Origin: an uncultured Acetobacteraceae bacterium
GTDB lineage: Bacteria; Pseudomonadota; Alphaproteobacteria; Acetobacterales; Acetobacteraceae
Assembly (NCBI GenBank): GCA_937873095.1
Contig: CALMVI010000091.1
Span: 1 to 35,585, forward strand
Reading direction: 5' to 3'
DNA length: 35,585 nt
In this document: in pieces, positions 1 through 35,585 of the stretch
How positions within the stretch are numbered: the stretch's first letter is position 1
How the letters are laid out: each line of letters opens with the position of its first letter
Position numbers and translations under genes: made by a program
Notes under the pieces: generated by a model
What the model was told of the DNA's origin: nothing
Database searches by the model: none
Seen by the model: only the letters and a program-made list of their open reading frames with translations

Positions 1-371
1 TGCCAAGCCGGCACTGGCGGCACGGACGACTGCCGGCGTGCAGGGGCCGACGATACGGGCAAAGCCCATGGGTCGGGGACCGGCGGCAGGCGTGTCGTCG
101 GCACCTGCACGGGTGCCTGCGGCGGCTGGGGTTCCTGCAGCGGCTGGGCGGATGCCGCCGGCCGCAGCACCGGCGCGGGCTGTGGCGCGGGCTGTGGCGC
201 GGCACGCTGCGCGACGCCGCAGAACGGGCAGAACGCCACGGCGAAGCCGAACGGCTTGCCGCAGGCGACGCAGGAGAGGCCGCGTTTGTGCCAGCCCGAC
301 CCGCTCACCCGGTCACCGGCGTCGCTGTCGTGGCCTGGCGCGGGGGCAGGGCCTGCCGCTCCGCGCCGCAT
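1..371 (-). CDS. Zinc-ribbon protein, N-terminal part (runs off left edge)
   Basis: Reading leftward from an ATG at 371, the frame stays open to the window edge (about 123 codons). A short polar start is followed at roughly residues 33-52 by a zinc ribbon with two CxxC knuckles (CVAC and CPFC, 13 residues between the pairs). Then comes a long Pro/Ala/Gln-rich, probably disordered linker. The functional domain, if any, lies outside the window. The frame is open upstream only to a stop at 426-428. The sole ATG is at 371 and has no clear ribosome binding site; a GTG at 308 directly before the ribbon is an alternative. The gene diverges from the VWA-like gene with about 66 bases between them, so it may share regulation with the tubulin-like cluster. 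The zinc ribbon is read directly; a role in the cluster is inferred from position. Confidence 0.65.
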   Translation of the reverse strand, partial: MRRGAAGPAPAPGHDSDAGDRVSGSGWHKRGLSCVACGKPFGFAVAFCPFCGVAQRAAPQPAPQPAPVLRPAASAQPLQEPQPPQAPVQVPTTRLPPVPDPWALPVSSAPARRQSSVPPVPAW

Positions 372-437
372 TTCTGGGGAAACATCTGCGCCTGGAAGGG
401 ATTGTTTGCGGCCATGATGTCTCGTCTAAAAGGCCCC

Positions 438-1997
438 ATGTCGAGACCCCGTTCCGCCACGCGCCGACTGGCGCGGGCCGCCATGCTGCTTTGGTGCGGC
501 CTGACCGGCCTGGGCCACGCCCGCCTGCTCGCGGCGCCGGTCCCGACAGCGGCACCGGCACCGGCACCGCAGGAAGTGTACCTGGTCCAGAACAGCGGCT
601 GGATGGAGCCGTTCTACCTCGATCCGCGCTCGCCCTTCCTGCCGCTGCTGCGCGCCTTCATCGGCGCCTCCGTCCTGCCGGGCGCGCGCGTCACGATCGC
701 GTCGTTCAACCAGGCCGGTCAGCTGGGCGACACGCCATCGCCGCTGCCGCTGTACACTGGCCCGGTGGACGGCCACGCGATGGGTGCGGCGCTCGGCAGG
801 CTGACGCTGCCGCGCCGTGCGGACGGCAGGTACACCGATGCCGACTACAACGGCGCGCTGTCGAACACGATCGCGCATCTGCTGGGCGGCGCGCCCGGGG
901 TGGTCTGGATGGTCACCAACAACAAGAACTCGCGCAGCAACGACCAGCACGTGGTGGAGAACACAAGCCGCTTCAGCTCGCAGCTGATGAACTCGGCCTT
1001 CATCAGCCAGATCGTCGCGTATCCGATCCGCCTCCCCGCGCAGGGGCCGACGTTCAGCGAGAAGGGGCTGGTCATCTACGGCATCGCCTACGGGGACGCG
1101 GCGGCACCGCTGCTTCAGCAGGCTTGCGGCAGTGCGGCGATGCGCCGGCTCGTGGTGGACCATCCTGTCCGCCTCAAGCCGCTGACGGTCGATCCGCTGA
1201 CGCTGACGCTGACCGGGGCGGAGGGCAGCGCCGTGCGGTTGCGGCGCTTGGCGGACGCCATCCTGATCGACGGCGTGCCTGGGGCGGCCGCGACGCAGGT
1301 CGACATCCCGGCGCGGCTGACCAGCAACTATTACCCGCAGGTCATCGACCACGCGCAGCTTCGGGCCGATTGGCTGCCCGATGGCGGCGCGCCGGCCGTG
1401 GCCGCCGAGATTGAGCCGCAATCCATCACGGCACTTGGCCCAGACGAGGTGCTGGACGGCGTGCGCGTGCACCTGGCAGTGCCGGCCATCGCCCGCGCCC
1501 CTGGCCTGGCGGGGCTGCTGCAGGGTCAGCGCCAGCTGCACGGCAGGTTGCGGCTGCAGCTGACCGACGTTCACCTGGTGCTGCAGCAGGCGTTTCTCGA
1601 CAAGATGCGCGGCCTGTTCGGCGCCGATGCGGAGGCGGCCGGGCGGCAGGTGAGCGGCGGAGACCGGCCGAGCGCGCTGCCGGCCGCCCTGCCTGCGGTG
1701 TTCCTGGGCCACGAGGCAGTGGCTTCTGCGTCGACCGACGTGCCGGTCGTGATCAACGTGGTGTTCTCGCCCTGGCCGCTGATCCTGCTGCTCTGCGCCC
1801 TGCTGTCCGCGGCGCTGCTGGCGGCGCTGCTGCTGATCGCCTGCCTGCGGGAGCGCACACACGACATCGCCGTCGGCAGCGAGACGATGCGGGTGGCGGT
1901 GCGGCCGTTCCGCTCGACCACGCTGCGGTCGCGGGCCGGCACGCGGGTCGCTGTGACCGGCCGGTTGTTCGGCCGGCCCAGGGTCACCGGCGCTTGA
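438..1997 (+). CDS. Membrane-anchored von Willebrand A-like protein with degenerate MIDAS
   Basis: 519 residues. A basic start and hydrophobic stretch (about residues 1-34) look like a signal peptide. A VWA-like core follows: strand 1 with VQNSGWM at 50-56 where a canonical VWA has DxSGSM, a long helix, a strand ending in TNN at 160-162 where TDG is usual, and a hydrophobic strand LVIYGIAYG from 211. A second, beta-rich region follows. One strong transmembrane helix lies at about 447-470, then a 49-residue basic tail, so most of the protein should face the periplasm. The Asp residues that bind metal in classical VWA domains appear replaced (D to Q and D to N), so metal-dependent adhesion is doubtful. 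Start choice: ATG 438 has AAAAGG four bases upstream; ATG 414 or 417 would add seven or eight residues. The VWA call rests on motif spacing read by eye and needs a structure-based search. Confidence 0.6.
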   Translation: MSRPRSATRRLARAAMLLWCGLTGLGHARLLAAPVPTAAPAPAPQEVYLVQNSGWMEPFYLDPRSPFLPLLRAFIGASVLPGARVTIASFNQAGQLGDTPSPLPLYTGPVDGHAMGAALGRLTLPRRADGRYTDADYNGALSNTIAHLLGGAPGVVWMVTNNKNSRSNDQHVVENTSRFSSQLMNSAFISQIVAYPIRLPAQGPTFSEKGLVIYGIAYGDAAAPLLQQACGSAAMRRLVVDHPVRLKPLTVDPLTLTLTGAEGSAVRLRRLADAILIDGVPGAAATQVDIPARLTSNYYPQVIDHAQLRADWLPDGGAPAVAAEIEPQSITALGPDEVLDGVRVHLAVPAIARAPGLAGLLQGQRQLHGRLRLQLTDVHLVLQQAFLDKMRGLFGADAEAAGRQVSGGDRPSALPAALPAVFLGHEAVASASTDVPVVINVVFSPWPLILLLCALLSAALLAALLLIACLRERTHDIAVGSETMRVAVRPFRSTTLRSRAGTRVAVTGRLFGRPRVTGA

Positions 1998-2076
1998 CGA
2001 CGAGCAAAGGACAGGGGCGTCACGCGCCAGCGTGCTGCGCACGACGCCCCCGAACCCTATCTTCAGGAATGGGGGT

Positions 2077-2129
2077 CTGGGGTTTCAAACCCCAGCGGGG
2101 TCCAGGGGCAGAGCTCCTGGCCTTTTTCT
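2077..2129 (+). terminator. Tandem hairpins ending in a T-run (rho-independent terminator)
   Basis: Two hairpins lie in series: CTGGGGTTTCAAACCCCAG (2077-2095) and CCAGGGGCAGAGCTCCTGG (2102-2120, an 8-bp stem with one G-U pair and an AGA loop). A run of five T follows at 2123-2127. This is the classical form of an intrinsic terminator. It lies about 80 bases after the VWA-like gene and only 18 bases before the next start codon, so it should separate the VWA-like transcript from the three genes that follow, unless it works as an attenuator. Confidence 0.75.
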
Positions 2130-2146
2130 AATGTGGAGCGGCGCGG

Positions 2147-2626
2147 ATGCAGCCATCGAGGAACCATCACGAGACGGACGCCCCGCCGCCATCCACCGGG
2201 GCGCCGACGCCCGACATCGTCATTCCGCCACCTGCCGGCTCGCCTTCGGCGGTCGAAACCGTGCCTGCGACCCAGGCGTCAGGCAGGCCGGCGGGCGCCG
2301 TCGATGCGCCGCCTGCCCTGTCGTCCACGCAGCTCGTCATCGTGGCGGTGCTGGTGCTGATCTGGGCGGGGCTGCTGATCTTCGCCAGGCGTCTGCTGAC
2401 GCAGTCGCTGGTGGCGCAGTTCGCCGATCTCGGCCGCGCGCGCGGCGCCGGCACCACGCTCTATCTGTTTCTGCTGGTGCTGGGCGCGACGCTGGCGGTC
2501 TGCGCCATCGGCGGCTACTGGACGACGGCCGACGTCACCATCCCCGCCGCGGTGCTGAACGCGGTGATGCTGGTGGTGTTCCTGTTCAGCTTCGGCGGCG
2601 CCCTGTCCTCGCGTCAGCGGCGCTAG
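2147..2626 (+). CDS. Small three-helix membrane protein of the tubulin-like cluster
   Basis: 159 residues of unknown family. Residues 1-58 are a Pro/Ala/Thr-rich, probably unstructured segment. Three predicted membrane helices follow at about 61-79, 103-122 and 133-152. A basic and polar loop (RRLLTQSLVAQF...RARG) joins helices 1 and 2, and the protein ends in SSRQRR. The start is supported by GGAG eight bases upstream. The next gene follows after 46 bases, so it is probably cotranscribed with the zinc-ribbon/propeller gene and the tubulin-like gene. A membrane anchor or partner for those two proteins is a reasonable inference, but no motif shows a specific function. The frame, hydrophobic pattern and ribosome binding site make it a real gene. 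Confidence 0.75.
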   Translation: MQPSRNHHETDAPPPSTGAPTPDIVIPPPAGSPSAVETVPATQASGRPAGAVDAPPALSSTQLVIVAVLVLIWAGLLIFARRLLTQSLVAQFADLGRARGAGTTLYLFLLVLGATLAVCAIGGYWTTADVTIPAAVLNAVMLVVFLFSFGGALSSRQRR

Positions 2627-2672
2627 GGCGGGTTCGTGCTGACCGCGTAGCCCGAACCTGAAGGCAGGCCGT

Positions 2673-4121
2673 ATGGATGGCGGGCGCTGGCAGTTCGACT
2701 GCGACGGCTGGACCGAGACCTGGCACCGTGGGCCGGGGGGCGGATTCGACCGCGTCGAGGTGGGTGGGCGCGCCTACTCGGTCGCCCGGGACGATTTGAC
2801 GGCGCTGCGGCCACGCTGCGGGGCTGGGTGCGCGGTCTGCCTCCGCGCCCTGCCGCACGCCTTTTCGCACTGCCCGGCCTGCGGCTGCGTGCTCGCGGAC
2901 TGCCCCGCGCCTGCCGAGCCGTGCCAGAGCGTGCCCAATGCCGGCCGGCCGGTCGCTGGTGTCGCGGCGCTGTCGCTGGCCGGGCCACCGGGGCTGCGGG
3001 AACGCGTGGCGCTGCCGCAGGAGGGGCGGACGTTCGCTTTCGCAGTCGCCGGCAACCCTGCGCGCCTGTTCGCGCTGGACCGGGACGGCGGATGGCTGCA
3101 CGAGTTCGACCGGCGGCGCGCGGGCTGGACCAGGATTGCCGGGCTGGGCGAGATCTCGCTGCCGGACAGAGGCTGGGGCATGGCGGCCGGCCGAGACGGC
3201 TTGGCCATCGCCAGCGCGGACCGGCTGACGGTCGTCGACCTCGCCCGCGGACCGGTGCCGCAGCCGGTCGCGACGCCGCTCGGCCAGGATGTCTGCGTCG
3301 GCGCCCCGTGCGCCCTGGGGAGCGAGCTGCTGGCGCTGGTCGCCCGCGGCGGCGCGCTGCTGCTGGCGCGGCGGCCGATGGTGCGCGGCGGCGACTGGGC
3401 GTTCGAGGCGGTGCGGGACGCCGCCCCTGCTCCAGGGACGGCCGACGCGTTCTCGGCGCCGATGGTGACCGAAACCAGGGCGAGCTGGGCCGGACGCGAC
3501 GGCACTGTCGTGCTCGAGGCGGGGGTGCCTGAGGCGGGGCACGGCACCGCCGGACAGCCGGTCTGGCGCGGGTGGAGCGAGGGGTTCGCGCCCTTTCTGG
3601 AGCACCGGCCCTATGTCGATCCCGATGGCAGGGTCTGGCAGCTCGGCACCATGCCGATCGGCGTCAACAGGCGCGGCCTGGGCTTCGAACGCGTCAGGCT
3701 GCACAGCCAGGTCGACCGGGAACGCATCGGCGGCACGGTGCTGGCGGCGGGCATACTGGCCTGCCGCCAGCTGATCCTGCGCCACCGCGCCTGGGTGGAG
3801 CGCAGCCCCTACGACCGCCATCTGCCGGGCGGCGAGGGCGATTTCCTGGTGCCCGTCCTGGCGTTCGACCGGCAGCGCTGCGTCGTGATCGTGGCCGAGG
3901 GCGGGGTGGGCGAACTGGCCAACGCAGGTCCAGACGGCGCCGGCACGCCCATCCCAAGCGGGCTGCGCTTCTATGACGGGCGCACGCTGCACGACCTCGG
4001 CCTGCCGGTGACGCTGCGCCGCCTGTCGCAGGTCTCGGCCTTCGTGTTCGCGCAATCCCTGTACATCTATGACGCGCAGGAGAACGAGTGCTGGCGCTGG
4101 CCCCTGCAACTGGCAGATTGA
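2673..4121 (+). CDS. Zinc-ribbon protein with propeller-like repeats
   Basis: 482 residues, no signal peptide or membrane helix. The N-terminal 45 residues are beta-rich. A cysteine cluster follows at 49-77 with knuckles CAVC (53-56) and CPAC (67-70) and extra Cys at 49, 72 and 77, which fits a zinc ribbon. From about residue 95 to the end there are repeated short strands with Gly/Asp turns (for example FALDRDGGWLHEF and LTVVDLARGP), the texture of a beta-propeller, although no named repeat such as WD40 or Kelch is clear. ATG 2673 has AAGG and AGG elements 6-11 bases upstream. It lies 62 bases before the tubulin-like gene on the same strand. It could be a cytoplasmic scaffold or sensor for that GTPase. 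This is inference; the enzyme-like alternatives are not supported by any visible catalytic motif. Confidence 0.7.
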   Translation: MDGGRWQFDCDGWTETWHRGPGGGFDRVEVGGRAYSVARDDLTALRPRCGAGCAVCLRALPHAFSHCPACGCVLADCPAPAEPCQSVPNAGRPVAGVAALSLAGPPGLRERVALPQEGRTFAFAVAGNPARLFALDRDGGWLHEFDRRRAGWTRIAGLGEISLPDRGWGMAAGRDGLAIASADRLTVVDLARGPVPQPVATPLGQDVCVGAPCALGSELLALVARGGALLLARRPMVRGGDWAFEAVRDAAPAPGTADAFSAPMVTETRASWAGRDGTVVLEAGVPEAGHGTAGQPVWRGWSEGFAPFLEHRPYVDPDGRVWQLGTMPIGVNRRGLGFERVRLHSQVDRERIGGTVLAAGILACRQLILRHRAWVERSPYDRHLPGGEGDFLVPVLAFDRQRCVVIVAEGGVGELANAGPDGAGTPIPSGLRFYDGRTLHDLGLPVTLRRLSQVSAFVFAQSLYIYDAQENECWRWPLQLAD

Positions 4122-4183
4122 TGTGCCGGCAGAGTGATGGCTGCAGATCATGAGACCGCGACGCTGACCGGGGAGCCGAGTTG

Positions 4184-7100
4184 ATGGCCGACGAGTTTCC
4201 ACCTGGCGCCGATGCGCCGACCGAACTGAAGCGTGTGCGCCCGACGCTGTACGTGGCGCTGGGCGGCACCGGCAAGGAGGTGCTGCTGCGGCTGCGTCGC
4301 CGCATCCTGGAAACCTTGTGGAACGGTCAGCGCATCGAGAAACTCGACGACTTCCGCGTCGCCTCCTTCCTGTATTTCGACCTGTATCAGGGGCGCGCCG
4401 AAGAGGAGCGCGCCGGCGATGACGGGGCGGAAGACCCGATCTCGGCGCTGGTGGACCTGCCCAAGAGCGACTGCATCCAGAAGCGGCTGGAGACCGGCAA
4501 GTATCTCAACGGGCGCGAGATCGACCGCTACCCGCATGTCAAGCAGTGGCTGCCTGCGGGCGACCTGCGCAGCATCCGTGCCGAGGACGGGGCGGGACAG
4601 GTGCGCGCGCTGTCGCGCCTGTTCTTCTTCGACGACGTGGCCAACATCAACGACGCGATCAACAGCAAGGCCCGCGCGCTGCTGCACAACGTGTCCAACA
4701 GCGAGGCGCTGCTGCGGCTGGGCGTGGAAGTGGAACCGCAGGTGCAGGTCATCGTGATCTGCTCGGTCGCGGGCGGCACCGGCTCGGGCAGCTTCATCGA
4801 CATGGGATACCTTGCCAAGTCGATGCAGAACCCGCGGCCGGATCAGGTTTCGCTCTACGCCATACTGGGCGGCGCGTTCGCCGACCTCAACGAGAAGCGG
4901 ATGCTGGCCAACAGCTACGCGGCGCTGATGGAACTCGACACCTGCATGCAGGGCACGCCGTCTCCGCCCTACGTGGAGAACTGGACCGACACGATACGCA
5001 ACACCGCCTCCTACCCCTATGACAGCGTCTATCTGGTGGACGGCCGCAACATGGGCGGGCAAGGCACCGGCAACCGCGGGGACCTGTACCGCATGGTGGC
5101 CGACGTGCTGTTCGAAGACCTGCGCGACCCGCAACTGCGCGGCAAGAAGCGCGAGGATCTTGTCAACCAGAACACCAATTACCGACTGGAGCCGTACAGC
5201 CCGCCGATGCCGCCCGACCTGCAGGCGCTGTCGCTCGCGTTCAGCCGTGCGTATTCCGGCGTCGGCCAGTGCACGCTCAGCACGGACGGGCGGACGGAAT
5301 TCGACATGGAAACCGCGCGCGCCGCACGGCAGATGCTGTCGGCGTTCTTCCGCTTGCAGGCCGACGATCGCGCGAACACGCCGCAACCGGGCGAACGCGA
5401 CGAGTTCATGCGCACTGCGCTGTACCTCGACAAGGGCAGCTTCTTCCAGGAGTTCCCAAGCGCCTTCGCGCCCAAGCCGCCGGCGATCCCCGACCTGCCC
5501 CTGGTCGGCCGCATCCTGCAGAACAACGCGGTCGATGCCGTCAGCGACCTGCGCGCGCAGCTCCGCGCGGATTTCGAGGAGATACGCGGGGCGTTGCCCA
5601 ACCGGGCGGACTGGCGCGCGGCGATAGAGCAGCTGCGCGTCAAGCGGGAACGCGACATCCTGGGCGACATCACGCAGCAGAACCCGTTCGGCCCGCGGCT
5701 GCTGGCGGTGCGCGAGCAGAGCAGCCGCATCCTCGCCGAATGGAGCCGGACGGACGGCCTGCGCCAGTCGTTCTTTGCGCGCATCGACAACGCCGAACTG
5801 GGCGGCGTCGTCTACACCATACGCCTGATCCAGCAGATCCAGGACGAGATCGCGGTGGAAGGCGGGTTCATCACCCGCATGCACCGCGCGGCCGAGCAGT
5901 ACGACGCGCACGCGAAATCGCTGATCGACAGGTTCTACGCCCGCGCGCTGGAGAACCTGACAAAGGCGGTCAGGAAGAACTGGCTCGGCTCGATCGATAC
6001 GGACGCCATCGAACGATGCATGCAGCAGCTCGAGGAATCGCTGTTCTACACGCTGCAGTACCGGCTGCGCTCGGCTGCCTGCCTGGAGGCGGTCAGGCTG
6101 CTCGGCAGCCTGCGCGATCTGCTCGGGCGTCCGGACGGCGCATCGGGCCAGCCCAGGCCGGCGAGCATCCTGGCAGAGATCGAACAGGGCAACCTGGCCG
6201 TGCAGGAAACGGTGCAATCGATCGAGCAAGAACTGCGCGTGCTGCGCGACAGCATACGCGGCGGGGGCCCGATGTCGCAGGTGATACGCGGCGGCAAGCT
6301 GAACGAGCCGGTCAGCGGCGACTACGCGCAATGGGGGCGGGAGGCGCTGTCCGGCCAGGGCGGTTCGCGCATCATGTTCGAGGAGCTGAGGAAGCCGCAG
6401 ACCCGCGCGCGCATCGTCAGCCGCCTGCGCGGGGTGGCGCGCGAACGCATGCGCGACCGCGAGAGCCGGCTGCCCACGGTGCTGCAGGCGCTTGGCGACC
6501 TGAGCGAGCCAGAGCGCAACACGCTGTTCGGCGCGGCCATGCTGCAGGCGCTGCCATGGCTCAACGTCGACCCGCAGCGCATGGACCCGAGCTTCGACGG
6601 CAGCATGGTGAGCGTGTTCGTCTCGGTCGAGAATGCCGCCGAGATGGCCCAGCACTATGGCGAGACGCTGCAGCGCAGGCTGCCTGCGCTCTACCAGAAC
6701 AAGCGCATCGGCTTCGTGTCCTCCACCGTGCGCGGCCGCATGGTGATCTATTCCGAAGTCACCGGCCTGGCCCTGACCGCGCTGGTGCCGATGCATGACG
6801 ACCTGCGCCGCGCCTATGACGACAAGAACAGCAAGGAGGAGCGCTCGCCGCTGCACAACGACGCGGACAAGGCACGCTTCCGCCACCCGACCGCGATGTC
6901 GCTGCAGGACATGGAAGCGCTCGCCCAGCGTGTGGCGCTGTACCTGCGCGGCGTGCTGCTGGGCGTGCTGCGGCGGCGGGCCGACCGGGACTACGAACTC
7001 GACACGTCCAGCAACGATGTTGAGGACTGGTTGTCCATCGGCAGCGAGCAGCACATCTACCTGCGCGCGTTCAAGGCGGACCGGCGGGCGATGCTGGAGC

Positions 7101-7780
7101 GCAGGCTTGCCCGCATCGAGGACGGATTCTCACCGCTTCAGCGCGCGGGCTATGTGGCACTGCTCGACCACACCCTCGATCGTGTCTACCCGAAACGGCG
7201 CGTGCGGCGGGCCGACGGCAACGAACTCAGGGTCGGCGGCGTCGCCTGCCTGGCCGTGCAGCAGTTGCGGCGCGCGGCGATGTCCAGGCTGGCGCAGAGT
7301 CGTGCGCCGCTGCCCGCGGCGCCGGAAGCCGTGGTGTCTGCCCTGCTGCGCGGCATCGCCGCGTGGACGGCCGAGATCCCAGGCAGCCGCGCCGACACCA
7401 CGCCGCTGGAGGCCGACCCTGGCCGGGCTGAGGACAAGCGTACGATCGACTGGGAGCGTTTCTCCGACGCCCAGCTGGCCGCCCTGATCAACCCCGTCAA
7501 CGTCGCCCCGCCGCCTTTGCCCGCGCCGCCAGCGCTGCCCGCCTCAGTGTCGGCCCCGATGCCGCGGTACCACGCGATCATCGACGGGCAGGATAGCGGC
7601 GCGCTGGACCGCGACGCGCTGGAAAGCCACGCACAGGCCGGGATCCTGACCGGGTCCACGCTGGTCTGGGCTCCCGGCATGCCAGACTGGGCGGCGGCGA
7701 GGGACGTGCCGGCACTGGCCGCCCTTCTCGCCGCCTGCCGCCCGCCGCCTCTGCCCGGCACGGCGCGCGCGACGGTTTAG
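4184..7780 (+). CDS. Large FtsZ/tubulin-like GTPase with C-terminal GYF_2 domain
   Basis: 1198 residues. The N-terminal region resembles the Tubulin_2 (bacterial tubulin-like) family. A first nucleotide loop ALGGTGKE lies at about 25-32. The tubulin/FtsZ signature AGGTGSGS (196-203) follows a hydrophobic strand (VIVICSV), as in FtsZ GGGTGTG. The middle, about 400-1100, is mainly helical and unlike FtsZ (about 380 residues), so this is not the division protein. A proline-rich linker (about 1103-1125) leads to a GYF_2/DUF4339-type domain (about 1128-1182: YHAIIDGQDSG...LVWAPGMPDWAAA), which usually binds proline-rich partners. ATG 4184 has GGGGAG eight bases upstream. It closes the plus-strand cluster with the small membrane protein and the propeller-like protein. 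GTP-dependent filament formation at the membrane is likely from the family; its cellular role is unknown. Confidence 0.85.
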   Translation: MADEFPPGADAPTELKRVRPTLYVALGGTGKEVLLRLRRRILETLWNGQRIEKLDDFRVASFLYFDLYQGRAEEERAGDDGAEDPISALVDLPKSDCIQKRLETGKYLNGREIDRYPHVKQWLPAGDLRSIRAEDGAGQVRALSRLFFFDDVANINDAINSKARALLHNVSNSEALLRLGVEVEPQVQVIVICSVAGGTGSGSFIDMGYLAKSMQNPRPDQVSLYAILGGAFADLNEKRMLANSYAALMELDTCMQGTPSPPYVENWTDTIRNTASYPYDSVYLVDGRNMGGQGTGNRGDLYRMVADVLFEDLRDPQLRGKKREDLVNQNTNYRLEPYSPPMPPDLQALSLAFSRAYSGVGQCTLSTDGRTEFDMETARAARQMLSAFFRLQADDRANTPQPGERDEFMRTALYLDKGSFFQEFPSAFAPKPPAIPDLPLVGRILQNNAVDAVSDLRAQLRADFEEIRGALPNRADWRAAIEQLRVKRERDILGDITQQNPFGPRLLAVREQSSRILAEWSRTDGLRQSFFARIDNAELGGVVYTIRLIQQIQDEIAVEGGFITRMHRAAEQYDAHAKSLIDRFYARALENLTKAVRKNWLGSIDTDAIERCMQQLEESLFYTLQYRLRSAACLEAVRLLGSLRDLLGRPDGASGQPRPASILAEIEQGNLAVQETVQSIEQELRVLRDSIRGGGPMSQVIRGGKLNEPVSGDYAQWGREALSGQGGSRIMFEELRKPQTRARIVSRLRGVARERMRDRESRLPTVLQALGDLSEPERNTLFGAAMLQALPWLNVDPQRMDPSFDGSMVSVFVSVENAAEMAQHYGETLQRRLPALYQNKRIGFVSSTVRGRMVIYSEVTGLALTALVPMHDDLRRAYDDKNSKEERSPLHNDADKARFRHPTAMSLQDMEALAQRVALYLRGVLLGVLRRRADRDYELDTSSNDVEDWLSIGSEQHIYLRAFKADRRAMLERRLARIEDGFSPLQRAGYVALLDHTLDRVYPKRRVRRADGNELRVGGVACLAVQQLRRAAMSRLAQSRAPLPAAPEAVVSALLRGIAAWTAEIPGSRADTTPLEADPGRAEDKRTIDWERFSDAQLAALINPVNVAPPPLPAPPALPASVSAPMPRYHAIIDGQDSGALDRDALESHAQAGILTGSTLVWAPGMPDWAAARDVPALAALLAACRPPPLPGTARATV

Positions 7781-7792
7781 CGGCTGGCAGGT

Positions 7793-8824
7793 TCAGCGAA
7801 GCAGCGCCTCGACAAGCAGACCGGGCCGGGCTTCCTCGCGTATCTGCTCGCGCGTGCACTGGCGCGGCGCCTTGTCCAGGCGCCAGCGCAGCAGGCCGGT
7901 GCCGTGCCGGAAGCGCCCGGCGCTGACGTGGTCGTAGCTGACCTCTACCACCAGTTCGGCGTGCAACGGCTCCCAGGCTGAGGAACGTTCGGTGCTCCAG
8001 CGGCTCGGCCCGCCTGGCGCGTCACCATCGAACCCGGCGCCGCCGCGCAGCGCGTCCAGCTTCGACGTCAGGGCCGCGCGCTCGGCATTGGCGATGGCGG
8101 ACGTGAAGCCGACATGGTCCAGCCGGCCGGCCTCGTCGTACAGGCCGAGCAGCAGCGAGCCGACCTGCTGCGTGCCGGCGGCGTAGCGGAAGCCGCCCAC
8201 GACGCAATCCGCGGTGCGCAGGCGCTTCACCTTCAGCATCTCGCGGCGGCCAGGGGCGTAGGCGGCGTCCAGCCGCTTGGCCACCACCCCGTCGAGCGCG
8301 CCGTGGGTCGTGTCGAGCCAGAGCTGCGCCTGTGCAGGATCGCGGGTGAACGGGGTCAGACGCACATGGTGCGCGCGCCCAAGCACGGCTGCCTGGCGTT
8401 GGAGGGCCTCGCGCCGCGCGGACAGGGCCAGGCCGATCGTGGCCGAGCCTTCGGCATACAGGCAGTCGAACAGGACGAGCAGGGCGGGCGTTTCGGCAGC
8501 CAGCCTGCGGATCCGGGTGTCGGCGGGGTGGATGCGGTCCTGCAGCGCGGCGAACGACAGGCTGTCGCCCACGGGGATGGCGAGTTCCCCGTCGAGCACG
8601 AAGTCGTCCGCCGGTGCGCGGGCGAGCGCCGACAGCATTTCGGGGAAGTAGCGCGAGAGCGACTTGCCGGATTTGGCGCGCAATTCGACCTGGCCCGCGG
8701 ATTTGAAGGCCAGGCAGCGGAAGCCGTCCCATTTCGGCTCGAACTGCCATCCCTCGCCGGTCGGCAGCGCGCCGACCGAGCGGGCCTCCATCGGTTCGGT
8801 GTCGAGCGGCGGAAATCCTGTCAT
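7793..8824 (-). CDS. ATP-dependent DNA ligase, LigC-like
   Basis: 343 residues. It joins DNA nicks through an enzyme-AMP intermediate. Motif I is EPKWDGFR with the adenylated lysine at residue 31. DGELAIP (motif III region), DGVVAKRLD (motif IV) and LKVKRLRTADCVV (motif V) follow in order. The C-terminal OB-fold region (about 210-330) contains HAELVVEVSYDHVSAGRFRHG. There is no polymerase or phosphoesterase domain as in full LigD, and no Ku gene in the window, so this is a stand-alone LigC/LigB-type ligase, probably for repair. ATG 8824 puts PPLDTEPM at the start as in the family, but no ribosome binding site is clear; ATG 8851 would add nine residues. It ends 12 bases from the stop of the convergent tubulin-like gene. 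Confidence 0.9.
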   Translation of the reverse strand: MTGFPPLDTEPMEARSVGALPTGEGWQFEPKWDGFRCLAFKSAGQVELRAKSGKSLSRYFPEMLSALARAPADDFVLDGELAIPVGDSLSFAALQDRIHPADTRIRRLAAETPALLVLFDCLYAEGSATIGLALSARREALQRQAAVLGRAHHVRLTPFTRDPAQAQLWLDTTHGALDGVVAKRLDAAYAPGRREMLKVKRLRTADCVVGGFRYAAGTQQVGSLLLGLYDEAGRLDHVGFTSAIANAERAALTSKLDALRGGAGFDGDAPGGPSRWSTERSSAWEPLHAELVVEVSYDHVSAGRFRHGTGLLRWRLDKAPRQCTREQIREEARPGLLVEALLR

Positions 8825-8937
8825 GCGACACGCAGACGCGCGGCGGGGCATGCGGGTTTGATGCTGCCTGGCTTGTTCTGCAACCTTTGGGTGGCTCGCC
8901 CGTCGTGGCACGCACACGCTTGCGTCTAGGAGCATCG

Positions 8938-10695
8938 ATGGACACCACGCCGCATCCCCTGGTCGCCGCCGGACGCCGATCGCTGTTCGCCACCTTCCTG
9001 CCGATGTCGGCGACCTGCTTCGTGGGCGCGCTGCTGACCGACATCGCCTATTGGCAGAGCGCGTCCATCCTGTGGGCCGATTTCTCCGTGTGGCTCATCA
9101 CCGCCGGCCTGGTCATGGCGGGCCTGACGCTGCTCGGCGCGTTGGTCGACATGGTGCGCAGCCGCCGGTCGGCCGGTCTGCGCCTGGCCTGGGCCAGCCT
9201 GCTCGGCGCGGTCCTGGCGACTGCGCTGTCGCTGATCAACGCCTTCGTGCACAGCCGCGATGCTTACACCTCCGTGGTGCCGACCGGGCTGATCCTGTCG
9301 GCGACCGTGGTGCTGATCCTGCTTTTGCTGAACGTGGACTGGCGTGGCCGCACGGCGGCACGGCGGCCCGGCTCCGGCCTGGCGGGTGTGACGGGCGCCG
9401 CAATCGTGGTGTTCTTCGGCGCGATCGGGTCGGTGTTCGCGTTTTCGGGAACCGACAAGACGTCGGCCGATCCTGCAAAGCAGATCGGCCGCGATCCCGA
9501 GTTGCCGGCGCCGCACAACTACCTGTTGCCGCCGATGCGCATCGCTCCTGTGGCGCGTTGGGGCCAGGGCGAGACGCCGAAGGTGCCTGCCGGATACAAG
9601 GTGGAGGCGCTGGCGACCGGGCTGTCCCATCCCCGCTCGGTATACGTGCTGCCCAACGGCGACGTGCTGGTTGCCGAGTCCAGCGGGCCCGCGCAGCCGG
9701 TCAGCCGGCCCAAGGACGTCATCATGGGCTGGGTGCAGGCCTATGCCGGCGCCAAGGAGAAAGGTGCGAACCGCATCACGCTGGTCCGCGCGGCGACGGG
9801 ATCGTCACCTGCGCTGAGGACCGTGTTCCTCGACCACCTCAACTCTCCTTTCGGCATGGCGCTGGTCGGGCATGATCTCTACGTCGCCAACACCGACGCG
9901 GTGGTGCGCTATCCGTATGAGGACGGGCAGACCGGCATCACTGCGCCGGGCACGATCCTGACGATCCTGCCTGGCGGCCCGATCGACCACCACTGGACCA
10001 AGAGCATGGTTGCCAGCCAGGACGGGTCGAAGCTTTACGTGGGCGTAGGATCGAACAGCAACATCACCGAGAACGGCATCGGTGCCGAGCTTGGCCGCGC
10101 GGACATATTGGAGGTCGACAGGGCGTCCGGCGCTTCGCGCATCTACGGCGCGGGCCTGCGCAACCCGACCGGGCTGGGCTGGGAGCCGCAGAGCGGGAAG
10201 CTGTGGACCATCGTCAACGAACGCGACGAGCTGGGGCCGAACCTCGTGCCCGACTACATGACGGCGGTCCAGGATGGCGGGTTCTACGGCTGGCCCTACA
10301 GCTATTACGGCCAGCACGTGGATGCGCGGGTGCAGCCGCAGCGGCCCGACCTGGTGGCACGCGCGATCGTGCCCGACTACGCGCTCGGCTCCCACATGGC
10401 GCCGCTGGGGCTTGCGTTCTACAGCGGGACCAGCCTTGCCGCCTATCACGGCGGAGCGTTCGTGGGCGAGCACGGCAGCTGGGACCGTACCCCGTTGAGC
10501 GGCTACAAGGTGGTGTTCGTGCCGTTCAGCGACGGACGCCCGAACGGGCCGCCGCAGGACGTGATGACGGGGTTCCTGACCGCAGACGGCCGCGCCCATG
10601 GCCGCCCCGTCGGACTGGCTGTCGACAAGAGCGGTGCGCTGCTGGTGGCTGACGACCTGGGCAACACCGTCTGGCGCATGTCGCCGGACCATTGA
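8938..10695 (+). CDS. Fusion of DUF2231-type membrane domain and PQQ-dependent sugar dehydrogenase
   Basis: 585 residues. Residues 1-170 carry about five membrane helices (near 15-35, 48-70, 83-104, 113-132 and 148-168), in the pattern of DUF2231. After a periplasmic linker, residues 215-585 match the soluble glucose/L-sorbosone dehydrogenase family, a six-bladed propeller that oxidises sugars with pyrroloquinoline quinone. Visible family motifs are LSHPRSVYVLPNGDVLVAES, RNPTGLGW, NERDELG, YGWPYSYYG and EHGSWDRTPLSGYKVVF. The enzyme should sit in the periplasm, tethered by its N-terminal domain, perhaps passing electrons to the quinone pool (inference). The start has GGAG seven bases upstream. 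No PQQ synthesis genes are in the window. The substrate cannot be told from sequence. Confidence 0.88.
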   Translation: MDTTPHPLVAAGRRSLFATFLPMSATCFVGALLTDIAYWQSASILWADFSVWLITAGLVMAGLTLLGALVDMVRSRRSAGLRLAWASLLGAVLATALSLINAFVHSRDAYTSVVPTGLILSATVVLILLLLNVDWRGRTAARRPGSGLAGVTGAAIVVFFGAIGSVFAFSGTDKTSADPAKQIGRDPELPAPHNYLLPPMRIAPVARWGQGETPKVPAGYKVEALATGLSHPRSVYVLPNGDVLVAESSGPAQPVSRPKDVIMGWVQAYAGAKEKGANRITLVRAATGSSPALRTVFLDHLNSPFGMALVGHDLYVANTDAVVRYPYEDGQTGITAPGTILTILPGGPIDHHWTKSMVASQDGSKLYVGVGSNSNITENGIGAELGRADILEVDRASGASRIYGAGLRNPTGLGWEPQSGKLWTIVNERDELGPNLVPDYMTAVQDGGFYGWPYSYYGQHVDARVQPQRPDLVARAIVPDYALGSHMAPLGLAFYSGTSLAAYHGGAFVGEHGSWDRTPLSGYKVVFVPFSDGRPNGPPQDVMTGFLTADGRAHGRPVGLAVDKSGALLVADDLGNTVWRMSPDH

Positions 10696-10748
10696 GGCCG
10701 ATCATGCGCCGGCAAGGCCGGGCTGAGCCCTCCTCGCGGCGGTGTCGT

Positions 10749-10782
10749 CCAGGTCTCCGGCTGTCCGGCGCCCGAGACCTGG
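10749..10782. terminator. Inverted repeat between convergent genes
   Basis: CCAGGTCTC (10749-10757) and GAGACCTGG (10774-10782) form a perfect 9-bp stem around a 16-base GC-rich loop. It lies between the dehydrogenase and the convergent 83-residue gene. There is no T-run on either side, so it is a possible bidirectional 3'-end structure, not a proven terminator. Confidence 0.4.
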
Positions 10783-10794
10783 ATCGTGCCGCAA

Positions 10795-11046
10795 TCAGGC
10801 GTGCGCCCGCGACTCAGCAGGCGTGTTCAAATGACGACGCTCGGACGCGACCGCAGGCTGCAGCAGGCTCATGCTTGCCACAGTCTCCTCGACCACGCTG
10901 AAAAGGCGGGCGAGAGCGGGGCTTTGACGATGGCGAAGGGAGTTCAGGTCGATCACGTCGCCGCGCCTGGCTTCGGCACTCGCCATGCGCGCCACGCACT
11001 CCGTCTCGTACCAATCGACCAGGGCGTCTTCGATTACTGCGTTCAT
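10795..11046 (-). CDS. Hypothetical 83-residue protein
   Basis: A small soluble protein of no family I recognise. The first 30 residues are acidic and helical (MNAVIEDALVDWYETECVAR), followed by a patch EARRGDVIDLNSLRHR and a leucine-rich helix (ALARLFSVVEETVASMSLL). There is no signal peptide or membrane segment. It is considered real because of its balanced composition, an excellent ribosome binding site (GGAGG six bases before the ATG), and an AT-richer upstream region with three dyad repeats. It is the only gene in its transcript. A small regulator or stress protein would fit its size and promoter layout, but nothing in the sequence proves that. Confidence 0.7.
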   Translation of the reverse strand: MNAVIEDALVDWYETECVARMASAEARRGDVIDLNSLRHRQSPALARLFSVVEETVASMSLLQPAVASERRHLNTPAESRAHA

Positions 11047-11067
11047 TGGTGGCCTCCGTTACCGCCT

Positions 11068-11141
11068 TATTAAGACGACACGGCTCTGATCACGCAAGCG
11101 TGAAATCACGAAGTTGTGAAAAAACTTGCAAACACGTGTTT
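11068..11141 (-). promoter_or_regulatory. Candidate promoter with three dyad-symmetric elements
   Basis: On the minus strand a possible promoter has TTGCGT (11097-11092) and TTAATA (11073-11068) with an 18-base spacer. Overlapping the -35 and running upstream are three dyads: TCACGCAAGCGTGA (11090-11103), TCACGAAGTTGTGA (11106-11119) and AAACACGTGTTT (11130-11141). The first two share the form TCAC-N6-GTGA and start 16 bases apart. They look like operator sites for a dimeric regulator of the 83-residue gene. The dyads are read directly; the promoter and binding roles are inferred. Confidence 0.45.
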
Positions 11142-11300
11142 CGGGGTGGCGTGGCACCGGCGATTCGGCGACGCACGAGCGCGCGTAGCGAGCCGACAGG
11201 CCGTTTGGATGGTCGAAGATGAGTGCATGGTCGGTCAGGTGGCATCACCCGAACTGACCAACATGCTCACCAACGCAAAAGCTGGGAGGGTTTGAGACGG

Positions 11301-12626
11301 TTAGGGCGCGGACAGCCTGGACGGACGGCGGAGCACCTTGGGCGGCGGCTGGCCGTCGCGGCCCTGCTTCAGAAGCCCCTTCCTGCGACGAGCCTCCTTG
11401 TTCTGCGGGTCCAGTCGGAGCACCGCGTCCAGATGGTCCTGGCTTTCGGCCGTCCGGCCATCCGCCAGCATCAGCTCGGCCATCCGCAGCCGCGCGGTGA
11501 CGTTGTTGGGCGCGTGGCGTAACGCCTGCCGCAACGCATCGCGCATTCCGACCTGGTCGTCCAACTTGGCGAGCAAGCGGTATTGCGCCATCGCCGACTG
11601 CGCTTCCCGCTCGCAATGCAGCTGGGCCAGCCTGAAGATCACGTCGATGCTCCCGTCCACGCAGGCATCCTGGGTCGGCGTCTCGGCAGGCGCGTCGGCG
11701 TAGCTGCTGCCGAACAGGCCCTTGCGGTCGGGGAAATAGGCCGACCGGACGGCTTCGTTGGACGCTTCGAACAGGTGCATGAACGCCTGCGCGTCTTGTG
11801 CGGCAAGCTGCCAGCCGGCGCCCCTGCACTGCGATTCGACCGCCTGCGTGATCAGTCGCCATTCCGGCATGGTGTTCAGGCTGCCCGTGGACGCTCGTCC
11901 GGCCAGGCGGCGGATGGCGCGCATGAGCAGGTGCTGGCCGACCAGGTTGATGCTCTGGTTGCTGGCGGACGGCTCGCCGGTGTCGATCCTGGCGCCGATG
12001 CTGCGCAGGAAATCGTCGACCACGTTTCGGTTCAGCAGGCTGTCCCGCTCGAAGATGCGCGGCATGACCGCGGACCGGCCGAAGGCGTTCGCGTACCGTG
12101 CGAGCAACGCCTCGTAATCGAGCGCCCTCATCTCAACCGGTTTCGGCAGGTTGGTGTCCGGGATGATGCCCGATTTGAGAAACTCGTTGTAGCCGCTGCC
12201 GACATGCTGGTCCTGGCGGCGCAGGTAGACGATGACCGTGACCCTGTCGAAATGCGGGCGCAGCCACGCCGCCAGCCGGCCGACCTCGTCGTCTTGCTGC
12301 AGCCAGTTGGACAAATGCTCGCTGCTGATCACGCAGGCTTTGGCCCAGTCCGGCAGGTGCTCCAGCTCGTGGGTGAACTCGCGCCGGAAACGCTCGAGCC
12401 GGGTCTGCGGAGCGACACCGCCCCACATCGGATGCCCCCGCCCAGGTGCCCCCGACAGGTCGTTGAGCACGCAGGCCGGCAGCAGGGAATGCGAGGCCTT
12501 TGCCGGCCTGTTCTGCACGTAGATCCCGCATTGCTCCAGCTCGCGGCGGCGCTGCGAGATGGTGTTCTGGATGGCGGTCGAACCGGTCTTGGTCGTGCCG
12601 ATATGCAGATGGAGCTCGCGGCCCAT
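11301..12626 (-). CDS. Sulfotransferase-like protein with C-terminal TPR repeats
   Basis: 441 residues. The N-terminus HLHIGTTKTGSTAIQ (7-20) is the 5'-phosphosulfate-binding loop of PAPS-dependent sulfotransferases. The strand VTVIVYLRRQDQHVGSGYNE fits the second PAPS-binding region (R...S/G). From about residue 340 on, helical repeats (LRQALRHAPNNVTARLRMAELMLADGRTAESQDHLDAVLRLDP) match tetratricopeptide repeats. The predicted role is to sulfate a sugar or surface polymer, with the TPR tail binding a partner. It starts 10 bases after the upstream giant glycosyltransferase, and AGG elements lie just before its ATG, so the two are likely cotranscribed and may act on the same glycan. Acceptor and true sulfotransfer activity are not shown by sequence. 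Confidence 0.8.
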   Translation of the reverse strand: MGRELHLHIGTTKTGSTAIQNTISQRRRELEQCGIYVQNRPAKASHSLLPACVLNDLSGAPGRGHPMWGGVAPQTRLERFRREFTHELEHLPDWAKACVISSEHLSNWLQQDDEVGRLAAWLRPHFDRVTVIVYLRRQDQHVGSGYNEFLKSGIIPDTNLPKPVEMRALDYEALLARYANAFGRSAVMPRIFERDSLLNRNVVDDFLRSIGARIDTGEPSASNQSINLVGQHLLMRAIRRLAGRASTGSLNTMPEWRLITQAVESQCRGAGWQLAAQDAQAFMHLFEASNEAVRSAYFPDRKGLFGSSYADAPAETPTQDACVDGSIDVIFRLAQLHCEREAQSAMAQYRLLAKLDDQVGMRDALRQALRHAPNNVTARLRMAELMLADGRTAESQDHLDAVLRLDPQNKEARRRKGLLKQGRDGQPPPKVLRRPSRLSAP

Positions 12627-12636
12627 GACGCCTGAC

Positions 12637-15600
12637 CTACAAGGACCCGATCAGCGGGCTTGCGAGGATGCGCTCGGCCACCGCAGCGGGGTTCAGCTTG
12701 GCGCGCACGGCTGCCTCGCCGAGCTTGCCCACGGCCCGGGCGTGCTCGCGGTCGTCCAGCACGCGCCGGAACAAATCCGCGGCGTCTGCAATGTTCGGCT
12801 CGCCCCACACGGAACCGCGCTGGAACGGGCCGTCAGCCTCCTTGACAAGCGTCTCCTTGCACGGAACCAGGAAGCTGTTCGTTTCGTCCATGTATTCAAG
12901 GTTGCCCGAATAACCCGACGCGATCACCGGCACGCCGTACCACATCGCCTCGGCCAGGGTGTAGCCGAAGCCTTCGGACCGGTGCAGGGAGACGTAGCAA
13001 TCCGAGTGCGCAACCAGCGAGAGCAGGGCGGACCGTGTCAGCACGCGTCCGTCGAAGACGATGTTCAGTCCTGACCGTCGCGCCTCGTGCCGCAGCGACT
13101 GGATGCGCGCCGCGTGCTCGATCCGGTCGAGGTTGCCGACCTTGAGGTAGAGCTCGACCTCCTCGGCCTGCCTGGTGCCGGCAAACGCGCGCACGAAGGC
13201 GTCGAGAACGCCTTCGGGATTCTTCCGCTCCATCGAACTGTTCGCATCGAAGACGAAGGTGAAACGGAAGCGGCTCTCGCGATCGACAGGCTCGATGGTG
13301 ACGTCGTGCACGGACACGACGTTGGGAATGACACGCACCTTGTCGCCGAACAGATGCCGGAACGGGGTGGCGGCGAACTCCGAAATCATCCAGATCTCGT
13401 CGTAGCGGTCATAGACGTCGCGCCAGCGCGCGTTCCAGTCGCGCTGCTCCCAAGCCAGATGGATGACGTTCGCCCGGCCTGTCATGTAGTCGCGTGGCAG
13501 CACGCCGAAGAAGTCTTCGGACTGGTGAGGGTAGGACACGATGACGTTGCAGGCCGCCGCGTAGTCGAAGTTGTGGAACAGCTGGTGCAGCCGAACGCCC
13601 GCGGTCACGCTGCCGGTGCAAAGCGGCAGGCGCCGAACGGTCACGACCTGCTGGGCGGCGTTCGCCAGACCCCTGGTGGACTCGCCCACGCCCGTATCGG
13701 CATGGAAGAAGCCGAACACGTTGACGTGCTTGAGAGAGTCGTTCAGCAACGGGGGAGCGACTTCGGCAGTCGGCGCGACCTTCAGGTATTGCGTTCTTGC
13801 TGCCTGGAAGGCGGTTGCGAGGATGTGCGCCGCATCCCGCATCCTGTCGTTGGAGCGCAGGAAGCCGCCCACTGTCTTGTTCACCGGCTTGTCGACGATG
13901 ACCCTCTGCTTGATCTCGTTTTCCAGGTAGTTGGAGAACTCGTCGGAGTAGGTGGCGTGCAGGCGGCAGCCATAGGCCGCCCACTGGGTGTCGCGGCTTT
14001 CTTCCGGCAGCATGGCCGTCTTGTTGGACGGCAGACGGGAGCTCACAGCCCTGCGGCGAAGTGTCGGCAGCTCCAAGTAGAACGGCACCAGGACGTGCCT
14101 CTCGTATCGGTGCAGGAACATCATGATCTCTACGTCGGCAAGATCATACTCCAGCCCTTCGCCCGCGCCCCTGATCAGTTCACGCACAAGGTCCCAAGGC
14201 CCATCGGCCAGCAATTGCCGATATGCCAGCTCGCCCAGATCTTCCCGGCGCGCACAGAACGAGAAGAGTCGGGCAAGAGTGATGTTCCAGTGTCTGTCCT
14301 TGTAAGCCTCAAGCGACTCCTCGGGCAGGTTATGGTCATGCACCCCGTGTTCGGTGAGCCAGGTCAGGAACCCGTGGTGCGAGGCGCCGAACAAGAACGG
14401 GTGCGCGGCCTGCAGGTCGGGCCGGGTTTCCCAAACGGCCAGGACAGCCGAGAGCGGCGTGGAAAACGGCAGTTCGCATCGGCCGCCCATCAGCGTCGCC
14501 GCGAGATCGGTCTTGCCGAACGAGCGGAGCGTGTCTGCTGCCTCCCGCCGCTTGACGCCCAGAAACTTCAGCGGCGCGCCGAGCGTGACGAGCAGCTGCT
14601 CGACGGCCTGGGAGAACCCGACGAAAGCGTCCGACACGAGTATCTGCCGGAAGCCGCTGATGATTTCATGCAGGTCGTACTCTGCTCCCGCATTCTCCAT
14701 GAACCATGTCCAGTAGCGGTGGGAGTGCAGGGCCGAGGTATGGGCGTTCGGGAACCCCGAGCGCAGGTCGGGTCTGGCCTCGTAGATCTCGGCAGCCAGC
14801 AGCGGCAGCAAGGACCCGGTCGCAGGAAGCGGCGACATCAGGAACGCGCACAGCCGGTCGGCGCCGGACTTCGATTGCGCGTCGAATTTCGGTATGTAGG
14901 CCTCGTATTTCTTCAGTATCTCCCGGACGTACGCGTTCAGCCTTATGCCGTTTCCCAGCCGGTCGAAACGGTAGGGGATGACCGATTGCGACACGTAGTC
15001 GCAACCGTAAAGCTGCATGCTGTACCACGCCAATATGTCGGCAACCGCAGGCATGTTATAGACGACGTAGCGGCCGTCATGGCGCGAAAGCGCCAGCGTG
15101 TCGCGCGGGTTGAAGCCGCTGAAATGAAAGAAGACGAGCGGTTGGCCGTCGACGGTCCAGCCCTGCTCGCGACCGTCGAGCATGTTGGACCGCAAGCCCC
15201 GCTCGTGCAGGTTCCAGTATGCCACGTTGTAGGCGCGGTCCTTCAGCATGCAGAACCGGTCGACCATCAGCGAGGCCCAGTTGAAATACTGCTGGTCCGT
15301 CTGCCCGCCCGCCATGTTGTAGAACGTTCCCGGGCCAAGGTTGAACCGTTCCCAAAATTCCAGGAAAGCCGCGCAGTTTGCCGGCCTGATCCCGAAACAT
15401 CCAGCGTTTATCAACCCTGAATTGAATATATCGGCGGTGCTCGGGTGCACCCAGTAGCGTTCAGGCTTGTCGAACGGCGCGTAGGTATGCGGAACTGCAA
15501 CGACATCGCTGGTCTCCAGCGCCGTCAACAGCGTGTCCAGCCTGGAGAACACCGCTATGTCGGTATCGAAATAGATCAGGCACTCGGCACGTCGGCCGAC

Positions 15601-15987
15601 ATAGGCTATATAGACCGGCTTTATTGCATTGGCGAACTGTGTTGCATCGAACTTGGCCGTATACCAATGGGCGTAGTTCAGGCCGAGGTCAGGCAGCAGG
15701 TCGATGCTGATGCCGGGCAGCCTCGTCCGATCCTCCTCCTCGCCGTCGACCAGCAGCAGCCGCATCGGGATTTCCGGATGATGTTCGGCAAAACTGCCGG
15801 CGAGCACGCCTGCGAACGGAACGTAGTTGCGCGTCGCGATCATCACCATCACGACCGGATGCATGCCTTCCGCACGCTCGGCCTGTTCTGCCTCGTCGTC
15901 CAGGTAGGCGTGAAGCGGCACCCGCCGGTTCGAGGGCATGTCGAGGCCGTTCAGGTAGTCGATGCGCGCCTTGGACTCCTCGTGCAC
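12637..15987 (-). CDS. Giant bifunctional glycosyltransferase (GT-A plus GT4-type GT-B)
   Basis: 1116 residues. The N-terminal domain (about 40-330) is a GT-A fold resembling GT8-like transferases, with the metal/nucleotide motif DTD at 141-143 after a hydrophobic strand (CLIYF), and HFSGFNP and an Asn/Gly-rich QTDQQYFN later. The middle (about 370-740) is helical, of unknown function, with TRPDL-like repeats (YEARPDLRSGFP, WETRPDLQAAHP). The C-terminal part (about 765-1116) is a GT4-type GT-B domain starting FGFFHADTGVGESTRG and carrying the E-x7-E motif (E1005, E1013) in SEGFGYTLAEAMWYG. It probably adds two sugars to a surface polysaccharide or glycoprotein. The start is GTG 15987, since the frame has no upstream ATG; ATG 15939 is possible. 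Slightly lower GC and AT-ending codons here and in the next gene hint at transfer. Confidence 0.85.
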   Translation of the reverse strand: MHEESKARIDYLNGLDMPSNRRVPLHAYLDDEAEQAERAEGMHPVVMVMIATRNYVPFAGVLAGSFAEHHPEIPMRLLLVDGEEEDRTRLPGISIDLLPDLGLNYAHWYTAKFDATQFANAIKPVYIAYVGRRAECLIYFDTDIAVFSRLDTLLTALETSDVVAVPHTYAPFDKPERYWVHPSTADIFNSGLINAGCFGIRPANCAAFLEFWERFNLGPGTFYNMAGGQTDQQYFNWASLMVDRFCMLKDRAYNVAYWNLHERGLRSNMLDGREQGWTVDGQPLVFFHFSGFNPRDTLALSRHDGRYVVYNMPAVADILAWYSMQLYGCDYVSQSVIPYRFDRLGNGIRLNAYVREILKKYEAYIPKFDAQSKSGADRLCAFLMSPLPATGSLLPLLAAEIYEARPDLRSGFPNAHTSALHSHRYWTWFMENAGAEYDLHEIISGFRQILVSDAFVGFSQAVEQLLVTLGAPLKFLGVKRREAADTLRSFGKTDLAATLMGGRCELPFSTPLSAVLAVWETRPDLQAAHPFLFGASHHGFLTWLTEHGVHDHNLPEESLEAYKDRHWNITLARLFSFCARREDLGELAYRQLLADGPWDLVRELIRGAGEGLEYDLADVEIMMFLHRYERHVLVPFYLELPTLRRRAVSSRLPSNKTAMLPEESRDTQWAAYGCRLHATYSDEFSNYLENEIKQRVIVDKPVNKTVGGFLRSNDRMRDAAHILATAFQAARTQYLKVAPTAEVAPPLLNDSLKHVNVFGFFHADTGVGESTRGLANAAQQVVTVRRLPLCTGSVTAGVRLHQLFHNFDYAAACNVIVSYPHQSEDFFGVLPRDYMTGRANVIHLAWEQRDWNARWRDVYDRYDEIWMISEFAATPFRHLFGDKVRVIPNVVSVHDVTIEPVDRESRFRFTFVFDANSSMERKNPEGVLDAFVRAFAGTRQAEEVELYLKVGNLDRIEHAARIQSLRHEARRSGLNIVFDGRVLTRSALLSLVAHSDCYVSLHRSEGFGYTLAEAMWYGVPVIASGYSGNLEYMDETNSFLVPCKETLVKEADGPFQRGSVWGEPNIADAADLFRRVLDDREHARAVGKLGEAAVRAKLNPAAVAERILASPLIGSL

Positions 15988-16124
15988 CGATCACATCCAC
16001 CCCTGCCTCACCCAAAACCGTACGCCAATGCAGGGCGCGAGACAAGACGCCCCCACATCATGCGGACGGCTGGCGGGCGTCGAACCGGCCGCCTCCGCGG
16101 CATGCGAGCGTCGCGTCTTGTGCC

Positions 16125-16769
16125 TCAATCGAGCTTCGGCACCTCGGAAAAGCTGTCCAGAAACATGTTGCAGTAGCGTGATATGAAAGCGAAGTCCTCC
16201 TTGAAGTGGTTGGTTATCCAGTCCAGCTCCTGTGCCTCGAGGTCGGAGCGGCGCAGCTTTCCCGAGCTCATGTTGAGGGATTTCATGCCGGCGAGCCGCT
16301 CACGTCCCAGACGGTCCATGATGATGTCGAGACCTTCCGACAGCCGGTCGTAGCTGATGATGTAGTTCGCGCCGATCCTGCCGGTCGCGTCCAGGAAACG
16401 CCTGTATTGCGGGATCACCTGGGACGCATTTGCAGGCACCCATTGCTGGAGGAATTGGCCGAACGTCATGTCGCCCGTGTACAGCCGGGGCGACTTCTCC
16501 ATGAAATGCACGCTGTTATGCGAGTTGTAGAGGCTCAACATGAAGTCGTACGGGTCCCGTACGACGCCGAATATGAGAAACCGCCTGACATCCTGCTCCA
16601 CGAACAGCCAACCAAGGTTGGTCATCATCTGCGCAACCGTCATGTGCTTGCCGAAGCGCGATTCGATGAGGCAGATTTCCGATCGGGGGCGCAAAGCGGC
16701 TTCGATCGATGTTGATGCCGTCTTCAGTGTTGCAAGAAAGATGAAGCCTTGTCTCAGGTTTATGATCAA
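16125..16769 (-). CDS. Sulfotransferase-like protein
   Basis: 214 residues. The N-terminal FIFLATLKTASTSIEAAL (about 9-26) is the 5'-phosphosulfate loop of the Sulfotransfer family. FGVVRDPYDFMLSLYNSH (about 67-84) matches the 3'-phosphate-binding region, with R and S at the usual places. It likely moves sulfate from PAPS to a carbohydrate. It is upstream of the giant glycosyltransferase on the same strand with a 137-base gap, so it may have its own transcript. The start codon appears to be TTG 16769: no ATG lies between it and the upstream stop, and starting later would remove the PAPS loop. Its codon choice (ATA, AAA, TTT more often than neighbours) differs from the flanking LysR and trxB genes, consistent with an accessory, possibly acquired, glycan cluster. 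Confidence 0.78.
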   Translation of the reverse strand: MIINLRQGFIFLATLKTASTSIEAALRPRSEICLIESRFGKHMTVAQMMTNLGWLFVEQDVRRFLIFGVVRDPYDFMLSLYNSHNSVHFMEKSPRLYTGDMTFGQFLQQWVPANASQVIPQYRRFLDATGRIGANYIISYDRLSEGLDIIMDRLGRERLAGMKSLNMSSGKLRRSDLEAQELDWITNHFKEDFAFISRYCNMFLDSFSEVPKLD

Positions 16770-16825
16770 CTTGGGCGTCCCGGTGTCATTGTTCTGTTTG
16801 GCTGGTCAGCGGCTGGCTGCCTTCG

Positions 16826-17710
16826 TCACGCAGCGCGTTGCAGGCGGGCGAGAAGAAAATCGCGGAAGACCGATACGCGCTTGGAGTGACGGAGTTCTTC
16901 GGGGTAGACGAAGAAACAATCGACCTTCGGCCGCGGCACCTGCGGAAGCAGGCGCACCAGCCCCTCCATCTCGGTCGCCATCCAGCTCGGAAGCGTGCCG
17001 ATGCCAAGGCCGGCACGGATCACCTGCGCCATGCTGGCCAGGCTGTTGACCTCCAGGACCCCGCGCCGGGGCGCGCCGGACCGACGCCCCGCCTGCGCCA
17101 GCCAGTCGATGTCGGCCACCGGGGGGTGATAGCTGCCGAACAGGATAAGCCTGTGACGGTCCAGCTCGTCCACCGTCGCCGGCGTCCCGGCCCGGCCGAG
17201 ATATTCGGGCGAGGCACAGATGTGCCACTCGATCTCGAACAGGTGCCGCTGGATCAGGTCGGGCTGCTTCGGCGGGTGCATGCGTATGGCGACGTCGGCC
17301 TCGCGCATCGCCAGGTCGAGGTCGCCGTCGTCGAGCAGCAGGCTCACCGTCACGTCCTGGTGCAGTTCGAGAAACTGCAGCAGACGCGGCGCCAGCCAGT
17401 TGCTGCCGAAGCCCACCGTGGTGGTGATCTTCAGCCGCCCGGCAGGCTTGTCGCGGCTTTCGGTCAGCAAAGCCTCGGTCATCGCCAGCTTGGCGAACAC
17501 CTCGCGCACCGTCTGGTTCAGGCTCTCGCCCTGTTCGGTCAGGATCAGCCCGCGGGCATGGCGGTGGAACAGCGGCACCTGCAACGCCTCTTCCAGGGCC
17601 GAGATTTGCCGGCTGACGGCGGACTGGCTCAGGTTGAGCGTGTCGCCGGCATGGGTGAAGCTGCCGGCCTCGGCCACGGCGTGAAACACACGCAGCTTGT
17701 CCCAATCCAT
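16826..17710 (-). CDS. LysR-family transcriptional regulator
   Basis: 294 residues. The N-terminal winged helix-turn-helix (LRVFHAVAEAGSFTHAGDTLNLSQSAVSRQISALEE, in parts) is typical, and the effector-binding domain runs from about 90 on (LKITTTVGFGSNWLAP...). It begins 40 bases after the stop of trxB on the same strand, so it is probably transcribed with trxB. As I recall, this trxB-LysR pair next to an Lrp gene recurs in alphaproteobacteria. The ligand is unknown. Redox or amino-acid control would fit the neighbours, but that is only inference. Confidence 0.92.
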   Translation of the reverse strand: MDWDKLRVFHAVAEAGSFTHAGDTLNLSQSAVSRQISALEEALQVPLFHRHARGLILTEQGESLNQTVREVFAKLAMTEALLTESRDKPAGRLKITTTVGFGSNWLAPRLLQFLELHQDVTVSLLLDDGDLDLAMREADVAIRMHPPKQPDLIQRHLFEIEWHICASPEYLGRAGTPATVDELDRHRLILFGSYHPPVADIDWLAQAGRRSGAPRRGVLEVNSLASMAQVIRAGLGIGTLPSWMATEMEGLVRLLPQVPRPKVDCFFVYPEELRHSKRVSVFRDFLLARLQRAA

Positions 17711-17750
17711 GGCTTACCCCGTCACGCGCCTCGGGGCAGCCTCGGGCGGG

Positions 17751-18719
17751 TCAGGCTTCGACCATCGCGCGACTCGGGGCGGCCTCCGTCAGCCACCTTT
17801 CAGCTTCCAGCGCCGCCATGCAACCCGTTCCGGCAGCGGTCACTGCCTGGCGGAACACCTTGTCCTGCACGTCGCCGGCGGCGAACACGCCCTCCACGCT
17901 GGTCTGCGTGCTGCCCGGCGTGGTGACCACGTAGCCCTCGCCGTCGAGCGCCACCTGGCCACGGAACACCGCTGTATTCGGCGTGTGGCCGATTGCAACG
18001 AAAACCCCGTCCACATCCAGCGTGCGTTCGGCGCCGGTTTCGAGGTCGCTCAGCCGGACCCCGGTCACGACGCTGGGCGTTCCGCCGCCGAGTATCTCCT
18101 CGACGATGCTGTTCCAGACCACGCTCACCTTGGGGTGCTCGAACAGGCGCCGCTGCAATATCTTTTCGGCGCGCAGGCTGTCGCGGCGATGGATCAGCGT
18201 CACGTGCTCGGCATGGTGGGTCAGGTACAGCGCCTCCTCCACCGCGGTGTTGCCGCCGCCGACGACGGCCACCCGCTTGCCGCGATAGAAGAACCCGTCG
18301 CACGTGGCGCAGGCCGACACGCCGGCGCCTTGATAGGCCTTCTCGGACGGCAGGCCGAGCCAGCGGGCCTGGGCGCCGGTCGCGACCACGACGGTGTCGG
18401 CGAGGTACACGTCCCCGGAATCGCCCACGCAGCGGAACGGGCGGCGGGAAAAATCGGCCTCCATGATCAGGTCCTGCACGATGGTGGTGCCGACATGCTC
18501 GGCCTGGGCCTGCATCTGCTCCATCAGCCAGGGCCCCTGGATCGCCTCCGAGAAGCCAGGGTAGTTTTCCACGTCCGTGGTGATCATCAGCTGGCCGCCG
18601 GGCTGCAGGCCGGCGACCAGGATCGGGGACAGGTTGCCGCGCGCGGCGTAGATGGCGGCGGTGTAGCCGGCCGGCCCGGCGCCGATGACGAGCAGGCTGG
18701 TGCGGTGGGTGTGCGGCAT
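17751..18719 (-). CDS. trxB: Thioredoxin reductase
   Basis: 322 residues, the usual length. It reduces oxidised thioredoxin with NADPH through FAD in the cytoplasm. Visible are the FAD Rossmann motif VIGAGPAGYTAAIYAARG (11-28), the redox-active pair ACATCDG (Cys 137 and 140), the NADPH motif VAVVGGGNTAVEEALYL and the C-terminal FAD motif VFAAGDVQDKVFRQAVTAAGTGC. ATG 18719 is the start that fits the family; the frame is open further upstream but that extension overlaps the divergent Lrp gene. A GGGA element lies eight bases before the ATG. The 129-base space to Lrp must hold both promoters. Confidence 0.97.
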   Translation of the reverse strand: MPHTHRTSLLVIGAGPAGYTAAIYAARGNLSPILVAGLQPGGQLMITTDVENYPGFSEAIQGPWLMEQMQAQAEHVGTTIVQDLIMEADFSRRPFRCVGDSGDVYLADTVVVATGAQARWLGLPSEKAYQGAGVSACATCDGFFYRGKRVAVVGGGNTAVEEALYLTHHAEHVTLIHRRDSLRAEKILQRRLFEHPKVSVVWNSIVEEILGGGTPSVVTGVRLSDLETGAERTLDVDGVFVAIGHTPNTAVFRGQVALDGEGYVVTTPGSTQTSVEGVFAAGDVQDKVFRQAVTAAGTGCMAALEAERWLTEAAPSRAMVEA

Positions 18720-18848
18720 GGCTTGGTCCCGAAGACTCCTGACACGTTCGATATCGGTCGGCGGCCCGGCGCTGGCAAGCGGGCCCCTTCGGCTGCCCCA
18801 AGCCTGCAAACCCCTGTATGGTGGCGCAAAGACGCGGATTTCACGACG

Positions 18849-19334
18849 ATGAGGGCTGACGGCGCTGAGCTTCCGGAGATCGACGCGATCGACCGCCGTA
18901 TCCTGTCGGAGCTGCAGGAGGACGGCCGGATGACCAACGTGGAACTGGCGCGCCGCGCCGGCATCAGCGCCCCGCCCTGCCTGCGCCGCGTCAGGCGGCT
19001 GGAGGAGGCGGGCATCATCCGCGGCTACCACGCCGATACCGACCCGCAACTGCTGGGCTGGGAGGTCACCTTCTTCGTCATCGTCGGGCTGGAGAGCCAG
19101 CGCGAGGCGGCGCTGGCCGCGTTCGAGTCGCTGGTGAGCGCCTGGCCGGAGGTGCGGGAGTGCCACATGATCCGCGGCGGGGGGGATTTCCTGCTGCGCC
19201 TGGTGGCGCGCGGCACGGCGGCGGAAAACGAGCTCACCGCGCGGCTGACCGAGGCCACGGGTGTCGCGCGTGTGCAGACCTTGCAGACGATACGGACCAG
19301 CATGAACCGTACTGGCGTGCCCATCGCGACGTAA
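18849..19334 (+). CDS. Lrp/AsnC-family transcriptional regulator
   Basis: 161 residues. Residues 10-65 form the AsnC-type helix-turn-helix (IDAIDRRILSELQEDGRMTN, then a PCLRRVRRLEEAGII recognition part). The C-terminal part is a RAM ligand-binding domain (FFVIVGLESQ...VRECHMIRGGGDFLLRLVA). Proteins of this family form octamers and sense amino acids. It is divergent from trxB, and the pair may share regulatory sites. The start at ATG 18849 leaves a short charged leader; a strong ribosome binding site is not seen. It ends four bases from the stop of the convergent retropepsin-like gene. Confidence 0.92.
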   Translation: MRADGAELPEIDAIDRRILSELQEDGRMTNVELARRAGISAPPCLRRVRRLEEAGIIRGYHADTDPQLLGWEVTFFVIVGLESQREAALAAFESLVSAWPEVRECHMIRGGGDFLLRLVARGTAAENELTARLTEATGVARVQTLQTIRTSMNRTGVPIAT

Positions 19335-19338
19335 GCCT

Positions 19339-20280
19339 TCAGGGCGGTTGCACGGGTGGTGACGCCTGCGGCGGGTACTGCATGACCAGCGTATGCGACG
19401 AGTTCGAGATCCACAGATGCACCTTGCGCTGGAAATCGGCGCCCAGCACCACGTCTATTCCGGGTGACGTCTCGTCCATCACGAGAACGCTCATGTTGCG
19501 GAACGTGAGGTCACCCACAGTGATCGAGAAGGCGTGCCGGACGGCATCGACGCTGTGCGGGCCAAAGCCGGTTACCTTGAGACGACGCGCCGGATCGGTC
19601 CTGTCGAACGCCACCCCGAGTGACTGCGCGGCATCGCGGAAGATCGCCGTGCCGCCAGCACCGGTGTCGATCAGCGCACGGAATTTTCGGCCATCGATCA
19701 GCACGGAGACCTGCGGGCGCTTGTCGTCCTGGTCGACGGTCATCGCCGTGGTGTAGAGCGGTCCCTGGAGGTAGGCGCGCGGTCGGTCGCACGCACCACT
19801 CCATCGATAGAACCTTACTTCGGCGGCCGGCACGTCCAGGTCGATGTCGTAGTCGGACAAAAAGTCGGTGCTCAGCAGGCCGTCGGAACGCGCGCTGCCG
19901 AAATCCGCCGCCAAGACATGAAAATGCGATCCGTGCATGGCGCCGACCTGGAAGCTGTCCGCCACCACCTCGTCGCCCAGGCCGGCGCCGCCGACGCCTT
20001 CGAGCGTGTAAGGATCGCGGATGGCGCCCCGGAAGTGGTTTGCGGTGTCCGCGTCGGCGTGAAGTTTGAGACGGCGCGTGGCCGCGGTGCTCAGGATCGT
20101 GCTGAAGGCGCCCGTGTCCAGCTGAAGGGTTGCGGAACGGCCGTTGATGGCGACGTCCACCATGGAGGCGCTCTGCACGCGAGTGACGTGCAGTTGCGAC
20201 GTGAGCGCAACGCTGCACCCGGCCTGAGCGAGGACTGGAGCGGCAAACGGCAGGATGACGCAAAGCCACCGGCACTTCAT
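19339..20280 (-). CDS. Exported protein with two retropepsin-like aspartyl protease domains
   Basis: 313 residues. A signal peptide (1-20, ending AQA before GC) should send it to the periplasm; the Cys after it is a weak lipobox. Two retropepsin-like units follow. The first has LDTGAFST with catalytic Asp 55. The second has [12 protein letters not shown] with Asp 205. Each is followed by the expected hydrophobic-Gly strand ([17 protein letters not shown] and IDVVLGADF). Retropepsins act as dimers of one-Asp units; here both halves are in one chain, giving a pepsin-like arrangement with a complete potential active site. The natural substrate is unknown. It diverges from bioB across 115 bases. 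ATG 20280 is preceded by GGGAAAG. Confidence 0.8.
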
Positions 20281-20395
20281 GGCTTTCCCGTATCATTTTC
20301 GGGTCGTGGGGTCCACGCTCGCTTGGCCCGGACTTTCCCTGCGTAGCCGGCCGGCCGGGATGGCCTGTCTGTCCATCCTGCTATACCCTGCCACC

Positions 20396-21349
20396 ATGAA
20401 CGCCATCACCCAACCGCCCGCCTGGACCGCCGCAAGCGTTCGCGCGCTCATGGAGCTGCCCTTCCCGGAGCTCGTCTTCCAGGCCGCCAGCGTGCATCGC
20501 GCGCACCACGATCCCGCGCGCGTGCAGATCAGCACGCTGCTCTCCATCAAGACGGGCGGCTGCCCCGAGGACTGCGCCTACTGCCCGCAAAGCGCGTCCT
20601 ACGAAGCAGGCGTGCCGGCCAGCAAGCTGATGGACCTGGACGCGGTGCTGGCCCAAGCGCGCGCAGCCAAGGCGGCCGGCGCCTCGCGCTTCTGCATGGG
20701 TGCCGCCTGGCGCTCGCCGAAGGACCGGGACCTCGATGCGGTGTGCGCGATGGTCGAGGGCGTGCGCGCGATGGGCCTGGAAAGCTGTGTCACGCTCGGC
20801 ATGCTGACCCCGCCGCAGGCCGCCCGGCTGCGCGATGCCGGGCTGGACTACTACAACCACAACCTGGACACCTCGCCCGAGCATTACGGCGCAATCATCA
20901 CCACGCGGGTGTACCAGGACCGGCTGGACACGCTGGCGCATGTGCGTGATGCGGGCATCAAGCTGTGCTGCGGCGGCATCGTCGGGCTGGGCGAGGACGA
21001 GGCGGACCGGGCCGGCCTGATCGCCGCCCTGGCCAGCCTGCCAGTCCCGCCGGAAAGCGTGCCGATCAACGCGCTGGTGCGGGTTGCGGGGACGCCGCTC
21101 GCCGAAGCGGCGCCGGTCGACGCCATCGACTTCGTGCGCGTGATCGCGGCCGCACGGATCACCATGCCCGCCTCCCATGTCAGGCTGTCGGCCGGGCGCG
21201 AGCAGATGACGGACGAGGCGCAGGCGCTGTGCTTCCTGGCCGGCGCAAACTCGATCTTCTGCGGACCCCGGCTGCTGGTGACGTCCAACCCGGCGGCGGA
21301 GAAGGACCGCAGGCTGCTGGGCCGGCTGGGCCTCGCCGCGGCATCGTAG
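20396..21349 (+). CDS. bioB: Biotin synthase
   Basis: 317 residues. This radical SAM enzyme inserts sulfur into dethiobiotin, the last step of biotin synthesis. The [4Fe-4S] motif CPEDCAYC sits in [44 protein letters not shown] and the C-terminal ANSIFCG provide the [2Fe-2S] ligands and substrate contacts typical of BioB. ATG 20396 gives the standard length; no Shine-Dalgarno sequence is visible. TATACC eight bases upstream resembles a -10 box, which would make the message nearly leaderless, but no matching -35 is clear. bioA follows with a one-base overlap. bioF, bioD and bioC are not in the window. Confidence 0.96.
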
Positions 21350-22659
21350 TGGACCAGTTCGCCGCGACCGCGACGGCGGACCATCTGTGGCGGCCTTACA
21401 CGCAGATGCTGACCGCGCCCCCGCCGCTGCGCGCGCGCGCCACGCAGGGCTGCACCATCACGCTCGAGGACGGGCGCCGTCTGACCGACGGCATCGCTTC
21501 CTGGTGGACCGCCTGCCACGGCTACAACCACCCCCACATACGGGACGCCGTGAGCGACCAGCTCGCGCGCATGCCGCACGTCATGTTCGGCGGGCTGACG
21601 CACGAGCCGGCCGAGCGCCTGGCCGGGCGGCTGGCGGCATTGCTGCCCAGCGACCTCGACCATGTGTTCCTCGCCGAAAGCGGCTCGGTCGCGGTCGAGG
21701 TGGCGATGAAGATGGCGGCGCAATACTGGTTGAACCAGGGCGTGCGCACCCGACGCCGGTTCATGGCGTTCCAGGGCGGCTACCACGGCGACACCTTCGC
21801 CACGATGGCGGTGTGCGACCCGGAGGAGGGCATGCACGCCCTGTACAAAGGCCTGCTGGCCGACCAGCTGATCGCCCCCCTGCCCAGCGATCCGAGCTCG
21901 GCCGCGGCGTTCGACGACCTGCTGGCCCGGCACGCGCGCACGTTGGCCGGCATCCTGGTCGAGCCGCTGGTGCAGGGGGCGGGCGGCATGCTGTTCCACG
22001 ACCCGTCCATGCTGCGGCACCTGCGTCGCGCGGCGGACGCGCACGGGCTGCCGCTGATCTTCGACGAAATCTTCACCGGCTTCGGCCGGACCGGCACGAT
22101 GTTCGCCTGCGAGGCGGCGGGCGTGGTGCCCGACATCGTGACGCTGTCCAAGGCGCTGACCGGGGGCACCATGGCGCTTTCGGCCGCAATCGCCCGCACC
22201 CACATCTTCGAGGCGTTCCTCTCGGACGACCCGGCGCGGGCGCTCATGCACGGGCCCACCTACATGGCCAACCCGCTGGCCTGCGCGGCCGCGAACGCCT
22301 CGCTCGACCTGTTCGAGGCAGAGCCGCGCCTGGCGCAGATCGCCTCGATCGGCGCGCAGATGGCGCGCGGACTGCAACCCTGCCGCGGCCTGCGCGGCGT
22401 GCGAGACGTCCGGGTGATGGGCGCGGTCGGTGTGGTCGAACTGGACCGCATACACGACCTGAACGCGTTGAACGCCGCGTTCGTGGCGCGCGGCGTGTGG
22501 GTGCGGCCGTTCCGCAACATCGTCTATCTCACGCCCGCCTTCACCATCACCGAGGGCGAGCTTGCCCAGCTGACGGAGGCGGTGGTCGACGTGCTTGCGC
22601 GGGCTTCCGGCGAGCAGCTTACCTCAGAACTGATTCCAGTCAGGAGGGTAAAGCTGTAG
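21349..22659 (+). CDS. bioA: Adenosylmethionine-8-amino-7-oxononanoate aminotransferase
   Basis: 436 residues. It makes 7,8-diaminopelargonate from KAPA with S-adenosylmethionine as amino donor, using PLP. Family motifs are HLWRPYTQM at the N-terminus, SGSVAVEVAMKMAAQYW, FQGGYHGDTFATMAV, IFDEIFTGFGRTG (PLP-binding Asp) and LSKALTGG with the Schiff-base lysine. The start is GTG 21349, whose first base is the last base of the bioB TAG stop (TAGTG), so translation is probably coupled. The order bioB-bioA is a split biotin operon; the remaining genes must be elsewhere. Confidence 0.95.
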   Translation: MDQFAATATADHLWRPYTQMLTAPPPLRARATQGCTITLEDGRRLTDGIASWWTACHGYNHPHIRDAVSDQLARMPHVMFGGLTHEPAERLAGRLAALLPSDLDHVFLAESGSVAVEVAMKMAAQYWLNQGVRTRRRFMAFQGGYHGDTFATMAVCDPEEGMHALYKGLLADQLIAPLPSDPSSAAAFDDLLARHARTLAGILVEPLVQGAGGMLFHDPSMLRHLRRAADAHGLPLIFDEIFTGFGRTGTMFACEAAGVVPDIVTLSKALTGGTMALSAAIARTHIFEAFLSDDPARALMHGPTYMANPLACAAANASLDLFEAEPRLAQIASIGAQMARGLQPCRGLRGVRDVRVMGAVGVVELDRIHDLNALNAAFVARGVWVRPFRNIVYLTPAFTITEGELAQLTEAVVDVLARASGEQLTSELIPVRRVKL

Positions 22660-22669
22660 GATCGGCCGC

Positions 22670-22888
22670 ATGAACGTCATCGAACAGAACCGCGACACGT
22701 ATCTCAGGCGGTCGCGCAGCCCCGGGCGTGTCGCGGCGATCGTCTGCGGCGTGGTGGTGTTCCACCTCGTCCTGATCACCGCGGTGGCCAATTGGCGCGG
22801 CTGGACGCCCAAGGTCGGGGAGGGCCTGATCAGGGTCAACATCGTCGGCGACCGCGCGACCCTCCAGCATCGGCCTGCCCAGCCGTAA
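22670..22888 (+). CDS. Small single-helix membrane protein
   Basis: 72 residues. A polar basic start is followed by one membrane helix (about 20-41, AAIVCGVVVFHLVLITAVA) and a 30-residue tail. The pattern FHLVLI recalls the N-terminal anchor of TonB-type proteins, but there is no proline-rich or TonB C-terminal region, so that may be chance. It begins 10 bases after bioA, and AGGA overlapping the bioA stop lies eight bases before its ATG, so it may be the last gene of the biotin transcript. A real gene is likely but not certain. Confidence 0.5.
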   Translation: MNVIEQNRDTYLRRSRSPGRVAAIVCGVVVFHLVLITAVANWRGWTPKVGEGLIRVNIVGDRATLQHRPAQP

Positions 22889-22939
22889 AGCGGCAGGGCA
22901 GTGGACGCTGGCACGGATTCATGGCAATCCGGGCCGGCT

Positions 22940-23024
22940 GCGGGTGTGGTGGAACTGGTAGACGCGCCGGACTCAAAATTCGGTTCCGCAAGGAGTGTCG
23001 GTTCGATTCCGACCACCCGCACCA
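22940..23024 (+). tRNA. tRNA-Leu (anticodon CAA)
   Basis: 85 bases. The acceptor stem GCGGGTG pairs with CACCCGC, and ACCA ends the gene, so the CCA tail is encoded. The anticodon stem CCGGA/TTCGG encloses the loop CTCAAAA, giving anticodon CAA, which reads UUG. A long variable arm and the T-arm with GTTCGATTCC mark the class II leucine form. Confidence 0.97.
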
Positions 23025-23045
23025 TCGTTTCCAGCGTGACCCGGG

Positions 23046-24392
23046 CTACACTTTCATGCGGGCCAGGGCGCGTTCGTAGGCGGCGGTGATCGCGCGTCGG
23101 CGGACGTGTCGGCCGTCGCGCACCAGCCATTGGCCGCCCGCCATGACGTGGCGCGCGGGGGCGGGGGACGCGGCGAAGATCGCCGCGTCCAGCCAGAAAT
23201 CCGGCTTCATCCCGGCGACCTCCGGCGCAGGTTCGATGACCACCAGGTCAGCGCGGCAGCCCACGCGCAACGCGCCCACCGGCCGCGCCGCCGCCTGCGC
23301 CCCGCCGGAGGCTGCGGCCTGCCATAGCGTGCGGCCGGTATGGCCGGTCTGCCCGGCCAGCACGTTGCGCTTCCGGGCGTGCAGCCGCTGGCTGTACTCC
23401 AGCAGCCGCAGCTCGGCGAAAGCGTCCAGGCCCACATGGCTGTCTGTGCCGACGCCGAACCGTCCGCCGGCGCCGACGAACGCGGGCATCGTGAAGATGC
23501 CGTCGCCGAGGTTGCCTTCCGTGGTCGGACACAGGCCGGCGACCGCGTTGCTGCGGGCCAGCGCGCCGCGTTCGGCGTCGGTCATGTGCGTGCAGTGGAT
23601 CAGGCACCAGCTCGGCCCCACCGGCGCCCGGTCCAGCAGCCAGGCAACCGGCGACGTGCCGTAGGCGGCCAGGCACGCCGTCACCTCGGCACGCTGCTCG
23701 GCCGCATGGAGGTGGATGGGCGCCGAAGCGTCGATGGCGGCCAGGCCGTTCGCCGCCTCCGTCAACGAGGCGGCCGGAACCGCGCGCAGGCTGTGCGGCG
23801 CCAGGCCGAAGCGCAGCGCCTCGCCCTCCCCGGCGCGCGCGTGCTGCAGCATGGCCAGTGCCGCATCGGGCGAGGTGCGAAACCGGACCTGTCCCCCCTG
23901 CAGCGGCGCGCCGCCGAAATCCCCTGTCTGGTAGATGCCGAACAGCAGTGTCAGGCCGATGCCGGCCTGCTCGGCGCCCTCGACCACCGCCTCGGCCATC
24001 GCCGGCCGGTGCGCGTAGGGTGTGCCGTCGCGCTGGTTCTGCAGGTAGTGGAACTCGACGAGCGAGGTGAAGCCGCCCTCAAGCAGTCGCATCCCGAGAT
24101 AGGCGGCAACCGGCGCCAGCGTGTCCGGCTCGACCGCTTCCGCTGCGCGGTACATCGCCTCCCGCCAGCTCCAGAAATCCCCACCCCCGCCGGCGAACTC
24201 GGTGCGCCCGGCAAAGCTGCGCTGGAACGCGTGGCTGTGCAGGCTGGGAATGCCGGGCAGCAGCGCGCCCGCGACGTGGTCGGCAGCCCGGCCGGCGCCG
24301 ATGCCGGTGATCGTGCCGCGCTCGTGGCTGATCAGTGGCCGGGCCACCCACCCAGTCTCCAGCAGCGCCCAGTCGGCGGACAGGCTCGGCAT
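23046..24392 (-). CDS. hutF: Formimidoylglutamate deiminase
   Basis: 448 residues. This amidohydrolase converts N-formimidoyl-L-glutamate to N-formyl-L-glutamate and ammonia, the branch of histidine breakdown that is continued by HutG. The metal site is visible: HSH (His 52 and 54), HLHAAEQ, CTHMTDAE and GTDSHVGLD. LPGIPSLHSHAFQR and FGLAPHSLRAVP are family-typical. ATG 24392 gives the normal length; a longer open frame upstream is chance. It diverges from hutI across 246 bases in which I see no clear HutC-like operator. hutH, hutU and hutG are not in the window. Confidence 0.95.
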   Translation of the reverse strand: MPSLSADWALLETGWVARPLISHERGTITGIGAGRAADHVAGALLPGIPSLHSHAFQRSFAGRTEFAGGGGDFWSWREAMYRAAEAVEPDTLAPVAAYLGMRLLEGGFTSLVEFHYLQNQRDGTPYAHRPAMAEAVVEGAEQAGIGLTLLFGIYQTGDFGGAPLQGGQVRFRTSPDAALAMLQHARAGEGEALRFGLAPHSLRAVPAASLTEAANGLAAIDASAPIHLHAAEQRAEVTACLAAYGTSPVAWLLDRAPVGPSWCLIHCTHMTDAERGALARSNAVAGLCPTTEGNLGDGIFTMPAFVGAGGRFGVGTDSHVGLDAFAELRLLEYSQRLHARKRNVLAGQTGHTGRTLWQAAASGGAQAAARPVGALRVGCRADLVVIEPAPEVAGMKPDFWLDAAIFAASPAPARHVMAGGQWLVRDGRHVRRRAITAAYERALARMKV

Positions 24393-24638
24393 CGTGCGTC
24401 GTCCAGGACGTGACTCTGACGGAATGGCAGTCGGGCCGAGTGTGAACCGCCCTTGCCCGGTGGCAAAGCGCGGGGACGGGGCAGGTCCATCTTGCAGTCC
24501 CGGGTGTAGCGTCGCCAAACTGCCTGCGTCCAGTTCGCCGCGTTCTGCACGCGCCGGCGCTCCGGTAAGCTGACAGCGCGTCGCCCGCCCGCGCGTTTCA
24601 TTGGCGAGCAGACCGGCATGCGTCATGATGGAGAAGCA

Positions 24639-25853
24639 ATGACCGGCGCCGATGCGGTCTGGTTCGCCAACCTGGCCACCATGCAGCCGGGGCGCGGCGC
24701 CTACGGCGCGGTCGCGGACGGCGCCCTGGCGGTGCTGGACGGGCGCATCCTCTGGGCCGGCGCGGCCGCGGAGTTGCCGCAACCGCTGGTCACGCCCGCG
24801 ACCGGCATCCACGACCATCCCGGCTGCTGGATCACCCCTGCGCTGATCGACTGCCACACGCATCTGGTGTTCGGCGGCGAGCGCTCGGCCGAGTTCGAGG
24901 CCCGGCTCGCCGGCGACAGCTACGAGGCGGCCGCCCGTCGCGGCGGGGGCATCCTCTCCACCGTGCAGGCGACGCGGGCGGCGACTGAGGCCGAACTGGT
25001 GGCGCTGGCCCGGCCGAGGCTGCGCCGGCTGCTGGCCGACGGGGTGCGCACCGTCGAGATCAAGTCCGGCTACGGCCTGTCGCTCGACTCCGAGCTGAAG
25101 ATGCTGCGCGCCGCCCGCGCGCTCGGCCGCGAGCACGGCATAAGGGTCAGGACCACGCTGCTGGCCGCACACGCCGTGCCGCCGGAGTTCGCGGGCGGCG
25201 CGGACGCCTATGTGGACCACATCCTGGGCGACATGCTGCCTGCCGCGTTGGCGGAGGGCCTGGTCGACGCGGTGGACGCGTTCGCCGAGACGATCGCGTT
25301 TTCACCGGCGCAGACCGCCCGCCTGTTCGCCAGCGCGGCGGCACTCGGCCTGCCCGTCAAGCTGCACGCCGACCAGCTCACGGAGGGCGGCGGCGCGGCC
25401 CTGGCGGCCGCGTTCGGCGCGCTGTCGGCCGACCACCTCGAATACGCCTCGCAGGCCGGGATACGCGCCATGGCGAAGGCAGGCACGGTCGCCGTCCTGC
25501 TGCCAGGCGCCTACGCTACCGTGGGCGCCCGCCAGCCGCCGCCGGTGGCCGCGTTGCGTGCGCATGGCGTACCGATCGCGATCGCCACCGACTGCAACCC
25601 TGGCTCCTCGCCGATGTGCTCGCTGCTGCTGGCCGCGAACCTTGCCTGCTCGCTGTTCCGCCTGACGCCGGAGGAGGCGCTGGCCGGCATGACGCGCGAG
25701 GCCGCCCGAGCGCTGGGCCTCGCCCAAGAGACGGGCACTCTGCAACCGGGTCGGGCGGCCGAGTTCGCGGTCTGGCGCATCGGCCACCCGCGCGAGCTGG
25801 CCTACTGGATGGGCGGCCTGTCGCCGCTGCATGTCTCCTGCGGCACCGGCTGA
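24639..25853 (+). CDS. hutI: Imidazolonepropionase
   Basis: 404 residues. It hydrolyses 4-imidazolone-5-propionate to N-formimidoyl-L-glutamate, the substrate of HutF next door. Motifs are [16 protein letters not shown] (His 73 and 75), [44 protein letters not shown] and [12 protein letters not shown] (metal Asp). ATG 24639 is preferred over ATG 24618 because GGAG lies five bases upstream and the length matches the family. It ends eight bases before the stop of the convergent msrA. Confidence 0.95.
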
Positions 25854-25860
25854 GTCGGGT

Positions 25861-26562
25861 TCAGGATTTCGGGCCGCTCATCGTCGCCATCGGCACGTAA
25901 TAGGCCGGGAACATCGCCTTCAGCGCCGCCACCTTCGGCATGTCGTTGAACACGATGTAGGGGTAGGTCGGATGCGTCTCCAGGAAATCCTGGTGGTAGG
26001 CCTCGGCAGGGTAGAAGCCGCGCAGCGGGTCCACCCGCGTCGCGATCGGGGCGTGGAACGCGTGGGCCGCCTCCAGCTGCGCGATGTAGGCGGCCGCTAC
26101 CCTCTGCTGCTCGGGCGTCGCGTAGAACAGCTCGGAGCGGTACTGCGTGCCGCTGTCTGGCCCCTGCGCGTCCTTCATCGTCGGATCCAGGGCGACGCTG
26201 AAGAAGATCTGCAGGATGCGGCCGTAGCTGATCGCCTTCGGGTCGTAGGTAATCTGCACCGACTCCGCATGGCCGGTCTCGCCGCCGCTGACCGTCTCGT
26301 AATCGGCGGTGGACCGCTCGCCGCCGCTATAGCCGGCCAGCACGCGCTGCACCCCGCGCACGTGCTCGAACACGCCTTGCACGCCCCAGAAGCAGCCGCC
26401 TGAGAGCACCGCCGTCTGCGGGCCGGAGGCCGGGGCCGCGTCGACGGCCGGCGGGGGGACGACATGCATGTCCTCGGCGCCCCGTGCCGGCGCACGCAGG
26501 ATGGTGCCGGCGAGGAGCACGGCGCCGGCGCCGCCCAATGCCGCCTTGGCGAGGGTCCTCAT
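25861..26562 (-). CDS. msrA: Exported peptide methionine sulfoxide reductase A (1-Cys type)
   Basis: 233 residues. It reduces the S form of methionine sulfoxide in proteins. The hydrophobic N-terminus (1-30, ending ARGAED) looks like a signal peptide or anchor, so it acts in the periplasm. The active site is SGGCFWG with Cys 57; YSGG, GHAESVQI and the YHQDFL region complete the fold. Cys 57 is the only cysteine in the chain, so there is no resolving Cys, and recycling must use an outside reductant. Its ATG overlaps the msrB stop by four bases (ATGA), so the two are translationally coupled. Confidence 0.95.
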   Translation of the reverse strand: MRTLAKAALGGAGAVLLAGTILRAPARGAEDMHVVPPPAVDAAPASGPQTAVLSGGCFWGVQGVFEHVRGVQRVLAGYSGGERSTADYETVSGGETGHAESVQITYDPKAISYGRILQIFFSVALDPTMKDAQGPDSGTQYRSELFYATPEQQRVAAAYIAQLEAAHAFHAPIATRVDPLRGFYPAEAYHQDFLETHPTYPYIVFNDMPKVAALKAMFPAYYVPMATMSGPKS

Positions 26563-27047
26563 GCGTTGGTTCCCTTGTGGAATGTGAGTGCTACGCCGTT
26601 CATGCAGTAGCGCAGGCCAGTGGGCTTCGGCCCGTCATCGAAGACGTGGCCCAGATGGCCGCCGCAGCGCGCGCAATGCACCTCGGTCCGCTCCATCATC
26701 AGGCTGCTGTCGCTCTCGGTGGACACCGCGTGCTCCAGCGGCAGGTAGAAACTCGGCCAGCCGGTGCCGCTGTCGAACTTGGTCGCCGACGCGAACAGCG
26801 GCAGGGCGCAGCCGGCGCAATCGTAGCGGCCGGCCGAGAACTCGTGGTCCAGCGGACTGGACCCTGGCGCCTCTGTGCCCTGCCGGCGCAGCACGTCGTA
26901 CGCTTCGGGCGAGAGGAGGCGCTGCCACTCCGCATCGGTATGCGTCACGGCGAAGCGTTCGGTCGCCCGCGCGGCGCGGCGCGGCGCGGCCAGCCATCCC
27001 AGCAGCGCCAGGCAGGCCGAGCCTGCGAGCAAGTGGCGTCGTGTCAT
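26559..27047 (-). CDS. msrB: Exported peptide methionine sulfoxide reductase B
   Basis: 162 residues. It reduces the R form of methionine sulfoxide. A Tat-like signal (MTRRHLLAGSACLALLGWLA) points to export of the folded protein. The zinc-binding pairs CAGC and CARC and the catalytic RYCMNGVALTF are present, with GTGWPSF before them. AAGGAG lies eight bases before ATG 27047. It is the first gene of the msrB-msrA pair and diverges from the cytochrome b and molybdopterin oxidoreductase genes, which suggests shared work on oxidised envelope proteins. Confidence 0.95.
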   Translation of the reverse strand: MTRRHLLAGSACLALLGWLAAPRRAARATERFAVTHTDAEWQRLLSPEAYDVLRRQGTEAPGSSPLDHEFSAGRYDCAGCALPLFASATKFDSGTGWPSFYLPLEHAVSTESDSSLMMERTEVHCARCGGHLGHVFDDGPKPTGLRYCMNGVALTFHKGTNA

Positions 27048-27126
27048 CGATACTGCTCCTTCAACTCGTCGCACGCGCGTCCCATGTCCGATGGGCCGCT
27101 CGCATCGTGGTCCGGGCCGACACGAC

Positions 27127-27151
27127 GTAATTTTCTGCGCGCGAGGACGAA
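27127..27151 (+). promoter_or_regulatory. Possible ECF-type promoter of the oxidoreductase pair
   Basis: GTAATT (27127-27132), a 15-base spacer and CGAA (27148-27151) resemble the GTAAC...CGAA pattern of some alphaproteobacterial ECF sigma factors that, as I recall, control YedY-like and stress genes in Caulobacter. The spacer is one base short and the -35 matches only in part. It lies 10 bases before the ATG, which would give a very short leader. Confidence 0.22.
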
Positions 27152-27161
27152 TACAAGGGCG

Positions 27162-27806
27162 ATGACACCGGACATGACCGTTCAGCCCTCCGAGACCGCC
27201 GCGCGCGTGCATCCTGCCATGGTGCGGATCACCCATTGGGTGGGCGCCGCCGCAGTGATCGCCATGACGCTGAGCGGCTGGGCGATCTACAACGCGTCCC
27301 CGATCCTGCCCTTCGTGTTTCCGCCTTCGCTGACGCTGGGGGGCTGGCTCGGCGGCGGCATCGCCTGGCACATCGCTTCCATGTGGGTGCTGATCGCCGA
27401 CGGCGCGGCCTACCTGGCCTGGGGCCTGGCGAGCGGCCATTTCAGGCGCGATTTCCTGCCGCTCAGCGCTCGCGGCGTGGCTCGCGACTTCTGGGCCGCG
27501 CTGACCCTGCGCCTGGTGCATCGGCTGGGCAGCTACAACGCCGTCCAGCGCCTGCTCTACGTGCTCGTGCTGGCGGCCATCGTGCTGGCCGTGCTCAGCG
27601 GCCTGTCGATCTGGAAGCCGGTCCAGCTCGGCTGGCTGACCTGGCTGTTCGGCGGCTACGATTTCGCCCGTCGCATCCACTTCGCCCTGATGTCCGGGAT
27701 CGTGGCCTTCCTGGTGGTCCACGTGGTGCTGGTGGCCCTGGTGCCGTCCACCCTGGTGTCGATGATCACCGGCGGCCGTCGGCCGGCCGAACCCGGGCGG
27801 GCCTGA
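27162..27806 (+). CDS. Cytochrome b561-type membrane subunit
   Basis: 214 residues with four membrane helices (about 22-43, 62-90, 130-150 and 172-198). Helix His residues 25, 70, 173 and 187 are well placed to bind two b hemes. MVRITHWVGAAAVIAMTLSGW is typical of the Ni/Fe-hydrogenase/formate dehydrogenase cytochrome b family. It should pass electrons between the quinone pool and the periplasmic molybdoenzyme encoded three bases downstream. The start ATG 27162 has AAGGG very close; ATG 27174 is an alternative. Confidence 0.88.
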   Translation: MTPDMTVQPSETAARVHPAMVRITHWVGAAAVIAMTLSGWAIYNASPILPFVFPPSLTLGGWLGGGIAWHIASMWVLIADGAAYLAWGLASGHFRRDFLPLSARGVARDFWAALTLRLVHRLGSYNAVQRLLYVLVLAAIVLAVLSGLSIWKPVQLGWLTWLFGGYDFARRIHFALMSGIVAFLVVHVVLVALVPSTLVSMITGGRRPAEPGRA

Positions 27807-27809
27807 GCC

Positions 27810-28547
27810 GTGGTCAGGCGCAGCGACCACCTGACCCAGCTCCGCAAGCTGGAGCGCCGGCACCTGCTGCGCGGCGGCCTGTCCCTCGGCGCGGCCGCCA
27901 TGCTCGGCGGCTGCGACCTGTCGACCAAGGATGGCGTGGTCGACCGGGTGCTGTGGAGCATGCTCCGCTTCAACGACCGCGTGCAGGCCGCGCTGTTCGA
28001 CCCGAACCGGCTGGCGGCCACGTTCCGGCCGGACCAGATCACCCGCCCCTTCAAGTTCAACGCCTATTACCCGGTCAGCCAGGTCCGCAAGCCGGACCCC
28101 GACTGGCAGCTTGAGGTGTCCGGCCTAGTGGGCGAGGACAAATCCTGGTCGCTGGACGAGCTGCGCGCGCTGCCGCAGGACTCCCAGATCACCCGCCACA
28201 TCTGCGTGGAGGGGTGGAGCCAGATCGGGCAGTGGTCCGGCGTGCCGCTCGGCCTGTTCCTGCGCCGCATCGGCGCCGACCTGCGCGCGCGCTACGTGGG
28301 GTTCGAGTGCTTCGACGACTACTCGTCCAGCATAGACATGGCCTCCGCGCTGCACCCGCAGACCATCCTGGCGCTCGATTTCGAGGGTGCGCCGCTAACC
28401 CCCGAATGGGGTGCGCCGGTACGGCTGCGCATCCCGACCAAGCTCGGGTTCAAGAACCCCAAGAACATCGCAGCCATCACAGTGACCAACACTTACCCTG
28501 GCGGGTATTGGGAAGATCAGGGCTACAACTGGTTCAGCGGGTCGTAG
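27810..28547 (+). CDS. Periplasmic molybdopterin oxidoreductase (sulfite oxidase/YedY-like)
   Basis: 245 residues, starting with GTG 27810, three bases after the cytochrome b stop. A Tat motif (ERRHLLRGG, about 15-23) starts the signal, and MLGGC nearby could be a lipobox. The molybdenum-binding fold of the sulfite oxidase family is seen from about 95 on (WQLEVSGLV...SWSLDELRALP). The Mo-ligand cysteine is Cys 132 in RHICVEGWSQIGQW. KLGFKNPKNI near the end also fits the family. There is no C-terminal dimerisation domain, as in YedY/MsrP. Given the adjacent exported msrB-msrA, reduction of methionine sulfoxide in envelope proteins is the likely role (inference); oxidation of sulfur compounds is the alternative. 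Confidence 0.88.
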   Translation: MVRRSDHLTQLRKLERRHLLRGGLSLGAAAMLGGCDLSTKDGVVDRVLWSMLRFNDRVQAALFDPNRLAATFRPDQITRPFKFNAYYPVSQVRKPDPDWQLEVSGLVGEDKSWSLDELRALPQDSQITRHICVEGWSQIGQWSGVPLGLFLRRIGADLRARYVGFECFDDYSSSIDMASALHPQTILALDFEGAPLTPEWGAPVRLRIPTKLGFKNPKNIAAITVTNTYPGGYWEDQGYNWFSGS

Positions 28548-28559
28548 AACGGTCGGCCG

Positions 28560-29534
28560 TCATCGCAGCACGTCACGCGGCGACCTGACGCGATCGAGCA
28601 CCGCCGGGTCGCTGCACGCGACGATCCGCGGCCGCAGGCGGTCGGGGTCGAACGGACGCGACGCCCTCAACTGCCTGAGTGCGATCCACTGCAGCGGCCG
28701 CTGCCGCCACGATGTCTTCGGCACCCCCGACCTCGCCAGGTAGTCGCGCACCATCGTATCGGCGTATTCCGGCAACCCCTCGTAACCGCTGCGATAGATC
28801 AGGTCCTTGATCGCGGCGTTCTGCAGCCGGCCGCGGGCCTGGCGCACCATGCGCCTGAACTGCCGCCGCAGGTCGGCGGGCTTGAACAGGGACAGCGAGC
28901 CTATGGCGTAGCCTGCCTCGGCGACGCCGGCGATGCGCCCGTCCACCCAGGGCTGCCCGCGCGCGTCCAGGTCGTGCGCCGCCATCGAGCCGAGCAGGCC
29001 GTCGCCCCAATAGATGCCGATGGGCAGGCGTATGCCGCGCTCGACCATGCGGTCGATGAACTCCGGCCGGAACGCATGCAGTTGCCCGTGCAGCACGCCG
29101 CCGCGCTCGAGCGTCGCCCGGGTCGCGTGCCGCATCGTTCGCCCGTTCGTGCACACGCCGGTCGCTGCAACCGCACCGGGGCGGCGGTCCAGTTCGGCCG
29201 CCAGGCCTTCGAACGCTGTGGGGGTGAACGTCACGTAGCCGTCGACATAGATGTAGGTGCGCGCCGGCACGCGCAGGATGACGTTGAAGGCGTTGATCGC
29301 GTTCGACTTGTCGCCCGCAGGGATCGTCACGATCATGAAATCGAGATTGCTGCCGCGTGCGTAGTCCGCCGCCCGCGCGGCGCTCTCGTCGGTCGATCCG
29401 TTGACGATCAGGCAGACCAGGACGCGCCGTCCCGCCGCAGCCGCGTCGATCGCCTTCAGGCAGGACACGATGACGTCCTGCTCGTTCTGGCAGAACACAG
29501 CGACGTTCCAGTCCCAGGCTGCGGGCAGGCTCAT
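28560..29534 (-). CDS. Family 2-type glycosyltransferase
   Basis: 324 residues. The N-terminal nucleotide-sugar fold has NVAVFCQNEQDVIVSCLKAI, then LIVNGSTDESAA and the metal-region strand IYVDGYVTF, which has DG where DxD is more usual. WGDGLLGSMAAHDL near the middle fits the acceptor and catalytic acid region. No membrane helices are seen, so it is a soluble cytoplasmic transferase. CGGAG lies about eight bases before ATG 29534. It is the last gene of a leftward run after the GT92-like gene (19-base gap). Sugar and acceptor are unknown. Confidence 0.82.
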   Translation of the reverse strand: MSLPAAWDWNVAVFCQNEQDVIVSCLKAIDAAAAGRRVLVCLIVNGSTDESAARAADYARGSNLDFMIVTIPAGDKSNAINAFNVILRVPARTYIYVDGYVTFTPTAFEGLAAELDRRPGAVAATGVCTNGRTMRHATRATLERGGVLHGQLHAFRPEFIDRMVERGIRLPIGIYWGDGLLGSMAAHDLDARGQPWVDGRIAGVAEAGYAIGSLSLFKPADLRRQFRRMVRQARGRLQNAAIKDLIYRSGYEGLPEYADTMVRDYLARSGVPKTSWRQRPLQWIALRQLRASRPFDPDRLRPRIVACSDPAVLDRVRSPRDVLR

Positions 29535-29553
29535 CGGACCGCTCCGTTCCGGG

Positions 29554-31383
29554 TCAGGCCGCCACGCGCGACTGCGCCAGGATGGCGCGGAACTTGACGT
29601 ATGCAAACGAGCGGTCCGGGCGCGGCGCGTCCGACAGGAACGCCTCGCTCACCTCCCTGATGCGGCCGGGGAACAGGGCCTTGATCGCCCGGTCGGCCGC
29701 GTCCACGCCCGGCAGCGCACGCAGCCGCAGCAGTTCGGCCTCCATCCCCGCTGCGCAGGCGACGGTGCGGCGGTCTTCCACCAGCGGCTTTTCCGAAAGG
29801 TCGACGAAATGCTGCATCAGCGCCTCCAGCCGCGCATCCACCACGCTGCGGTCCGCCTGCACGCTGTCCGCGCTCCAGAGCGCATAGCCGCGGGCGATCT
29901 TCACCAGTGCCTCTCCGGCGCTGCGGTAGATGTAGTGCGACACCCAGCTGTTGTCGGCACTGACGGCATCGACGGGCACGTTGATGCCGCGCAGCTTGCC
30001 CATGTGGTGGCAGGGCGCCCCGTCCTCGAGCCGGTAGGCGAACGGCTGCTCCATCGTCGGATACGGGAAGTGGCAGTGCGAATCCCAGAACAGATTCGAG
30101 CGCACCAGGCTCTTGAACACGGGGTCCACCGCCGGGTCGCGCAGGACGAAACGGCGCGGACTTGGCACGTCCTGCCAGCTGTCGTCCGCTGCGGCGGCGA
30201 AGGTCAGCCAGCGCAGGGCCACCGCCTCCACGTGCTGATGCTCGTGCCAGCCTATGACGTCGGCCACCGAGCCGAACATGCCCGGCCGAAACGAAAAATA
30301 CTCGTCGATGTCCAGGACCATGGTCCAGCGGTAATCCACCAGGTCGGGCAGGACCTTGAAGGCGTGGCCATAGGCCTTCCATTGGGCGCGTGACACGGGG
30401 CTGAGCTCGTTGCGCACCCAGGTGATCTCGCCAAGCTCGGCCAGCCGGCCCAGCAGGTCGTCCGACCCGTCATCGTTGTCGTTGCTGTAGATCGCGACGT
30501 GCTCGAACCCCACGGCGCGGTGGTGTGCGATCCAGTCGAGCAGGTAGGGGCCCTCGTTGCGCGCGGTGGCCAGAACGGCGGCCATGCGGCGTGGCGTCAG
30601 GCTGCGGCGCGCCAGGGCATGCAGCGCCAGCCCAGCCTGGGGGCGCAGCGCGCCGGTCTGCAGCACGGCCACATGGTCTTCGGCCGCGGACGAGACGGCC
30701 AGGCGGGTGGCAGGGCGCCCGGCCGCGTCCCAGGCGAGCAACGACGGCAGCGCCCCGTCCACCCATGGGTCGCCCGGCATGGCGCGGCGCAGCAGCGCCA
30801 TGCCGGCAGGCCGTGCCATCAGCTCCTGCGCCAGCTTCGCCAGCTCGTCGACGGGCAGCAGCCGCAGAAGCGCCTCGGCCAGAGCGAGCCTGACCGCACC
30901 GCCGTGCAGCTGCGCCATCAGCACCGCGGCCGACATCGGCGGGCGGACTGCCAGGGCCATCTCCGCCAGGATGGCCCGTCCGGCCTGCGTCGGCATGTCG
31001 TGGGGCACCGGATGCAGCTCGAACCGGTCCAGCGCGGGGTCGCCCATCCGGTCGAACAGCACCCGGTTCGGCTTGCCCACGGGCACGCCGGTGACGACGC
31101 CAAGCTGGCGCAGGGGGACGACCGGGTGGTGCAACGCCACCCGCCCGTCGGGCGCGGGTTTAACCCGCACGGTCACCACAGGGCCCTTGAATCCGTCGCC
31201 CTCCACCTCGATCGGGCGCCCGTCGACCGCCATCAGAAAGCCGGCTTGCAGCGCGCCGCGCGGCACGCAGACGAGCAATGCCGCCTGCGGCGTCACGAGT
31301 TCGGCCATGACGATCTCGCCATCCTGTTCGACGGCGAGCCAGTTGCCGCGGCCGGTGCGCGGCACGAACAGGTCGATCGCCAC
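29554..31383 (-). CDS. GT92/GT2-like glycosyltransferase with N-terminal accessory domain
   Basis: 609 residues. Residues 1-260 are an accessory region (a beta-rich part to about 125, then helical) of unknown function. From 266 on is a Glyco_tranf_2_4/GT92-like domain: VLATARNEGPYLLDWIAHH, IYSNDNDDGSDDLL and the metal motif MVLDIDEYFSF, followed by the conserved His/Asn region (HHMGKLRG). GTG 31383 is chosen as the start because it comes just after the stop of the upstream DUF885 gene (23 bases), while ATG 31308 would cut a coherent strand. The open frame continues far upstream by chance. It is part of the selO-DUF885-GT92-GT2 run. Confidence 0.8.
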   Translation of the reverse strand: MAIDLFVPRTGRGNWLAVEQDGEIVMAELVTPQAALLVCVPRGALQAGFLMAVDGRPIEVEGDGFKGPVVTVRVKPAPDGRVALHHPVVPLRQLGVVTGVPVGKPNRVLFDRMGDPALDRFELHPVPHDMPTQAGRAILAEMALAVRPPMSAAVLMAQLHGGAVRLALAEALLRLLPVDELAKLAQELMARPAGMALLRRAMPGDPWVDGALPSLLAWDAAGRPATRLAVSSAAEDHVAVLQTGALRPQAGLALHALARRSLTPRRMAAVLATARNEGPYLLDWIAHHRAVGFEHVAIYSNDNDDGSDDLLGRLAELGEITWVRNELSPVSRAQWKAYGHAFKVLPDLVDYRWTMVLDIDEYFSFRPGMFGSVADVIGWHEHQHVEAVALRWLTFAAAADDSWQDVPSPRRFVLRDPAVDPVFKSLVRSNLFWDSHCHFPYPTMEQPFAYRLEDGAPCHHMGKLRGINVPVDAVSADNSWVSHYIYRSAGEALVKIARGYALWSADSVQADRSVVDARLEALMQHFVDLSEKPLVEDRRTVACAAGMEAELLRLRALPGVDAADRAIKALFPGRIREVSEAFLSDAPRPDRSFAYVKFRAILAQSRVAA

Positions 31384-31406
31384 CAAAGCGCCGGGGTCGG
31401 GAGCGC

Positions 31407-33260
31407 TCAGGTCTTGGCCGCCGCCACGTATTGGCCGATCACCCGGTCCAGCACGTCCAGCGGCAGCGCGCCGGACAGCAGGCCCGCGTCGTGGAAATGA
31501 CGGATGTCGAATTTCGGCCCAAGCGCCGCGCGCGCCTGGGCACGCAGCCGCAGCCAGGTCAGCTTGCCCACCATGTAGCTGCAGGCCTGGCCGGGCCATA
31601 CGCAGTAGCGCTCGACTTCCGTGACCGCAGCGGTCTGCTTCTCGCCCAGCGTGTCGACGAAGTACTTGACCGCCTGCTCGCGGCTCCACCCTTGCGCGTG
31701 CATGCCGGTATCGACCACCAGGCGCACGGCGCGGAACAGCGCCCCCTGCATCTGGCCGATATGGCCGAGCGGGTCGTCGTCGTACATGCCCATCTCGACG
31801 GCCAGTTGTTCGGCATACAGCGCCCATCCCTCGCCGTAGCCTGAAAAGAACACGATCTTTCGGATCAGCGGCAGATCCTTCATTTCCTGGGCCAACGTCA
31901 GCTGCAGATGGTGGCCTGGGATGCTCTCGTGGAACGTCAGCGTGGGCAGCGCCCAGCGCGGCACCTCGGCGGTGTCGCGCAGGTTGATGTAGTAGGCGCC
32001 CGGGCGCGAACCGTCGAGCGTGCCCGGCTGGTAGTAGCCGCCGGGAGAGCCGGCCTCGATCGCCTTGGGAACGCGCCGGATCTCGACCGTCGCCTTGGGC
32101 AGCGCGCCGAAATACTGGGGCAGCTTGCCCTGCACCACCCGCACCTTCCCGTTCAGGTCGGCGATCAGCGTGTCCTTGCCCGCATCGGTGTCCGGATAGA
32201 TGTAGGCAGGGTTTGCGGCCAGGGCGGCCAGCCGAGCGCCGACCGAACCTTGGGTGAAGTTCTGCGCCCGCAGCAGCGTGTCGATGCCCGAGGAGAGTTC
32301 GGCGACCAGCCGCAGCCCGGTCTGATGGATCTCCGACGGCGACATCGACGACGTCGTGTAGCTCTTCAGAGACAACGCGTAGTAGTCGCCGCCCTTCGGC
32401 AGCCGCGCCACCCCGGCCGTGTGCACGGCATGCGTCCGTGCGTCCCTGAAATGGTCTGCCTGGCGCGACAGGGCTGGCAGGATTTGCCTGGTGTAGATGT
32501 CCGACGCCCGGCCGGCGTAGTCGCCGGTCAGCCCGGCCGCCTTCGACCGGCGCACCAGGGAGGCGACCAGAGTCGCCTTTTCGGCCGGCGTGTCCAGGAA
32601 CGACTTCATCTGGATCAGCGTCTTGTCGATGACGAAATCGGGCGGCACCACGCCCGCACCGGAATCGTGGCGTATCCGCTCCAGCTCCTGGTCCATCGAC
32701 CGCGGAATGGCGTCCAGCCGCGCGATGTAGGCCTCCGCGTCGGCGGCCGTCTTGATCTCGTGCTGGGTGTCGAGGAAGTCGGGCGCGTCGTGATAGGTGC
32801 CGACCAGCTGGCTGACCACGTAGGGGGTCTGCAGGCTGCCGCCGTTGTAGTCGAACGCGTCGTAGCCGGCCTGTATCAGCTGCAGCTCGTAGAGCACGGT
32901 GTCGTAGCTGGCCACGTCGACGCCGGACAGGGAGCCGCGGTCGATCGTCCGCAGCGCCGCGATACGGGCGGCGTTGTCGCGCCGGTCTTTCGCATCGGCG
33001 GCCATGGAGACGTCGCTCAGGCGCGACTTCAGCGGCGCCAGCGCCCCGTGGTCCAGTCCGAGCGAGGTTGCAGCCTCAGGGTTGCGCTGCAGCTGCTCCT
33101 GCACGAAGCGGTCGAACAAGGCATGCAGCTTCGCCGACTGTCCGGTCGCCTCGCCTGGATGTGCGGCGCGCCCAAGGGCGTCGCTTGCGGGTGCGGCGCG
33201 CCCCAGCCCGGGTGCCAGCCCGGCCGCAGCCATGGTCATCAGCAGGGAGCGGCGGTGCAT
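31407..33260 (-). CDS. DUF885 metallopeptidase-like protein, exported
   Basis: 617 residues. A Tat-like signal (MHRRSLLMTMAAAGLAP) predicts export. The mostly helical body carries the DUF885 zinc motif HESIPGHH (444-451) followed by GYGEGWALYAE, which together give the HExxxGHH site and a glutamate ligand. These proteins resemble M32-type carboxypeptidases, but substrates are largely unknown. GAGG lies five bases before ATG 33260. Neighbours are selO (46 bases upstream) and two glycosyltransferases, which gives little hint about the substrate. Confidence 0.9.
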   Translation of the reverse strand: MHRRSLLMTMAAAGLAPGLGRAAPASDALGRAAHPGEATGQSAKLHALFDRFVQEQLQRNPEAATSLGLDHGALAPLKSRLSDVSMAADAKDRRDNAARIAALRTIDRGSLSGVDVASYDTVLYELQLIQAGYDAFDYNGGSLQTPYVVSQLVGTYHDAPDFLDTQHEIKTAADAEAYIARLDAIPRSMDQELERIRHDSGAGVVPPDFVIDKTLIQMKSFLDTPAEKATLVASLVRRSKAAGLTGDYAGRASDIYTRQILPALSRQADHFRDARTHAVHTAGVARLPKGGDYYALSLKSYTTSSMSPSEIHQTGLRLVAELSSGIDTLLRAQNFTQGSVGARLAALAANPAYIYPDTDAGKDTLIADLNGKVRVVQGKLPQYFGALPKATVEIRRVPKAIEAGSPGGYYQPGTLDGSRPGAYYINLRDTAEVPRWALPTLTFHESIPGHHLQLTLAQEMKDLPLIRKIVFFSGYGEGWALYAEQLAVEMGMYDDDPLGHIGQMQGALFRAVRLVVDTGMHAQGWSREQAVKYFVDTLGEKQTAAVTEVERYCVWPGQACSYMVGKLTWLRLRAQARAALGPKFDIRHFHDAGLLSGALPLDVLDRVIGQYVAAAKT

Positions 33261-33306
33261 GCGGGCCTCGCAGGGTTGGTTCCGCAATGGATAGACGATG
33301 CGGCCG

Positions 33307-34740
33307 CTACGGCAAGCCTGGTCCTGATGCCGGCGCCGTGCCGTAGGAGCGCGCCATCGCCGCGATCGCGCCGAGCTTGTCGTGGAAGGCCGACCAGTCG
33401 TCCTGTGCGGCGATCGGCGCCCAGATGCGCTCGACCTCGTCGATCAGCATGGTGCAGGGCGCGGATGCGGCGAAATAGGGCTGGTCCAAGCGCGACGCGT
33501 CCAGCGGCTCGTACGCCTGGAGCAGGGCGGAGAAGCTGTCGAAGCCCTCGCCGTGGTAGAACGCGGCGCGGGCGTTGCGGGCGGCGCGTGCGGCGCTGCC
33601 TGCGCCGCAGAACCAGTCGAAGAACACCTGCTCGAACGGCGCCCGGCTCGCCTGCAGGAAGTCCCACAGCGCCTGCGCCAGCGCCGCGTCTTCGGCCTCC
33701 GACCGCGGCGCCAGACCCAGGCGGCGAAGCACCTGGCCGGCCAGCGCGCGCCGGAACGCCGGCACGAACACCGACAGCGCCTGTTCCAGCGCCGCCTTCG
33801 GGGCCAGCGGCAGCAGGCATTCGGCCAGCCTGACCAGGTTCCACAGCAGCGTGTCGGGCTGGCGCCCGTAAGCGTAGAGGCCGGAATGGTCGAAATAGGC
33901 GGCGGTGAACGCTGGGTCGAACACCGGCAGGAAGCGCCACGGGCCGTAATCGAAGCTTTCCCCGGTGATGTTGATGTTGTCGGTATTCAGCACGCCGTGC
34001 ACGAAGCCCGCCGTCATCCATTGCGCGCCCATGCGCGCCACGTTCAGGCAGGTCTGTTCCAGCAGGGCGGCCGCGCGTTCCGCCGCGCCCTCCCGCCAGC
34101 ATTCGGGCATGGCGACGCCGATCGCGTGATCGACCAGCCTGGCCAGCGAGGCCTCGTCGTCGAGGAACGCGAAGCGCTGGAAAGTGCCGATTCGGATGTG
34201 CGTGTGGCTCAGACGCACCAGCACCGAGGAGCGTGTGGGCGACGGCTCGTCCCCGCGCACCAGGTCCTCGCCGGTCTCGACCAGGGAAAAGCTCTTGCTG
34301 GTGTAGACGCCGAGCGCTTCCAGCATCGACGTCGCCAGCACCTCGCGCACCCCGCCCTTGAGCGTCAGCCGCCCGTCCGCCGTGCGCGACCACGGCGTGG
34401 TGCCGCTGCCCTTGGTGGCCAGGTCGAGCAGGCGCCCGTCCAGCGTGTCGTGCAGCTGGGCGAACAGGAAGCCGCGCCCGTCGCCGAGCTCCGGATTGTA
34501 GGCGCGGAACTGGTGGCCGTGGTAGCGCAGGGCCAGCGGGCGTTCGAAGCTCCCCGGCAGGGGTTCGAACCGGCCGAAATGGCCGATCCATTCCGCGTCG
34601 CTCAGCCCGCCCAGGCCGACCCGTTCGGCCCAGGCCTGGTTGCGGTAGCGCAGGACGTGGGCGGGAAAACGGGCGGCCTCGACCACGTCGTAGAAGGCGG
34701 GGCCGAGCTCGGCGTGTCGGGTGGATGGCGTGTAGGGCAC
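33307..34740 (-). CDS. selO: Protein adenylyltransferase SelO
   Basis: 477 residues, the bacterial length. SelO is a pseudokinase-fold enzyme that transfers AMP from ATP to Ser/Thr/Tyr of proteins and helps in oxidative stress. Family motifs are RYHGHQF, DLATKGSGTTPWSR (nucleotide-binding Lys 110), SFSLVETGEDLVRG, HTHIRIGTFQ and the catalytic/metal run VLNTDNINITGESFDYGPW (Asp 254 and 264). The C-terminal Cys or Sec found in some family members is absent: the chain ends AMARSYGTAPASGPGLP. The start is GTG 34740 with AGGA seven bases upstream. It heads a leftward run and faces rpmI across 217 bases. Confidence 0.95.
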   Translation of the reverse strand: MPYTPSTRHAELGPAFYDVVEAARFPAHVLRYRNQAWAERVGLGGLSDAEWIGHFGRFEPLPGSFERPLALRYHGHQFRAYNPELGDGRGFLFAQLHDTLDGRLLDLATKGSGTTPWSRTADGRLTLKGGVREVLATSMLEALGVYTSKSFSLVETGEDLVRGDEPSPTRSSVLVRLSHTHIRIGTFQRFAFLDDEASLARLVDHAIGVAMPECWREGAAERAAALLEQTCLNVARMGAQWMTAGFVHGVLNTDNINITGESFDYGPWRFLPVFDPAFTAAYFDHSGLYAYGRQPDTLLWNLVRLAECLLPLAPKAALEQALSVFVPAFRRALAGQVLRRLGLAPRSEAEDAALAQALWDFLQASRAPFEQVFFDWFCGAGSAARAARNARAAFYHGEGFDSFSALLQAYEPLDASRLDQPYFAASAPCTMLIDEVERIWAPIAAQDDWSAFHDKLGAIAAMARSYGTAPASGPGLP

Positions 34741-34821
34741 TGTGCGTTCCTAGAGCAGCGATGCAGGATAGCCCAGTACGGCGGCGCCCGGCCCGCCGAT
34801 CACGATCCCTCGTAGCCGGAC

Positions 34822-34850
34822 TTGCACCCGCGGAGCTCTGCCGGTAGAAC
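34822..34850 (+). promoter_or_regulatory. Candidate sigma-70 promoter for rpmI-rplT
   Basis: TTGCAC (34822-34827), a 17-base spacer and TAGAAC (34845-34850) fit the housekeeping consensus well. Transcription from about 34857 would give a leader of about 100 bases before rpmI, with possible stems such as GGGCATGCCC and CCCCG...CGGGG, where L20 feedback could act. Confidence 0.5.
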
Positions 34851-34957
34851 CTTGCCCCTGATCGCGCGCTCCGGGCCTGTATGGGCATGCCCGGCCGCGA
34901 CGCTCGCGCTTACGCCACCCCGGCGCGCGCGGGGCCCAGCGTACGAGGAGTATCGAA

Positions 34958-35161
34958 ATGCCCAAGATGAAGACGAAGTCTTCGGTCAAGAAGCGCTTCA
35001 AGATCACCGCCACCGGCAAGGTGCTGGCCGGCCCGGGCAAGAAGCGGCACAACCTGTCCGCGCGGCCGCAAAAGGCGATCCGGTCCAACCGGGGCAGCCA
35101 GACCCTGACCCATGCGGACGGCCTGACCGTCAAGCAATGGGCCCCGTACGGTCTCGGCTAG
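34958..35161 (+). CDS. rpmI: 50S ribosomal protein L35
   Basis: 67 residues, very basic. [20 protein letters not shown] and [14 protein letters not shown] are diagnostic. It is a small structural protein of the large ribosomal subunit. AGGAG lies eight bases before the ATG. In many bacteria the order is infC-rpmI-rplT; here infC is not upstream, and selO is found in its place on the other strand. rplT follows after 65 bases. Confidence 0.98.
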
Positions 35162-35168
35162 GGCGCCT

Positions 35169-35189
35169 GGCTGACTCGAGCAGTCAGCC
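35169..35189 (+). other. Hairpin in the rpmI-rplT spacer
   Basis: GGCTGACT (35169-35176) and AGTCAGCC (35182-35189) form a perfect 8-bp stem with loop CGAGC. There is no T-run, so it is unlikely to terminate. It may stabilise the message or serve in L20 control. Confidence 0.45.
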
Positions 35190-35226
35190 GGACACGCCCG
35201 ACCAACACTGATCAGGAGCGCTATAG

Positions 35227-35585
35227 ATGGCACGCGTCAAACGGGGCGTAACCAGCCACGCCCGGCACAAGAAGGTCCTCAAGCAGAGCAAGGGCTTTTT
35301 CGGCCGTTCCTCGACCAACTACCGCATTGCGCTGGAGCGGCTGGAAAAGTCGCTGCAATACGCCTATCGCGACCGGCGGGTGAAGAAGCGCGAGTTCCGC
35401 GCGCTGTGGATCCAGCGCATCAACGCGGCGGTGCGCGAGCACGGCATCACCTACAGCCGCTTCATCCACGGCCTGAACCAGACCGGCATCGAGATCGACC
35501 GCAAGGTGCTGGCGGCGATCGCGTTCGACGATCCCGGCGCGTTCTCGGAGATCGTGCGTGCGGTGCAGGCGACGATGGAGGCGCA
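35227..35585 (+). CDS. rplT: 50S ribosomal protein L20 (partial, cut by right edge)
   Basis: 119 codons are visible and the window ends near the C-terminus. [20 protein letters not shown], then [19 protein letters not shown] and YSRFIHGL are diagnostic. L20 is needed early in 50S assembly and in many bacteria represses its own operon. AGGAG lies about eight bases before the ATG. It is cotranscribed with rpmI. Confidence 0.98.

What the first reader, a model, noticed from the sequence alone, without database searches (positions are those of the whole stretch)
1..7780. Tubulin-like GTPase module with VWA-like, zinc-ribbon, propeller-like and membrane partners
Five neighbouring genes combine a 1198-residue FtsZ/tubulin-like protein (AGGTGSGS at 196-203), a VWA-like membrane protein, a three-helix membrane protein and two zinc-ribbon proteins. 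Two FtsZ-like families tied to predicted membrane remodelling have been described (Makarova and Koonin, as I recall), one with VWA partners, but the partner set here, with a GYF_2 tail on the GTPase, is not one I know as characterised. A cytoskeletal system spanning cytoplasm, membrane and periplasm is a fair hypothesis.
Basis: partly seen in the sequence, partly recalled or inferred. Interest (0 to 1): 0.88.

Follow-up and report, generated by a model that had tools for sequence, protein, structure and literature searches.

The report
Five-gene tubulin-like envelope module
These bacteria carry a conserved, uncharacterised set of five genes that pairs a large tubulin-like protein with partners placed in the cytoplasm, the inner membrane and the periplasm, which looks like a cell-envelope machine built around a bacterial relative of tubulin.

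Summary
The window (one whole contig) carries four same-strand genes: a VWA-fold membrane protein, a three-helix membrane protein, a zinc-ribbon/beta-propeller protein and a 1198-aa Tubulin_2 protein with a GYF_2 tail. A divergent fifth gene, cut by the contig end, encodes a zinc ribbon, a proline-rich linker, a membrane helix and PEGA domains; its rest lies on contig C133. The set is a real unit. In 299 genomes of the family, the Tubulin_2 protein and the VWA protein each occur in 6, the same six. Of 24 loci examined (two families plus an Azospirillum plasmid), 24 have the propeller and three-helix genes and 23 the VWA gene. AlphaFold models support the propeller and, less strongly, the VWA fold. 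The VWA metal site is lost (Q-x-S-x-W for D-x-S-x-S, 23 of 23); a remote relative beside another Tubulin_2 gene keeps it. The GYF_2 tail marks this subtype: 24 of 24 members, 0 of 5 other Tubulin_2 proteins. It is a well-defined new variant of the FtsZl1/VWA system predicted by Makarova and Koonin in 2010. Best reading: a GTP-regulated tubulin-like scaffold docked to an inner-membrane complex that reaches the periplasm. Polymerisation and function are inferred, not shown.

The parts
3..371 (-). Zinc ribbon (CVACG..CPFCG) and proline-rich linker: N-terminal part of a zinc-ribbon/Pro-rich/one-TM/PEGA protein cut by the contig end; the rest is at about G000:C133:2-541
   Evidence: translation; PEGA 1.6e-8 in the C133 part; the full-length relative L016:13446-14609 has a sub-threshold Zn ribbon match and PEGA 7.9e-16; hydrophobic stretch in the C133 part
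417..1997 (+). VWA-fold membrane protein: N-terminal signal-like helix, VWA fold about residues 50-240 with lost MIDAS (Q58-N-S-G-W62, N168), beta domains, one TM (456-474), short C-terminal tail
   Evidence: (pLDDT 87, pTM 0.76)
2147..2626 (+). Three-helix membrane protein with Pro-rich N-terminal tail that carries the conserved motif PDIVIPPPAG
2673..4121 (+). Protein with N-terminal zinc ribbon and beta-propeller (residues about 100-480); no signal by eye, only a weak hydrophobic stretch (213-231) inside the propeller
   Evidence: (pLDDT 76, pTM 0.79)
4184..7780 (+). Tubulin_2 (FtsZ-like 1) protein, 1198 aa
4247..5332 (+). Tubulin_2 domain, residues 22-383
4769..4792 (+). Phosphate loop AGGTGSGS, residues 196-203; A196, G197, G198, T199, G200 and G202 invariant in 22 of 22 aligned proteins
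7568..7717 (+). GYF_2 domain, residues 1129-1178

Best explanation
It is a conserved five-component, envelope-associated system centred on a Tubulin_2 (FtsZ-like 1) protein. Shown by sequence or prediction: the Tubulin_2 protein keeps the tubulin-type nucleotide loops; the propeller protein has no signal; the VWA protein has a signal-like N-terminus and one C-terminal membrane helix; the three-helix protein and the zinc-ribbon/Pro-rich/TM protein have membrane helices. Inferred: GTP binding switches or polymerises the Tubulin_2 protein on the cytoplasmic face. Its GYF tail docks to the proline-rich linker of the zinc-ribbon/TM protein, and the propeller acts as an adaptor. The three-helix protein couples this to the periplasmic VWA domain, which has lost its metal site and so would bind its ligand in another way. 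In some lineages a peptidoglycan-binding-like or OmpA protein could tie the complex to the wall. The output would be local remodelling or positioning of an envelope structure.
For: The same 6 of 299 family genomes have the Tubulin_2 protein and the VWA protein. 24 loci examined: propeller 24, three-helix 24, VWA 23, in order PROP-VWA-TM3-TUB in 21. A zinc-ribbon protein with a hydrophobic stretch follows the Tubulin_2 gene in 16 of 17 loci of the second family (the other runs into a contig end) and such a protein is found for the other seven too (for G512 only its TM/PEGA part is seen). Distances of the three large proteins correlate at r 0.94-0.97 over 17 loci. GYF_2 in 24 of 24 system members (19, 2, 3), in 0 of 5 non-system Tubulin_2 proteins. 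Models. A neighbour in G369 matches 17kDa_Anti_2 and, just at its cut-off, PG_binding_1; OmpA genes are annotated in Azospirillum. A separate FtsZ is present in 4 of 4 genomes looked at.
Against: No assay exists; polymerisation is unproven and the T7 loop was not identified. A profile comparison with four FtsZ sequences aligned only the GGTG loop, at 2.5% probability. GYF-to-linker docking was not modelled, and the linker is not proline-rich in 2 of 16 loci (L076, L094). In 5 of 16 the hydrophobic stretch of the zinc-ribbon protein falls below the cut of 1.6, in L076 clearly. By the positive-inside rule the three-helix protein's tail is more likely periplasmic, so it is probably not the GYF ligand. 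The VWA fold rests on middling Z values, and plain Foldseek ranks other beta proteins first. The patchy spread (6 of 299; both same-genus genomes, 85 and 89% complete, lack it) and the plasmid copy beside caspase genes would also fit a conflict system. On the Azospirillum plasmid no VWA gene was found.
Confidence: 0.5

Rival explanations
1. A biological-conflict (defence or programmed-death) system like the GTPase/tubulin/vWA systems of Kaur et al. 2020, in which GTP-dependent assembly sets a threshold and a membrane or caspase effector kills the cell.
For: Kaur et al. describe tubulins with vWA, zinc ribbons and membrane parts, and tubulin with HSP70 (PMC7159879, passages). The closest VWA relative outside the system, in L017, lies between other genes and a Tubulin_2 gene that neighbours an Hsp70-like ORF (named by eye). 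The Azospirillum copy sits on a mobilizable plasmid with three caspase-family genes (caspase domains confirmed in the two scanned). Sporadic distribution.
Against: No PADLOC match for any of the five proteins at E<=0.1. In G369, G512 and G560, and within genera of the sampled second family, the neighbours look like ordinary chromosomal genes that recur from genome to genome (named by eye). Pfam shows no caspase or other effector domain in the window's five proteins.
Confidence: 0.2
2. A membrane-remodelling or vesicle-forming machine, as Makarova and Koonin proposed for FtsZ-like 1 systems in general.
For: Same core (Tubulin_2 plus VWA plus membrane proteins plus OmpA in some) (PMC2875224).
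Against: That proposal rests on gene context. Nothing here points to vesicles, and a reviewer in the same paper preferred transport or signalling.
Confidence: 0.15
3. A non-polymerising GTP switch that gates a transport or signalling complex.
For: T6-H7 elements could not be assigned in FtsZl1 (PMC2875224); the partners look like adaptors and sensors (propeller, zinc ribbons, VWA, PEGA).
Against: No transporter or enzyme is part of the set conserved over the 24 loci.
Confidence: 0.15

Closest known systems
FtsZ-like 1 (FtsZl1, Pfam Tubulin_2) systems, Makarova and Koonin 2010 (PMC2875224; text parts 1-2 of 5 read, passages of the rest, supplements not seen)
   Same: Large Tubulin_2 protein with long non-FtsZ C-terminal part, VWA partner, membrane partners, OmpA in some, separate FtsZ in the genome
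   Different: Fixed five-gene composition, GYF_2 tail, zinc-ribbon/propeller protein, zinc-ribbon/Pro-rich/TM protein, VWA without the D-x-S-x-S metal site (the paper says it is intact in the majority), no kinase or P-loop GTPase among the window's five proteins and two neighbours scanned (relatives' neighbours not all scanned). The paper's unnamed families B1-B9 could include some of these partners.
DO-GTPase/GAP1 and tubulin/HSP70 conflict systems, Kaur et al. 2020 (PMC7159879; passages only)
   Same: Tubulin-family protein with vWA and membrane components; zinc ribbons occur there too
   Different: No DO-GTPase, GAP1, HSP70 or FNIII protein recognised in the window's cassette; other partners
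AgmX/GltJ of the Myxococcus gliding machinery (identity of AgmX with GltJ and its ZnR-GYF-TM layout are recalled; searches found no paper on it)
   Same: Its GYF domain is the only PDB sequence match of the Tubulin_2 protein's profile (7z3c, E=2.2e-6); zinc ribbon, GYF and membrane-anchored parts serve a GTPase-driven envelope machine (recalled)
   Different: GYF is on the Tubulin_2 protein here and the zinc ribbon on the membrane partner; the GTPase families differ; no other homology tested

Membership tests
Tubulin_2 / FtsZ-like 1 | Match to Pfam PF13809 above its cut-off | tested here: met
   182 bits against cut-off 27; 22 of 22 in A7 match at E<=0.001
Tubulin_2 / FtsZ-like 1 | GTP-binding loop GGTG(S/T)G | tested here: met
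   G197, G198, T199, G200 and G202 invariant in 22 of 22; position 201 is S in 12, A in 8, G in 2; T1 loop G27, G28, G30 invariant
Tubulin_2 / FtsZ-like 1 | VWA gene in the operon | tested here: met
   VWA fold by AlphaFold and VIA-align, remote relative with intact MIDAS; 23 of 24 loci
Tubulin_2 / FtsZ-like 1 | Extended coiled coil after the GTPase domain | not tested
   No coiled-coil prediction and no structure of the Tubulin_2 protein was made
Canonical FtsZ/tubulin (PF00091) | Match to PF00091 | tested here: not met
   No match at E<=1 in the window protein; three of the five non-system Tubulin_2 proteins match it weakly, below cut-off; the genome has a separate FtsZ
Canonical FtsZ/tubulin (PF00091) | T7 loop and GTP-dependent polymerisation | not testable with these tools
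   T7 could not be assigned; needs biochemistry
VWA domain | VWA fold | tested here: met
   Most of the 50 VIA-align rows are VWA domains, Z 8.1-9.4, model residues about 47-250; these Z values are middling by the tool's own note, but the remote relative in L017 has a canonical VWA metal site
VWA domain | MIDAS motif D-x-S-x-S plus third-loop D | tested here: not met
   Q58, S60, W62 and N168 in 23 of 23; aligned to D-N-S-G-S and T-D-N of the L017 relative
Beta-propeller | Propeller fold | tested here: met
   Foldseek E down to 8.5e-7 against a WD40 domain; VIA-align Z 19.6 over 337 residues
DO-GTPase/GAP1 conflict systems | DO-GTPase and GAP1 genes present | tested here: inconclusive
   None recognised among the five proteins, but the contig ends on the left and not every neighbour was scanned

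The most novel reading that the evidence does not exclude
A tubulin-driven trans-envelope machine, a bacterial counterpart of a focal adhesion: a GTP-regulated tubulin-like polymer on the inner face of the membrane is tied through GYF/zinc-ribbon adaptors and a three-helix protein to a periplasmic VWA domain that has swapped its metal site for an invariant metal-free surface, and to the cell wall, so that cytoplasmic assembly and periplasmic binding control each other.
Probability: 0.2. Interest if true: 0.85.

Novelty: new variant of a known kind. Interest (0 to 1): 0.62.

Why it matters
Tubulin_2 proteins have been predicted since 2010, but the listings of my searches in the held library (one search showed 30 of 125 papers) named no function for them. 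This report gives one subtype a fixed parts list, a diagnostic tail domain, a VWA domain that lost its metal site, and many chromosomal copies in one large family, which makes the open question of what FtsZ-like 1 proteins do testable by ordinary genetics.

Tried and rejected
Rejected: that the genes are a chance grouping (co-occurrence and order across two families). Rejected: that the Tubulin_2 protein is the cell-division FtsZ (separate FtsZ). Rejected: a simple GYF-to-TM3-tail docking model, because charge bias puts that tail outside (loop 1 has 3-4 K/R and at most one D/E in 24 of 24; the tail has more D/E than K/R in 23 of 24, the exception being the Azospirillum protein; several start codons were my choice).

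Led nowhere: two genome-contig scans with the Tubulin_2 protein found no relative; viral-contig scans with its profile and the VWA profile found none; plasmid searches with the window's VWA and propeller proteins found none; PDB sequence search with the VWA profile gave nothing useful; PADLOC gave nothing; the FtsZ profile comparison was weak. A weak phage-collection match for the Tubulin_2 protein (MT836542, 24% covered) was not followed. A G453 peptidoglycan-binding-like protein has no clear match in the window's own genome (best E=0.016). Absence of a fold from a structure list was not used as evidence.

A profile search then found a remote VWA relative in L017, which one search shows to have an intact metal site. 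The GYF_2 count was completed.
Full report
What is there. The window is one complete contig (C91, 35585 bases) of a 3.69-Mb, 162-contig draft genome (contig length). The left 7.8 kb hold four same-strand genes with gaps of 149, 46 and 62 bases and a divergent fifth gene cut by the contig end. Only the Tubulin_2 protein is recognised by Pfam above cut-off (Tubulin_2 2.4e-53, GYF_2 2.8e-13); NCBIfam and PADLOC recognise none of the five. The fifth gene's missing part is at the start of contig C133. A query made of two proteins of relative G369 matched both contig ends, and the C133 frame holds a hydrophobic stretch and PEGA domains. The two contig ends were not joined.

Is it a unit? In 299 genomes of the same family the Tubulin_2 protein was found in 6 and the VWA protein, by its own profile, in 6: the same six, from 3 of 102 genera. 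The chance of that overlap, if genera were independent, is about 6e-6. In 398 genomes of the phylum the profile of the Tubulin_2 protein matched 55; only G000, G369 and G944 match over nearly its whole length. The other 52 match in the GYF region or, in G899 and G839, in part of the Tubulin_2 domain. In G944's family 46 of 195 genomes, 7 of 44 genera, matched; one of these is a short fragment. I examined 24 loci: 6 of the window's family, 1 Azospirillum plasmid, and 17 of the 46 in the second family (L076 and L094-L109).

Across the 24 loci the propeller gene is present in 24 (L102 and L015 by profile), the three-helix gene in 24 and the VWA gene in 23. The order PROP-VWA-TM3-TUB holds in 21; one of these (L027) has an extra small ORF between VWA and TM3. 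The window and G453 have VWA-TM3-PROP-TUB, and the Azospirillum plasmid has PROP-TM3-TUB. A zinc-ribbon protein follows the Tubulin_2 gene in 16 of 17 loci of the second family; the other, L105, ends at a contig end. After the zinc ribbon comes a linker with 22% or more proline in 14 of 16 (10-11% in L076 and L094), then a hydrophobic stretch that passes a Kyte-Doolittle cut of 1.6 in 11 of 16, lies at 1.37-1.55 in four, and in L076 is seen only by eye. In G369 and G630 the zinc-ribbon protein lies downstream, after a small protein. In G560 it is at a contig end, as is the cassette. In G512 only its TM/PEGA part is seen at such an end. In G453 it lies at a second locus next to lpxB, which is where the whole cassette sits in G369, G512 and G560 (lpxB named by eye). 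In Azospirillum it is about 4 kb from the Tubulin_2 gene. The small protein of G369 matches 17kDa_Anti_2 (2.1e-6) and PG_binding_1 (8.9e-5, at its cut-off). Sequence distances of VWA, propeller and Tubulin_2 proteins over 17 shared loci correlate at 0.94-0.97. Relatedness of the genomes alone would also give a high value, so this only suggests that no component was swapped.

The Tubulin_2 protein. Invariant in 22 of 22 aligned proteins are G27, G28, G30, D66, A196, G197, G198, T199, G200, G202, D206, E250 and N289. GYF_2 is found in 19 of 22. The three without it are the non-system proteins L018, L019 and L077; two further non-system proteins (L017, L078) also lack it at E<=0.1. The five system members not in that alignment have it (L095, L105; L096, L106, L109), so 24 of 24. 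The only PDB sequence match of the profile at E<=10 is the GYF domain of Myxococcus AgmX. PF00091 is not matched by the window protein, and the genome has its own FtsZ. Whether it polymerises is open; Makarova and Koonin already could not assign T6-H7 in this family.

The VWA protein. AlphaFold (pLDDT 87, pTM 0.76) gives a fold whose residues about 47-250 match VWA domains at Z 8.1-9.4 in most of the 50 listed rows; the top row is archaeal ArnAB and row 5 is a bacterial VWA protein. Plain Foldseek ranks other beta proteins first. The first metal-site loop reads Q-[ND]-S-G-W in 23 of 23 and the third-site loop T-N-N-x-N-S; D141 and D143 are invariant. A remote relative supports both the fold and the loss. 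In L017, near another Tubulin_2 gene, a 563-aa frame matches the VWA profile (E=1.4e-5; two weak stretches pass), has the same signal/VWA/TM layout, and reads I-D-N-S-G-S-M and V-T-D-N at these loops. So the metal ligands D, S and D of the usual site stand against Q, W and N here. Makarova and Koonin state that the metal site is intact in the majority of FtsZl1-linked VWA proteins. One helix at 456-474 and a signal-like N-terminus put the VWA domain in the periplasm (inference).

The propeller protein. The model (pLDDT 76, pTM 0.79) matches many propellers (Foldseek E 8.5e-7; VIA-align Z 19.6 over 337 residues). The zinc-ribbon cysteines are kept wholly or partly in the window protein and most relatives but lost in L097-L100, L105 and L109 (alignment).

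The three-helix protein. All 24 have three helices. Its variable tail carries one conserved short motif: D[FI]x[IL] followed by PP in the 6 proteins of the window's family, and [DN][AP]GFx[LV]P in the 17 of the second family (L095 read by eye, since the script pattern missed it); none in Azospirillum. Charge bias suggests the tail is periplasmic, which makes it a candidate ligand of the VWA domain rather than of GYF. The proline-rich linker of the zinc-ribbon/TM protein, taken as cytoplasmic, is the better GYF candidate. GYF domains bind proline-rich peptides (established knowledge; the review by Kofler and Freund was seen only as a reference in PMC7159879).

Other Tubulin_2 contexts. By profile, none of L017, L018, L019, L077 and L078 has the propeller or three-helix gene, and only L017 has a VWA relative. 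L017 also has an Hsp70-like ORF; L018 and L019 have a VWA-like protein of another kind and ABC-type genes; L077 has a caspase-like gene and a zinc-ribbon/TM protein (names by eye; pattern). The five-gene set is thus a subtype, not the rule for Tubulin_2. A 2023 survey also notes that Tubulin_2 proteins are sparse and irregular in domain make-up (PMC9871819, passages).

Comparison and novelty. The closest description in the held library is Makarova and Koonin 2010 (text parts 1-2 of 5 read, other passages searched; supplements not readable here). Kaur et al. 2020 (passages) describe tubulin/vWA conflict systems with other cores. The listings showed no paper describing this partner set; a listing under an unnamed family in the 2010 supplement cannot be excluded. 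I therefore call it a new variant of a known kind.

Mechanism. Shown: conserved composition, domain folds by prediction, nucleotide-loop conservation, the diagnostic GYF tail and the lost VWA metal site. Inferred: topology, docking of GYF to the proline-rich linker, GTP-dependent assembly and an envelope function. Against: no experiment, patchy spread, and a plasmid copy beside caspase genes in which no VWA gene was found.

Noticed in passing
window 25861-28547: msrA (PMSR 6.6e-53), an msrB-like ORF, a cytochrome b561 and a molybdopterin oxidoreductase lie together (msrB and the MsrPQ-like reading are by eye): a possible methionine-sulfoxide repair cluster.
   Followed up: partly
window 11301-16769: Lower-GC stretch (59-66%) with a 1116-aa glycosyltransferase that also matches 'GT4-conflict', a TPR protein and a sulfotransferase: possibly an acquired surface-glycan locus.
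   Followed up: partly
window 7793-8935: ATP-dependent DNA ligase core without further LigD domains.
   Followed up: no
window 8887-10695: Fusion of a DUF2231 membrane domain with a sugar/sorbosone dehydrogenase domain.
   Followed up: no
window 19339-20280: Retropepsin-like aspartyl protease with two matched stretches.
   Followed up: no
L015 (Azospirillum sp. TSA2s plasmid p2) 7448-23066: Variant of the module in which no VWA gene was found, with three caspase-family genes, OmpA and DUF4384 proteins, near type IV secretion genes.
   Followed up: partly
L017 10925-12613 (-) with 7230-10295 (-) and 4277-6061 (-): Remote VWA relative with intact metal site near a Tubulin_2 gene and an Hsp70-like ORF (by eye), reminiscent of the tubulin/HSP70 systems of Kaur et al. 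2020; a possible evolutionary link to the window's module.
   Followed up: partly
L018 8568-18999 and L019 9127-19001: A different Tubulin_2 locus with a VWA-like protein (by eye; Pfam below cut-off for the L018 one), ABC-type genes and a formylglycine-enzyme-like protein (by eye).
   Followed up: no
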